Shown: positions 1 to 64,000 of the stretch, piece after piece
How positions within the stretch are numbered: position 1 is the stretch's first letter
Layout of the letters: every line of letters starts with the position of its first letter
From: Muscardinus avellanarius
Taxonomy: Eukaryota > Chordata > Mammalia > Rodentia > Gliridae
Assembly (NCBI GenBank): GCA_963383645.1
Contig: OY726559.1
Location: 110,320,235 to 110,384,234 of the forward strand
Reading direction: 5' to 3'
DNA length: 64,000 bases
The notes under the pieces: model-generated
Told to the model about the DNA's origin: nothing
Database searches by the model: none
The model's input: only the letters and a program-made list of their open reading frames with translations
Position numbers and translations under genes: made by a program

Positions 1-775
1 CCAGCAGCCTCAAGTTCAGGGGGAGGTGGGGAGGTCCGGCCACTCTCCACACGTGCGTGCTCAGAGGCGCACCGCCGCCGCTGCGGACAGACGGGTGGAA
101 GCCCAGACGAGGGACTCACGGGCGTGCAGAGCTCCGCAGGACGGACCGCCCACTGTGCACACGGAGGATGAGACATGCGTGGAACAGTGCAAGCACAAGG
201 ACACGCAGCCACGCGTGTCCACACGCTCACACAGCCACGCGTGCCCACACGCTCACACAGAGCTATGTAAGTTCACACACACTGACACACAGCTACCTAT
301 GTCCACACACAGATACGGTTACACATGTCCACACACTCACACATATGTTCCCACACAGAGACACACAGCTACACATGTTAACACAGAGATAGATAGCTAC
401 CCCTGTCCACACACTCACACACAGCTCTGCCTGTTAACATACTAACACATAGCTATGTATGTCTACATACTCACACATAGCTACACACATTCACACAGTA
501 ACACAGCTGTACACGCTCACACACACTGACAGCTACGCATGTTCATACACTAACAGATACACAGCTACGTATACTCACACACTAATACATAGGTATGTAT
601 GTTCACAAACTAACACACAACTATGCATGTTCGCACACTGACACACAGCTATGCATGTTCACACACACAGCTATGTGTGTTCACACACTAATACATATCC
701 ATGTGTGTTCACACACTGACATGTAGCTACGCGTGTTCACACACAGCTACACATGTTCACACTCACACTCACACA
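1..775. repeat. CA-rich minisatellite in NECTIN4 intron 1
   Basis: From about 180 to 775 the sequence is a degenerate tandem array with a period of roughly 28-34 bp. Each unit combines a CACACA run, an AGCTAYGYATGTTC core and an ACTRACACA tail; neighbouring ATGCATG cores at 623 and 651 are 28 bp apart. The first 180 bases are GC-rich unique sequence with no recognisable exon. Reading frames stay open through the array only because of its low-complexity composition. Confidence 0.8.
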
Positions 776-2054
776 TGGCTCTTCCCTCTGGACTCAGAAA
801 AATCAGCACGTACACGCCCCTGGAGACAAGACAGGGGTGCATATGTGTGAAGCCCCCATAAGTTCGTGCCCGCACGCTGGGAGGGCTGGCCAGACCGTCG
901 CCCGAAGGCCCCGCATTCAGACACAAAGGACTCAGGCGATCTGTCTCCCCCGCACACCTGCTCTAGGACCCCCATGTTGCCCCTAGAGATTGCTAATGGA
1001 GAAAGACCCCTCATAAAGGAAAAGATCTCGTCCCCAAAGATGCCGCCATGGCGGGGGGCTGCCAGCCTCAGTTTCCCCTTCTGAGATCAGAGGCCGGGCC
1101 TCACATAGAGAGTGGGGACCCAGGTCCAAGGGGGTGCACCCAGCTGGCCCAGGGCCGGAATGGAGGCCTGTCTGGGCGGGCGGGGTACGCAGAGGGCAGG
1201 GCCCAGAGAGGCCCGAGGGGGCCCGGCCAGGGTGGGGGAAGGCTGAGGGCAGGGATCCCGTCTGGCCAGTCGGGCCTGTTCTCTCCCTTGCGCAAGGTGG
1301 TGGCGGCTGGGCTGCGGCTAGGCCTGCTGCTGTGTGGCGGCTTCTGAGTCACCCAGGCTCCTGACCAGCGTCCTGCTGCTCCTGGGAGCAGGGGCGGGGG
1401 GCAGGAGGAGTGGCAGCCCCCAGTCCATCGGCCTCGGCAACCATCTGCAGCAGAAGGGGCCGCGGGCCTGGCCCGGCCTCGCCACCACACACCCACCCGC
1501 AGGGTGACCTCACCAGGCAGGCCGTGTGTCTCTTTAGGGCTGGTGACCTCATCATGCTGACGCCTGGCAGGCACTGGGTGGGGGAGGAGGCAGGCCTGGC
1601 CTGCCCCAGCCTGGGAGCCGGGACTGTGGAGCCCAGCTCAAGGCCCAAACTCAACTCTCCTCTCCTCTCGCAGCTCAGGGGGTGAACAGCACCAACTAGA
1701 GGACTGTGTTGCCCCTGTTTCAAATGTTCCTACCAAATACTAGACTTGGGACCGAGAGGGCCATCTGGGAGGGACTTTTCTGGATCACCGAGCTCCTTAT
1801 TCTCCGAAGCTCGGGCTTCTCTTTTGGAGGTGGGGATCTTGGACTGGCCAGAGGTAGGGGCAGGAAGATTGGGACTCAGGGGTGCCCAGGGTGCCCATTC
1901 CTGCTGTACACTAAGAAGGTACTCTTGGGGGGAAATACGGGCAGGTCGTGGCGGGGGGAGGCAGGCGGTTGGCAAGGGCAGGGGTGGCGATGAGATGTAT
2001 GCCACCTGACATTGTCCCAGCAAAAATAATAAAATAAAATAAAAATGGAAAGAC

Positions 2055-2137
2055 TAAAAAATAGTGCTGGGGGTATAGCTCAGAGGTAGGATGCCCCTGG
2101 GTTCCATCCCCAGTACTGAAAAAAAAAAAAAGGAAAA
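2055..2137 (+). mobile_element. ID-like tRNA-derived SINE monomer
   Basis: A tRNA-Ala-like body runs from the GGGGGTATAGCTCAGAGGTA box-A region to GGGTTCCATCCCCAGTAC (box B), followed by an A-rich tail. There is no 7SL-like left half. Confidence 0.8.
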
Positions 2138-2640
2138 ATAAAAAGAGCCTTAGAGAGGATCCCCGTGGGGCAGGGCTTGGGGCCCCAAGGACCTGCACAG
2201 ACCCCGCTGTTTGAAGCAGAGGCTGTGGTGGGGAGCCCTGTCCCAGGCCCTCCCCCAGCCCCTCTTTGGCAGCCCAGATCTCCCCAGTGCCAGGGGGAGG
2301 TGCCCAGGAGGGTGCAGGCGGTTAGCTGGACTCCCAGGCTGGGCTGGGTGGGACCGGCATTAGCTTAGGCAGGTCAGGGCCCTGGTATCTGACCCTGCAA
2401 GTCTGTCCTGTCTGCTCAGGCCCTCCCTGCTGCCCGCAGCATCCTCCCTTCCTCTCCTCCGGCCAGCAGGGCTGCGGGACCCCTTCCTCCGCCCCACGGA
2501 GTGCTCGGGCCCCGGGCGACCCACGTTCTCTCTCACGCCTGCCTCCCTCCATCCCTCCTTTCTTCCTCCGCCCAGTCCACAGGTGAACTCAAATAGCCAA
2601 CGCGCCCCGCCCGCTCACTCCTTTTTCTTCTTCTTTTTTC

Positions 2641-2725
2641 TTTTTTTGCGGTACTGGGGATGGAACCCAGGGCATCCTACCTCTGAGCTACACCTCCAGC
2701 CCTAGTTTTTAGTCTATTTTCATTA

Positions 2726-2771
<46 letters not shown>

Positions 2772-2841
2772 TTGTGGTACTAGGAATAGAAGCCAGGGGC
2801 ATTCTACCTCTGAGCAATACCCCCAGCCCAATTTTTTCTTT

Positions 2842-2884
<43 letters not shown>

Positions 2885-3092
2885 CTCTCTTTCTTGTGGT
2901 ACTGGGGATGGAACCCAGGGGCATTCTATCTTCGAGCTCCATCCCCCAGCCCTATTTTTTATTCTTTATTTTGAAACAGGATCTCACTGAGTTGCAAAGG
3001 GCCTCACTAAATAGCTGAGGCTGGAGGGGAACCGCGATCCCCCTGTCTCAGCCTCCCGAATGCTGGGATTACAAGCGTGCCCCACCACGCCT
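2641..3092 (-). mobile_element. Cluster of antisense ID/B1 SINEs with TTA and TTTC arrays
   Basis: An antisense ID monomer (2641-2704) is followed by a (TTA)n array (2726-2773), a second antisense ID (2774-2830), a (TTTC)n array (2836-2890) and a full antisense dimeric SINE (2893-3092). The dimer ends in the left-half promoter complement near 3085. The arrays sit where the A-rich tails of the elements would be, so they probably grew from those tails. Confidence 0.8.
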
Positions 3093-4019
3093 TTTCCTCT
3101 TTTGCCTGTCTCTCTCACTCATCCACTCCCCCATTCCCTCATTCATTCATTCCCTCAGTCAGTCAGAAAGTCACCAACTTTCATCAGATTATATGGCAGG
3201 AATGGGGACACACACCACTGAGCGCCAGTCACAAACCAAAAAGCATCCCTGACGTGTGACCCAGTTTCTGTTCTGATAGAGCTAGGCTGAGACAGACTAG
3301 AACACAGCACATCCAGGCGGCAGGAGGGGTGCTCCGAGGGGGGTAAACACGGGTGTGTGGCGAGCAGGCCGGCCGCCCGGGGCTGGAGGAAGCGATGCCT
3401 CTGTGGGTTTTGGGGCATGAGTAAGAGTTCTCCCAGCGGCGGTGAGTAGGTCACCGTGGGGAGAGGACATTCCAGGCAGGGCACGGAGCTGCCAGGAGCC
3501 CTTGGCCCCAGAGCGCCCGCACCTGCCCAACCCCTGGTTCTGAGCCCCCGACTCTCACATTTCTCTCTTCCCTGGACCCAGGCCAGCCATCCTGGACCTT
3601 GGGTTGTCTTTCTTTCTTTCCCCACCTCCTTGCCTGGCTCCACCATGCCAGGGCTACGGCGCAGCCTTTGGGTGAGCGTCCTGTCTAGCCGGACAGCCCT
3701 CTGACCACACCAAACATCAGCGCCCGCTGGCTAAGGAACCCTGGCGGCTCCCAGCTCTGCCTGACTAGTCTGAATTCCTTCGCTCATGGGAGGTCCTGGG
3801 CGACCCGGCCCCGCCCACCCCACCCTTCTGGGCACACACCAGGAACCAGCCACCTTGTTACCGCCTCCGTCCTTTCTTGGTCCCCCTCCTAACCCTATTG
3901 AACTCCCGAAGCTCTGCGGGCATGAAGTCAGAGGCCCCATGGCCACACACAGCTCTTCCTCCAGAGCAGACCTCGGGCCCCCAGGGGTAGGGATGGCTCC
4001 TATTTGACACAAGTTTACA

Positions 4020-4168
4020 TCTTTTTGTTTTTTTTTTTTTTTTAATGAATTTTGAAACAGATTGCTGAGGGTCTGACTAAGTTGCTGAGGCTGGCCTCAA
4101 ACCTACGATCCTCCTGATTCAGCTTCCCGGTTGCCAGGATTAAAGACCTGCACCAGCATACCTGGTTT
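4020..4168 (-). mobile_element. Diverged B1-like SINE monomer
   Basis: A poly-T head is followed by the antisense 7SL-like half (GTTGCTGAGGCTGGCCTC and the GATCCTCCTG core). It is more diverged than the neighbouring dimeric copies. Confidence 0.6.
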
Positions 4169-4205
4169 AAATATATTTTTTTCCCAAATGTATAACCTTA
4201 TTGCC

Positions 4206-4285
4206 CTAAGGATATTTGGGGTTGGTATTGTAGCACAGTGGTACAGAGCTTGCTTAAATACATGAGGCCCTGGGTTCGATCCCCA
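4206..4285 (+). mobile_element. ID-type SINE with canonical box B
   Basis: A tRNA-Ala-like element with a GTAGCACAGTGGTACAGAG box A and an intact GGTTCGATCCC box B, closer to the classic rodent ID/BC1 consensus than the abundant local family, which has GGTTCCATCCC. An A-rich tail follows. Confidence 0.75.
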
Positions 4286-4325
4286 GTATAGGAAAGTCAT
4301 TAAAAATTTTATTTATTTATTTATT

Positions 4326-4364
<39 letters not shown>

Positions 4365-4785
4365 TGCTGGGGATTGAATCCAGGGGTGTTCTACCTCTGA
4401 GCTACACCCCCAGCAATATCTTTTATTTTCTATTTGGAAACAGGGGTCTCACTGAAGTTGATGTGAGCCTCACTGAGTTGCTGAGGTTGGCTTCAAACCT
4501 GCAATCCTCCTGTCTCAGTCTCTCAAGTACTGGAATTACGGTGTGAGCCACCATGCCTGGCCTAAAATAATAAAATTCTTTTTGTGTGTGTGTGTATGTG
4601 TGTGTGATACTGGGGTTCCTGGAAGCCCTTCTACTTCCAGGCTATACTCCCAGACCTATTTTTTATATTTTTATTTGGAAACAGGGTCTCTTAAGCCAGC
4701 AAGGTGGCTTTGAAACTGCGCGATCCTCCTGTCTCCCCCTCCCAAGCGCGGGGATTACAACCGTGCGCCACCACGCCCGGCTTAA
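4326..4785 (-). mobile_element. (TG)n microsatellite and two antisense dimeric SINEs
   Basis: A (TG)n tract (4326-4363) leads into an antisense dimer (4364-4562). A second antisense dimer (4598-4785) belongs to a distinct subfamily, recognised by GGGGTTCCTGGAAG in place of the usual box-B complement and by TCTCTTAAGCCAGC in the left half. Confidence 0.8.
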
Positions 4786-4819
4786 AATAATAAAATTCTA
4801 AAAATTTGTTTTTATTTCT

Positions 4820-5235
4820 TAGCCAGGTATGGTGGCTCATACCTATAGTTGTGACACTGGAAAAGCCGAGACAGGAGGATCTCAGGTTCAAGGCCAGCCT
4901 CAGCAACTTAGCAAGACCCTCAGCAGTTGAACAAGACCCTGCTTCAAAATAAAAATAAAATAGGAAGCTGGGCATGGGGGTAGCACCCTTGTAATCCCAG
5001 TTCTTGGGAGGCTGAGACAGGAGGATTACAGTTTGCGGCCAGCCTCAGCTACTTAGTGAGGCCCTCTGCAACTCAGTGAGATCCTATTTCAAAATAAAGA
5101 ATAAAAAATAGGGCTGGGGGTGTAGCTTGGAGATAGAATGCCCCTGGGTTCCAGCCCCAGGAAGGAGGAGGAGGAGGAAAAGGAGGAGGAGGAGGAGGAG
5201 GAGGAGGAGGAGGAGGAGGAGAGAAGGAGAGGAAT
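4820..5235 (+). mobile_element. Two sense SINEs ending in a (GGA)n array
   Basis: A sense left-half monomer (4822-4965) is followed by a full sense dimer (4967-5160). The dimer's tail has become a purine-rich (GGA)n array (5161-5235). Confidence 0.8.
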
Positions 5236-5789
5236 CTACATGGATCCATCTCTGATTCCAAGGTCCCCGAAAGTCCCCGAGAGCCTCCCAGCACTCCCAG
5301 CCTATGTGTGGAACTCCAGCGTCCATGCCTGTCTTCTGGTCGTGGCTCCCCGTTCGGTTGCTGTCTACCTGACCCTACATCTCTGGGTCTTGGACCTGGG
5401 CCCCTGTCTTCAGGCAGGCTCCTTCCTGCCCCTGAGCTTGGGATCATGCCTTTCCTACCACATGCAATACCTCCTGCACTCTGGGAAGCCAGGTCTCCCA
5501 TCTTTCAGCCACGAAAAGAATGTTTTGAAGGGGAAGACCCTACTGCCTGCGCCGGGTCCCAGGCCCCTACGGCAGTGGCTCTGGGTGCCAAGCTGAAGGC
5601 TTTCACGGTGGCAAGTTGGGCCTCTCTAGGGAGTTTGTCCAGGGCCTCTAGTTTCTGAGCACAGCAAATCCATGTCCCCAAGGGCAGGGGCTGGGGCTCT
5701 GGCCCCTTGCAGCCCCCACCCATCACACACTCAGGGCACCATCCTAGGCTACACGAGGCGGGTGAGCATCTGCCATCAATAGTTGTGCA

Positions 5790-6320
5790 GGTCCTCTTCT
5801 TGGGGCTCTGTGTCCTTGGAGGTCGAATGCCCCTGGGTTCAATGTCCAATAACCACACACACAAAAAAGAATAAAAATATAAATTAAAGCAGGGCATAGC
5901 GGTGCACGCTTGTAATCCCAGCATTTGGGAGGCTGAGACTGGAGGGTCACGGTTTGCAGACAGCCTCAGCTACTTAGTGAAGCTCTTTGCAATTCAGTGA
6001 GACCCTGTTTCAAACTAAAGAATAAACCGGGCATGGTGGGGCACGCTTGTAATCTCAGCATTTGGGAGGCTGAGACAGGAGGATTGGGCAGGTTTGCGGC
6101 CAGCCTCAGCTACTTAGTGAGGCCCTTTGCAACTCTGTGAGACTCTGTTTCGAAATAAAGAATAAAAAATAGGGCTGGGGGTGTTGCTAAGAGGTAGAAT
6201 GCCCCTGGGTTCCATGTCCAGACCTGCCCCCCCCCCAAAAAAAAAAGTCTAAGCCGGGCGTGCTGGCACACACTCGGATCCCAGCATTTGGGAGGCTGAA
6301 ACAGGAGGATCACGATCTGT
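5790..6320 (+). mobile_element. Sense SINE cluster just upstream of NECTIN4 exon 2
   Basis: A fragment of an ID-like right half (about 5818-5865), a left-half monomer (5886-6027), a full dimer (6028-6240) and a truncated left half (6253-6320) follow one another. The last ends about 130 bp before the exon 2 acceptor. Confidence 0.75.
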
Positions 6321-6451
6321 TAAATGCTAAGGCGTGTTGATAGTCTAGGGCAGCGATGTTTCGTGCATCTAACGAGGCCAGTAGCCGAACACCCAGCGCA
6401 CCAGGACCTGGCCCGGGGCGCCGCGTCCTCACCGCTCTCCTCTGCCCGCAG

Positions 6452-6811
6452 GTCGGGGCGCGGCCGGTGTGCTGGAGACCGCGGACCTGGTGACCGTGGT
6501 GCTGGGCCAGGACGCCAAGCTGCCCTGCGTCTACCGCGGGGACCCCGACGAGAAGGTGGAGCAGGTGGCCTGGGCTCGGGTGGACGCCGGCGAGGGCCCC
6601 CGGGAGCTGGCGCTGCTCAACTCCCAGTACGGGCTGCACAGGAGCTCGGCCTACGAGGGCCGCGTGGAGCAGCCGCCCGCGCCGCGGGACCCGCTGGACG
6701 GCTCGGTGCTGCTGCGCAACGCGGTGCAGGCCGACGAGGGCGAGTACGAGTGCAGGGTCAGCACCTTCCCGGCCGGCGTCTTCCAGGCCCGCCTGCGGCT
6801 GCGCGTGCTGG
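6452..6811 (+). CDS. NECTIN4: NECTIN4 exon 2 (Ig V-type domain)
   Basis: The acceptor is GCCCGCAG and the donor GTGAGT. The exon encodes the first Ig domain, including [19 protein letters not shown], the VAWARVD core and the DEGEYECRV motif carrying the second disulfide cysteine. It begins in phase 1 (two bases complete a split codon) and ends after the first base of a valine codon. Confidence 0.95.
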
Positions 6812-7539
6812 GTGAGTGGCCGGGGCCAGGCCGTGGGCGGACGCGGAGGGCGGCGTCCAGGCCAGCCTGGCAGGCAGCTCATTCCTGGTGGTGCTGGGGT
6901 GGAACCCAGGGCCTCGACCTCTGGACCGTATCCCCAGCCCTATTTCATTTTATTTATTTATCTATTCATTCATTTACTTATTGTGATGCTGGGGGTGGAG
7001 CCCAGGGGCCTCTACCTCTGGACCATACCCCCAGCCCTATTTCATTTATTTATTTATTTATATTTATTTATTTATTTATTTATTCATTTACTTATTGTGA
7101 TGCTGGGGGTGGAACCCAGGGGCCTCTATCTCTGGACCATACCCTCAGCCCTATTTTATTTATTTATTTGTTTATTTATTTATTTATTTATTTAAGTTTT
7201 TGCGGTACCGGGGCTGGATCCCAGGGGCATTCTACCTCAGAGCTACACTCCCAGCCCTATTTTTTATTCTTTATTTGGAAACAGGGTCTCTTAAGCCAGC
7301 GAGGCTGGCTTCGAACCAACGCGATCCTCCTGTCTCCGCCTCCCAAGCAGGGGGATTACAAGCGTGCACCACCGCGCCCAACCCTAGCCCTGTTTGTTTG
7401 TTTGTTTGTTTGTTTGTTTAGTGGTACTAGGTATTCGACTTCTGAGCTACAACCCCAGCCCTATTATTTATTTATTTATTTTGCAGTTCTGAGAATAAAA
7501 CCCAGGGGCATTCTACTTCCAAGCTACACCCCCAGACCT

Positions 7540-7583
<44 letters not shown>

Positions 7584-9506
7584 TTATTTTTGCAGTTCTG
7601 GGAATAAAACCCAGGGACATTCTACCTCCAAGATACACCCCCAGCCCTATTTTTTTATTCTTTATTTTGAAACAGGGTCTCACTAAGTTGCAGAGCGCCT
7701 CCCTAAGTAGCGGAGGCTGGCCACAAACTTGCCATCCTTCCTGTCTCCACCTCCCAAGTACTGGTGTTACAAGTGTGCGTCACCACATCCAGCTCCTATT
7801 TTATTTATTCATTTTTTTTTTAGGTCTCACTAAGTTGCTGAGAGCCCCGCTAAGTTGCTGAGGCTGACTTCGAACTTGGGATCCTCCTGTCTCAGCCTCC
7901 CAAGTACTGGGGTTACAGGCATGCACCACCACACTCAGATCAGCCTCATATAAAAAGGGCTGGGTGTTTAGCTCAGTGGTAGAGCAGCCCTGAAATCAGT
8001 CCCCAGCACTGTGTGTGGGGTGTAGGGGGGTATCCACGGGGCAGAGGTTTCTCTAGGAAGGAACATCCAATTTATCCCCCCCAATCCAGAATCCATCTCC
8101 AAATCACTCCTAAAGCTGGGGAAGAATGTATCTATCAGGGAGATCTTCCTTCTGGAGGCCTGAAGCCTCCCTCTGTGTTTCTTTTGGCCTCTGAAGCAAC
8201 AGAACTCAGGCATCTCAAGGAGCCAGCTAGCGTGGTGGGGCTCTCCTGCAGTCCCACTTGGGAGACTGAGACAGGAGGGTAGCGGGTTCGAGGACAGCCT
8301 CAGCAATTTAGGGAGACCTTGTTTTTAAATAAAAAAAGAAAGGGCTGGGGTTGTAGTTCAGAGGTAGAACATCCCTGGACTTAATCCCAGTACCCCAGTA
8401 CAAAAAAAAAAAAAAGAGTCAAGGACCTACTACTGGTTCCTGCCACAGTTTCATCAAAGACACAATTCAAGCCGTCCCTTCCTATCCTGGGCTCCATGAT
8501 TTTGTATTTTTTTTTTTTTTTGAGGGTCTGGGGATGGAACCCAGGGCCTCATGCATGGTATGTCCACAGCCCTGGCTCCATGGTTTTAAAATGGGGACAT
8601 GAGGCCGGGCATGGGGGTGCATACCTATAATCCCAGTACTTGTGAGGCTGAGACAGGAGGATCACAGGTTTGCGGGCAGCCTCAGCTACTTAGGGAGGCC
8701 CTTTGCAACTCAGTGAGACTCTATTTCAAAATAAAGGATAAAACCAGGCGTGGTGGCACAGGATTGTAATCCCAGTGCTTGAAAGGAGGCAGAGACAGGA
8801 GGATCATGGTTCGCGGACAGCCTCAGCTACTTAGGGAGACCCTTTGCAACTCAGTGAAACCCTGTTTCAAAATAAAGAATAAAAAATAGGGCTGGTGGCG
8901 TAGCTCAATCAATCAGTAGAGCCAGGGATGTAGCTCAGCGGTGAAGTGTCCTGGGTTCATTCCCCAGTATAAATAAACAAATAAATAGGGCTGGGGCTGG
9001 GCATTTAGGTCCATGCCTGTAACTCCAGTACTTGAGAGGCTGAGATGGGAAGATTGCAGGTTCAAAGCCAGCTTCAGCAATTTAGTGAGACTCTCAGCAA
9101 CTCAGTGAGACCCTGTTTTCAAATAAAAAAGTAAAACAGGGCTGGGGTTGTGGGTTTGTAGCTCAGAAGTAGGATGCACCTGGGTTCCATCCCAGCACTT
9201 CAAAAAAGAAAAAAAAGAAAAGAAAAAAAAAAGGCACTAGCAGTCTTGCAGTAGAAACCCCTGCCTGTGCATCTAAATTTTGTCACCTAAGAGCTGATGA
9301 CCTAGACCTATAACAAGTCATTTTGCTTTCCTGAGATGTAAGTTTCCTCAGCTGAAAAATAGAGATAATAATACCTACCTCACTGGTTTGTTGACAGAAT
9401 GAAATGAGATAATGTTTGTAAAGTATTTATCCTAATAGTTAACACATAGTAAGTGCTTAATAAGTATTATTAGATATTATCAAATTAGCTTTTAACTTAC
9501 TTCATT

Positions 9507-9549
<43 letters not shown>

Positions 9550-10641
9550 TTATATTTTGTGGTACTAGGGATGGAACCCAGGGGCATTCTACCTCCAAGC
9601 TACACCCCAACCCTATTTTTTTTTTTAATTCTTTATTTTGAAACAGGGTCTCACTAAGTTGCAGAGGGCCTCACTGAGTAGCTGAGGCTGGCCATGGACC
9701 TGCGATCCTCCTGTCTCAGCCTCCCAAGTACTGTGATTACAAGTGTGTGCCACCACGCCCAGTTATTATTTTTGTTTTTAAGAAACGACCTATGCAGCTG
9801 GGCGTGGTGGCGAATGCTTGTAATCCCAGCATTCAGGAAACGGAGACCAGAAAATCAGGGTTTGCAGGCAACCTCAGCTACTTAGTGAAGCCCTTTGCAA
9901 CGCACTGAGACCCTGTTTCAAAATAAAAAATAAAAAATAGGGCTGGAGGTGTAGCCCGGAGGCAAAATGCCCCGGGTTCCATCCCCAGTACCTCAAAAAT
10001 AAAAATGGCCTATTCTCCTGAGGTGATGCACACTTGTGATCCCAGTACTTGGGAGGCTGAAACAGGAAGATTACATGTCGAAGGCCAGCCTCGGCAGTTT
10101 AGAAAGACCCTCATCAACTTCGCCAGACTCTGTGTCAAAATAAAAATAAAAGAGCCGGGCGTGGTGGCGCATGCTTGTCATCCCAGCACTTGGGAGGCTG
10201 AGACAGGAGGATCGCGCCGGTTCGAAGCTAGCCTCAGCTGCTGAGTGAGGCTCTCAGCCATTTAGTGAGACCCTGTTTCCAAATAAAATATAAAATAGGT
10301 CTGGGAGTATAGCCCAGAGGTAGAAAAGCCCCTGGGTTCCACCCTCAGTACCACAAAGATAAGAATAAAAATAAAGAAAATAAAAGCTGGGTATGGTGGC
10401 TCACGAATGCAATCCCAGCATTTGGGAGGCTGAGATGGGAGGACCCATGCATGGTTCATGGACAGCCTCAGCTACCTAGTGAGGCCCTTTGCAACTCAGT
10501 GAGACCCTGTTTCAAAATAAAGAAATCAAGCCGGGCATGGTGGCACACGCTTACAATCCCCACACTTGGGAGGCAGAGACAGGAGGATCGCGCAGGTTCG
10601 AAGCCAGCCTCGCTGGTTTAAGAGACCCTGTTTAAAAAAAA

Positions 10642-10683
<42 letters not shown>

Positions 10684-13064
10684 GTCTGGGAGTGTAACCC
10701 GAAGGTAGAAGGGTTTCCAAGAACCCCAGTACCACCAAAATTTTTTTTAAATTAAAAAAAAAAATAAAGAATAAAAAATAGGGCTGGGGGTCCACCCCCA
10801 GTACCGCAAATATATAAATTAATTAATACAAAATAAAAACGGCTGGATGTAGTTTGCAGGTAGAATACCTCTGGGCTCAATTCTATCCCCAAAACAGCAA
10901 CAACAACAGCTCATGCTCATTGTAAACAACTGAAAGAATGGAGAAAGAGGCAGTCACCTGAAATTCAGCCGCCGACTTGGTGCCCCCGTCGGTGAATTAA
11001 GAGCAGGGCAGGGCTGACGCTGCAGTTGCGCATGCCGGCCACTGGGCGGCGCTGGTCCCCGGCCTGCGGGAGCCCATGGTGACCCTGCCTTCCCCACCAC
11101 AGTGCCTCCCCTGCCCTCACTGAACCCGGGCCCGCCGCTAGAAGAGGGCCAGGGCCTGACGCTCGCAGCCTCCTGCACAGCCGAGGGCAGCCCCGCCCCC
11201 AGCGTGTCCTGGGACACCGAGGTCAAAGGCACCACGTCCAGCCGCTCCTTCCAGCACTCGCGCTCGGCCGCGGTCACCTCCGAGTTCCACCTGGTGCCCA
11301 GCCGGAGCATGAACGGGCAGCCACTCACCTGCGTGGTGTCTCACCCCGGCCTGCTCCAGGACCAGAGGATCACGCACACCCTGCAGGTGGCCTGTGAGTA
11401 CCTGGGTGGGGGGTGTCCCAGGAGTTCAGCAAGGATTGGTGAGACCCTGTGCCACCCTGAGCCCCACCCAGCTGGCCAGCCTGGGTTCCAGAGGCCACTG
11501 TGTGTCCAGGGGCAGAAGACCAGGCCGGGCGTGGTGGCGCACGCTTGTCATCCCAGCATTTAGGAGGCTGAGACGTGAGGATCACGGTTCGAGGACAGCC
11601 TCAGCTACTGCTTAGTGGGGCCCTCTGCAACTCAGTGAGACCCTGTTTCAAAATAAAGAATAAAAAATAGGGCAGGGGGTGTAGCTCGGAGGTCGAATGC
11701 CCCTGGGTTCCATCCCCAGTACTGCAAAATAAATAATAAATAAATAAAGCAGAGGACGGGGGCCCAATCCCTGATGGCTTCAGTAAGGTCACTCTGAGCT
11801 TCTGCCTCCGTATCTGTATGGAGCAAACGGCCTTGCTTCACGGCGCTCAGTCAAATATAAACATGAAAACGTAGAGTTGCCAATGGAAACGGCGAACGAA
11901 ATACACACTTTGCCAAATAGACGTTTTAGGTTTGGAGACAGAGGGACTCAGGACAGGCCTCCTGCTGCTGCCTGCCAGCGGTTACTTAATCTCGTTAGGC
12001 TTCGCTTTCTTCATCAGCGAAAAGAGTGTAATTATCCCCATGTGATAGGATTTGGGTGAGAATTAGCAACCGCGGAGCAAAAGCATCTCTGAGCCCAGGC
12101 AGGGGCGGCTCAGGACGAGCAGAGGCTCCTCCCAGCGGTGGGCTCAGCTTCTGGGGGAAAAGGACCCAGCTCCTGGCACAGACTAGGTCTTCCACAAGTG
12201 CTCGGTACAGATAAACACACCACCTGTCGGACTGTTTGCTGAGCAGGTGACCAGTCCAGGGTTTGCACCACAGCGGGTCGGGAGAAGCGGGGATGTCGCT
12301 GCCCTGACCACTGCGCTCACGCGGGCCGGGCCGCCGAGAAGACTAGGGGGAGAACGCAGGGCGCCCCAGGACTAAGGGCGCCCTGCCTCTCCTCCCGTCT
12401 CTCCCAGTCCTCGCCGAGGCCTCCGTGAGGGGGCTCGAGGACCAGAAGCTGTGGCACGTGGGCAGAGAAGGAGCGACGCTCAAGTGCCTGAGCGAAGGGC
12501 AGCCCCCGCCCTCCTACAACTGGACACGGTGAGAGCCGAGGCCCCGGAGGGCGGGGCCGGGCCGGGGCGGGGCCTGCGCTTGAGGGCGGGGCCTAGATCT
12601 GGCGGGTGGGCCGGGGCGGGGCGGGGCCTAGACCTGGAGGGCGGGGCCTGGGGCCAGGCACTGGATGAGCTCACTGGGGGGCTGAGACTAGATGTTCTGA
12701 ACTACTCCAGGTAAAGTGGGTACACGTTCAGATCAGCGCAAGGACCCGCGTGGTCAACTGGGTGCGTGGCACCCGCCTGTAAACCTGGTACTTGGGAGCT
12801 GAGGCAGAATAAGTTTAGCTTTGAGGCCAGACTCAGTAACTCAGCCAGACCCTCAGCAACTTAGATCCTACTTCAAAATAATAATGGCTTGGGGGGTGGG
12901 TTAAGCTTGGAGATAGAATGCCCCTGGTACCAAATCCCCAGGACAAAAACAAACAAACAACAACAAAAAAAAACCCAGCATGCATGGTCACCAAAAATTA
13001 TTAATCGTATACACTCCCACTGGCAGGGACTAGACTGAGAGGTTCTTGGCTTTACCTCCTAACT

Positions 13065-13099
<35 letters not shown>

Positions 13100-13171
13100 T
13101 TTTGTGGTACTGTGGATGAAACCCAGGGGTATTCTACCTCTGAGCTACATCCCCAGCCTTATTTTTAATTC

Positions 13172-13212
<41 letters not shown>

Positions 13213-15680
13213 TACTACTACTACTACTACTACTACTATTTTATGATACTGGGTATGGCCCTATTTTTTATTTTTTTATTTTTTATTTTTTTATTTTTTA
13301 TTTTTGGTGGTACTGGGGATGGAACCCTTCTACCTCCGGGCTACACTCCCAGATCTATTTTATACTTTTATTTAGAAACAGGGTCTCTTAAGCCAGTGAG
13401 GCTGGCTTCGAACCTGCGCGATCCTCCTGTCTCCGCCTCCCAAGCTCGGGCCACCATGCCTGGGTTTTATTCTTTATTTTATTTTATTTTGTGGTACTGG
13501 GGATGGAACCCAGGGGCATTCAACCTCTGAGCTACATCCCCAGACCTATTTTTTTTTTCTTTATTTTGAAACAGGATCTCACTGAGTTGCGAAGGGCCTC
13601 ACTAAGTAGCTGTGGCTGTCCTCAAACCTGTGATCCTCCTGTCTCAGCCTCCTGAATGCTGGGATTCCAAGCATGCACCACCACGCAGGGCACCTTCTTA
13701 ACTTTTCGATTGTAAAATGTAGCATAGTATTAAGTGCCCACCTCCCTTCCTTACTCCATTCCCTGCAGAGTGATTGGCTTTTCCCGGGGTCTGGGATGTC
13801 CAGAGAACCAGGGAGGAGTTGCACGCACATGTGTGTGAGCCCATGACAGGCATGTTCTCACGTGTGGGCTTGTGGGCCCTGAGAGAGACTTGTGCCTGGG
13901 GCTAAGTTTCTGAGTCTGGCCATGGAATGGGAGGGGCTTGGAGCACCTATATTTTCCCAGTACCTACGAGCGCAGCCAGGAGTAGAGAATACGGCGGTGT
14001 GGGCTTGAGAGCACCTGTGCCTGGTCCCCCCGGGGTCACCTGCACCACGGGGGTGCGGCATGGCACCCGCCGGATCTCCCAAGCACGTGGAGTGTCCGGG
14101 TCTGCCTGGACCTGCCTGGGGGAGGCGGGGCACCGTGGGAACAGCGGTTCCAGGTGACGTCATGGGATGGGGAGCCGCCCTGGCATGTCGCGGGGCAGCT
14201 CCAGGCCTAGCCGGCACCCCCTTCAGGGCCCCTGTCCTCCAGGCTCAACGGGCCTCTGCCCAGTGGGATCCGCGTGGAGGGGGACACCCTGGGCTTCCCC
14301 GCGCTGACCACTCAGCACAGCGGCGTCTACGTGTGCCACGTTAGCAACACGCTGTCCTCCAGGGCCTCCCAGGTCACTGTGGCTGTTCTTGGTAAGCAGG
14401 AGGAGCGGGGGGCAGTAGGGGACCCAGGCCCGGCCAGGGTGGAGAGGAGGCGCCGGGCGGTTTGTGAGCTGGGGCACTGGGGCCCGGCCTGTCTCCAGCA
14501 GACCCGCAGGAGCCGGGGAAGCCGGTGGACCTGGTGTCGGCCTCGGTGGTGGTGGTGGGGGTGATCGCTGCCCTCCTGTTCTGCCTGCTGGTGGTGGTCG
14601 TGCTGCTCATGTCCCGATACCATCGGCGCAAGGCCCAGCAGATGACCCAGAAATAGTGAGTGCTGGCCGCTGGGGAAGCCCAAAGGTGGGCTGGGCGGGA
14701 GGCAGGCCTGGACCACGCAGCCCACGGGTGCTGTCCCTGGCTTCTGACGAGGTCTCTTTCTCAGTGAGGAGGAGCTGACCCTGACCAGGGAGAACTCCAT
14801 CCGCAGGCTGCATTCCCATCACCCGGACCCTCGGAGCCAGGTGTGTGTGCCCAGGCAGGGTGCCTTGTGGGCATGGCTGCACGGCCTGGGCGCTGTGCAC
14901 CCAGGGTGGGCATCGCGGCTTGGGGGCTGCTGGGACTCCTGGGAAGGCCCCCTCGGCCCTGGCCAGGGGTGTCAGGGGTGGCGGTGGGATGTTCGTGTGT
15001 CAGGGGGAGACCTGTGGGATGGGGAAGGCGGAGGGAGGAGGCTGAGCTCTGTTCTAACCCCACAGCCCGAGGAGAGTGTAGGGCTGAGAGCCGAGGGCTA
15101 CTCTGATACTCTCAAGGACAACAGTAGCTGTTCTGTGATGGTGAGGCCCCCGGCCCCACCGGTGTCCCCAACACTGTCCTAGGCCCCTTGCTGGCCCCAG
15201 GTGGGGCGCATTCGCAGCCCCCAGACCAGCCCCTCTCCTCGGTCCTGGATCCCACAGACCCACAGCCTAGACCTTGGCTCTCTGCCTGTCTCCCCTCCCC
15301 ATGCCTAACACACTTCCCGGTGCCCGATTGCGCCCGGGCCCCCCTCCGGGGCGGCCGTGCCCTTGCTTCACCTGACCCACCGTGGCCCACCATGCGCCGC
15401 TGCCCCTGGCCGGCCTGCCCCGTGTCCCGACGCCTCCTCTGCCCTCGGTCTCCAGAGTGAAGAGCCGGAAGGCCGCAGCTACTCCACGCTGACCACGGTC
15501 AGAGAGATCGAGACCCAGACGGAGCTGCTGTCTCCAGGCCCCGTGCGGCCCGAGGAGGAGGAAGATCGGGACGAAGGCATCAAACAAGCCATGAACCATT
15601 TTGTTCAGGAGAACGGGACCCTGCGGGCCAAGCCCACGGGCAACGGCATCTATATCAACGGGCGGGGGCATCTGGTCTGA
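6452..15680 (+). CDS. NECTIN4: NECTIN4, nectin cell adhesion molecule 4 (coding exons 2-9)
   Basis: Nectin-4 is a single-pass immunoglobulin-superfamily adhesion protein of epithelial adherens junctions that pairs in trans with nectin-1 and links to the actin cytoskeleton through afadin. The eight exons here (6452-6811, 11103-11393, 12408-12528, 14243-14391, 14502-14655, 14765-14840, 15066-15140, 15456-15680) have GT/AG borders and join in one frame to give 482 residues. Adding a usual signal-peptide exon of about 27 residues, which is outside the window, gives about the human length of 510. Domain order is an Ig V-type domain, two Ig C2-type domains, a hydrophobic transmembrane segment encoded by exon 6, and a cytoplasmic tail ending GHLV. 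Residue identity with remembered human nectin-4 is high throughout, so identification is secure. No disabling change is seen. Confidence 0.96.
6885..7960 (-). mobile_element. Array of antisense ID/B1 SINEs with TTTA tails, NECTIN4 intron 2
   Basis: Three near-identical antisense ID right halves (6887-6948, about 6981-7045, about 7097-7158) are separated by (TTTA)n tracts and look like local tandem duplication. A subfamily-b dimer follows (7196-7382), then a (TTTG)n tract, two more ID right halves (about 7420-7465 and 7482-7540), and dimers at 7580-7795 and 7820-7945. Confidence 0.8.
7961..9235 (+). mobile_element. Mostly sense SINE cluster, NECTIN4 intron 2
   Basis: An ID-like monomer (7956-8015) is followed by unique sequence (8020-8230). 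A sense dimer (8235-8400), an antisense ID piece (8500-8575) and three sense copies in a row (8605-8740, 8742-8970, 8985-9235) complete the block. The copy at 8742 has two nested ID right halves. Confidence 0.75.
9285..9482 (+). mobile_element. MIR element
   Basis: The stretch contains the MIR landmarks in order: a TTCCTCAGCTGAAAAATAG segment, GATAATAATACCTACCTCAC, GAATGAAATGAGATAATG and the 3' AACACATAGTAAGTGCTTAA. This is an ancient mammalian SINE, much older than the surrounding dimers. Confidence 0.85.
9498..10910. mobile_element. Mixed-strand SINE cluster, NECTIN4 intron 2
   Basis: A (TTTA)n tract (9500-9550) and an antisense dimer (9555-9765) are followed by sense copies at 9797-9995, 10015-10150, 10156-10370 (subfamily c), 10386-10525 and 10529-10745. 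The last is subfamily b and has a (CA)n array at 10643-10680 inside its middle A-rich linker. Sense ID monomers at about 10785-10810 and 10840-10910 follow. 10911-11102 is unique sequence up to the exon 3 acceptor. Confidence 0.75.
11103..11393 (+). CDS. NECTIN4: NECTIN4 exon 3 (first Ig C2-type domain)
   Basis: The acceptor is CACCACAG and the donor GTGAGT. Translation contains [39 protein letters not shown] and [10 protein letters not shown], with both Ig cysteines present. It completes the valine codon split from exon 2. Confidence 0.95.
11523..11745 (+). mobile_element. Full-length dimeric B1-ID SINE, NECTIN4 intron 3
   Basis: A clean example of the dominant family. A 7SL-like left half begins GCCGGGCGTGGTGGCGCACG and ends CCTGTTTCAAAATAAAG; an A-rich linker follows. 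The tRNA-like right half contains GTAGCTCGGAGGTCGAATG and GGGTTCCATCCCCAGTAC, and a tail of short A runs closes the element. Confidence 0.85.
11985..12215 (+). mobile_element. Degenerate MIR element, NECTIN4 intron 3
   Basis: MIR-like segments are seen at TTACTTAATCTCGTTAGGC, TTCTTCATCAGCGAAAAG and TTATCCCCATGTGATAGG. The 3' end CTCCTGGCACAGACTAGG lies near 12170-12190. Confidence 0.6.
12408..12528 (+). CDS. NECTIN4: NECTIN4 exon 4 (second C2 domain, first half)
   Basis: The acceptor is CTCCCAG and the donor GTGAGA. It encodes [15 protein letters not shown] through PPSYNWTR, including the KCLSEGQPP strand with the first cysteine and an N-glycosylation sequon (NWT). Confidence 0.93.
12535..12665 (+). 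repeat. GC-rich short minisatellite, NECTIN4 intron 4
   Basis: Imperfect units built on GAGGGCGGGGCCTRG and GGCCGGGGCGGGGC repeat immediately downstream of the exon 4 donor. The block is rich in GGGCGGGG (Sp1/G-run) motifs. Confidence 0.65.
12750..13692. mobile_element. SINE and trinucleotide-repeat cluster, NECTIN4 intron 4
   Basis: A diverged sense dimer (12755-12950) is followed by (TTTA)n (13063-13100) and an antisense ID (13101-13165). A compound (TTA)n/(CTA)n array spans 13170-13240. An antisense subfamily-b dimer (13305-13465) and an antisense dimer (13480-13692) end the block. 13693-14242 is unique sequence with no gene seen. Confidence 0.75.
14243..14391 (+). CDS. NECTIN4: NECTIN4 exon 5 (second C2 domain, second half)
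   Basis: The acceptor is TCCTCCAG and the donor GTAAGC. It encodes [18 protein letters not shown] and the [16 protein letters not shown] strand with the second cysteine of the domain. Confidence 0.94.
14502..14655 (+). CDS. NECTIN4: NECTIN4 exon 6 (transmembrane segment)
   Basis: The acceptor is CTCCAGCAG and the donor GTGAGT. A juxtamembrane stretch is followed by a hydrophobic span rich in V, L and A, then the basic stop-transfer run [10 protein letters not shown]. The upstream AG of the CAGCAG acceptor is out of frame with the next exon, so only the downstream AG gives the family sequence. Confidence 0.94.
14765..14840 (+). CDS. NECTIN4: NECTIN4 exon 7 (cytoplasmic)
   Basis: The acceptor is TTTCTCAG and the donor GTGTGT. 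It encodes [19 protein letters not shown], a conserved part of the cytoplasmic tail. Confidence 0.93.
15066..15140 (+). CDS. NECTIN4: NECTIN4 exon 8 (cytoplasmic)
   Basis: The acceptor is CCCCACAG and the donor GTGAGG. It encodes [19 protein letters not shown] and SSCSVM; 75 bp in length and in phase 0 at both ends, so skipping it would preserve the frame. Confidence 0.93.
15456..15680 (+). CDS. NECTIN4: NECTIN4 exon 9 (C-terminus and stop)
   Basis: The acceptor is TCTCCAG. It encodes [15 protein letters not shown], an acidic run, [18 protein letters not shown] and the terminal YINGRGHLV before TGA at 15678-15680. The C-terminus differs from the E/A-x-Y-V tail of other nectins, as is known for nectin-4. 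Confidence 0.95.
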
Positions 15681-16273
15681 CCCAGGCCCGCCTCCCTCCT
15701 CAGCCTGGCTCCTTCTGCTGACGCGGGGGGGCTTCGGCTCATCTGGGGGGCCTCCTTAGACGCCGCCTGCCCCACCGACCGCTCCATCTTCTTCTCCAGC
15801 CCTTCTGTGTGTGGGGAGGGCCCCACTGGCCGAGTCCCTCCCCCTGAGCACCGCTCATCGCGTGTGTGTGCGTTCTTTGTGTGCGTGGCGGGTGACTGTG
15901 CGAGTGCTGGAGTGTGTGTGCTGGGTGGATGCCATGTGTGTGCCAGGGGATGCTTGGCGTGTGTCTGTGTCTGTGCGTGGCCTCGACAGCCTGAGTACAC
16001 AGGTGTTCTCAGACCCCAGAGCAGTATTAAGACACAGAATTTGGAGGCAGGAGGCGGAGACTGTGGGCTGGATCCAGGTGTGCGGGCACAGCTGGAGCTA
16101 GAAACTGTTCTCTCAAGTGGGGGAGCTGGGTTCCGGCCACTTGGGACCCACCCCCCACCCCTCACCCCCGCCGGGCAAGAGTGAAGCAGCCGCCCCGGGG
16201 TCCTCCAGAGGCTGGAACTGCTTGAAGAAGCCCTCGGGCCGTGGTGGCCCATCGAGTGTACATACTTCCTGTA

Positions 16274-16279
16274 AATAAA
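16274..16279 (+). terminator. NECTIN4: Proximal poly(A) signal candidate, NECTIN4
   Basis: AATAAA lies within CTGTAAATAAACTCG, about 600 bp after the stop codon. Confidence 0.4.
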
Positions 16280-16904
16280 CTCGCGGGAGGGAGCTCTCTG
16301 AGGCTGCTCAGGCTCCCTGAAGAAGATTTTTTAAAAAGACAAAAAAACTTTTCAAGGCCTGGGACGGTTTCGCGTGAAGCGAAGCCGGCCGCGCAGGACC
16401 TCCCTGGGATCCCCGCTGAAGGCCGTGGAGTGTGTGCCCTCAGGAGCCTGGGCCTGTGAGTCCAGACGGGCCAAGCCCAGCGCTGAGGACCCCTCTCTCC
16501 ACCTCCCCGGCCTCGTGTTTGTTCTCAGTTGTATCCACAGTTTGGGGTTTTGCAGGGACCAGGACTCTGGTTCCATTGTGGCTTAGAGGAACGGAGGGTT
16601 ATGCCAGAGACGGGGGAGCCGCGATTGCAGGTCGCGGGAGAGGGGCTGGGGGCGAGGACAGCTCCTTTCACCCTGGTGGTTTCTGGGTCATCAATTCAGG
16701 GCTCTTCTGGAAGTTTCTCTGAGCAGGGGCTGGAGTTCAAGGTTTATTTTTATTTGGCCTGCCTAAATATACTCAACCAGAATACCAAGATTTAGTGCCC
16801 AGACCTTGCATGGTTCAAATCAGCTGGATTCCTAGTCACAAGGAGAGGCTCTCAACCCCTGCTCCCCAGCAGCCTGGGACTTTGTGGACCCCAAAGATCT
16901 AGGA

Positions 16905-17065
16905 TCCTGGCTGGGACGTGGGAGGTCAAGACAGGAGGGTCAGAGGTTAGAGGCCAGCACAGGGTTACTTAGTGAGCCTTTGCTCAAAATAAACAGGACT
17001 GGGGGTGTAGCTCAGTGACAGAATGTTCCTGGGTTTACGCTCCAGTGTTAAACACACACACATAC
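16905..17065 (+). mobile_element. Diverged SINE within the NECTIN4 3'UTR
   Basis: Remnants of the left half (GACAGGAGGGTCAGAGG, TTACTTAGTGAGCC) are followed by the right half (GGGGGTGTAGCTCAGTGAC and GGGTTTACGCTCCAG) and a CA-rich tail. Confidence 0.65.
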
Positions 17066-17147
17066 ATACACACAAGCAAAAGAAAAATCTGGGATGTACA
17101 TTTTGTATAAATATGTGCATATTTGTACATAAAATATACAGTTTTAA

Positions 17148-17153
17148 AATAAA
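17148..17153 (+). terminator. NECTIN4: Distal poly(A) signal candidate, NECTIN4
   Basis: AATAAA is preceded by an AT-rich block (TTTGTACATAAAATATACAG) and followed by a TGTTCTGTCTGG U/GU-rich element, the arrangement expected of a functional polyadenylation site. Confidence 0.65.
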
Positions 17154-17328
17154 CAGATAAAACCTGTTCTGTCTGGTTCCTGTCTTGCGCCTTGAATCAT
17201 AAGAGCCCTGAGCACCTTGGTCTCTGTATTGGTACCAAATAGACCTTCGACCATCTCTGAGAACCCCCAGCTAGCAAAGTAATGCTAAGAATCCCTTCTG
17301 GGATAACCAGTGTCTTGATTTGCAAAGT

Positions 17329-17368
<40 letters not shown>

Positions 17369-18080
17369 TCAGCCTCCCAAGTACTGGGATTATACACATG
17401 TGCCACTATGCCCAGCTCTACATCATGTTTTAAATCCTTTATAGGAGCCGGACGTGGTGCACACGCTTGTAATCCCCACGCTTGGGAGGCGGAGACAGGA
17501 GGATCGCGCAGGTTCGAAGCCAGCCTCACTGGCTCAAGAGACCCTGTTTCCAAATAAAAAAGTATAAAAATAAGTCTGAGAGTGAATCCCGGAGGTAGAA
17601 GGGTTTCCAGGAACCCCGGAACCACCAAAAAAAAAAAAAAAAGAATCAAAAGTAGGGCTGGAGGTAGAGTTCACAGGTAGAATGCCCCTCGGTTCCATCC
17701 CCAGTACCACAAAAAAATAACAATAATAATAATCCCCAGTAACACACATACCATACATCCTCCTGTCTCAGCCTCCCAAGTACTGGGATTATAAGTGTGC
17801 GTCACCATGCCCGGCTCACTCTATCCCTTTCTATGGGTAAATGGAAACTTCCGTTAAACACCTTCCATGGCCAGGCGTGGTGGCTCATGTTTGTAATCCC
17901 AGCATTTGGGAGGCTCACACAGGAGGATCAGTTCGAGGCCAGCCTCAGCTACTTAGTGAGCCCCTCTGCAACTCAGTGAGATCCTGTTTCAAAAGAAAGA
18001 ACAAGAAATAGGGTTGGGGCTGTAGCTCAGAGGTAGAATGGCCCTGGGTTCCATCCCTGGTATCTAAAAAAAAAAAAAAA
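17329..18080. mobile_element. SINE cluster between NECTIN4 and ARHGAP30
   Basis: A (TG)n array (17329-17366) is joined to an antisense left-half end (17367-17420). Then come a sense subfamily-b dimer (17440-17635), a sense ID monomer (17655-17720), an antisense left-half fragment (17755-17815) and a sense dimer (17870-18080). Confidence 0.75.
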
Positions 18081-18780
18081 AGGATACAATAGGCTGCTGG
18101 AGCTGGAAGGATTTTGGAAGGATTTATGGACCATCTAGTCTGCACCTTTATTTCCATGTGTGGAAACAGGCTCAGTGAAGTAGTGTAGGCCAACTGGGGC
18201 CACAGGCCCATCCACAGCACCCTGAGCCCCCGCACTTCTGGGCGAGCCTCGGGTCTCCAAGTCAGGCCTGAGAATTCTGGTCTCCAGGGGCGTTGGCCAC
18301 CTGCTCGAGCCCCAGGAACCATCACCCACCGGGGCGCTGACATCACGCCCCTGGACCAATGGGCGCTGTCCCAGCCAGGGGTGCGGATGTGAGTGGCAGC
18401 TACCTCCCCCACCGCAGGCGCTGTGGTTGAAAGATGCTCTAGCAGGAAGCAGGTTTGAGGAGCTGCGCAGCTTCCTGCCCCCCAGCCTCCCCAAGCTGCG
18501 CGGGACTGAAGGGCCAGGCCGAGGGCCCGGCTGGACCACGAGACGCAGCTTGTGCCAGGGTCCCAGCGGCTTCCTCTTCCACAGCCACTTCCGTGTGGCT
18601 GGGGCCCCGCGGGCAGGAGCTGCCACCCTCGCCAAGGCCACCCTCCCTCCACCCCAAGTTTGGGGCCCTACCCCCCGGGGCTGGGCCAAGCCCAGGGGCC
18701 GGCTGGGATCCCATGGGGGCCCGGTAGGGCGAGCGTCTTGGGGGACAGAGGTGGCCAGGCCAAGACTTGAGGCTCCTGCC
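18081..18780 (+). promoter_or_regulatory. ARHGAP30: ARHGAP30 promoter and 5'UTR region
   Basis: This SINE-free, GC-rich stretch lies directly upstream of the ARHGAP30 start codon and must hold its proximal promoter and 5'UTR if, as in other mammals, the first coding exon is at or near the 5' end. No TATA box or strong CpG island is visible, so the transcription start is not placed. Confidence 0.45.
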
Positions 18781-18877
18781 ATGAAGTCTCGGCAGAAAGG
18801 GAAGAAGAAAGGCAGCTCGAAGGAACGGGTGTTTGGGTGCGACCTGCAGGAGCACCTGCTGCGCTCAGGCCAAGAGG
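18781..18877 (+). CDS. ARHGAP30: ARHGAP30 exon 1 (start codon)
   Basis: It starts at ATG in context CTGCCATGA and encodes the basic MKSRQKGKKKGSSKER head and FGCDLQEHLLRSGQE. The donor is GTAAGG; it ends in phase 1. Confidence 0.94.
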
Positions 18878-20798
18878 GTAAGGGGCTGGCTGGAGCGGTG
18901 GGTGGGTGGGGGCCAGCAGGCACCTGAGCAAGGGCTGGGGGCCCGGGGTCGCCCCTCAGAGGCCTGTGAGCAGGAAGCATGACTCAGAGAAGAGGTTACT
19001 GATGCCCTTGGGTATCTTTCTGGGGGTGGGGGGACACGAGTGTGAGCCCCAAAGAGCGGCTGGGGGGGGGGAGAGATGTAGTGTTGGGAAGGTCAGGAGA
19101 GGCGAAGGCATGGTAACCGGGCCAGGAAAGGTCAGGAGAGAAGCTGCCACAGGGACAGTGATGAATTTTGGCCCTCAGAAGGGCTTCCAAGGAGTGGAGA
19201 GAGGATGGGGCATCCTAGCTGGAGGAAAGCATCCAGGGACAGGGATCCAGGGCATCCAGGGACACAGATCTGGTCCTCTGCAGCCTTTGTGAGGCCAGGA
19301 GGATGTTGGGCAGGGATGGTGTCTGTCTTCAGTGTCTGTGAGTCTTTGGTGCTTCCTGGGCAAAGGAGAAACCAGTTCCAGGTGGAGGGCCAGGGGCTTG
19401 GGGAATGTCGTGGGAAGACTTCAAGAGAGCTGCAGGCACGTGTGGAGCTGGGAGCGGAGGTCCTAAAGGAGGATGGACTGGGAGCCATCTGTGAAGCCCC
19501 TGGTCCTCTCCCCTTCCCTTCCAGGGAGTGTGGAGGCCAGTGGGAGAAGAGCAACCCCGGGGCTCCCCACTGCGCCGGACATGGAGTAGCCACGCAGAAC
19601 TGAATCCCAGGCCCTGGGCCGCCCAGGCTGCTTTGGTCTTGACGCCCCACACTCTGCACAGAGAAGAGTGGCGTTCTACCCACCCCACCCCAATCTGTCA
19701 TTTCCTCTTCAGTGTCCCCTTCTTAGTTGAGAGGCCTTGGTGGCTCCCCGCTCATTTCCTGCCCTAAGCTCCGCCCCTATGTCCCCAGACGCCTCCTTCC
19801 CCTTTTGTACTCCCCCGGGGGCCCCATCTCCACCGGGCTAAGGGAAAGCCCGGGCCCCAGAGCCTGGAGGAGCAGTGAGCAGCTGAGGCCGCTGAGCCTC
19901 CTCTCCCCAGGGTGAGCGGAGCTCCGCTCCCCAGCGCTGGGTGTTGGCCAAGGACTTAATGATTTAGCTGGAGGTCTGCTCTTACCCCAGCTGTCTGCAA
20001 ACTCCCGGCACAGCTTCCTCATCCCAGCACCCCATATCCTGTGGTTCCGATCGCCAATCCTATCTTGAGACACTGAACCCTCACTAAGTAGCTGAGGCTG
20101 TCCTTGAACCCCATCCTCCTGTCTCAGCCTCCCAAATGCTGGGATTACAGGCAGTGCACCACCACGCCTGGCTTCTGACATGTTTTTGTTCAGTGAGTTT
20201 TTGTCCTTAAACCTGCAATCCTCCTGTGTCATCCTCCCAATTACTGGGATTACAGGTATCCACCACCGCACCCAGCTTATTTTTTATTTTGAAGTAGGGT
20301 CTTGTTCATTGTTGAGGGTCTCGCTAAGTTGTTGAGGGTCTCGCTAAGTTGCTGAGGCTGGCCTGGAACGTGCGCGCCCCATTTCCGCCTCCCAAGTAGT
20401 AAGATTACAGTATTTGTACCCCTGGTTCCATCCCGTTTTTCTGGATCTCTCTAAACTACCTTGGCGACATTTCTGCATTTTAGCCTCCTCCACCCACAGG
20501 CTCGGGCCTCTCCGATGGTGATGATTTCTCTTTCCCTGCCTCTCTGCGTCCTCAGTGCCCCAGGTGCTCAGGAGCTGCGCAGAGTTCGTGGAGGAGCATG
20601 GCGTGGTGGATGGGATCTACCGCCTCTCAGGGGTCTCCTCCAACATCCAGAAGCTCCGGTGAGTCAGGGGGCCGAGAGCCCAGGTAGGGCGGCAGGGAGA
20701 GCCAGAGGAGGAGCTGGGAGAAGGGGCGTGGACCCCAGGTACCGCCCTAGGGAGGAGCCCATGTCTCAGGGTATTGTAGAAACCCACGCCAACACGTG

Positions 20799-20837
<39 letters not shown>

Positions 20838-21089
20838 AGCTCTTAAAACGACTCAGATATAACTCACATACCATAAAATCCACCATTCAGAAACATACAA
20901 TTCAGGAAGCCAGGAGTGGTGGCACGCGCTTGTCATCCCAGTACTAGGGAGGCTAAGACAGGAGAATCGTAGCCTCAGCTACTTAGTGAGGCCCTCTGCA
21001 ACTTAGTGAGACCCTGTTTCAAAATAAAGAATAAAAAAATAGGGCTGGGGGTGTAGTTTGGAGGTAGAATGCCCCTGGGTTCCATCCCC

Positions 21090-21141
<52 letters not shown>

Positions 21142-21404
21142 TAAGTAATTAATTAAAAAATAAAAATGCACAATTCAGAGCTGAGTGTGGTGGCTCACAC
21201 CTGTAATCCCAGTAATTGGGAGACTGAGATAGGAGGACTGAAGCTTTGAAACCAGTCTCAGCAACTCAGTGAAGCCCACATCAATTTAGCAAGACCCTGT
21301 GTTTTCAAATAAAAAATAAAATAGGGCTGGGATGTAGCTTGGTTGAATGTCCCTGGGTTCAATCCTCAGCACCACACACAAAACAATAATAATATAATAA
21401 TAAT

Positions 21405-21436
<32 letters not shown>

Positions 21437-22257
21437 AGTTCAGCTGGGCACAGTGGAGCATACCTATAATCTCAGTGTTTGCGAGTCTGAGGCAGGAGGA
21501 TTTCAAGTATGGTACAAGTATGGAGGCATTCTACCTCCAAGTACACCCCAAAACTATTTTATTTTTTAGTTTGAAATAGGTGTTTCTAGGTTTCTGAATG
21601 TCTTGCTAAGTGGCTGAGGCTGTCCTCAAAACTGCAATACTCCTGTCTCAGCCTCCCAAGTACTGAACTATATAGGTGTGTGCCACCATGCCAGATTTTT
21701 TTTTTAAATGTGATTCTGGGGATGAAACCCAGGGGATTCTACCTCTGAGCTACACCTCCAGCCCTATTTTATTCTTTTATTTTGAAACAGGGTCTCATTA
21801 AGTTGCTGAGGGCCTCACTGAGTTGCTGAGACTATCCTTGAATCTGTAATCCTTCTGTCTCAGCCTCCCAAGTACTAGATTACAGGCGTGTGACACAGCA
21901 CCTGGCTTATTTTTTATTTAATTAATTAATTTATTTATTTATTTTTTTTTTTTTGCGGGTCTGGAGATGGAGCCCAGGGGCATTCAACCTCCGAGCTACA
22001 TCCCCTGCCCTATTTTTTTATTCTTTATTTTGAAACAAGGTGTCACTATATTGCAGAGGGCCTCACTAAGTAGCTGAGGCTGGCTGTGAACCATGGTCTC
22101 ACTCCTGAATGCCAGGATGACAAGTGTGCGCCACCACGCCCAGCCTCCTGAGTATATTTTGAATATTATACCCTTATAACCTATGATTTCCACATATTTT
22201 CTCGCACTTGGTGGATTCTCTTTTTTCATTTTTGAAGTGCTAAGGTGGAACCAAGGA

Positions 22258-22288
<31 letters not shown>

Positions 22289-22972
22289 CAGTACTCGGGA
22301 TGGAACCCAGGGGCATTCTACCTCCAAGCAATACCGCCAGCCCTATTTTTCATTCATTCTTTATTTTGAAACAGGGTCCCACCGAGTTGCAAAGGGCCTC
22401 ACTAAGTAGCTGAAACTGTCTGTGACACGTGATCCTCCTGTCTCAGCCTCCCAAGTACTGGGATTATAAGTGTACACCACCACGCCTGGCTTGAATTGTA
22501 CTTTTTTTTTTTTTGGTACTGGGCATGGACCCCAGGGGCACTCTACCTCTGAGCTCCACTCCCAGCCCTATTTTTTATTCTTTATTTTGAAACAGAGTCT
22601 CACTGAGTTGCAGAGGGCCTCATTAAGTAGGTGAGGGACCATCTCTTTTCTTTTTCTTTTTAATGTTTTAATTGGTGCACTGTAGTGGTACATCTCAGCG
22701 GGGGAGAGACCCTTTCCTTGACACCGGCCCAGGTTTCCCCTCCCAGCCCGTGGTCTGGCTCTCCTTGGCTGCCTGCATTTCTGCCCTTGGACCTAAGCCG
22801 CTCTCCGGCCCCGGCCAGGAAGACTCGGCCGTTTCTAAGAGTTGCCCGGTTCCTATCAGGAGTCAGCTGTGAGGCCCACCATCGATCTGTGCAAGCACCT
22901 CCACACCCCTGCACAGCAGCCCACACGAAATGCCCCGACACAGCCCTGCTCGCACACAAATCCACCTGTCTA

Positions 22973-23018
<46 letters not shown>

Positions 23019-23723
23019 GTGTCTGCACACACCACCATCTTCCTCTGTGACCTTCACGTGTGGACGCAGGACCCTGCCCGGAGCTCGGCCTCTGCCCCCG
23101 CCCGGCCCTGCCGGTCCTGACCACTCTGCGCCTCCCCAGGCAGGAGTTCGAGGCAGAGCGGAAGCCAGACCTGCGGCGCGACGTCTACCTGCAGGACATC
23201 CACTGTGTCTCCTCCCTGTGCAAGGCCTACTTCCGCGAGCTGCCTGACCCCCTGCTCACCTACCGGCTCTACGACAAGTTTGCTGTGAGTTGAGGGGCGG
23301 GGCGTGCACTGAGGCGTAGACAGCCCAGCGTGCCCCGTGCCAACCCGAGGCATAGCCGAAGGACGAGAACACAGGCAGGCGTTCTCGGGGAGCCAGCATG
23401 GTGGCACACGCCTGTCATCGCAGAACTTGGGAGGCTGAGACAGGAAGATCAAAGGTTTAAGGCCAGTCTCAGCAACTTAGAGAGGCTCCCAATAATTTAG
23501 TAAGAGCCTGTTAAAAAAAAAATAAATAAACGGGCACTGTGTGTACACCTGTAATTCTAGTACTTGGGAGACCGAGACAGGCGGATCGCAGGTTCATGGC
23601 CAGCCTCAGCTACTTAGTGAGGCCCTCTGCAACTCAGTGAGACCCTGTTTCAAAATAGAGAATAAAAAATAGGGCTGGGGGTGTAGCCCAGAAGTAGAAA
23701 AGCCCCTGGGTTCCATCCCAGAG

Positions 23724-23765
<42 letters not shown>

Positions 23766-23829
23766 AAAAGGTCCAGAGTGTAGCTCAGAGATGGAATACT
23801 TCCTGGGTTCAGTGTTCAATCCCCAGTAC

Positions 23830-23877
<48 letters not shown>

Positions 23878-24125
23878 CCTTTTTCTCTAAAGTGTGGGGA
23901 AACTCTGGCCCTGGCAGAGTGGACTCCACCGCTGCATCCTGTGTGCGGTCTCAGGCCCTTGGGGAGGGCATCGTGGAGAGAGACCAAAGAGAAGAGGGGT
24001 GGGGAGGCAGAGGCGGCAGGAGCTGGGACACTGGGGAGGAAGGATCTATTCCCCAATAATGCTTTTCATTTACTACAGGCTGAACCCAGGGGCATTCTAC
24101 CTCCAAGCTATACCCCAGCCCTATT

Positions 24126-24168
<43 letters not shown>

Positions 24169-27100
24169 TTTTTGCGGGTCTGGGGATGGAACCCAGGGGC
24201 ATTTGACCTCCGAGCTATTCCCCCTGCCCTATTTTTTATTCTTTATTTTGAAACCAGGTCTCACTGAGTTGCAGAGGGCCTCACTAAGTAGCTGAGGCTG
24301 TCTGTAAACCGTGATCCTCCAGGTCTCAGCCTCCCGAATGCTGGGATTACAAGCGTGCGCCACCACGCCCGGCTTTATTTTATTTTATTTATTATTATTA
24401 CTATTATTTATTTATTTATTTTTGGTGGTACTGGGATTCCTGGAAGCCCTCTACCTCCGGGATACACTTCCACGGGCTACACTCCCAGACCTATTTTTTA
24501 ACATTTTTATGTGGAAACAGAGTCTCTTAAACCAGTGAGGCTGGCTCCGAACCAGCGGGATCCTCCTGTCTCCGCCTCCCAAGCGTGGGGATTACAAGCT
24601 TGCGCCACCACGCCCGGCTCTATTTTATTTTTTATTAAAAAAAATTTTTTTTGCGGTACTGGAGATGGAATCCAGGGGCATTCTACCTCCAAGTTATTTT
24701 TATTCTTTATTTGGAAACAAGATCTCACTGAGTTGCAGAGGGCCTCACTAAGTAGCTTAGGCTTTCTGGGAACCTGGATCCTTCTGTCTCAGCCTCCCGA
24801 ATGCTGGGATTACAAGCGTGCGCCACCACGCCCGGCCTATTTTTATTTTTATTTTGAAACAGGTTCTCAGGTTCTCACTAGGTTGATGAGAGTGTCACTA
24901 AATTGTTTTTTGTTTTGTTTTGCGATACTGGGGATAGAACCCAGGGACACTCTACCTCTGAGCTCCACCCCCAGCCCTATTTTCTATTCTTTATTTGGAA
25001 ACAGGGTCTCACTGAGTTGCAGAGGGCCTCACCAAGGAGCTGAGGCTGTCCTCCAACCGCGATCCTCCTGTCTAAGCCTCCCAATTGCAGGGATTCCCTG
25101 TCCTGGCTATAGCTGTCTTTTGTAGGCTCCAAACTGACTAGTGTCTACTAGGTCACGGTGCCCCAAAGAGCAGGGCGGGCGCAACGGAGGAGGGGGATCC
25201 GTGCTGGCTGCCCCCCCATGCTCCTGCGGGGTCACCGACTCCCCTCCTCCCCACTCAGGAGGCAGTGGCAGTGCAATTGGAGCCTGAGCGCTTGGTCAAG
25301 ATCCTAGAGGTGCTTCGAGAACTCCCTGCCCCAAACTACAGGTGCAAGGGGCCGAACCCCCACGCCCCAGGGCTCTTCCCTACCGGAGCCCCAGCCCTGC
25401 CCATCCCACGCTGCCCCGCCTCGCCCAAATCAGCCCCAGCCCCTGCCCCTGCCCCGCCCCAGTCCACTGCCCCGCCCCTGTCCCGTGCCCCGCCCAGGCC
25501 TATGCCCCGCCCCTGCCCCGTGCCCCGCCCAGATCTATGCTCCGCCCCTGTCCCATGCCCCGCCCAGGCCTATGCCCCGCCGCTGTCCCGTGCCCCGCCC
25601 ATATACATGCCCCGCCCCTGCCCCTGCACCACCGCGCCTGTGCCCCGCCCATGTCAGGTCCCTGCCCCGCTCATGCCCCGCCCCTGTTCCATACCCTGCC
25701 CCCTCGTTCCCCGCCCCACCCGTACCCATGCCCCGCCCATATCCATGCCCCGCCCCTGTCCCTGCTCCTCAGCGCCTTGCCCCACCCATGCCCCGCCCTC
25801 GCCCCGCCCTCGCCCCATCCAGGCCCCGCGTGACGCTGTCCCCTCTCTGCAGGACCCTGGAGTTCCTCATGCGACATCTGGTGCACATGGCCTCCTTCAG
25901 TGGACAGACCAACATGCACGCCCGCAACCTGGCCATCGTGTGGGCCCCCAACCTGCTGAGGTGGGCCGCGTGTGGGGCTCCCGGGACAGGTGTCGCTGGC
26001 TGGTGAGGGGTCTTATGAAACCCAGTGAGAAAGGGAAGATAGAATTTCGTGGGGTGGGATGGGGTGCCCTGGGGGAGGTCCTAAGAATGGCGGGGTGCGG
26101 TGGCACGAGCCTGTCATCCCAGGGACTTGAGAGGCTGAGGCAGGAGGGTCACAAGGCACTGGCCAGCCTGGGCAACTCAGTGAAACGCTGCCTCAAAATA
26201 AAATAAAATAAAATAAAATAAAATAAAATAAAATAAAATAAAGGCCAGACGTGGTGGGGCATGCTTGTAATCCCCATAGCTGGGAGGCTGAGACATGAGG
26301 ATCCAGGTTCTAGGACAGTCTCCTTAGCAAGACTCTGTTTCAAATATAAAGAATTAAAAAAAAAAAATCAGGCTGGGGGTGGAGCTCAGAGGTAGAAGGC
26401 CCCTGAGTTCAATACATGCCTGCAATCCCAGTACTTGGGAGGCTGAGACAGAAGGATCACAGGTTTGAGACCAGCCTCAGCAATTTAGCAAGACCCTGTT
26501 GTATTTTTTGGTTTTTGTCTTTTTTGGGGGGAGGAGGGATGGAACCCAGGGGCATTTGACCTCTGAGCTACACCCCATGCCCTATTTTTATTCTTTTTTT
26601 TTGTTGTTGTTGTTCTTAGCTTATTTTTTTTAAGGGTTTTTTGTTTTGTTTGTTTTGTTTGGGTTTTTTTTGTTTTGTTTTTGTCTTTTTTGGAACCAGG
26701 ATCGAACCCAGAGTGCCACACCTGCAAATCAGGTGCTTTGCCACTGAGCTACATCCCGGCCCTTTTATTCTTTAATTTGAAACGGGGATTCACTGAGTTG
26801 CAGAGGGCCTCACTAAGTGGCTGAGGCTTTCTATGAACCGCCATCCTCTGGTCTCAGCCTCCCGAATGCTGGGATTACAAGCGTAGCCACCACACCCGGC
26901 TAAGACCCTGTTTTTAAAATACCTAATAAAATCTGTCTGAGAGTGAGCTTGGAGATAGAAGTCTCCTGAGTTAAATCCCCAGAACAGCCGGGCGTGGTGG
27001 CGCACGCTTGTAATCCCCGCGCTTGGGAGGCAGAGACAGGAGGATCGCGCAGGTTCGAAGCCAGCCGCGCATGCTGGTTTAGGAGACCCTGTTTCCAAAT

Positions 27101-27215
27101 AAAAATGTAAAAAATAGGTCTGGGAGTGTAGCCCGGAGATAGAAGGGCTTCCAGGAACCCCAGTACCACACACACAAAAAAATAAAATAAAAAATAAATC
27201 CCCAGAACACAGCAC

Positions 27216-27253
<38 letters not shown>

Positions 27254-29767
27254 AAGAAAAAAAAGAAAAGAAAAACAGAGATTAACTGATTATGTATATG
27301 GATTAAGAAATGAATATAGAAGCCAGGCGTGGTGGCGCACGCTTGTGATCCCAGCATTCGGGAGACTGAGACAGGAAGATCGTGGTTCACAGCCAGCCTC
27401 GGCTACTTAGTGAGGCCCTCTGCAACTCAGTGAGACCCTGTTTCTACATAAAGAATAAACAATAGGGCCGGGGGTATAGCTTGGAGGTAGAATGCCCCGG
27501 GTTCCATCCCCAGTACCGCAAAATTAAATCAGCGAAACGCAGTGTAGTTAGGGGCGCCCGGGCGAGAGCAGGCATCCTGCGGGAGAGCTGGGGTGGGCGT
27601 GGGGAGAGTAACCCGAGTCCGCTCAGGTCTAAGGACATCGAGGCCTCAGGCTTCAACGGGACGGCGGCCTTCATGGAGGTGCGGGTGCAGTCCATTGTGG
27701 TAGAGTTCATCCTCACGCATGTGGACCAGCTCTTCGGGGGCGCCGCCCTCTCGGGTCAGTATCCTCCCAGTCCACACTCTGGGGAGTCAGTCATTTCAGA
27801 GCTACATGCGGCACTGAGATCAGCAGGTTCGGATGGTGGCGTGGGGAGGACGTGGAGGGACGCGGTCAGGGTGACGCAGGCCCCTTCTGCTGTCGGTCCC
27901 GGGGTAGCTTGGCCTGACTCAGCATCCTGGCTTCTAAGACCACTACTGTTGGCTCACACCCGCGCCGGCCCCTCAGGCCCATGTCCTGGGGTCTCCGGGC
28001 CTCTTCGCTCAGGACGGGGTCCCTCGAGGAGCGGGGCGCCCAGGGCCCTCACCAGGCACGGCTGGGGGCGCTGCCTCCGTTCTTGCCTGGCCGACTTTGT
28101 TCCTCTTCCTAGGCGGTGAGGTGGACAGTGGATGGCGGTCGTTCCCAGGGTCCCGGGCTTCCAGTGGCCCCGAGGACCTCATGCCAAGGTCTCTGCCCTC
28201 CCACCTGCCCAGCATCCTGCAGGCCGGCGATGGGCCCCCCCAGATCCGGCCCTACCACACCATCATTGAGATTGCAGAGCACAAGTAAGCTAGCTTCCTT
28301 CCTCTTCTTTCTTTCTTTCTTTCTTTCTTTCTTTTTTTTTTTTTTTTTTTTGGTGGTACTGGGGTTCCTCCGGGCTACACTCCCAGACCTATTTTTTACA
28401 TTTTTATTTGGAAACAGGGTCTCCTAAGCCAGCGCACGCGGCTGGCTTCGAATCTGCGCGATCCTCCTGTCTCTGCCTCCCAAGCGTGGGGATTACAAGC
28501 GTGCGCCACCACGCCCGGCTCTTTCTCTCTTTCTTTCTTTCATTCTTCTTTCTTTCGTGGGTCTGGGGATGGAACCCAGGGGCATTTGACCTCCAAGCTA
28601 CACCCCCTGCCCTATTTTTTATTCTTTATTTTGAAACATGGTCTCAGTAAATTGCAAAGGTATTCATTAAGTAGCTGAGGCTGTCTGCGAACCGCATTCC
28701 TCCTGTCTCAGCCTCCCAAATGCTGGAATTACAAGCGTGCGCCACTACGCCTGGCTAGTAAACCTCCTTTCTGAACGCTCCTTCTCCATGCTGACCTCTG
28801 TGTTCTGACCCCCGCTTCTTCTCCATTGCCTGCAGGAGGAAGGGGTCTTTGAAAGTCAGGAAGTGGAGATCTATCTTTAATTTAGGTCGCTCTGGCCATG
28901 AGACGAAGCGTAAACTTCCCCGGGGGGCCGAGGACCTAGGTAAGCCTGGGAGGCCGGGGAGATGAGGGGTGCTCTGCTGACGGTGTGTGAAGACTCTTGC
29001 ACTATGAACATCCCTGTTTTGCAGAGGAAAAATCTAGCAAGGGGGCTCTGCGGCCAGCTAAGAGCATGGATTCATTGACTGCTGCTACTGGGGTCAGTGA
29101 TGGTGAGTACAGGTGTGTACACGTGTGTGTGTGTGCACGCACGTGTGTGCATGTGTGGCAACCTGGGCCCATGGGTGTTCAATAATTCTACAAACATAGC
29201 CAGGCACAGTGGCACACACCTGCAGTTCCAGGCTGAGACAGGAGAATCACAGGTTTGAGACCAGCCTCAGCAACTTGGCAAAACCCTCAGCAACTTAGTG
29301 AGACCTCGTTTCAAAATAAAACATAAACTGGGCGTGGTGGCGCACACTTGTAATCCCAGCATTTGGGAGGCTGAGACAGGAGGATCGCGGTTCGCGGACA
29401 ACCTCAGCTACTACTTAGTGAGACCCTTGACAATTCAGTGAGACCCTGTTTCAAATTAAAGAATAAAAAATAAAAAATAGGGCTGTGAATATAGTTGGAG
29501 GTGCAATGCCCTGGGTTCCATCCCCAGTATTGCTTGCCAAAAAAAAAAAAAAAAAAAAAAGGAAAGAAAGAAAGAAAGAAAGAAAGAAAAGAGAAAATAG
29601 GGTTGGGAGTGTAGCTCTGTGGTAGAATCCCCTGGATTCCATCCCCAGTATCACAAAAACTAAAAATAAATAAATAAATAAAAAATTTTAAAAAAAGAAT
29701 AAAAAAAATAGGGCTGGGGTGGAGCTTAAAGTAAAATGTCCCTGGGTTCCATCCCCAGTACTACAAA

Positions 29768-29810
<43 letters not shown>

Positions 29811-32800
29811 AAAAAACCTGGGCAGTAGCTTAGAGGAAGAACACCCCTGGTTTAATCTCCCTCAAATCCACAAACATTTAACGATGCCCGTTCTATACCG
29901 GTCAGGGGATAGATGCTAAATTTCAGCAGTGAGCTTGTGTAAGCCGTGGACATATCTTTGAGCATTTGCTCAGGGGGGTCCCGTGGTTCGTAGGCTGACT
30001 TCAGACCTGCCGTCCTCCTGCCTCAGCCTCCTGAGCTGGGGCCCAAGCGTCGGTGTCTGGTAGAGCAGATGGCCAGTGATGGGGAGGAAGGGGGCCCCGG
30101 GCAGGCGCGGGCGTCTCTGGCTTGGGGGCCGGGCGGAGGTGGAGTGGCCAAGGGAGGCTGGGCCTGGCACCTTCCAGGCCGTCCTTAGTAAGGGGCAGAG
30201 AGCGCTGTCCAGAAACCAGAGCATTGGCTTCTGAGCAGAGGCCGTGCTGACCGGCCCTCTCCTCCCCACAGAGCCGGAGGGGCTGGCGGGGCCCAGCAGT
30301 CACCAGCCACACCCGCTGCTGCCCGAGAGCCTGGAGGGTGATTCTCTGGAAGCCGCGGAGGGTGACCAGGAGCAGGAGGCAGAGGCGCTGGGGGACCCGA
30401 GCTCCGAGCCAGGAACCCCGCGAGCGGGGCGGTCTGCCGCCAGGGCCACGGGCAGCAGCCGAGCAGAGCGCTGCGTCGGCGTCCACATCTCAGGCCCCTA
30501 CAACGTCAACCTGCCTCTGCACATCACCTCGGTCCTCAGCGCACCTCCCAACATCATCTCCAACAAGTCCTTGGCCAGGCTCACCCGTGGCCTCGAGTGC
30601 CCGGCCCTGCAGCCCCGGTCTGGCCCTGCCTCAGGCCCCGGCCCCTCAGGTGAGGACGGCAGAGGGCCCGGGACTTCCCACTGAAGTCCTGACCCTGAGC
30701 ATCCACCCCGGGAAGGGCAGGGGCCTAAGACTCCTTGGGTTTGGGGGTGGATGCCTTCAGTTACAGCCTCGGGTTGGGAGTTGGTAAATCCAGTAATATT
30801 ATCACACTGAGTAACTGTCATGTTGGGGGTTGGAGAATCCAGCAGTATTGTCAGGAGAAGGGATTTCCAGAGCCTTTAAATCATCAACATACTCAGGATG
30901 AGAGTCTAAGTTAGATACCCACAGCAGGGCAATCACAGTGATATAAATACTAACAGCGAGCCGGGCGTGGTGGCGCACGCTTGTAATCCCAGCATTCGGG
31001 AGGCTGAGACAGGAGGATCCGGGTTCACCAACAGCCTCAGCTACTTAGTGAGGCTCTTTGCAACTCAGTGAGACCCTGTTTCAAAATAAATAGGCTGGGC
31101 ATGGTGGCGTACGCTTGTAATCCCAGTGCTTGGGAGGCTGAGACAGGAGGATTGCACAGGTTCGATGCCAGCCTCAGCTACTTAGTGAAGCTCTCAGCAA
31201 CTTAGTGAGACCCTGTTTTCAAATAAAAAAGTATAAAATAGGTCTGGGAGTATAGTCCAGAGGTATAAAGCCCCTGGGTTCTACCCCCAGTACCACCAAA
31301 AAATAAAAATAAATAATAAAAAAATAATAAATAATAAAAATAGGGGGTGTAGCTTGGAGGTGGAACACCCCTAGATTCCATCCCCAGTACTGTAAAAAAG
31401 AAAAAGAAAAAGAAAAGGTTATTTATCTGGAGGGATCAAGGCTAGGAAGACCCACATAGGAAAGGGTCAGAGCCAGGGCCAGCCTTGGCTTCATAACCCA
31501 GGGACTCCCTTTCCCCAGCAGATGAGAAGTCAGAGGCAAACCCAGCCTCAGGCCGCCTGGCTGCCCCGGGTGTGGCGCCCATGACTCCTACCCTGGAGGA
31601 CTGCCTGTCCCAGGAGGTGACGGACTCCTTCTCCTTCCTAGAGGACTCGAGCAGCTCCGAGCCCGAGTGGGTGGGGGCAGAGGACGTGGCAGGCGCAGCC
31701 TTTTCCCATGGGGAGGACGACCCTGGGCTGGGCTACCTGGAGGAGCTCCTGGGAACTGGGCCTCAGGTAAGGAGCAGCCAGGTGGGTTGAGGGATGAAGC
31801 GGAGTGGGAGGTGGACAGGGCATCTGGTCCTGAGCCCCAGAGGGAGGGTGGATAGGGTATCTGGTCCTGAGCCCCAAAGGGAGGGCGGACAGGGCTTCTG
31901 GTCCTGAGCCCCGGAGTGGGAGGGTGGACAGGGCGTCTGGTCCTGAGCCCCAGAGGGAGGGTGGACAGGGCGTCTGGTCCTGAGCCCCGGAGTGGGAGGG
32001 TGGACAGGGCGTCTGGTGCTGAGCCCTGGAATGGGAGGGTGGGCAGGGCGTCTGGCCCTGAGCCCCAGAGTGGGAGGGTGGGCAGGGCGTCTGGCCCTGA
32101 GCCTCAGAGTGGGAGGGTGGAAAGGGCGTCTGGTCCTGAGCCCCAGAGTATGTGTGTGTGTGGGGGTGGACAGGGCGTCTGGTCCTGAGCCCCAGAGTGG
32201 GAGGGTGGAAAGGGCATCTGGCCTGAGCCCCGGGCTCTGCAGCAGGTGCAGGAGTTCTCTGTGGAGCCGCCACTGGATGACCTGTCTCTGGACGAGGCGC
32301 AGTATGTCCTGGCTCCCAGCTGCTGTTCACTGGACTCCGCTGGTGCCAGGCCTGAGGTGGAGGAGGACAATGGGGAGGAGATCTTCCTGAGTGCATACGA
32401 TGACCTGAGTCCCCTTCTGAGCCCTAAATCCCCGGAGTGGGAGGATGTGGGGGATCTGGAGGTAGAGGACGCAGGGTGTGGGGGGCAGGACCCGGGCGAG
32501 GCTGAGGATGGGCAAGTGTGCCCGGAAGTTGGCGGAGACAAGGAGGCCGAGCCTGGGATCCAAATGGGCATCCGGGAAGAGGCCCAGGGGAGTCAAGAGA
32601 TGGGGCTGGAAGTTGGAAAGGCTGGTGAGGAAGACACCAGCTCAGAGGTGGTGGTCAGTGTGGAAGAAGGGGGTAGGGAGAAGGCAGAAGCCCAAGGTCA
32701 GAAGGAGGTTAAAAGAATAGAGGAAGAACCCAGAGGAGAGTGGGGAAAAGAGCAGAAGGAGAGAGAGGTCCGGAGAGTAGACGGGCAAGGAGGAGAGGAA

Positions 32801-33811
32801 GGCCCGGTAGAGGCTAACACGGCCCCCGAGAGCGAGGCCCAGGAACTCCTGGTGGCCGCGAGCCGGACGACTGGACAGCACGAGGCTGAGGTGGACAGAA
32901 GGGAGGAGGCCCCAGGGCCAAGCGAGGCTGGGGAGCACGCGGCAAGAGATGGCCAAGGACGTGGTGAAGACGGAAGCCCAGAAACAGCAGCTGATGGGCA
33001 AGATGTGGAGGTCCGCGGGGAGCGGCAGGGTGGAGCTGGAGAGGCCCAGGGAGCCCAGCAGGCCGGGGGCGACTGTGTAGAAGAGGCGGCACTCTTGGAA
33101 AGGCCAGGGGTAGAGTGTCTGGGGGCCGGCGGGGTCAAAGAGTGTGCTGCCCAGTCTTCTGAGATGGACCCGCAGGCTCCCCAGCCCGAGGAGGTGGAGC
33201 CCGAGGAAGCGCCCAGTGTAGCCAGCTGTGATCCGTGCCCCTTTATCTTAGCTGGTGGCGTGAGCATGCGCCTGGCTTCCACCCTGGTACAGGTCCAGCA
33301 GGTCCGCTCTGTGCCCGTAGTGCCTCCAAAACCCCAGTTTGCCAAGATGCCCGCCATGACATGTGGCAAGATCCACGTGGCCCCCGCGAGCCCGTGTCCG
33401 AGGCCTGGCCGGCTGGACGGGACTCCTGGGGAATGGGCTCGGGGCTCCCGAGCTTCCCGATCCTCTTGGAGGAATGGGGGCAGTCTCTCCTTTGACGCTG
33501 CTGTGGCCCTGGCTCGGGACCGACAGAGGACGGAGGCACAGGCAGTTCGGCGGTCCCAGACCTGTACTGGAGGCGGGGACTACAGCCTCAAGCCCAGAGC
33601 CTCCACCTGTACCACCAACCCCGACCCGTCTCCTCGGTCCCTTGGTTGCCTGGAAGTCCCATCTGAAGGCACAGAAGGGTCTGGACCCCAAAGGAGTCGG
33701 CTTAGTCTACCAGCTAGAGAGCCCCAAGCCCCTATTGCCCTTCTGTCCCCTCAGCGCCAGTCGTATGCATTTGAAACACGGGCACACCCTGGAGAAGGTG
33801 ACGGACTATAA
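18781..33811 (+). CDS. ARHGAP30: ARHGAP30, Rho GTPase-activating protein 30 (complete coding region)
   Basis: ARHGAP30 speeds GTP hydrolysis on Rho-family GTPases (RhoA and Rac1 in published work), reducing actin stress fibres and focal adhesions, and is enriched in blood cells. Twelve exons (18781-18877, 20556-20658, 23140-23284, 25259-25341, 25853-25960, 27627-27754, 28113-28284, 28836-28939, 29025-29102, 30272-30649, 31522-31766, 32246-33811) join in one frame to 1068 residues plus TGA; human has about 1101. The RhoGAP domain occupies about residues 20-215, with the arginine finger at Arg55 in DGIYRLSG. A basic KRKGSLKVRKWRSIFNLGRSG stretch follows, then Ser/Pro-rich sequence and a long Glu-rich region (about 580-900). 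The conserved tail includes VVPPKPQFAKMP, a proline-rich SH3-ligand-like motif. The start is the first ATG of the MKSRQKGKKK N-terminus, identical to human from memory. The size difference from human falls mainly in the Glu-rich region. Confidence 0.96.
18878..20555 (+). other. ARHGAP30: ARHGAP30 intron 1
   Basis: About 18878-20055 is unique, moderately GC-rich sequence with no recognisable exon. Antisense left-half SINE fragments follow at 20065-20175, 20180-20280 and 20282-20430. Confidence 0.7.
20556..20658 (+). CDS. ARHGAP30: ARHGAP30 exon 2 (arginine finger)
   Basis: The acceptor is GTCCTCAG and the donor GTGAGT. It encodes VPQVLRSCAEFVEEHGVVDG followed by IYRLSGVSSNIQKLR, with the catalytic arginine at residue 55. 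Confidence 0.95.
20659..23139. mobile_element. SINE-filled ARHGAP30 intron 2
   Basis: (CA)n arrays lie at 20800-20836, 21094-21140 and 22976-23015, and an (AAT)n array at 21385-21436. Sense SINEs occupy about 20909-21093 and 21180-21380 and a fragment 21440-21500; antisense copies occupy about 21560-21690, 21700-21910, 21950-22145, 22285-22490 and 22510-22635. A short antisense L1 3'-end piece with the ATTGGTGCACTG landmark is at 22660-22700. 22700-22975 is unique. Confidence 0.7.
23140..23284 (+). CDS. ARHGAP30: ARHGAP30 exon 3 (RhoGAP domain)
   Basis: The acceptor is CTCCCCAG and the donor GTGAGT. It encodes DVYLQDIHCVSSLCKAYFRE and LPDPLLTYRLYDKFA; the KxYFRELPxPL motif is diagnostic of RhoGAP domains. 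Confidence 0.96.
23285..25258. mobile_element. SINE-filled ARHGAP30 intron 3
   Basis: Sense SINEs (23390-23520, 23527-23725) run into a (CA)n array (23725-23761), a sense ID (23765-23830) and another (CA)n (23834-23872). After unique sequence (23873-24070), antisense copies follow at about 24075-24375 (containing (TTTA)n), 24425-24617 (subfamily b), 24650-24835, 24838-24905 and 24920-25100. Confidence 0.7.
25259..25341 (+). CDS. ARHGAP30: ARHGAP30 exon 4 (RhoGAP domain)
   Basis: The acceptor is CCACTCAG and the donor GTGCAA. It encodes EAVAVQLEPERLVKILEVLR and ELPAPNYR. Confidence 0.94.
25420..25835 (+). repeat. 35-bp CCCCGCCC minisatellite, ARHGAP30 intron 4
   Basis: Units of 35 bp built on GTGCCCCGCCCAGGCCTATG are spaced exactly at 25485, 25520, 25555 and 25590, and decay into shorter CATGCCCCGCCC units toward 25835. 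The array fills most of intron 4 and ends about 20 bp before the exon 5 acceptor. It is C-rich on the + strand with almost no thymine-rich tract apart from CCTCTCTGCAG. Confidence 0.85.
25853..25960 (+). CDS. ARHGAP30: ARHGAP30 exon 5 (RhoGAP domain)
   Basis: The acceptor is CTCTGCAG and the donor GTGGGC. It encodes TLEFLMRHLVHMASFSGQTN and MHARNLAIVWAPNLLR, the NLAxVxxPNLLR motif of RhoGAP domains. Confidence 0.95.
25961..27626. mobile_element. SINE-filled ARHGAP30 intron 5
   Basis: A sense left half (26087-26190) ends in an (AAATA)n array (26192-26240). Sense copies at 26242-26410 and 26411-26500 follow, then an antisense ID (26515-26595) and T/G-rich low complexity (26600-26690). An antisense ID with a full-length spacer (26690-26762) and an antisense left half (26763-26900) come next. 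A sense subfamily-b dimer (26985-27175), (CA)n (27216-27252) and a sense dimer (27319-27525) end the intron. Confidence 0.7.
27627..27754 (+). CDS. ARHGAP30: ARHGAP30 exon 6 (end of RhoGAP domain)
   Basis: The acceptor is CCGCTCAG and the donor GTCAGT. It encodes SKDIEASGFNGTAAFMEVRV and QSIVVEFILTHVDQLFGG. Confidence 0.94.
27755..28112 (+). other. ARHGAP30: ARHGAP30 intron 6, repeat-free
   Basis: I see only unique GC-rich sequence, without SINEs or other features. Confidence 0.7.
28113..28284 (+). CDS. ARHGAP30: ARHGAP30 exon 7
   Basis: The acceptor is CTTCCTAG and the donor GTAAGC. It encodes GEVDSGWRSFPGSRAS and GDGPPQIRPYHTIIEIAEHK. Confidence 0.93.
28285..28835 (-). mobile_element. Two antisense SINEs in ARHGAP30 intron 7
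   Basis: A (TTTC)n array and poly-T head (28310-28350) lead into an antisense subfamily-b dimer (28350-28520). A second antisense dimer follows (28550-28757). Confidence 0.75.
28836..28939 (+). CDS. ARHGAP30: ARHGAP30 exon 8 (basic region)
   Basis: The acceptor is TGCCTGCAG and the donor GTAAGC. It encodes RKGSLKVRKWRSIFNLGRSG and HETKRKLPRGAEDL, a strongly basic segment. Confidence 0.94.
29025..29102 (+). CDS. ARHGAP30: ARHGAP30 exon 9
   Basis: The acceptor is GTTTTGCAG and the donor GTGAGT. It encodes EEKSSKGALRPAKSMDSLTA and ATGVSD; RPAKSMDSL is a conserved serine-phosphorylation-like patch. Confidence 0.92.
29103..30271 (+). mobile_element. Sense SINE series in ARHGAP30 intron 9
   Basis: A left-half monomer (29193-29325) and a dimer (29328-29540) are followed by (GAAA)n (29563-29590). 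ID monomers at 29598-29655 and 29708-29765, an (AAAT)n array (29765-29810) and an ID fragment (29815-29860) come next. 29861-30271 is unique apart from a short antisense B1 scrap near 29985-30040. Confidence 0.7.
30272..30649 (+). CDS. ARHGAP30: ARHGAP30 exon 10
   Basis: The acceptor is TCCCCACAG and the donor GTGAGG. It encodes an acidic stretch, then RAERCVGVHISGPYNVNLPL, HITSVLSAPPNIISN and SLARLTRGLECPALQ. Confidence 0.94.
30650..31521 (+). mobile_element. Sense SINEs in ARHGAP30 intron 10
   Basis: After unique sequence (30650-30955), a left-half monomer (30960-31090), a subfamily-c dimer (31093-31300) and an ID monomer (31345-31395) follow in sense orientation. Confidence 0.75.
31522..31766 (+). 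CDS. ARHGAP30: ARHGAP30 exon 11
   Basis: The acceptor is CCCCAGCAG and the donor GTAAGG. It encodes LEDCLSQEVTDSFSFLEDSS and YLEELLGTGPQ. The phase of exon 10 selects the downstream AG of the CAGCAG pair. Confidence 0.93.
31798..32240 (+). repeat. 37-41 bp minisatellite filling ARHGAP30 intron 11
   Basis: About eleven copies of a unit containing GGGAGGGTGGACAGGGC and CTGGTCCTGAGCCCC repeat at a spacing of 37-41 bp (31824, 31861, 31899, 31937, 31974 and onward), with one copy interrupted by a (TG)n insertion near 32150. The array occupies nearly the whole 479-bp intron and runs into the exon 12 acceptor. The open frames across it are intronic. Confidence 0.88.
32246..33811 (+). CDS. ARHGAP30: ARHGAP30 exon 12 (long last coding exon)
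   Basis: A 521-codon open frame begins at the acceptor CTGCAGCAG and encodes EFSVEPPLDDLSLDEAQYVL, a long Glu/Gly-rich low-complexity region, then SVPVVPPKPQFAKMP, RASRSSWRNGGSLSFDAAVA and a C-terminus ending HPGEGDGL. The stop is TGA at 33809-33811. Choosing the upstream AG (exon start 32243) would add one glutamine. Confidence 0.95.
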   Translation: MQEFSVEPPLDDLSLDEAQYVLAPSCCSLDSAGARPEVEEDNGEEIFLSAYDDLSPLLSPKSPEWEDVGDLEVEDAGCGGQDPGEAEDGQVCPEVGGDKEAEPGIQMGIREEAQGSQEMGLEVGKAGEEDTSSEVVVSVEEGGREKAEAQGQKEVKRIEEEPRGEWGKEQKEREVRRVDGQGGEEGPVEANTAPESEAQELLVAASRTTGQHEAEVDRREEAPGPSEAGEHAARDGQGRGEDGSPETAADGQDVEVRGERQGGAGEAQGAQQAGGDCVEEAALLERPGVECLGAGGVKECAAQSSEMDPQAPQPEEVEPEEAPSVASCDPCPFILAGGVSMRLASTLVQVQQVRSVPVVPPKPQFAKMPAMTCGKIHVAPASPCPRPGRLDGTPGEWARGSRASRSSWRNGGSLSFDAAVALARDRQRTEAQAVRRSQTCTGGGDYSLKPRASTCTTNPDPSPRSLGCLEVPSEGTEGSGPQRSRLSLPAREPQAPIALLSPQRQSYAFETRAHPGEGDGL

Positions 33812-34445
33812 CAGGACTGGACTTAAGGGCACAGGGCCCTCTTGTCGGTGTTGGGGATCCCTCGTGCCATCTCTTATGCTGCCTGAGCTGTAGTGTTCCC
33901 CTCTCTGAGCTTTGGCCCTCCAGGTGCTCTTTGACCGTGAGAGGCACCGGGCAATTGGTGATTTTTGCCTGAGTTCATTTCAGACACAAAGGACTAGATC
34001 TCAGAGTTGCCCAAGTGAGCACGCTCCCGCTCTCAGGATGTGCGTTGGCTTATCAAAGGGAACACAGGAAAACTTACAAGGTTTCTTCAAGTGAGGACTG
34101 GAGGGGAATTCCAGCCAGGCTTCTTCCCTCCTCTTGGTGGAAACCCCAAGTACAGGCCAGGTCCGAGCCTCCCACACACAAACACGTCTTCAATTGCCCA
34201 TCCCTGTTCTGTCCCTAGACCTTGGATATCTCCTGAACCTTTTAGCTCCAGATTAGGAGGAACTCATCCAAGAAGCTCTCTGAAGTCCTCAGTGCTGGAG
34301 GGAGTGGAGGAGCTGCCTCCAGTCGCCTTGCAGAAGAGGGGTTCTGTGCGCATCTCCCCTTTTTCCTTTGGAATACCCCCCCCATTTCAGAAAAGAGAAA
34401 TATTGCCACTCAGGATTCAGGATTGCATCACAATCCCACTTTAAT
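33812..34445 (+). other. ARHGAP30: ARHGAP30 3' untranslated region (minimum extent)
   Basis: This is unique sequence after the stop codon. No AATAAA is found before the SINE at 34448, so polyadenylation may use a variant signal here or lie further on; ATTAAA at about 34750-34755 is a candidate. Confidence 0.45.
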
Positions 34446-34447
34446 AT

Positions 34448-34672
34448 GGGAGGATGAGCTGGGTGTGGCGGCACACACTTGTAATTCTAGCACGTGGAGG
34501 CTGAGACGGGAGGATCGCACAGGTTCGAAGCCATCCTCAGCTACTGAGTGAGGCTCTCAGCAAATTAGTGAGATCCTGTTTCCAAATAAAATAGAAAATA
34601 GGTCTGGGAGTACAGCCCGGAGGTAGAAAGCCCCTGGGTTCCACCCCCAGTACCACACACACACACCAGAAA
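34448..34672 (+). mobile_element. Sense subfamily-c dimeric SINE
   Basis: The left half has GGATCGCACAGGTTCGAAGC and CCTGTTTCCAAATAAAATAG. The right half has TAGGTCTGGGAGTACAGCCC but retains an intact GGGTTCCACCCCCAGTACC, unlike subfamily b. Confidence 0.8.
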
Positions 34673-34889
34673 AATAATAATAATATGGGAGGATGTTTCA
34701 AAATAAGTTTTAATTTCACATTTAAACATTATGAGAACTCCTTATACTTATTAAAATCTCAGGTGGAAGGTGTCACCTTTTCATGTGTTTGGCCAAATGT
34801 CTTTTTCTCTCTTTTTGTTTGGGTGTTCTTCCTCAGTTGTCATGGAAACCTGTGGCTAGAAACTAGGGCTGGGTTCATGGTGGTCAGGA

Positions 34890-35100
34890 AATGGGGAAGA
34901 GAAACTTGTATTTACATAATGCTCATTTTGTGCCAGGAACCAAGCTAGGTATTCTGTGTACACCAAAATTTTACTTTTGATTTTCTTGAATTCGCATGAA
35001 TCTGTAAAGATGGCATTGGTATCTTCATCTTACAGATAAAGAAGCTAAAACTAAAATTTGAGTTAAAATGGTAAGCCCACGATGATGATGACTACCATTT
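34890..35100 (-). mobile_element. Degenerate antisense MIR, left part
   Basis: ATTTACATAATGCTCATTTTG, TGCCAGGAACCAAGCTAGG and CTTCATCTTACAGATAAAGAAGC follow the order of an antisense MIR. A further MIR-like piece (AAGAAGTGGCAGAGGTGAG, AGTCTGATTTC) occurs at 35930-36010, suggesting one element split by later insertions. Confidence 0.55.
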
Positions 35101-35114
35101 GAAAATACAAGTGC

Positions 35115-35499
35115 GTGAATGGAACTGGAGGACATTATGCTAAGTGAGATTAGTCAGTCACAAAAAATAAGAAATCAGTTGCTTTCCCTAATATGTGAGA
35201 GTTAGGGAGAAATGGGTCATAGGAGGAACTCTAGATGAAAAAGGAAATCCTATGGAGGAGCAAACAAGACAACCTAAAGGAGGAGAAAGGAGGAGGGAAG
35301 AGGAAAATCTCTAAAACACACAATGTACTTAAACATATCAAAGTCAACCACTAAGCCGAGCAAGGGAGGGAGGGACAGGGAGGGAATGGGGTGGGAATTG
35401 GGTAGGGGCTAAATCAGTGATGTGTACATGTCTCTACACACGTTTTTTACCTCAATATGATGTATGAATATAATGCACCAATAAAAATTAAAAAAAAAA
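35115..35499 (+). mobile_element. 5'-truncated L1 3' end with target-site duplication
   Basis: A 385-bp LINE-1 3' terminus in sense orientation (GAATGGAACTGGAGGACATT at the left, AATGCACCAATAAAAATT plus an A tail at the right). It is flanked by a perfect 14-bp duplication, GAAAATACAAGTGC, at 35101-35114 and 35500-35513. It carries no open reading frame. Confidence 0.9.
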
Positions 35500-35570
35500 G
35501 AAAATACAAGTGCAGTTATGACAAAGCAACAAGGAGAAAGCTTTTCCAAACAGTCCAAGACATGAGTGGA

Positions 35571-35875
35571 ACCAGGGTTTTGCTAAGTTGATGAGGCTGG
35601 CTTTGAACCTGCAAGCCTCCTGTCTTGGCCTTCCAAGTACTGGGATTACCAACCTGCTCCACTGCACCCGGCTTTTTTTTTTTTTTTGGTACTGGGGATG
35701 GAACCCAGGGGCATTCCACCTCCGAGCTACACCCCCAAGCCTATTTTATTTTTTGTTTTGAAACAGGGTCTCCTTAGGTTGTTGAGAGTCTCAGTGCATT
35801 GCTGAGGCTGGTCTCGAACCTGCAATCCTCTTGTCTCAGCCTTTTAAGTACTGGGATTACAGGTATGTGCCACCT
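35571..35875 (-). mobile_element. Two antisense SINEs upstream of USF1
   Basis: An antisense left half (35571-35672) and a full antisense dimer (35683-35875) with a poly-T head. 35876-36420 is otherwise unique apart from the MIR fragment at 35930-36010. Confidence 0.75.
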
Positions 35876-36477
35876 GGACACCCCCCCCCAACACATAATA
35901 CACACACATGCTTGCCAAAGATGTCAGAGGTAAGAAGTGGCAGAGGTGAGCTGAGAACCGGGTTTTGTATGGCCCCAGAGTCTGATTTCTTCTCATTATA
36001 CCACACGACTCCTTCCATTAGGGGTACATCCTGAAGAAGAGGAATCTAAATTCTTCTTGCAGAAAGTGTGAGCCCTGGGGTTTTTAGGCGAGAGACTGAT
36101 AGTGCTAACACAAAAGAGTATGCCGAAGTCGACGTGCTGGTGGACATCCTGATACGTCCTAACCCATCCAGTTTGAAATCCTTCAAAACGATGCCCTGGT
36201 CCAAGAAGGCCTCCCAAAGGACGCTCATTAAAGATGGAGCTTAGATGCCTCTCTCACTCCCTTTCCCTATAGCTATAAAGGCCCTGCTTAGCACAAAGAC
36301 CAAGAGTAAGATAGTCGTTTTCCCCTCATCTCGCGTAAAGCACCACCGACTTCGGTACCATAGTCCAGGACACAGCTTCGTGCGGGCGCCAGATTAGCCA
36401 GCCACACCTACTCCTCTCTCTGCCCTTACCAAGATGGCGCAACAGGAAGTGGCTGGAAGAAGGGCGGGGTCCGGCCA

Positions 36478-36665
36478 CACTTCCGCCCCTCACCAACACG
36501 GCCGCGGGATGCGAGCGCGCACGCGCAGCCCCTATGGCGCACTTCCGCCCCTCACCAACACGGCCGCGGGATGCGAGCGCGCATGCGTAGTCTCCTATGG
36601 CGCACTTCCGCCCCTCATCAACATGGCCGCGGGCCGCGAATGCGCATGACCAGCTGTCTATGGAG
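36478..36665 (+). repeat. Three-copy 62-63 bp promoter repeat with ETS/YY1/NRF1-like sites
   Basis: Copies start at 36478, 36540 and 36603 with CACTTCCGCCCCTCA. Each contains an ETS-type ACTTCCG, an AACAYGGCCGCGGG box (YY1-like only in copy 3, which keeps ATGG), a GCGCAYGCG NRF1-like half or full site, and a CTATGG end. Copies 1 and 2 are nearly identical; copy 3 is more diverged. Confidence 0.88.
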
Positions 36666-36729
36666 CTCCCGGGGCTGGGAGAGGGAGAGCAGTGTCGGGC
36701 GAAACCCGCAGCAGAAGCGGCCTGGGCGG
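36640..36729 (+). other. USF1: Putative USF1 noncoding exon 1
   Basis: A donor-like GCGGGTGAGCG gives an intron start at 36730, directly downstream of the promoter repeats. The exon's 5' end is a guess because the transcription start is not visible from sequence. Confidence 0.35.
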
Positions 36730-39245
36730 GTGAGCGAGGGCCGGCGGCAGCCCCGGGGCGGGCGGATCGGCGGGGCGGCGTGGGGGGCGCCTCGGCGTCC
36801 CAGGCTGGGGGCCCCCGGGGGCGCTCGCACGCCTTTGTTCCGGGGAGGGGCCGAGCCTGGCTCTTTATCTCCGGCGGGGCTCGGTGGGCCGAGCGCGCGT
36901 CCCGCCGGGGCCCGCGCCCCGAGCCCTGCCCGCCGCTCTGCGGGGTGCAGCGGGGCCGCCGGGGATGCTCGCGCCCCGCAGGTCGCACGCCCGACCCCCT
37001 TTGTGTGCAGACTTCGCCGGCGCCCAGCGCGCGAGCGCAGCATCTGGTTCCCGAGCCCTGCTCGTCATGCAAGGGGCAGGCTCCCCGAGGCCCCCGCGCG
37101 ATCGGAGCACGCCGCCCGGCCCGAGCTAGCGCCCGGCGAGCCGCCCCCAGCTGACAGCTGCGAGCCATCAGGGATGCCCGGCTGCCGGGCCCTCCTCCTC
37201 GCCCGCGCCTGCGGGCAGCGCAGCCGCACCCGAGCGAGGCTCCCTCCCGGGCGGAGGATGGAGCCGTAGGTGGTCCCCTTGGGGACGGCGATCGCCGCGG
37301 CAGCGTTACTTCCAGTTTCGCTTTCAGTTCCTTTTTTTGTTATTGTTCCATTTTCCCCGGACGTGGATGCTGTTTGAGGTTTATTCGCTGAAAATTGTCC
37401 TTTTACATCCGTATGGATCGATAAGAGAGCTGGCCGAGGAATCCTGGTCCTTCCGTATTGGGATTATATATATATATTTTACAGTTTTGTGCCGTGTTGC
37501 TGTTTTCCTTTCGGGGGCCTTGGTGTCGCCCAGCCCTTTGTTTTTCCTGCCCCCTAGCCGGTCAGGGTCTTGAGGCCGGCACCTCGTATTCGGACCCCTC
37601 CTCCATTGTCTTCCCAACCCAGAGCCTGGAGTTCACACCCTGCCGAAGCTCGGTTGATTTGGAGTTGTCATGGCAACATTTTAGCAACTGTGTTGCTCCA
37701 CAGGAAGGCCTAATGAGTGAAATAGAGAAAGCTTGGATATGATGCACTTGGTCCTGAGGCTGTCCCGCAGATGCTGTGAATCTAGACAGCCTCAAACAGG
37801 AGCTCTGTCCATAGAAAGGTGGAGGGCGGGGCCGGCCTTAGAGGGGTAGGGATGGTTCTCAAAGGACCGTGGGCTCCAGGTTTTACTTCATTCATGTGTG
37901 TGTGTATATATTTTTGTGGTGCCGGGGATTGAACCTAGAGGCGTTCTACTTCCAAGCAACAGCACTAACCCTTTTAATTTTTAAAATTTTGAAACATGGT
38001 CCTGGTAGGTTGCTGAGAGCCTCACTAAGCCGCTGAGGCTGGTCTTGAACCTGTGATCCTCCTGTCTCAGCCTCCCGAATACTAGGATTTATAAGGCGTG
38101 CTCCACCACACCTGGCTTCGTAAATTTGAGAACAGAAATTTCTTGCTGTACAGTTGGTGTCTGAAAAACTAGGAGACGCATCACTGTTTATGACCCTGTT
38201 TTTTTTTTAACATGAAAAATGAGAGTACCATCATATTAAACTTTACTTCAGATTTTACCTTTCTAGTAGAAATACTACATGCAATAATCACGATTTTTTT
38301 TTTTTTTTTTTTTTTGGTGGGTCTGGAGATGGAACCCAGTGGCATTCAATCTCCGAACTACACACACCCTGCCCTATTTTTCTTTATTTTGAAACAGGGT
38401 CTCACTAAGTTGCAGAGGGCCTCACTAAGTAGCTGAGGCTGTTCATGAACTGCGATCCTCCGGTCACAGCCTCCTGAATGCTGGGATCACAAGCATGCAC
38501 CACCACACCCAGCAAGAATTTATATTGATATACCTGGTAGCCATATTTTAAAAACACCTTCTTATATGAACCTAATGTATTTTTTTGTTTTTGTTTTTTT
38601 TCTGTAATGGGGATAGAACCCAGGGGCATTCTGCCATGAGCTATACCCTCAGCCTTTTGTGTGTGTGTGTGGGGGTGGGTCTGGGGATGGAACCCAGGGG
38701 CATTTGACCTCCGAGCTACACCTCCAGCCCTATTTTTTATTCTTTATTTTGAAACAGGGTCTCACTGAGTTGCAAAGGGCCTCACTAAGTAGCTGAGGCT
38801 GTCACGAACCGCGATCCTCTGGTCTCAGCCTCCCAAATGCTGGGATGACAAGTGTGCGCCACCATGCCCTGCTGAACCCTGTGTATTTTGATAGTGATGG
38901 TCTAAATATGGCCCTGATCTCTGTGAAGCTGTTGTCATGGCAGGTCATAATAGCTTTAATAATAATCCATCCAAAAATATGTTGCGTCTCCATCTTGCAG
39001 TATAATTATCTCCTCTCCACCAGAAGTTGGGGAGGTAACAGAGGGCCGAGGAGCACTGTTTGTAGAGTTGCTCTTTTGTTCTCCCCAGTCCAGTCTTCAG
39101 TAGATAAATTGGGGCGGTGGGGGAGTGCCGTTGGGTTATTTTCCTGGCTGTGTCTTCCTGGAGCCTGGGTTCTAGAACCAGGGCAGCAATTCAGTTTCCT
39201 GGACTCACTGCAGACTCCATGATTTCTGCTAGAATTTAGCACTCA
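36730..39245. other. USF1: USF1 intron 1
   Basis: The remainder of the CpG island and unique sequence extend to about 37910. Antisense dimers lie at 37915-38120 and 38305-38515, an antisense ID at 38590-38660 and a dimer at 38685-38875. 38876-39245 is unique and ends in candidate acceptors for exon 2. Confidence 0.6.
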
Positions 39246-39317
39246 GGCCTGCGAGTCAGGAGATACGAAGACCCCCAGAGGAGAACGAGGCCCTCGGATG
39301 TGCCCCCTCGAAGAGAG

Positions 39318-39325
39318 ATGAAGGG
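39318..39325 (+). CDS. USF1: USF1 exon 2, coding part (start codon)
   Basis: Only ATG AAG GG is coding; the donor is GTGAGT. The upstream 5'UTR part probably begins at one of the AGs near 39205-39245. Confidence 0.88.
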
Positions 39326-41486
39326 GTGAGTCAAGGGAAGGTAGGGGGCGGGGGGCAGGTGCTGGCTTTGGCGCTCGGGCTGACCTGGACTCCGTCCCAG
39401 CTGAGGGATGCGGCTTCCCTGTCTACAGAACAGAAGTGGTGCCGTCTGGGTCTCAGCGCTGCCCTTAGTACTGAAGAAGGCAGTGCTGCTGAGTGCTTGG
39501 CGGCTCTGCACCTAGGCACACCTGTCGTTGCGTCTCCCGGACCCAGCGGGCGTGGGGGCCGCCCTGCGTTACTGGGCCAGCGACTTCACCCTTCCTTTTG
39601 TCTTTTTACCACCGACAGGCAGCAGAAAACAGCTGAAGCAGAAGAGGGGACAGTTCAGATTCAGGAAGGTGAGAGCCAAGCAGGAGCAGGAGCAGGGACC
39701 CGTCCTGTCCCCCTCCCCATCTTCCCCGCACCCCCTTCTTTTTTTCTTTTCTTTTTTATTTTGCAGTACTGGGGATGGAACCCAGGGGCATTAGACCTCC
39801 AAGCTACACCCCCGGCCCTGTTTTTTATTCTTTATTCTGAAACAGGGTCTCACTGAGTTGCAGAGGGCCTCACTAAGTAGCTGAGGCTGTCCCCAAACCG
39901 TGATCCTCCTGTCTCAGCCTCCCGAATGCTGGGATTACAAGCCTGCACCAGCACGCCTGGCTAACACCCCCTTCCTCTGTAAAGGCCATCTCGGTGGGGT
40001 GGGGCGGGTGGGGCCAGCTGGCGCAGACCCCCGTGGCCTCTTACCGCAGGTGCAGTGGCTACTGGGGAGGACCCCACCAGCGTGGCTATTGCCAGCATCC
40101 AGTCTGCCGCCACCTTCCCCGACCCCAATGTCAAGTACGTCTTCCGAACTGAGAATGGGGGCCAGGTAAGGGGGGCCAGGTGCCTGCAGCTTCCTGGGGT
40201 GGGGCTGAGGGCGTGCTCACAGCGGGGAGGATGCGGTGACAGTGTGGACTCCCCAGGTGGGGGCGCGGCTTTGGAGCAGAGATGGCTGGGTGGGCGGCTG
40301 AAACCTCAGCGTGGGAAGGAAGGGCAGCCGAGTCCCTGGCTATCTGAGGGAGGCTCCAGTGCGCACACCTTTCTGCCCCGCCCTCCCTGTGTGCTTCCAG
40401 GTGATGTACAGGGTGATCCAGGTGTCCGAGGGGCAGCTGGATGGCCAGACCGAGGGCACTGGCGCCATCAGCGGCTACCCTGCCACCCAGTCCATGACCC
40501 AGGTACGGGGGAGGGGCCGACGGCAGGGGAGGCCCCAGAGGCCGGGAGGCTGAGGCACTGGGTGCTCACGGGCTCTCCCGCTCCCTCCCCAGGCCGTGAT
40601 CCAGGGTGCCTTCACCAGCGAGGATGCAGTGGATGCCGAGGGGACGGCTGCTGAGACACATTATACTTACTTTCCCAGCACCGCCGTGGGAGAGGGGGCT
40701 GGGGGCACCACATCGGGGAGCACGGCTGCCGTCGTTACCACCCAGGGCTCAGAGGCGCTGCTGGGGCAGGCCACCCCTCCCGGCACTGGTGAGACCATGC
40801 GAGAGGCAGGGGCTCTGGGCTTCCCGCCCCCCTGGTGACGGCTGGGAGCCTGGGTGCGCGGCCGTCCCGGCTGCTCAAAGGGTGTCCCCTGCTCTTCGCA
40901 GGTCAGTTCTTTGTGATGATGTCGCCCCAGGAAGTGTTACAGGGTGGGGGCCAGCGCTCCATCGCCCCCAGGACCCACCCCTACTCCCCGTGAGTGAGCT
41001 CCGTGTCTTCTTGGGTCCTACCGGTGGCCTTGGCTTCTGCTACCCTGTGCCTAAGCCCCCACCCCGAATTCCAGTCTCAGTGCTGGCCCTTCCTCATGCT
41101 GGCCACCCTGGGCTCTGTTCTCAGGAAGTCGGAAGCCCCCCGGACCACCCGGGATGAGAAGCGCAGGGCTCAGCACAATGAAGGTAAGGAGGGGTTGTGA
41201 GCCCTGGGGGGCTGCCCCTTTCTCTGGGCCGCGGGGGCTCTGACCCTGACCCCGCTTCCACCCACAGTGGAGCGTCGCCGCCGAGATAAGATCAACAACT
41301 GGATCGTGCAGCTGTCCAAGATCATCCCGGACTGCTCCATGGAGAGTACCAAGTCAGGCCAGGTTAGGGATGGCCCCGTGCTGCTTCCAGAAGTGGAGGG
41401 TGCGGGGCGCTGCTCTGGCCACCTGCGTACCCAGGGCTCATGCTCTGTCCCCATTCGTAGGGGGCAATGAGGTTCAGAGTGAGATG

Positions 41487-41517
<31 letters not shown>

Positions 41518-42302
41518 GCCGTACAGGGGATGGAGCTCAGGCATTCTACCTCTGAGCTACACCCCCAGCCCTATTTTTTTATCTTTTATTTTGAAACAGG
41601 GTCTCACTGAGTTGCAGAGAGCCCCACTAAGTAGTAGCTGAGGCTGTCCATGAGCTTTGATCCTCCTGTCTCAGCCTCCCAAATGCTGGGATGATACGCG
41701 TTCGCCACTGTGCCTGGCTGAGAATATGCTTTTCGAAGGCAAGCTAGGAGCCGGGCGTGGTGGCGCACGCTTGTCATCCCAGTACTTGGGAGGCTGAGGC
41801 ACGATTGCAGGTTCAGCAACTTACTGAGGCCCTCTACAACTTGGTGAGACCTGTTTCAAAATTTAAAAAAAATAGGGCTGGGGGGGGAAGACAGGTAGGA
41901 GCCCTAAGTCCTCAGCCACATTTTCTTGGCTCTTGTCTGGCAGAGTAAGGGCGGGATTCTGTCCAAAGCCTGCGATTATATCCAGGAGCTCCGGCAGAGC
42001 AACCACCGGCTGTCAGAAGAGCTGCAGGGGCTAGACCAGCTGCAGCTGGACAACGATGTGCTCCGACAGCAGGTCAGCCCCTGGCCCTTTCCTGGGGGGG
42101 CAGCTTCCCTAGAGAGCTTGCCATGTTCTACTCCCCACGCACCACTGGGGAAGTTCAGGTATGGGCGGCCAGCCTCCTGCCCCTTTCCTTCCTCGCCCCC
42201 TTCCCATGCCAGGTGGAGGACCTCAAAAACAAGAACCTGCTGCTTCGAGCCCAGCTGCGGCACCACGGGTTGGAGGTGGTCATCAAGAACGACGGCAACT
42301 AG
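39318..42302 (+). CDS. USF1: USF1, upstream stimulatory factor 1 (complete coding region)
   Basis: USF1 is a ubiquitous nuclear transcription factor that binds CACGTG E-boxes as a homodimer or with USF2 and activates, among others, lipid- and glucose-responsive genes. Ten coding exons (39318-39325, 39619-39668, 40050-40165, 40401-40502, 40593-40788, 40902-40989, 41125-41183, 41268-41362, 41944-42072, 42213-42302) join to exactly 310 residues plus TAG, the human length. The basic region reads RRAQHNEVERRRRDKI, with the His, Glu and Arg that contact the E-box; helix-loop-helix spans about residues 199-254. A leucine zipper with L repeats (LRQSNHRL, LQLDNDVL, LKNKNLLL) follows. The USF-specific region before the basic domain (YPATQSMTQAVIQGAFTS onward) is intact. 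The start is fixed by MKGQQKTAE in GAGAGATGA context; the first coding exon holds only eight coding bases. Confidence 0.97.
39619..39668 (+). CDS. USF1: USF1 exon 3
   Basis: The acceptor is ACCGACAG and the donor GTGAGA. It encodes QQKTAEAEEGTVQIQE. Confidence 0.93.
39738..39965 (-). mobile_element. Antisense dimeric SINE, USF1 intron 3
   Basis: A full antisense dimer: the GTACTGGGGATGGAACCCAG right half, TATTCTGAAACAGGGTCTC, then the left half ending GCCTGCACCAGCACGCCTGG. Confidence 0.85.
40050..40165 (+). CDS. USF1: USF1 exon 4
   Basis: The acceptor is TACCGCAG and the donor GTAAGG. It encodes AVATGEDPTSVAIASIQSAA and NVKYVFRTENGGQ, part of the transactivation region. Confidence 0.95.
40401..40502 (+). 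CDS. USF1: USF1 exon 5
   Basis: The acceptor is TGCTTCCAG and the donor GTACGG. It encodes VMYRVIQVSEGQLDGQTEG and AISGYPATQSMTQ; 102 bp in length and in phase 0 at both ends. Confidence 0.95.
40593..40788 (+). CDS. USF1: USF1 exon 6
   Basis: The acceptor is CTCCCCAG and the donor GTGAGA. It encodes AVIQGAFTSEDAVDAEG, HYTYFPSTAVGEG and a threonine/alanine-rich run. Confidence 0.95.
40902..40989 (+). CDS. USF1: USF1 exon 7 (USF-specific region)
   Basis: The acceptor is CTTCGCAG and the donor GTGAGT. It encodes QFFVMMSPQEVLQGGGQRSI and the APRTHPYSP turn. Confidence 0.95.
41125..41183 (+). CDS. USF1: USF1 exon 8 (basic region, first half)
   Basis: The acceptor is GTTCTCAG and the donor GTAAGG. 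It encodes KSEAPRTTRDEKRRAQHNE. Confidence 0.95.
41268..41362 (+). CDS. USF1: USF1 exon 9 (basic region and helix 1)
   Basis: The acceptor is CCCACAG and the donor GTTAGG. It encodes VERRRRDKINNWIVQLSKII and PDCSMESTKSGQ. Confidence 0.95.
41490..41890. mobile_element. Two opposed SINEs in USF1 intron 9
   Basis: An antisense dimer with a long poly-T head (41490-41725) is followed by a sense left-half copy (41749-41880). Both lie within the intron that separates helix 1 from helix 2 of the bHLH domain. Confidence 0.8.
41944..42072 (+). CDS. USF1: USF1 exon 10 (helix 2 and zipper)
   Basis: The acceptor is GTCTGGCAG and the donor GTCAGC. It encodes SKGGILSKACDYIQELRQSN and LSEELQGLDQLQLDNDVLR. 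Confidence 0.95.
42213..42302 (+). CDS. USF1: USF1 exon 11 (zipper end and stop)
   Basis: The acceptor is CATGCCAG. It encodes VEDLKNKNLLLRAQLRHHGL and EVVIKNDGN before TAG at 42300-42302. Confidence 0.95.
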   Translation: MEDLKNKNLLLRAQLRHHGLEVVIKNDGN

Positions 42303-43080
42303 CTCTGGGACTCGGGCTCCGCGCCCAAGAGCCACAGCCAGCCAGGAGGAACACAGCTGACCTGTGCCCACGCCCTCGCTGCCCACCTCCGCCAGGGCCC
42401 GGCGTCACCGAACTGAGGCCTGCAGTGCGGGCGCCGCGGGTGTGGACCGCGCTTGCCAGGGCTTGCCCGCTTGCTTGGAGGTCTGCGGCCAGCGGGCTCC
42501 GGCCATGCAGGACTCCAGGCCTCCACCGGCCTCTCCCCGGAGCGAGGTTCGGACGTGGCCTGGTGACTCTGGAGCGGGCTTCGTGGAGAAGTGGGGGAAG
42601 GACGCTCGGCAGAGTCCTCACCCCTGAAGAGGCGGCCAGCCCCGCCGGAGAGCAGCTGGGGCCTGCGCACAAGTCTCTGGACCAGGGGCTTGGCAGACGG
42701 GAGCCCGCAGGGGCCTTTCCCTTGCTGGGCTTATTTTTCTCCTTTTCCTTTCCTTTTTTTTTTTTTTTTTTTTTTTTTAAGATAAAATTGTTCAGAACCA
42801 CAGTCCTCTCTTTCCTCCTCTCCAGGGCCTTTTATAGAGGGAGGGGGCACATTACCCTTGGACCAGTAGGGCTGGGCCTGCCTCCGGGTGGGAGCTGTGC
42901 CCATGCCAGGCTGGGTGTCCTGTCTGCACATGCTGGGCAGCAGGCAGGATCTCCCCGGGCTGGCATCTGTGTGTCTGGAACAGGTGCTGCGGGAGCCCTG
43001 CGAGGGCAGTGCCTCCGCTTCAGCTTCCGGCTGGGCGCTGGGCGGGATGCTACAGGCCAGGGGGAGGGCCAGGCGGCATC
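42303..43080 (+). other. USF1: USF1 3' untranslated region and short spacer to TSTD1
   Basis: This unique sequence is broken by a poly-T run (42752-42778). No AATAAA or ATTAAA is seen, so the cleavage site is not placed. The spacer between USF1 and the TSTD1 pseudogene is under 800 bp, matching the tight spacing of these genes in human. Confidence 0.5.
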
Positions 43081-43089
43081 CCTGCATCA

Positions 43090-44045
43090 CAATCGCTGTG
43101 TGCGCCATGGCTGGAAGTACCTTTGAGGGAGACCTGGGATGCCCTGGCCTAGGTGTGGCCCCTGGGGTGGAGGTGCACCTGCAGAGGGGTGCTGGGGCAC
43201 TGCTGGGCGGGGGGTGCAGCAGCCCTGAAGCCCTCTCCTCCAGTGCCCACGGTCTCCTCTCTCCCTGATCCCCGTGCTGCTTGCTTCAGGCCGAGCCCAG
43301 CTCTTCTATGTGTGGTCTCAGGAGGAGGCCGCGGCTGGGACCATCCCAGGTATGGGACGGAGAGGGCGCCCGTGCGCCCGCGAAAGGCTCTGGTTTCATG
43401 GGCTGGGGGCGCTGCCTTCCCAAGAGAAGGGCTGGTGGGGGCGGGGCCTGGCCATGGAACTGGCCGATCCGGTTTGAGGAGCGGGCAGGGCAAGGAGGGC
43501 CTGGCTGCTTCTGTGCCTGTGGCCTCCCAGGGCCGAGATGGAATCCACTGGCTCAGCCAGCCAGCCGGGCCTCCAGGTTGGGGCAGGAGGGGGCTCCAAG
43601 AGCAGACTGGCCTCCCCGCCCGCTCCTCCCCAGTGTCCGAGCTGGCCAGCAGCCTACAGATGGAGCCAGCTGCCTTCTGGGCTCTGCACTGTGCCTAGAA
43701 GCCCAAGCTGGAAGACAAGAATCTCATCTTCTGTCAGATGGGCAAGCGAGGCTGCCAGGCTGCTGAGCTGGCCCGCGGGCTCGGTTACTTGGGGTAGGGC
43801 AAGGAGCTGGCCGGGGGCTGGGCATGGCCTCCTGGCCGGGGACCCCTGACGCTCTCTGTCTCCGCAGAGCTCAGCACTACACGGGCCTATAAGGAATGGA
43901 TGGAGAACCAGGGGTAGGGGAAGGAGATTCTCTCAATTACTCTCCCCCACAATAGCAACTTTCCTGGAGGGTGTCCAAAGCCTGCTGGACAGTCTTTATA
44001 GAGCTTTGCACATGAAAGAACCTAATAAAAAGCTTCAATCAAAGC
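43090..44045 (+). pseudogene. TSTD1: TSTD1 ortholog, disabled (rhodanese-like)
   Basis: TSTD1 is a small cytosolic rhodanese-domain thiosulfate:glutathione sulfurtransferase encoded between USF1 and F11R. Exon remnants with splice-like borders are seen at 43107-43116 (ATGGCTGGAA), 43244-43349, 43634-43793 and 43868-43917. Conserved pieces include LLASGRAQLF, EEAAAGTIP, LQMEPAAF, KPKLED, CQMGKRG (active-site cysteine loop) and YKEWMEN. Disablements are a net +1 shift in the second exon (106 bp where about 105 is expected), TAG at 43696-43698 in place of a conserved Glu codon before KPKLED, loss of one Phe codon before the catalytic CQ, and a 2-bp deletion near 43886 giving TAA at 43890-43892. 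The short exon encoding ALNIP could not be found. Intact introns show it is a decayed locus, not a processed copy. Confidence 0.82.
44024..44029 (+). terminator. TSTD1: TSTD1 relic poly(A) signal
   Basis: AATAAA in CCTAATAAAAAGC lies 107 bp after the relic stop at 43915-43917. Confidence 0.6.
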
Positions 44046-44216
44046 GTTGGAAGCACTGACTTGTCGGGTAGCCGGGAAGTGGTTCCCGTGTTAATCCACA
44101 CCTCAGTCTAGGCCTGGAGCATTTGTCCTTGCCTCGGGTGTCCACCTGGCCCCCTCCAAAAGTGCTAGCAGGTTACTGAGAAACTACATTCCTTCTTCTA
44201 GAATACTTGTTTCCCG

Positions 44217-44926
44217 CCGGGCGTGGTGGCGCACGCTTGTAATCCCCGCACTTGGGAGGCGGAGACAGGAGGATCGCGCAGGTTCGCTGGCTTAAGAGAC
44301 CCTGTTTTCAAATAAAAATATAAAAATAGGTCTGGGAGTGTAGCCCAGAGGCAGAAGGGTTCCCAGGAACCCCAGTACCACCAAAATATAAATTTGATAA
44401 ATAAATAAATAAATATAATACTTGTTTCCAGCCCAGGCCGAGTGTGGTGGTGCCTATCTAATTCCAACACTTGGGAGGCTGAAACAGGAGGATCACAAGT
44501 TTGAGCCTACCCTCAGTAATTTAGTGAGGCCCTGTTTCAAAATAAATAAAATAAGTCAGGTGTGGTGGTGCATGCTTGTAACCCCAGCATTTGGGAAGCT
44601 GAGACAGGAGGATCACGGTTCACAGACAGACTCAGCAACTTAGTGAGACCCTGTTTCCAAATAAAATATAAAATAGGTCTGGAGTATAGCCCAGAGGTAG
44701 AAAGCCTCTGGGCTCCACCCCCAGCACCACCAATAAATAAAAATATAAACCAGGCATGGTGGTGCACACTTGTAATCCCAGCATTTGGGAGGCTGAGACA
44801 GGAGGATCGCAGTTCATGGACAGCCTCAGTTACTTAGTGAGACCCTATTCAAAAGTAAAGAATAAAAAATAGGGCAGGGAGTGTATCTCAGAAATCAAAT
44901 GCCCCAGGTTTCCATCCCCAGACCCA

Positions 44927-44973
<47 letters not shown>

Positions 44974-45510
44974 AAATAGGGCTAGGAGTGTAGCTCAGAA
45001 GTAGAATGCCCCTGGGTAGAATGCCCCAGTACCAAAAAACAAAATATCCTTTTTTGTGTGTGTACATGTGTGTGTTTGGGGACAATAGGTGTTGGGAATA
45101 GAACCCAGGGGCATTCTACTTCCAAGCTAGACCCTCAGCCCTATTTATTTTTATTTTATTTTATTTATTTATGTGGTGCTGGGGATGGAACCCAGAGGCT
45201 TTTCTACCTCTGGGCTATACTCCCAGACCCATTTTATACTTTATTTGGAAACAGGGTCTCACTAAGTTGCCTCACTAAGTTGCTGAGGCTGGCTTCGAAC
45301 CTCTGCAATCCTCCTGTCTCAGCATCCCAAGCGTGGGGATTACAAGTATGCACCACCACACCCAGCCTTTTATTCTGAAACTGGGTCTGCTTGAGTTGCA
45401 AAGGGCCTCACTAAGTAGCTGAGGCTGTCTGGGAACCAAACCACGATCCTCCTGTCTCCCAAGTCTCCCAAGTGCTGGGATCACTAGCATGCCCACCACT
45501 CCCCTCTGGC
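44217..45510. mobile_element. Dense SINE cluster downstream of TSTD1
   Basis: Sense copies at 44217-44390 (subfamily b), 44432-44545, 44550-44730 (subfamily c) and 44748-44930 are followed by (TAAA)n (44927-44972) and a sense ID (44977-45040). Antisense copies then occupy 45085-45140, 45170-45365 and 45366-45510. No unique sequence of note lies between them. Confidence 0.75.
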
Positions 45511-45779
45511 TGTTTGTTTGCTTTTATCACCTTGTCCTGCCTTCTGGATGGAGCCAGCCTCCCACTTTGCTCTCCCAGCCCACACTGAGCCCTCCTCCTC
45601 TGGCGCCCAGAGCTGTCACAGCGCTCCCGCTGCTTCCTGAGCCAATCTGCCCTTCACTGGACATTGCTGGGTCTGAAGATAAGGTTGAAATGTGTGACAG
45701 TCTGGCCCGAGGTCAGTTACCCTCCCCCAGATAGCCAACCCTTGGTTCTCAGGTTGAGAAACTTCTCTTGGCATCGAAT

Positions 45780-45780
<1 letters not shown>
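45511..45780. other. Unique intergenic sequence
   Basis: I see no gene or repeat in this short island between SINE clusters. Confidence 0.6.
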
Positions 45781-45783
<3 letters not shown>

Positions 45784-45827
<44 letters not shown>

Positions 45828-46250
45828 GTCTTGAACCCAGCAGTGTGCTACTTCTGAGCAATGTTCCTGGCCTCCTTGGCAAAAATGTTAACTTTTTTTT
45901 TTTTTTTTTATGGTACTGGGGATGGAACCCAGGGGCGTTCTACTTCCGAGCTACACCCCCAACCCTTTTTAAAAAAAATTATTATACTTTATGTTTTTGA
46001 AACAGGGTCGGTCTCACTAAGTTGCAAGGGGCCTCACTAAGTAGCTGAGGCTGTCGGTGAACCATGATCCTCCTGTCTCAGCCTCCTGAATGCTGGGATT
46101 ACAAGCGTGTGTCACCACGCCCGGCTTTTTTTATTTTGAATCAGGGCCTCACTAAGTTGCCAAGGCTGGCCTTGAACCTGTGGTTCTCCTATCTCATCCT
46201 CCCAACTACTGGGATTACAAGTGTGCACCAACACACCTGGCTTTGTTTTG
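45784..46250 (-). mobile_element. (TG)n array and antisense SINEs
   Basis: (TG)n (45784-45826) abuts an antisense ID scrap (45827-45870). An antisense dimer (45905-46125) and an antisense left half (46130-46245) follow. Confidence 0.75.
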
Positions 46251-46758
46251 AGTCTTGAATAACTGTTCTAGTCTTTTTCCCCCCACCCTTGATCTTCATC
46301 ATAGATTACAGCATTTATTATGATGATTAGTGAGGCAAAATTTATGTACAGTAAAAGACCCAGTTCACTGATTCTTGAATCTGCTCACTTGGAACCAAAC
46401 AAGTCTCTAAACAAGACTCAGGACTCTGGGGTCCCCCGGAGTTTTCTGCCTGCCCTTTCCGGTCCATCCACCCCCGCACCTCTCTGGGGACTGACTGCCT
46501 TCTATGTTCTACCACCAGAGGTCGGCTTTCTAGTACCTTCCCTGGCCTGCTGACATCTATCTTTTGCTTCAGTTTTATAGCAGAGGGCTAGAGAGAATTC
46601 TAGAAGAATGACCCCAGGTCTACTACATACATCCATGCCCTCCGGTTTGAGCATTTGTGAAAACATTCCTTCCCCTGCCTCATTAACTATCTGGTTAATA
46701 ACCCTGATAGGCTGTTCCAATCCACTGCCCGCCTTGGAAACCAGGTCTCCTTCCCTTT

Positions 46759-46762
<4 letters not shown>
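46251..46762. other. Unique intergenic sequence
   Basis: No open frame of interest, repeat or recognisable element is visible in these roughly 500 bases. Confidence 0.6.
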
Positions 46763-46805
<43 letters not shown>

Positions 46806-47154
46806 TACTGGAGATCAACCTTGGAACAAGCTGGGTTGTAATCCCAGCACTTGGGAGGCTGAGACTGGAAAATCAGGGTTCACGGACAGCCTCGGCTACT
46901 TAGTGAGGCCGTCTGCAACTTAGTGAGACCCTGTTTCAAAATAAAAATATAAAATAGGGTTGGGAGTGTAGCCTAGAAGTAGAAGGGCTCTGGGGCCCAT
47001 CGCCAGTAACACACATAAATAAATAAATAAATACATACATACATACATACATACATACATACATAACAAATAAATAAAACATACATAGTTTTAAAAAATT
47101 GGCTGGGAGCATAGCTTGGAGGCAGACTGCCCCTGGGTTCAATCCCTGGCAACA

Positions 47155-47189
<35 letters not shown>

Positions 47190-47585
47190 AAAAACCTAGG
47201 GGCACTTTATCTCCAAGCTACATCCCTTCCCCTTATTCTTTATTTTTATCTTTTATGGTACTGAGGATGGAATCCAGGGGCCTTCTACCTCCAGGCTATA
47301 CCCCTAGCCCTATTTTTTTTTTTTAAACAGGATCTGCTAAATAGCTAAGAGCCTTCACTAAATTGCCAAAGCTGGCCAAAGCTGGGCGTGGTGGTGAATC
47401 CTTGGCTGAGACAGGAGGATCAACAGATCGCAGACAGACTCAGCTACTTAGCGAGGCCCTTTGCAACTCAGTGAGACCCTGTTTCAAAATAAAGAATAAA
47501 AATGGGGCTGGGGGTGTCACTCAGAGATAGAATGCCCCTGGGTTCCATCCCCAATACTGCAAAATAAATAAATTAATAAAACAAA
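46763..47585. mobile_element. (GA)n array and SINE cluster
   Basis: (GA)n (46763-46800) precedes a sense dimer (46810-47010) whose tail is (ATAC)n (47030-47065). A sense ID (47098-47155), two antisense ID pieces (47190-47250, 47255-47310) and a sense dimer (47380-47560) complete it. Confidence 0.7.
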
Positions 47586-48250
47586 TAAATGAATAAGTCG
47601 CCGAGGCTGGCTGCAAACCTGCGCTCCTCCTATCCCAGCCTCCCAAGACCTGGGATGGCGGCCCTGCACGCCATGCCCAGCGGTGCCAAGTTCGTTCATC
47701 TCCGTCTCCCGCATCTCTGTGGAATGCGCAGGCTGGCCCTGGCCTTCCTTCCCTTGGTGCTCCAGCGAGCCTCTCCGTAGCCTCCGACCTTCAGAATCTT
47801 CCGATTTCAGCCTTTCTGCAGCATCTCTGCCACACAACCTTGAAATAATATTTTTATCTTATCTGGCAGGGTTGATGATTTAGTGTGGCCAGGGGCTGGA
47901 GCCGAGTGAGGCTGCGGCCTGCATGGGGTCAGCCTGCCTCCCCCAGCTCTCTTCCCACAGTGCCCATCAGGTTGATTTGCATGCGTGTGTCTCAGGTAGA
48001 GTCCTCCCTCCTCTGGGAACTGACTTTCCCGCATCCGTTCCTCTGCTCCAGAAACCTCCAGGCCTCCGCAGTACCCTCTGAATTTCACAAGAATTAGAAG
48101 AATGTATTTGGCAGATTTCCTGGTCTCTTCAAGAGGGCTTTTAAATTCAAGGAGAAGAGAGAAAAATAGCAAATAAAATTATATAAGTAGATTCCACGAA
48201 GAATGCAATGCACCTGAGATGGAGCCATTAGCATGGTATGGGTTTTTAAT
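47586..48250. other. Mostly unique intergenic sequence
   Basis: A short B1 scrap (47590-47660) is followed by about 590 bp without repeats or a convincing coding frame. Confidence 0.55.
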
Positions 48251-48254
48251 TAAT

Positions 48255-49210
48255 TAATTTATTTGTGTGGGAGGCTGGAGGGTATTGGGGATGGATCCAA
48301 GGGGCATTCTACCACTGGGCTATATTCCCAGCTTTATTTTATCTATTATTTATTTATTTTACGGTACTGGGGATGGAACCCAGGGGCATTCTACCTCCAA
48401 ATGACATCCCCAGCCCAATTTTTTATTCTTTATTTTGAAACAACCACTGAGTTGCAAAGGGCCTCACTAAGTAGTAGCTCAGAGGCAGAATGTCCTAGAT
48501 TCAACCCCCAGTACCACAGGGGTTAAAAAAAAAAAAAAATTCCAGTACTTGGGAGGTTGAGACAGGAGGATTGAAGGTTAAAGGCCAGCCTTAGCAAGCT
48601 GGTGAGGCCCTCTGCAACTTGGTGTGACACCATTTCACAGTAAAAGAGTAAGCCCAGCGTGGTGGCACACACTTGTAACCCCAGCATTTGGGAGGCGGAG
48701 ACAGGAGGACCGCCGTTCACAGACAGTCTCAGCTACTTAGCCGCTTTGCAACTCAGTGAGACCCTGCTTCTAAATAATGAATAAAAAATAAGGCTGGGGG
48801 TGTTGCTCAGAGGTAGAATGCCCCTGGGTTTCATCCCCAGTGCCGAAAAAGGAAGGAAGGAAGGAAGGAAGGAAGGAAGGAAGGAGGCTGAGGGTGCAGC
48901 GCAGAGGACGAATACTCCTGGGCGCCATCCGCAGTATGGCACTCAGGCATGGCTGCACACACACACAAAACCAACAACAAAACGGCTAGAAGACGCGATT
49001 CTCCGCTTACTCAGGATGGGAGGTGTGCAAATCAGAGCCAAACTGCGCAGCCAGGCGGGCGCACAATTGGAATCCCAGCATTTGGGGAGCTGAGAAGCAG
49101 GATTGCGGTTTCATTGAGTGAGGCCCCTTGCAACTCAGGGAATACAGTGCTCCTGGGTTCCATGCCCAGTACTGCAAAACAAACAAACACAAACACAAAC
49201 AAAAAACAAC
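48255..49210. mobile_element. SINE cluster with GGAA array
   Basis: Antisense ID copies (48265-48340, 48360-48420) run into an antisense left-half piece (48420-48475), then a sense ID end (48476-48540). Sense copies follow at 48541-48645 and 48648-48845, then a (GGAA)n array (48847-48885), a sense ID (48885-48940) and a diverged sense copy (49040-49185). Confidence 0.65.
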
Positions 49211-49515
49211 AAACAGATGTCAGTTTGACCTTATCAGGTCAGCAACAAATTTAAAGGTTCGAGAAAGGGATCTTCTGGCTCCTGGGGGAAAAAGGCTGGA
49301 CCATGATTTATGCAAATACAAACTGACACGGCCCCTGGAGAGCAGCGCCTGTATCAGGGGTGCGTATCACCTAGTATACACTTCCCTGGGGCTTCTGCCT
49401 TCCCATTTCTGGAGATTAAGCCTACAAAAGAGCTACAGCCACCAGTGGGAAGGGAATTGACATCTTATGTGCTTATTCCCTACACTGTATTCATGAGAAA
49501 TCAGAAGTCTTTTGG
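49211..49515. other. Unique intergenic sequence
   Basis: No repeat or gene recognised. Confidence 0.55.
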
Positions 49516-49943
49516 AGCCGGGCATGGTGGCACAACTTGGTGGCGCAGCTAGTAATCCCAGCATTCCGGAGGCTGAAACAGGAGGATCTCGGTTTGAGGA
49601 CAGTTTCAGCTACTACTTAGTGAGGCCCTTTGCAACTCTGTGAGGCCCTGTTTCAAAATAAAGAATAAAAAATAGGGCTGGAAGTATAGCTCAGAGGTAG
49701 AATGCCCCCCTGGGTTCCATTCCTAGTACTGCAAAAAAGAAAAGAAAAAATTAATTTGGCGCGGAGTGCTGGGGCACGCCTGCAACCCCTGTACTTGGGA
49801 GGCTCAGCAAGGAGGGTGGTAAAGTTGAGAAGGGCCTCTGCAACAGGCGAGACTCTTAGCAATTTAGACAGAGCCTGTTTTCAAAGGAGAAAGCAAAATA
49901 GGAATGGGGCTAAGGCTCAGGGGTAGGATCAGGTTCAATCCCC

Positions 49944-49990
<47 letters not shown>
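49516..49990 (+). mobile_element. Two sense SINEs ending in a (CA)n array
   Basis: A sense dimer (49516-49735) and a diverged sense copy (49757-49945) are followed by (CA)n (49949-49990). Confidence 0.7.
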
Positions 49991-49996
<6 letters not shown>

Positions 49997-49999
49997 CCA

Positions 50000-50160
50000 A
50001 GTGTCAATAAATGAAAGCTGGTTAAATAAACCAGCATTCAAGCATACAGTAGAGTATTATGTGGCTCAAGGAATGAGGAAGCTTTTGGTATATCATGAAA
50101 GATCTCCAGGATGTTCTGTTAGGTGCAAAACAGCACACTACACTATATTTGTTTTTTTTT
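50000..50160 (+). mobile_element. Ancient L1 3' fragment
   Basis: AAATGAAAGCTGGTTAAATAAACCAG, AGAGTATTATGTGGCTCAAG, GAATGAGGAAGCTTTTGG and GAAAGATCTCCAGGATGTTC follow the order of old mammalian L1M-type 3' ends (written here as separate landmarks). It is unrelated to the young L1 3' ends elsewhere in the window. Confidence 0.7.
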
Positions 50161-50209
50161 TTTTTAAATAAGATAACACAAATAGGTGCTTATAATTGTT
50201 TACCTGTTT

Positions 50210-50311
50210 ACCTTAGGATCACAGGTTCAAGACCAGCCTCAGCAAACCCAGTGAGACCCAGTTTCAGGGAAAACATTTTAAAAAGGGGCTGGGCCTGGGT
50301 TCCATTCCCAG

Positions 50312-50402
<91 letters not shown>

Positions 50403-50925
50403 GGGGAAGGCTGGGGATGCAGATCAGAGGTAGAATGCATCCACATTTATCCCTAGTACCACCAAAAATTACAAAGTAAATGTTTAGCTTAGTAATAAAA
50501 ATGCCTGAAAGGAGGGAATTAATAAGTCATTTTCATCTGGGGTGGAGGCACGTGCCTATAATCCCAGTACCTGGGAGGCTAAGGCAGGAAGATCAAAGGT
50601 TTGAGGACAAGGGCCAGGGCTGTCGCTCAGAGGTAGAATGGTCCTGGATTCTACCCACATTCCAAAGAAAAAGGAAAGAAAGAAAAACAGAAGCTAGTTG
50701 TACATAAAAGAGAATGATGGGTACTTGGGAGGCTATGACAGGAGGATTGCAGGTTCCACAGTCTCCACAACCTAGTGAGACAATGTTTCCAAATAATAGC
50801 AAAGCCTGTGGTTGTACCTTGGAGGTAGAATGTACTTGGGTTTTATTCCCAGTACCACAAAAGATAAATACATTCACACTACTACTACTACTGATTGTAG
50901 AAGGCAGAACAGGCTGCCTTGGGAA

Positions 50926-50956
<31 letters not shown>

Positions 50957-51213
50957 TGTGGGTCTGGGGATAGAACCCAGGGACATTTGACTCCTGAACT
51001 ACACCCCCTGCCCTGTTCTTTGTTCTTTATTTTGAAACAGGGTCTCACTAAGTTGCAGAGGGCCTCACTAAGTAGCTGAGGCTGTCCACGAACCGTGATC
51101 CTCCTGTCTCAGCCTCCCAAATGCTGGGATTACAAGTTTATGCTGAATGTGTACAAACTATCAGTGGGTATATGGCCTTCCTCTGTGGGATGAAAAGTTG
51201 TCCTAAATAACTC

Positions 51214-51262
<49 letters not shown>

Positions 51263-51312
51263 GGGAATGGAACCCAGGGGCACTCTACCTCCGAGCTACA
51301 CCCCCAGCCCCT
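50210..51312. mobile_element. SINE and compound (TC)n(CA)n cluster
   Basis: A sense SINE scrap (50215-50312) carries a compound (TC)n(CA)n array (50313-50399) next to a sense ID (50405-50465). Diverged sense copies occupy 50530-50680 and 50715-50860. An antisense dimer lies at 50940-51140, and (TG)n (51214-51258) abuts an antisense ID right half (51259-51312). Confidence 0.65.
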
Positions 51313-51476
51313 ATTTTTTTCTTCTTTCTTTCTTTTCTTCTTTCTATTTATTTATTTTTACGGTACTGGGGATGGAACCCAGGGACATTCTACCTCCAAG
51401 CTACACCCACAGCCCTATTTTTTTATTCTTTATTTTGAAACAAGGTCTCACTGAGTTACAAAGAGCCTCACCAAGT

Positions 51477-51493
51477 TGCAGAGGCTGGTTTTA
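51477..51493. repeat. Target-site duplication, left copy
   Basis: TGCAGAGGCTGGTTTTA occurs here and again at 55224-55240. The match is perfect over 17 bp and ends at mismatches on both sides. Confidence 0.92.
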
Positions 51494-51524
51494 TTTTTTT
51501 ATTTTTTATTTTTTTTAACTTCTT

Positions 51525-51757
51525 TATTTTTTTTATTGGTGCAATGTATTCATACATCATAATGGTATAAAGAAAATACTTTTGTAGACATACATGCACA
51601 CATCGCCCAGTTAGCCCCTACCCGATCCCCACCCCGTTCCCTCCCCATTCCTCCTTCCCATGCTTGACTTAGTGGTTGACATCTAGTTTTATAGCAATTT
51701 ATCCAATATTAAAGATGATAATCTCACATAACAGTTTCATTTGTCTGATACCAAGCT
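51525..51757 (-). mobile_element. L1 3'-end segment A (terminal)
   Basis: The complement carries GATGTATGAATACATTGCAC followed by CAATAAAA, matching the L1 3' end at 35115-35499, and a purine-rich GGGAGGGAACGGGGTGGGG stretch typical of L1 3'UTRs. Confidence 0.85.
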
Positions 51758-52138
51758 TTTTTTTTTTAATTAATTTATTTTTTAAATTGGTGCATTATAG
51801 TCATATATCAATCACATTGGAGTACAAGACTTGAGAGGATATACAAGCACACATCATCCAATTAGCCCTCCTCCAGCCCCCGTCCCATTCCCTCCCCCTC
51901 CCTCCATCCCACACTTCTTTGGTGATTTACTTTGATACATTTGTTTATGTACCTCCTGCATTTTAAAGAGGCTCCGTCCTCCAGTATTACATACCCTCTG
52001 ATTGGTCACATTAGTTGCTTCACTATAGGGCCCTTTCTATAGCTCAACCTCTTCCTGTTGCCCTTTTCCTCCTAGTTATTGCTGATTAAGAGAAGCGTCT
52101 GATTTATATTTTCTGCGATATTTCTCTGTGCATGCTGC
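51758..52138 (-). mobile_element. L1 3'-end segment B (internal)
   Basis: A diverged relative of segment A with its own TGCACCAATTTAAAAAATAA end and A-rich tract, so two L1-type 3' termini stand in series. Upstream of its purine-rich part it extends about 200 bp further than segment A. Confidence 0.8.
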
Positions 52139-52185
52139 GTTGCAAGTACCAATCCCACTCTTGATGGTCCCAGTAGTGGCCTGGC

Positions 52186-55100
52186 TACTCAGTGGACTGA
52201 TCCAGACCTCGCTGGCTCACGCAGCGGCCTTGCCTCATGGGAGGACCCAGTTCTGGTCTCGCTGGCCCCTGAACCGGTCAAACCCCTAAGCTGGCTTTGG
52301 TCCCGACCTTGGAGGCCGCAGGAGTGAACTTGCCTCACGCCAGGCTCCGATGCTGGCCATTGGCCCCTGCACCGGTCTAACCCCTTGGCAGGATTCCAAT
52401 CCCGGCCTCGGAGGCCCCAACACTGGTAATGCCTCAAGGCAGGCTCCGATGCCGGCCTTGCTGGCCCCAGCACCGGCCTAACCCCTCGGCAGGCTCTTAT
52501 CCTGGCCTCGGAGGCCCCAGTACCAGCCTTGCCTCACGGCAGGCTCCGATGCCGGCCTCGCTGGCCCCAGCACCGGCCTAACCCCTCGGCAGGCTCCGAT
52601 CCCGGCCTCGGAGGCCCCAGCACTGGTCATGCCTCACGGCAGGCTCCGCTGCAAGCCTCGTTGGCCCCAGCACCGGCCTAACCTCTCGGCAAGCTCTTAT
52701 CCTGGCCTCGGAGGCCCCAGTACCGGCCTTGCCTCACGGTAGGCTCCGATGCCGGCCTCGCTGGCCCCAGCACCGGCCTAACCCCTCGGCACGCTCTTAT
52801 CCTGACCTCGAGGCCCCAGTACCGGCCTTGCCTCAAGGCAGGCTCCGATGCCGGCCTCGCTGGCCCCAGCACCGGCCTAACCCCTCAGCAGGCTCTTATC
52901 CTGGCCTCGGAGGCCCCAGTACCGGCCTTGCCTCACGGCAGGCTCCGATGCCGGCCTCACTGGCCCCAGCAGTGGCCTAACACCTCGGCAGGCTCTGATC
53001 CCGGCCTCAGAGGCCCCAGTACCGGCCTTGCCTCAAGGCAGGCTCCGATGCCGGCCTCGCTGGCCCCAGCACCGGCCTAACCCCTCGGCAGGCTCTTGTC
53101 CTGGCCTCGGAGGCCCCAGTACCGGCCTTGCCTCACGGCAGGCTCCGATGCCGGCCTCGCTGGCCCCAGCACCGGCCTAACCCCTCGGCAGGCTCTGATC
53201 CCGGCCTCGGAGGCCCCAGCACTGGTCATGCCTCAAGGCAGGCTCCGATGCCGGCCTCGCTGGCCCCAGCACCGGCCTAACCCCTTGGCAGGCTCTTATC
53301 CTGGCCTCGGAGGCCCCAGTACTGGCCTTGCCTCACGGCAGGCTCCGATGCCGGCCTCGCTGGCCCCAGCACCGGCCTAACCCCTCGGCATGCTCCGATC
53401 CCGGCCTCGGAGGCCCCAGCACTGGTCATGCCTCACGGCAGGCTCCACTGCCGGCCTTGTTGGCCCCAGCACCGGCCTAACCCCTCGGCAAGCTCTTATC
53501 CTGGCCTCGGAGGCCCCAGTACCGGCCTTGCCTCATGGCAGGCTCCGATGCCGGCCTCGCTGGCCCCAGCACCGGCCTAACCCCTCGGCAGGCTCTTATT
53601 CTGGCCTAGAGGCCCCAGTACCGGCCTTGCCTCAAGGCAGGCTCCGATGCCGGCCTCACTGGCCCCAGCACTGGCCTAACCCCTCGGCAGGCTCTTATCC
53701 TGGCCTCGGAGGCCCCAGTACCGGCCTTGCCTCACGGCAGGCTCCGATGCCGGCCTCGCTGGCCCCAGCACCGGCCTAACCCCTCGGCAGGCTCCGATCC
53801 CGGCCTCGGAGGCCCCAGCACTGGTCATGCCTCAAGGCAGGCTCTGATGCCGGCCTCGCTGGCCCCAGCACCGGCCTAGCCCCTTGGCAGGCTCTTATCC
53901 TGGCCTCGGAGGCCCCAGTACCGGCCTTGCCTCACGGCAGGCTCCGATGCCGGCCTCGCTGGCCCCAGCACCAGCCTAACCCCTCGTCATGCTCCGATCC
54001 CGGCCTCGGAGGCCCCAGCACTGGTCATGCCTCACGTTTGGCTCCGCTGCCGGCCTCGTTGGCCCCAGCACCGGCCTAACCCCTCGGCAAGCTCTTATCC
54101 TGGCCTCGGAGGCCCCAGTACCGGCCTTGCCTCACGGCAGGCTCCGATGCCGGCCTCGCTGGCCCCAGCACCGGCCTAACCCCTCGGCAGGCTCTTATCC
54201 TGGCCTCGAGGCCCCAGTACCGGCCTTGCCTCAAGGCAGGCTCCGATGCCGGCCTCGCTGGCCCCAGCACCGGCCTAACCCCTCGGCAGGCTCTTATCCT
54301 GGCCTCGAGGCCCCAGTACCGGCCTTGCCTCAAGGCAGGCTCTGATGCCGGCCTCGCTGGCCCCAGCACCGGCCTAACCCCTCGGCACGCTCTTATCCTG
54401 GCCTCGAGGCCCCAGTACCGGCCTTGCCTCAAGGCAGGCTCCGATGCCGGCCTCGCTGGCCCCAGCACCGGCCTAACCCCTCAGCAGGCTCTTATCCTGG
54501 CCTCGGAGGCCCCAGTACCGGCCTTGCCTCACGGCAGGCTCCGATGCTGGCCTCACTGGCCCCAGCAGCGGCCTAACCCCTCGGCAGGCTCCGATCCCGG
54601 CCTCAGAGGCCCCAGCACTGGTCATGCCTCACGGCAGGCTCCGATGCCGGCCTCGTTGGCCCCAGCACCGGCCTAACCCCTCGGCAGGCTCTTATCCTGG
54701 CCTCGGAGACCCCAGTACCGGCCTTGCCTCACGGCAGGCTCCGATGCCGGCCTCGCTGGCCCCAGCGCCTGCCTAACCCCTCGGCAGGCTCTTATCCTGG
54801 CCTAGAGGCCCCAGTACCGGCCTTGCCTCAAGGCAGGCTCCGATGCCGGCCTCACTGGCCCCAGCACTGGCCTAACCCCTCGGCAGGCTCTTATCCTGGC
54901 CTCGGAGGCCCCAGTACCGGCCTTGCCTCACGGCAGGCTCCGATGCCGGCCTCGCTGGCCCCAGCAGCGGCCTAACCCCTCGGCAGGCTCCGATCCCGGC
55001 CTCGGAGGCCCCAGCACTGGTCATGCCTCAAGGCAGGCTCCGATGCCGGCCTCGCTGGCCCCAGCACCGGCCTAGCCCCTTGGCAGGCTCTTATCCTGGC

Positions 55101-55223
55101 CTCGGAGGCCCCAGTACCGGCCTTGCCTCGCGGCAGGCTCCGATGCCGGCCTCGCTGGCCCCAGCACCGGCCGAACCCCTCGGCATGCTCCAATCCCGGC
55201 CTCGGAGGCCCCAGCACTGGTCA
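52186..55223 (-). repeat. VNTR of 100-bp units made of two related 50-bp halves
   Basis: About 30 units follow with a 100-bp period and occasional 1-bp deletions. On the + strand one half carries TAACCCCTCGGCAGGCTC and GGCCTCGGAGGCCCCAG, the other TTGCCTCACGGCAGGCTCCG and GGCCTCGCTGGCCCCAG, so the unit is itself a diverged 50-bp duplication. CpGs are largely preserved, which suggests a young or homogenised array. The first 250 bases (52186-52440) are more diverged. Marker variants recur about 600 bp apart. Confidence 0.92.
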
Positions 55224-55240
55224 TGCAGAGGCTGGTTTTA
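55224..55240. repeat. Target-site duplication, right copy
   Basis: TGCAGAGGCTGGTTTTA, identical to 51477-51493, lies directly against the last truncated VNTR unit. Confidence 0.92.
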
Positions 55241-55312
55241 AACTGGCGACCCTCCTGTCTCAGCCATGGAGTACTGGAACTCCCAGGTGTGGTCCACCAT
55301 GCCCAGCACCTG

Positions 55313-56599
55313 AAGTTTCTCTTGTCACAGACCCAAGTACCCAGTCCCTCCCTAAGCACCTCTCTCCTTGGCTCTTCAATCTGATACTTTGTGTATAACT
55401 CCCTCCCCAAGACTTAAATTCCTTTGAGAGTAAAGGACATAACTGCATTTGGCAGGCACCCAAATGTTTGTTTCAATACACCGATATCAGGTTTCTTTTG
55501 TGTTACAGATTGTCTTGCTTTCTGCACTAGTCTTGGAAGTAAATTGTAAACCATTAAGCTGGAAATTGTGATGATGTGCATTCTCTTAAGGCACCCAGCA
55601 GTTGCTTGTGTGATGGTGCCTACTGGTAATCTCAGTACTTGGGAGGCTGAGACAGGAGGATCACAGGTTCCAGGTCAGCCTCAGCAACTTACTGAGGAAG
55701 CCTGTTTCAAAACAAAAAATGAAAAGGGCTGGGGGTGTAGCTTGTTGATAGAACACCTGTGGGTTCAATTCCCAGTAAGGCCCCCACCCCACACCAATAA
55801 GCATCACCAAAGGCTTGTGGCCCACCCCAGCAACTTGTGAGGCCCTCGGCAACTTAGTGAGGCCCTGTTTCAAAATAAGGAATAAAATGGGGCTGGGGGT
55901 GTAGCTCGGAGGTAGAATGCCCCTGGGTTCCATCCCCAGTACTGCAAATAAATAAATAAATTAATTAATTAAATGAAATAAAAGGGAGGACTTTAGTCAC
56001 AGCGAGCAGACAAATAGTTCTGGAACTTAAAGCTTTGCCAACAGATCAAAAATATGTCAAGGACCTCTCCGCGGTTACGCAGAAAAGTTGGGAGACAGGC
56101 GAGGCGGGTTTCTGTTCTCTGGGTGCGCTGAGCGCCCGCTGTCTAAAGTTCTCCCTGAGATAATGTTGTTTTCCCACGGCGGACTTCAGCCCTCGCTTCT
56201 CTTTTCTTTCGTGTTTTCCTTTTTCGGTTCTGGGGACTGAATCTAGGTCCGCCTCTCCTGCCCTCTTTGTTTTGGAACCAGGGTCTCAGTAAACCTCGAC
56301 CCCGCGGCGCCAAGCCCCCGCAGTCCTTCTTCCTCTTCTCCGACAGCTCACCTCGCAAAGCTACTAGTGGGGTGAACAGACGAACCCGATTTGGGGGCGG
56401 TGTCAAGGCATCTTCCCATTTCGCTTTCAGCCTCCCCCTCCCACCCCATAAAGATGGAAGCTGGGCGCAGTCTACCTCTGAACTACACCCCCAGCCCTCG
56501 TGCATTTTTAAAAAAAAATTGTAATCAGGGCCTTCAACCTGCGATCCTCCAGTCTCAGCCTCCCAAGTAATTACAGAGGTGCTTCAGCGCGCCGCATAT
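55313..56599. other. Intergenic sequence upstream of F11R
   Basis: Unique sequence (55313-55600) is followed by sense SINEs at 55605-55785 and 55795-55950 and an A/T tail. 55985-56455 is unique with rising GC, and a broken antisense SINE occupies 56457-56580. Confidence 0.6.
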
Positions 56600-57560
56600 T
56601 ACTACTGTGTTTTTCGCTTGCCAAGCGACGGGACGAAGGCTTCTTGCAGCTCCTGGAGACTTGCAGCCAAGCCAACCCCGAAACATCCCGACCCAAAGGC
56701 CAGCCCCCTTAGTGACCCTCCTTAGAGGCAAAGCTCAGTCTCGGCTCCAGCCAGTCAGAAAGTGCCTACGTCCGGAGCTCGTCCAATCGGCTGTCCTTAC
56801 CTGCCCAGGTGAGGCCCTGGCTCCCAACCGGACGGTCTCCGCGGCCAATCAGGGGCTGCGGCGCCGGGGCCGGCGCCCGTCTCCCTGGCGCTGGGCTGGG
56901 CGTCTGCACCTGGCTGCGGTGAGTCACGCGGCGGAGTGGCGGCGGCGTCCTCCAATCAGAGCGCGCGGGCCCGGGCCGCCGACCAATCGGGCGTGGCGGG
57001 CGGGGCTCCACCTGGTGGCTGGGTTCTCCGGGCCGCGCAGTTGGCGCTGCTGACCGTCCGTCCCCGGGCGCTGGCGTCGGGATCGCGGGGACCATGGGGG
57101 CCGAGGCGCAAGTCGGGAGGACGCAGCTGCTCCTCTGGACCTCAGCGGTCCTGGGTGAGTTCCCGGGGCGTCGGGAGGAGTGGACGGGCGCGTCCAGGGG
57201 GGAGGCAGGCGCTCCCCAAAGCCGCCCTCGCCCGCGGCGCGGGTGGAGCCGAGACACCTGCCCGGCTCGCGCTCCTCGCCCTCGCCCTCCCCGGCCTGCG
57301 CCCGGGCTCCCCTCCCCCGCACCGGGAGCGTGGCCGGCTCCCCTCCCCCGCGCTGGCCACTGCTGACCCCCTCCCCCGGCTCCTGGCGGGAGGGAGCAGC
57401 CATTTCCGCACCCCCCCTAAGAAAGTAACTGGGAGGGCTGTGGCTTTATCCGAGCCCCCACGTCCATCTGGACCTCACCCTGCCCTCCAGGGGCCGCCAG
57501 CCCCTCGCCTGCCTCCTGATTCCTGGCTCTTTAGGGCCCCCGGAGGGAACCTAAGCTAGC
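56600..57560 (+). promoter_or_regulatory. F11R: F11R CpG-island promoter
   Basis: CpG-dense, SINE-free sequence surrounds the first coding exon. Four forward CCAAT boxes (56783, 56845, 56951, 56982), each followed by an NF-Y-like CRG or CNG context, lie within 310 bp upstream of the start codon. Several GC boxes are present and no TATA box is seen, so this looks like a dispersed housekeeping-type promoter. Confidence 0.8.
57094..57154 (+). CDS. F11R: F11R (JAM-A) exon 1, signal peptide
   Basis: F11R/JAM-A is a two-Ig-domain tight-junction and leukocyte adhesion protein. ATG in a strong GGGACCATGG context opens MGAEAQVGRTQLLLWTSAVL before a GTGAGT donor, ending in phase 1. The start resembles human MGTKAQVER and is followed by a hydrophobic signal-peptide core. 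Position and orientation after USF1 and TSTD1, and the CpG-island promoter, support the call. Conservation is modest, as usual for signal peptides. All Ig and transmembrane exons lie beyond the right end. Confidence 0.82.
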
Positions 57561-58444
57561 GGGGTGGGGTGCAGACCGACCCCGTCCCCCGGGGCCTTGA
57601 GCGGCGGGGGTCTCAAGCTCTTGCCCAGTTTTTGTGGCCATAGTGGCCTTGCGCAAAGTGGGCGCAGAGTCTGCCCAAGAAATCAAGATCTGATATTTCC
57701 CAGTGCCCAGAGTGCCAGGTCCTTTTCTGGAGTAACTACCCAGGAGTCCTTGGTTTAAAAAAAAAAATGTTGGCCAAGTGGCTGTTCCTTCCCAAGGGGG
57801 AAGATGTCTGGCGGTTGGCTGGGCCCTGGTGGAGCCTGCCCTCCTCTGCCCGGGTCTGAGGCCCGGTTTCCTTTAGGAACTCCCTGTCCCGAGGAACAAT
57901 GGGCTCGCTTGCTGGGACAGGCCCCCGTATCTGGGTGTGTTTATTGTGCACTTGTGGGCTTGTGACTTAGTCAACCCGTGTCAGCACCTGCGTGTTTATC
58001 TTTTCTTCTTTCCTTTTCTTTTCATTTAACTGCGGTCTGGGGAATCCACCCAGGGCCTTCCGCGTGCTGCGCCTGACTTAGGTGGAGCCGGTAGTGTGTC
58101 AGGATGCGCGCTGGTCGGGGTGAGCCTCTTCTCAAGACTCACGATTTAGGAAGTTTAGTAAAGAAGCCTCTGTTGCTCACGTTTTTGAAGAGCGGGACAG
58201 GGTTCCCGGGCTCTTATCACAAAAACATCAATCCTTGGGCTGGACTAGAGCTTAGGCGATTCTGTTCTCTTGGTTGTGCGGATGAGGAAACCTCAGGTCC
58301 GAGGGAGGAAATGGCTTCCAGGCTGGCCAGAGGGTGGGACCTGGGAGGGACCCAGGCGTCTGCTCCTGATTTCTCTCATGGAAACGGCAATTCCGTCTCC
58401 TGTTGGCACAAGAACTGTTTGGGATACTTCTACAGAGCTGGTTC

Positions 58445-58446
<2 letters not shown>
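57155..58446 (+). other. F11R: F11R intron 1, proximal part
   Basis: The CpG island extends to about 57560. The rest is unique sequence without a recognisable exon or SINE. Confidence 0.65.
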
Positions 58447-58496
<50 letters not shown>

Positions 58497-58905
58497 GGCA
58501 CTGAGGATTGAGCTCAGGGGCCTTCTACCTCTGAGCTACACCCCTCACCCTGTTGTTTTTTTTTTTTTTTTTTCGTACTGGTGATGGAACCCAGGGGCAT
58601 TCGACCTCCAAGCTACACCCCCTGCCCTATTTTTATTCTTTACTTTGAAACAAGGTCTCACTGAGTTGCAGAGGGCCTCACTAAGTAGCTGAGGCTGTGG
58701 GTGAACTTGAATCCTTCTGTCTCAGCCTCCCAAGTGCTGGGATGACAAGCGTGTGCCACCACCCCGGCTTCTTTTTATTTTGAAACAGGGTCTTCTTACT
58801 AGGTTGATGAGCTCTCCCTACTTGCTGAGGCTGCCCTTGGTCCTGCAGTCCTTCTGTCTCAGCCTCCCAAGTGCTGGGGTTACAGGTGGGCGCCTCCATG
58901 CCCGA
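58447..58905 (-). mobile_element. (TG)n array and antisense SINEs, F11R intron 1
   Basis: (TG)n (58447-58495) adjoins an antisense ID right half (58496-58555). A full antisense dimer follows (58562-58770), then an antisense left half (58772-58905). Confidence 0.75.
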
Positions 58906-58907
58906 CT

Positions 58908-59290
58908 ATTGGTGAATTATTATGATCTTAATAGTAGTGGGATTCCTTGTGACAAGCACACAATACAGTTTGGTCAATTTCATTCTCCAGTCCCTACCTT
59001 TTCCATCTTCCTCCCCCAACCCCTTCCTCTATTCCTCTGACCTGCCTTCTATTCCTATGAGATCGTCTTCCCGAAGAAAACATGCGAGCCTTGACTGTCT
59101 GAGTCTGATTTTGCTTAACATGAGTTCTCCTGATGGCTGAGAAAAACCCACTTGTGTGTATAGACCCCACATTTCCTTATTCACTCATCTGTTGATGGAG
59201 ACCTAGGCTGGCTCCCTAGCTTAGCTCTTGGGAATCATACTGCTGTAAAGATGGGCGTGTATGTGTTTCCGAAGGATGCCCTTCATCATT
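58908..59290 (-). mobile_element. Antisense L1 3' end, F11R intron 1
   Basis: ATTGGTGAATTATTATGATC begins a diverged copy of the L1 3'UTR. Its pyrimidine-rich block (CCATCTTCCTCCCCCAACCC) and the ATGAGTTCTCCTGATGGCTG region occur in the expected order. Confidence 0.7.
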
Positions 59291-59344
59291 TTTTTTTTTT
59301 TTTTTGGTAGCTCTTATACTGTGCAAATATGTCACCCTCCAAAC

Positions 59345-59779
59345 CCAGATGTTTGCGGGTGTGGTGGCGCAAGCTTGTCATCCCAGCATTTGGGAAGCTG
59401 AGATGGGAGGATGGCGATTTGCGGCCAGCCTCAGCTGCTCAGTGAGGCCCTCTGCAACTCAGTGAGACCCTGTTTCAAAATAAAGAATAAAAAATAGGGC
59501 TGGGGGTGTAGTTTGGAGGTAGAATGGTCCTGGGTTTCATCCCCAGTACCACACAAAAACAAAACAAAAACAAAAACCCAAAAAGTTCTTCTGGGTCAGA
59601 CACTTTTCGCGACAGGGTTGGTCAGTGATAGTATCAATATAGTGACCGCAGCTGTGAGGTTTATAAGCTTCCTTGAACATCATTTCTTTTCTCTTTCCCT
59701 AATTTTCTCCATGAAAAATCCATAACACATTGCTGGCACTGACAGGGTGGTGCTGGCACAATTTTGATTGTGTGTGTGT

Positions 59780-59832
<53 letters not shown>

Positions 59833-60005
59833 GGGATGGAACCCAGGCATTCTACCTCCAAGCTCCCACCCCCAGCCCTATTTCTTTTTATTCTTTATTT
59901 AGAAATAGGGTCTTATTAAATAGCTGAGGCTAGATGGGAACCTGCGATCCTCCTGTCTCAGCCTCCCAAGTCCTGGGATTACAGCGTGTGCCACCATGCC
60001 TGGCC
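59345..60005. mobile_element. SINEs flanking a (GA)n array, F11R intron 1
   Basis: A sense dimer (59350-59560) is followed by unique sequence, a (GA)n array (59782-59828) and an antisense dimer (59829-60005) with a shortened right half. Confidence 0.7.
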
Positions 60006-60164
60006 CTTAGATTGTCTTCTGAGAGCCAAGCAGCGGTGATCTGGAGCCTGTGGGATTAGCTTGGCAGGACAGCCGGCCTGGGAAGGGACGTGCCCACAGT
60101 ATGGAGCACTGCGCCTTGCAACTCCAAGCTGACCTGGGTGAGGGAAGTGATTTTTTTTTAATTA

Positions 60165-60382
60165 ATTAAGTAATTATTTTTGCAGTATTGGGGGTGGAAC
60201 CCAGGGGCATTCTATCTCTGAGCTCCATCCCCAGTCCTATTTTTTATTCTTTATTTTTGAAACAGGGTCTCACTGAGTTGCAGAGGGCCTCACTAAGTAG
60301 CTGAGGCTGTCTGCAAACCAAGATCCTCCTGTCTCAGCCTCCCAAATGCTGGGGTCACAGGCGTGTGCCCCCACGCCCGGCA
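60165..60382 (-). mobile_element. Antisense dimeric SINE, F11R intron 1
   Basis: TTGCAGTATTGGGGGTGGAAC to GCCCCCACGCCCGGC forms a full antisense dimer. Confidence 0.8.
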
Positions 60383-60716
60383 GAGGGGAGTGATTTGATC
60401 AGTGCACATGTGGATGGAAACGGAGGCCGGGCAGCCCCACCTGGGTGCTAGCCGGCTGGTCACAATCTCTGCTTTGTGGACGCAGGCCATAGCTCGGTCC
60501 TCGCATCTGTCACCGGGAGCACTTGGTCCTCCTGGTTATGAGGCCGCGGGAGTGAGAGCTAACTCCTGCTCCGGAGGTGGTTATTAAGGGGCAGGTCTTA
60601 TGCCCTTTAGGCTTTGTGGGGATAAGGAATGTTGTCCCAGTAGTATAGGTCACAGGAGGCAGGGAGATTCCAAGGGGCAAAAAAGTAAAGTAGGGTGTAT
60701 TCATTTTGAGTCACCC

Positions 60717-60739
60717 CCCCATGCCATTTTGGCATGGGG
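60717..60739. other. Perfect 10-bp inverted repeat
   Basis: CCCCATGCCA and TGGCATGGGG are separated by TTT and would form a short hairpin. No associated gene is seen. Confidence 0.6.
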
Positions 60740-60817
60740 CTGTATTTCTATTTTCTGTATTTCTATCTTTATAATAAACCTCTTTAAATCTTCACACACA
60801 AAAGAAAAAGTAAAGTA

Positions 60818-61640
60818 GGGCTGCCTGGCACAGCGGCACACACTTGTAATCCCAGTCCTTGGGAGGCTGAGACAGGAGGGTGTAGCTTGGAGGTCGAATG
60901 CCCTTGTACCGCCAAAATAAAGAGGCTTGGGGGCTGTGGCTCCCAGGTACAGCACCCCTGGTGTGATCCCATCACCACACACATGCAGCAGGGCTCTTCC
61001 TGGGCACCTGTGTACTCTCCCAGGGCATCTGTGTACTCTCCCTGGCTCGCTCTCCTCCCTCTACGACTGCTCCCTGTGTCATCGGGGAAAAGATACGGCA
61101 AGCTGCCCAAAGCCAAAGGAAGCCCAGACGCCAGCCGGGGGCCCAGTGCATGGGAAGGTCCTGCTCTGGTGGACACGAGGGAGAGTCGGGCTGGTTCCCA
61201 CGGAGCCAGCCTCCGTCTCTACAGAGGGCAATGGAGAAAAGGTTTAGCTGTCTCCTTGGTAGGAGAGGAATTCTTGTGGGCATGGTGGTGGTGCCTGTTG
61301 GGCTGGACGCAGGGGGGGAGGAAGGTGCGTCTGGGATGGCGCTGCCTCTTCTGGACCCCTTCATTTAGTCCAGCCTGGGGCCCGCGCCCAGCCGCTTCCC
61401 GCCGTCAGTGTCAGGGTGAGCCTTGGAGGCCGGGTGTTTCCTGCTGATGTTCTGACTCAAGTCCTATAACACTCGGTCCTCTCTCTGCTCTTGGGGCAGA
61501 CCTGCCAGTGGATGGGTGAGTCACTTACTTTCCCTCCCAGCCGGCCCAGGAAATGATTGTTTTCTTCAAACCAGAAACTAGTGCGGAGCAAGGTTTGGAA
61601 GCAGGAAACAAGAGGATTCTAGCTTAATAGTTTTTGTTGT
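60818..61640. other. F11R: Truncated SINE and unique intronic sequence
   Basis: A truncated sense SINE lies at 60818-60915, with ID-like scraps up to 60980. The remaining 660 bases are unique with no convincing exon: they hold open frames but no conserved Ig-domain sequence. Confidence 0.55.
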
Positions 61641-62600
61641 TGTTGTTTTTGCAGTCCTGGGACTTAAACCCAGGGGCTCTCTACCTCTGAGTTAAAGACT
61701 TTACATTCCCATCCTTTTTTTTTTTTGTACTGAGGATAGAACCCAGGGGCATTCTACCTCTGAGCTATACCTCCAGTCCTATTTTTTATTCGTTGTTTGT
61801 GTGTGTATGTGTGTGTGTGATACTAGGAGTGGAACCCAGGGTTTTTTTTCTACCTCTGGGTTATACTCTCAGACCTATTTTATAGTTTAATTGAAAACAG
61901 GGTTTCACTAAGTTGCTGAGAGCCTCGCTAAGTAGCTGAGGCTGGCTTCAAACCTGCGTGGTCCTACTGTCTCAGCCTCCCAAGCACTGGGATTACAAGT
62001 GTCCACCACCACGCCCTGCTTATTTTTTATTTTTAAACAGGGTCTCACTGAATTACAAAGGGCATAAGTAGCTGAGGCTGTCTGTGAACCGCAATCCTCC
62101 TGTCTCAGACTCCCAAATGCTGGGATTACAAGCGTGCGTGCACCACCACGCCTGGCTCCTCCCCAGCCCTTTTTATTTTTATTTTTTTGTACTGGGGATG
62201 GAACCTAGTGGTATTCTACCTTTGCTTTTGAAATCTGAAAGACCAGGGTGTGATGGTGCAAGCCTGTAACCCCAGTACTTTGGAGGCTGAGACAGAAGGG
62301 TCACAGGTTTGAGTATAGTCTCAGCAAGTAGTGAGACTCTCATCAACCTAGTGAGACCCTGTTTCCAAATAAAAAATGTAATTGGGCTGGGGGTGTAGCC
62401 CGAAGGTAGAATGGCTGTGTACTCAATCCTAGTACCACACACACACACAAAAAAAAGCAAGGCGGAGGGGGAGGATTGCAAATTCCAGGCCAGCCTCAGC
62501 AATTTACCCTGTTTCACAAGAAAAAAAAAAAAATAAAAAGGGCTGGAGGGGGGAGGTGTAGCTCAGAGGTAGAATTCCTGCTTTCTATTTCAAGAAGGAA
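61641..62600. mobile_element. SINE cluster, F11R intron 1
   Basis: Antisense pieces at 61645-61700, 61722-61785, 61810-62020, 62025-62155 and 62180-62222 are followed by sense copies at 62243-62435 and 62470-62580. Confidence 0.7.
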
Positions 62601-63090
62601 GGAAGGAAAGGAGGGAGGGAGGTTGGGGGTGGGTTTTAGTAGGTCAGTAGGTTGCTGAGGCTGTCCTCCTGCCTTAGCCTCTTGAGTACTGAGATTAGTT
62701 TCTTAGTATTTTTTGTGTTTCTGCTACACATATATAGATGTATCTATCCAGGTTCTACTTGTATTGCTAATTTGTTAATCTAGCAAGCCTCGGTGGTTAC
62801 TGTTTCATGAGCCCTCTTTTGGAGACTGGAGGGTGGGGTGGTCAATAGCACCCCTGCTGTCAGGAAGCTCAGAGGGGGCTGGAGGCTGCTTAACAATTAG
62901 CAGCTAGTGGGTGCCACATTGTAGCGGGGGCTTCCAGAGGCTCCAGCCCCTACCAGCTAGAGGCTCCTCTGCTCAGGTGGGAAATTTGGAGCAATTCTTT
63001 CTTACATATTCTTCCAGTGTTTTTGTTATAGAGGAACAAATATATATGAATATATGTAGTTTTTTTAAAAAAATATCTATTACAACTTGC
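62601..63090. other. F11R: Mostly unique intronic sequence
   Basis: A purine-rich tail (62595-62630) and a short B1 scrap are followed by about 400 bp with no feature seen. Confidence 0.55.
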
Positions 63091-63094
63091 TTAT

Positions 63095-63580
63095 TTTTTG
63101 TGGTACCGGGGATGGAACCCAGAAGCATTCTACCTGTAAGGTACAACCCCAGCCTTATTATTATTATTTTTTTAATCCCTATTTTGAAACAGGGTCTCAC
63201 TGAGTTGCAAAGGGCCTCACTAAGTAGTAGCTGAGGCTGGCTGCGAGCCCTGATCCTCCTGTCTCAGCCTCCCAAATGCTGAGGTTACAAGCGTGCGCCA
63301 CAAAGCTCCGGCCATCTTGCGTATTTTAATGTGTTCCGAGGTCTGTCTTCCAGATGTTACAGGAATTGTGGCTTTGGCCATTAGTATCCATTCTGTCCCC
63401 CTCCCAAAGGTATCCTGAAATGTTGCACAATTTGTATGAGGTAGGTTAGTAATAAGGGAGCTGCTGTTTTGTTGAACTAGGGATTTAACCCAGGGGTGTT
63501 TTACCTCTGAGCGGATCTGCAAGCCTCCTGCCTCAGCCTCCCTAGTCCCAGGACTACAGGTGTGCCCCACCACGCCCGCT
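63095..63580 (-). mobile_element. Antisense SINEs, F11R intron 1
   Basis: A full antisense dimer (63098-63312) and a broken antisense copy (63465-63580) are separated by about 150 bp of unique sequence. Confidence 0.7.
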
Positions 63581-64000
63581 GTGGGTCTTGTCTTTCTGCA
63601 TCTGTGGGTTTTGAAAACAGACCCCAGGGCTCCCTCAGCTCAAACCCGCCTTCGATTCCGAGGCTCAAGAGAGACCTGGGTGACCCAGGCACCTGTCATG
63701 GAGGAAGAGGAGGTTCCGTGTAGTGAGGAGGTCCTGGGAAGGGCTCAGGCGCAGCAGAGTGGGGTTTTCCAAGCACTGAGTTCATCTGCCTGGAGTTCTT
63801 TGATAAGCAGAGTTTCTGTCCAGAGTCCAGCTGGGTCATTTGTTTCTGGCAACATAGGGGCGGAGCCCGAGGAAGCAGCTGGCTTGCAGGAAGTTGGATG
63901 CCTGGCCTCTGTCTCCCCTGCACCGGGACCTGGAAAGGCCCCAGAGAGGAGGGAGGTGTGAAACTCCCTGGTCTTTGCCCGCCATTACCTCTTTCTGCCA
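63581..64000. other. F11R: Unique intronic sequence to the window end
   Basis: No repeat or recognisable exon. A 133-codon frame crosses it without similarity to any domain I recognise. Confidence 0.5.

What the first reader, a model, noticed from the sequence alone, without database searches (positions are those of the whole stretch)
51494..55223. SVA-like composite retroposon: VNTR plus L1 3' end in a rodent
A 3.7 kb block carries a GC-rich VNTR at its 5' side (- strand), L1-derived 3' sequence, and an A-rich tail, and is flanked by a perfect 17-bp target-site duplication inside a SINE that becomes intact when the insertion is removed. The layout parallels hominoid SVA and gibbon LAVA elements, but the VNTR unit and 3' module are different. 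I know of no named VNTR composite retroposon of this kind in squirrel-like rodents. If it is a family, it would be an independent evolution of the VNTR-retroposon design.
Basis: partly seen in the sequence, partly recalled or inferred. Interest (0 to 1): 0.88.

Follow-up and report, generated by a model that had tools for sequence, protein, structure and literature searches.

The report
SVA-like VNTR retroposon family, rodent
This is one copy of a young, abundant jumping-DNA family, built like the ape SVA elements but from different parts, in what looks like a squirrel genome; it suggests that the same unusual design arose a second time in evolution.

Summary

The family prediction is confirmed. 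All 40 scored places match the window's VNTR-L1 junction at 98-100% (window included). A junction pattern occurs 6,626 times, and a pattern specific to the family's upstream linker 3,278 times; both reversed controls give 0. Of 20 copies read with flanks, 18 have a TSD of 12 bp or more, against 0 of 380 mismatched pairs. Target sites look like L1 endonuclease sites.

Fuller copies show what the window copy lacks: 5' array of ~125-bp GC-rich monomers, ~490-bp unique linker, 50/100-bp VNTR, ~390-bp L1-derived 3' end, poly(A). The window copy is truncated inside the VNTR and carries an extra old L1 3' end, probably a 3' transduction.

The parts of SVA that I tested for (hexamer, SRP/Alu-like domain) were not found. 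This is a non-autonomous VNTR composite, apparently mobilised by L1 and evolved independently of SVA/LAVA. No tool names the species; other species were not testable.

The parts
51477..51493 (.). target-site duplication, copy at the element's 3' side
   Evidence: 17/17 identical to 55224-55240
51494..51518 (-). terminal A-rich tail (reads T-rich on +)
   Evidence: sequence
51519..51756 (-). segment B: spacer plus an old L1 3' end, absent from the shared core; probable 3' transduction
   Evidence: 79% over 164 columns to the L1 3' end at 35343-35500; 86-91% to L1 copies lying outside the element beside L010, L012, L028; 15 of 20 fetched copies reach their TSD within about 90 bp after segment A
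51757..51770 (-). internal A-tract closing the core element
   Evidence: sequence; position where the core ends in the fetched copies
51771..52145 (-). segment A: L1-derived 3' module shared by the family
   Evidence: 98.5-99.7% in 20 of 20 fetched copies; L1 homology
52124..52150 (-). 27-base VNTR-L1 junction pattern used for the genome count (position read from the sequence)
   Evidence: 6,626 genome matches at up to 2 mismatches, control 0; found exactly once in each of 27 of the 49 held loci
52146..55223 (-). GC-rich VNTR, 50-bp half-units in a 100-bp unit, 5'-truncated in this copy; its edge towards segment A is not sharp
   Evidence: half-unit strings compared with 20 other copies
55224..55240 (.). 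target-site duplication, copy at the element's 5' side
51312..51493 (.). host SINE and its flank, left part
   Evidence: joined flanks align through the junction to other SINE copies
55241..55306 (.). host SINE, right part

Best explanation
The block is a 5'-truncated copy of a young, high-copy, non-autonomous VNTR composite retroposon. The fullest copies read 5' - array of ~125-bp GC-rich monomers - ~490-bp unique linker - VNTR of 50/100-bp GC-rich units - ~390-bp 3' end of an L1 - poly(A). Shown: shared structure, dispersal, TSDs, L1-type target sites, A-rich tails. Inferred: an RNA is transcribed from within the 5' monomer array, is polyadenylated in the L1-derived 3' end (or read through into flanking DNA, giving 3' transductions), and is inserted by L1 proteins acting in trans through target-primed reverse transcription, often with 5' truncation. 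The VNTR is remodelled at the DNA level between rounds. In the window copy reverse transcription stopped inside the VNTR, and the RNA had run through into an old L1 3' end next to its source.
For: 40 of 40 scored places match the junction and VNTR edge at 98-100%, window included. Junction pattern 6,626, linker pattern 3,278, both reversed controls 0. Not selected by score: of 24 exact linker matches on the first 77.9 Mb of contig C1 (the stretch covered by both lists), 19 have an exact junction on the same strand 1.3-7.2 kb downstream (coordinates compared by eye). All 20 copies fetched with flanks have segment A at 98.5-99.7%. 15 of 20 have the same linker/VNTR boundary and the 125-bp monomers; the other 5 are truncated inside the VNTR like the window copy. 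TSDs: 18 of 20 at 12 bp or more, 0 of 380 mismatched pairs, null maximum 11. Target sites: T at -2 and -1 in 16 of 20 each; first four TSD bases A in 12, 19, 17 and 19 of 20. Linker probe: 40 of 40 scored places at about 100%; 20 of the 40 were fetched, and all 20 have monomers upstream and VNTR downstream. VNTR half-unit strings: 17 of 21 copies end in the same two units, 9 of 15 full copies begin with the same unit, interiors are shuffled.
Against: No transcription or mobility data exist here. The L1 that mobilises it was not identified: the reverse-transcriptase family search did not complete. Part of the junction pattern lies in the L1-derived module, so may include L1 copies without a VNTR; the linker count is the firmer one. 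5 of the 24 linker places on C1 have no exact junction listed nearby, and 4 of 21 VNTR strings end differently. In the strict scan the TSDs of L015 and L024 are only 9 and 5 bp (15 and 14 bp by the looser scan), and L022's 14-bp match is partly shared with a SINE start. The clustering of 5' starts that suggests promoters in the monomers is modest (10 coincident pairs against 2.8 expected, p 0.002, three starts corrected by hand); the Rayleigh test is not significant (p 0.11). Copies read in full are best-scoring hits and so biased towards young ones.
Confidence: 0.93

Rival explanations
1. A short L1 insertion at this locus next to which a minisatellite later expanded; no family exists.
For: Higher-order duplication in the array shows expansion at the DNA level.
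Against: The same junction is found at 39 other scored places at 98-99% with independent TSDs in the copies read and variable VNTR lengths of 1.4-6.0 kb.
Confidence: 0.01
2. The family is an internally deleted L1: the monomers and linker are an L1 5' UTR, and the VNTR replaced the ORFs.
For: The 3' end is L1-derived; a monomer array at the 5' end recalls mouse L1 5' UTRs (recalled, not from a call).
Against: An L1 5' UTR beside an intact ORF1 (L049), about 0.8 kb and without tandem repeats by TRF, has no significant match to monomers, linker or VNTR (best linker match 14 bp, E 0.015). Related 5' UTRs lie in L010 (89%) and L012 (90% and 76% in two pieces). Only these three copies were seen.
Confidence: 0.12
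3. The family descends from hominoid-type SVA/LAVA by common ancestry or transfer rather than by convergence.
For: Same overall order: 5' tandem repeat, unique domain, GC-rich VNTR, 3' module, poly(A).
Against: No (CCCTCT)2 or (AGAGGG)2 in 7 of 7 elements tested; no Rfam match of any kind at E 0.1 inside the one element scanned, L023, whose SRP matches lie in its flanks; the 3' module is L1, not SINE-R. The VNTR unit was not aligned to SVA units here.
Confidence: 0.02
4. Copies spread as segmental or satellite-like DNA duplications rather than by retrotransposition.
For: Tandem arrays, and one pair with nearly the same VNTR string (L016 and L023).
Against: L016 and L023 have different TSDs; TSDs, A-rich tails, 5' truncation and L1-type target sites in the sample.
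Confidence: 0.02

Closest known systems
SVA (SINE-R-VNTR-Alu), hominoid primates
   Same: Non-autonomous, L1-type insertion, 5' tandem repeat, middle domain, central GC-rich VNTR with recurring repeat order at the ends, 3' module, poly(A); 3' transductions (known for SVA from PMC9311842, start of abstract)
   Different: 5' CT-hexamer and Alu-like region not found here; 5' repeat is a 125-bp monomer; VNTR period 50/100 bp (SVA 30-50 bp repeats); 3' module is L1-derived, not HERV-K; 3,278 linker and 6,626 junction matches against roughly 2,700 SVA copies per human genome (PMC4982230 passage)
LAVA / PVA / FVA (gibbon)
   Same: VNTR composites with substituted 3' ends; LAVA's 3' part includes an L1ME fragment (PMC4432496 Background); conserved repeat units only at VNTR ends (section read)
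   Different: All share the primate hexamer/Alu-like 5' region with SVA; here that region was not found and the 5' array and linker are different. The VNTR units and the L1 pieces were not aligned to those of LAVA
L1 with monomeric 5' UTR (mouse; recalled)
   Same: Tandem GC-rich 5' monomers; copies start inside the array
   Different: No ORF1 or ORF2 found; the L1 5' UTR examined in this genome lacks monomers, and two further copies are of the same type

Membership tests
VNTR composite retrotransposons (SVA, LAVA, PVA, FVA) | Central GC-rich VNTR as part of the mobile unit | tested here: met
   VNTR 1.4-6.0 kb in 20 of 20 copies; GC 0.70 in the window copy and L014
VNTR composite retrotransposons (SVA, LAVA, PVA, FVA) | Shared 5' CT-hexamer / Alu-like region | tested here: not met
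   No hexamer pairs in 7 of 7 elements; no SRP/Alu-like Rfam match at E 0.1 inside the one element scanned, L023
VNTR composite retrotransposons (SVA, LAVA, PVA, FVA) | Hallmarks of L1-mediated insertion (TSD, poly(A), TT/AAAA) | tested here: met
VNTR composite retrotransposons (SVA, LAVA, PVA, FVA) | Mobilised by L1 in trans | not testable with these tools
   Needs a cell assay; an open L1 ORF1 exists in the genome (L028)
VNTR composite retrotransposons (SVA, LAVA, PVA, FVA) | Conserved repeat-unit order at VNTR 5' and 3' ends | tested here: met
   Half-unit strings of 21 copies: 17 end in RS, 12 of them in TWRS; 9 of 15 full copies begin with the same unit
VNTR composite retrotransposons (SVA, LAVA, PVA, FVA) | Restricted to hominoid primates | tested here: inconclusive
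   No tool named the organism; the rodent reading rests on recalled SINE types
L1 (LINE-1) | Encodes ORF1 and ORF2 | tested here: not met
L1 (LINE-1) | L1 3' end | tested here: met
   Segment A against an L1 3' end, score 192 against shuffle maximum 51
SINE | Short, Pol III promoter | not tested
   Length 1.8-7.7 kb argues against; Pol III boxes not searched

The most novel reading that the evidence does not exclude
A VNTR composite retroposon evolved a second time, outside apes, with its own promoter: a 5' array of 125-bp monomers, each able to start transcription (as proposed for mouse L1, recalled), drives a VNTR RNA that borrows an L1 3' end. It has amplified to thousands of copies, is still moving, and outnumbers human SVA. 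VNTRs would then be a recurrent functional solution for parasitising L1, not an accident of ape history.
Probability: 0.6. Interest if true: 0.92.

Novelty: new variant of a known kind. Interest (0 to 1): 0.87.

Why it matters
VNTR composites are described as specific to hominoid primates (PMC4432496, abstract and Background). An apparently unrelated family with the same architecture is a natural replicate. Features kept in both (GC-rich VNTR with recurring edge units, a 5' tandem array, a middle domain, an adopted 3' end) are candidates for what the L1 machinery needs, while features that differ (Alu-like domain, hexamer, SINE-R) are candidates for dispensable parts. Genome annotation may also miscount it as L1 plus simple repeat (inference). 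It bears on the report of LINE and/or SINE quiescence in a ground squirrel (cited in PMC5857283, passage seen), if the host is a squirrel.

Tried and rejected
Rejected: post-insertion array expansion; L1 5' UTR as origin of the 5' domain (three L1 copies only); SVA/LAVA descent; segmental duplication (see rivals).

Led nowhere: the 22-base VNTR pattern in viral contigs and genome contigs gave 0 matches each; a read-through of the linker frame found no Pfam family above cut-off (best PF22938, E 0.1) and no PDB sequence at E 1, so the linker's origin is unknown; the Rfam scan of 51000-56000 gave only a sub-threshold SCARNA7 match outside the insert; the VNTR against the rest of the window gave no match at E 0.01. 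Passages of PMC12424770 and PMC12400938 held nothing on the question.

Papers: searches for a VNTR composite outside primates were made, in a mostly open-access library. Searches found 0 papers; in the others only 5 to 20 papers were listed, out of totals from 5 to 18,109, and among the listed titles and abstract beginnings none describes one. One search looked for squirrel retroelement extinction.

Never answered: PF00078 in the own genome (autonomous L1), segment B in the own genome, the L1 ORF1 protein in the own genome.
Full report
OBSERVATION. The window holds a 3,730-bp insert at 51494-55223 between two perfect copies of a 17-bp target-site duplication, 51477-51493 and 55224-55240. Read on the - strand it begins inside a GC-rich tandem array and ends in an A-rich tail. 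Joining the flanks gives a stretch that aligns through the junction to SINE copies elsewhere in the window. The array has a 100-bp period, 30 copies, 89% matches; each unit is two alternating half-units of about 50 bp that are about 75% alike, while half-units 12 or 24 steps apart (600 and 1,200 bp) are about 94-95% alike on average. The array is 70% GC.

THE 3' PART. Two L1 3'-end segments lie downstream of the VNTR. Segment A (51757-52145) aligns to the L1 3' end at 35.1-35.5 kb with score 192 against a maximum of 51 in 200 dinucleotide-preserving shuffles; segment B (51519-51756) scores 176 against 56. A and B are separated by an A-tract and about 80 bp that do not align to the window's L1.

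FAMILY TEST. The genome in which the window lies is 2.497 Gb in 104 contigs. A 601-bp probe across the junction gave 1,264 first-look candidates; the 40 that were scored, the window copy among them, match at 98-100%. A 27-base pattern at the VNTR-L1 junction matches 3,332 + 3,294 = 6,626 times at up to two mismatches, reversed control 0. Its 3' half lies in the L1-derived module, so some of these could be L1 copies without a VNTR; this was not tested. A 27-base pattern at the 3' end of the linker, which is not L1 sequence as far as tested, matches 1,676 + 1,602 = 3,278 times, control 0. Both lists print only their first 100 places, all exact matches; on the stretch of C1 that both cover (to 77.9 Mb) there are 24 exact linker places, and 19 of them have an exact junction on the same strand 1.3-7.2 kb downstream. 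The other 5 have none in the exact list (a mismatch, a different 3' end or a rearrangement). If every junction match is a composite, about half reach the linker.

ANATOMY. All 20 copies carry segment A at 98.5-99.7%, and their VNTRs run from 1.4 to 6.0 kb. Fifteen of 20 continue upstream into a shared ~490-bp linker and a tandem array of ~125-bp monomers (71% GC in L014), about 1 to 10 of them; five (L010, L013, L018, L025, L027) stop inside the VNTR, like the window copy. A linker probe gave 1,763 candidates, 40 scored at about 100%; 20 of these 40 places were fetched, and all 20 have monomers upstream and VNTR downstream; 4 of the 20 are copies already in L009-L028. Core lengths in the 20 copies are 1.8-7.7 kb, mean about 4.9 kb (my arithmetic). 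If that held for all 6,626 junction matches, the family would fill about 32 Mb, 1.3% of the genome: a rough upper guess from a biased sample.

INSERTION MECHANISM. Eighteen of 20 copies have a TSD of at least 12 bp. Of 380 mismatched 5'/3' pairs none reaches 12 (maximum 11; 3 reach 10). The other two, L015 and L024, score 9 and 5 in that scan but show 15- and 14-bp duplications in the looser scan, which has no control. One of the 18, L022, is weaker than its length suggests because part of its 14-bp match is shared with a SINE. At the inferred nick, T is found at -2 and -1 in 16 of 20 each, and the first four bases of the TSD are A in 12, 19, 17 and 19 of 20. This resembles the L1 endonuclease pattern TT/AAAA (consensus recalled); the exact edge is ambiguous where A's of the tail meet A's of the site. 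Tails are A-rich and of variable length. The window target reads AGTTTAAAACC on the element strand.

3' TRANSDUCTION. In 15 of 20 copies the TSD follows within about 90 bp of segment A (13; L015 and L024). In the other five it lies further on: about 720 bp in L014 (no match to the L1 ends compared), 340 bp in L017 (a second L1 3' end, 87% to the window's L1), 325 bp in L018 and 210 bp in L027 (a shared second L1 3' end, about 90% like segment A and 98.6% alike between the two), and 210 bp in L022. The window's segment B is 86-91% like L1 copies that lie outside the element beside L010, L012 and L028. I read it as an old L1 end transduced from the flank of a source copy. The direct test, a genome search with segment B, did not complete.

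AGE. Mean distance to the majority base is 0.2% in segment A (21 copies) and 0.5% in the linker (15 copies). These are best-scoring hits, so they show that young copies exist, not the mean age. L016 and L023 share nearly the whole VNTR unit string but have different TSDs.

VNTR ORDER. Naming half-units that recur at least four times and writing each of 21 copies as a string gives a recurring 3' edge (17 of 21 end in the units RS, 12 of these in TWRS) and a recurring 5' edge in one set of full copies (9 of 15 begin with unit e); the other 6 full copies begin differently. Interiors are shuffled and partly duplicated (rarer variants appear as dots, and the splitter merged some units). For LAVA, conservation only at the ends was reported (PMC4432496, section read), and remodelling at the DNA level was inferred there for SVA and LAVA (section read).

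POSSIBLE PROMOTER. In 27 distinct copies whose 5' end could be placed on the monomer, start positions coincide more than expected: 10 exact pairs against 2.8, p 0.002 (after correcting by hand three starts that the alignment had trimmed or shifted; before correction 13 pairs, p 0.0001). The 27 are what remained of 34 copies in which the linker string was found: 3 arrays ran off the locus and 4 were duplicates; L011 was missed by the string. A Rayleigh test is not significant (p 0.11), as can happen when starts form several clusters. I take this as a hint of transcription starts inside the monomers, no more.

AUTONOMY AND ORIGIN. No ATG-started sense ORF of 120 aa or more was listed for five elements; the list for L014 was capped at its four longest, all antisense (up to 258 aa). 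The window VNTR has stop-free stretches of up to 134 codons in sense and 198 in antisense. An L1 with an open 306-aa ORF1 (Transposase_22, E 6.5e-26) lies beside L028. Its 5' UTR (L049) is about 0.8 kb, not tandem, and unlike the monomers, linker and VNTR (best linker match 14 bp, E 0.015); related 5' UTRs lie in L010 (89%) and L012 (90% and 76% in two pieces). The 5' domain is therefore not the promoter of the L1s sampled; three copies is a small sample. The linker has no Pfam match above cut-off and no PDB match. Inside the L023 element Rfam finds nothing at E 0.1 (all its matches lie in the flanks), and 7 of 7 elements tested have no CCCTCT pairs.

COMPARISON. SVA, LAVA, PVA and FVA share a 5' CT-hexamer/Alu-like region and a central VNTR, differ in their 3' ends, and are stated to be specific to hominoid primates (PMC4432496, abstract and Background). 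The present family has the same order of parts but not the SVA 5' region. It works like a VNTR composite. It is not a member of the SVA/LAVA lineage by the 5'-region criterion. Nine searches of a mostly open-access library listed no VNTR composite outside primates; the lists were capped, and most subscription papers, preprints and repeat databases were not searched.

LIMITS. No second species could be searched. Copies read in full were chosen by score. The mobilising L1 and the source of segment B remain untested because those searches did not complete.

Noticed in passing
window 6385-7683 (+): Open frame holding a nectin-4 V-type Ig exon (PDB 4jjh and 4gjt matches, E about 1e-59). Frames near 32189-33808 and 39983-40651 look like ARHGAP30 and USF1 by recall only (no Pfam hit), so the insert may lie beyond USF1 in a conserved gene block.
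   Followed up: partly
L028 and L049 (C24:10049498-10062280): An L1 with an open ORF1 (306 aa) and a ~0.8-kb non-tandem 5' UTR beside a composite copy with about 6 monomers.
   Followed up: partly
L018 and L027, after position 8945 in element sense: Both carry the same second L1 3' end (98.6% alike, about 90% like segment A) inside their TSDs: a possible sublineage with a doubled 3' module.
   Followed up: partly
L014, element-sense 8945-9667: About 720 bp between the core and the TSD without a match to the L1 ends compared: a candidate 3' transduction that could identify its source copy.
   Followed up: no
G000:C1 near 23065243, 23900358, 31548619, 60872079, 72317064: Exact linker matches with no exact junction listed within 10 kb on the same strand: mismatched junctions, or copies with another 3' end.
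   Followed up: no
window 31800-32233 and 25433-25805: Two other GC-rich tandem arrays (39-bp and 17/35/70-bp periods); the VNTR has no match at E 0.01 elsewhere in the window.
   Followed up: partly
G000 contig lengths: The contig lengths seen fall from C3 (167.7 Mb) to C17 (64.8 Mb); C23 (over 123 Mb by a hit) and C24 (10.2 Mb) break the order, as X and Y might, which would mean 22 autosomes. Inference only; it could help name the species.
   Followed up: no
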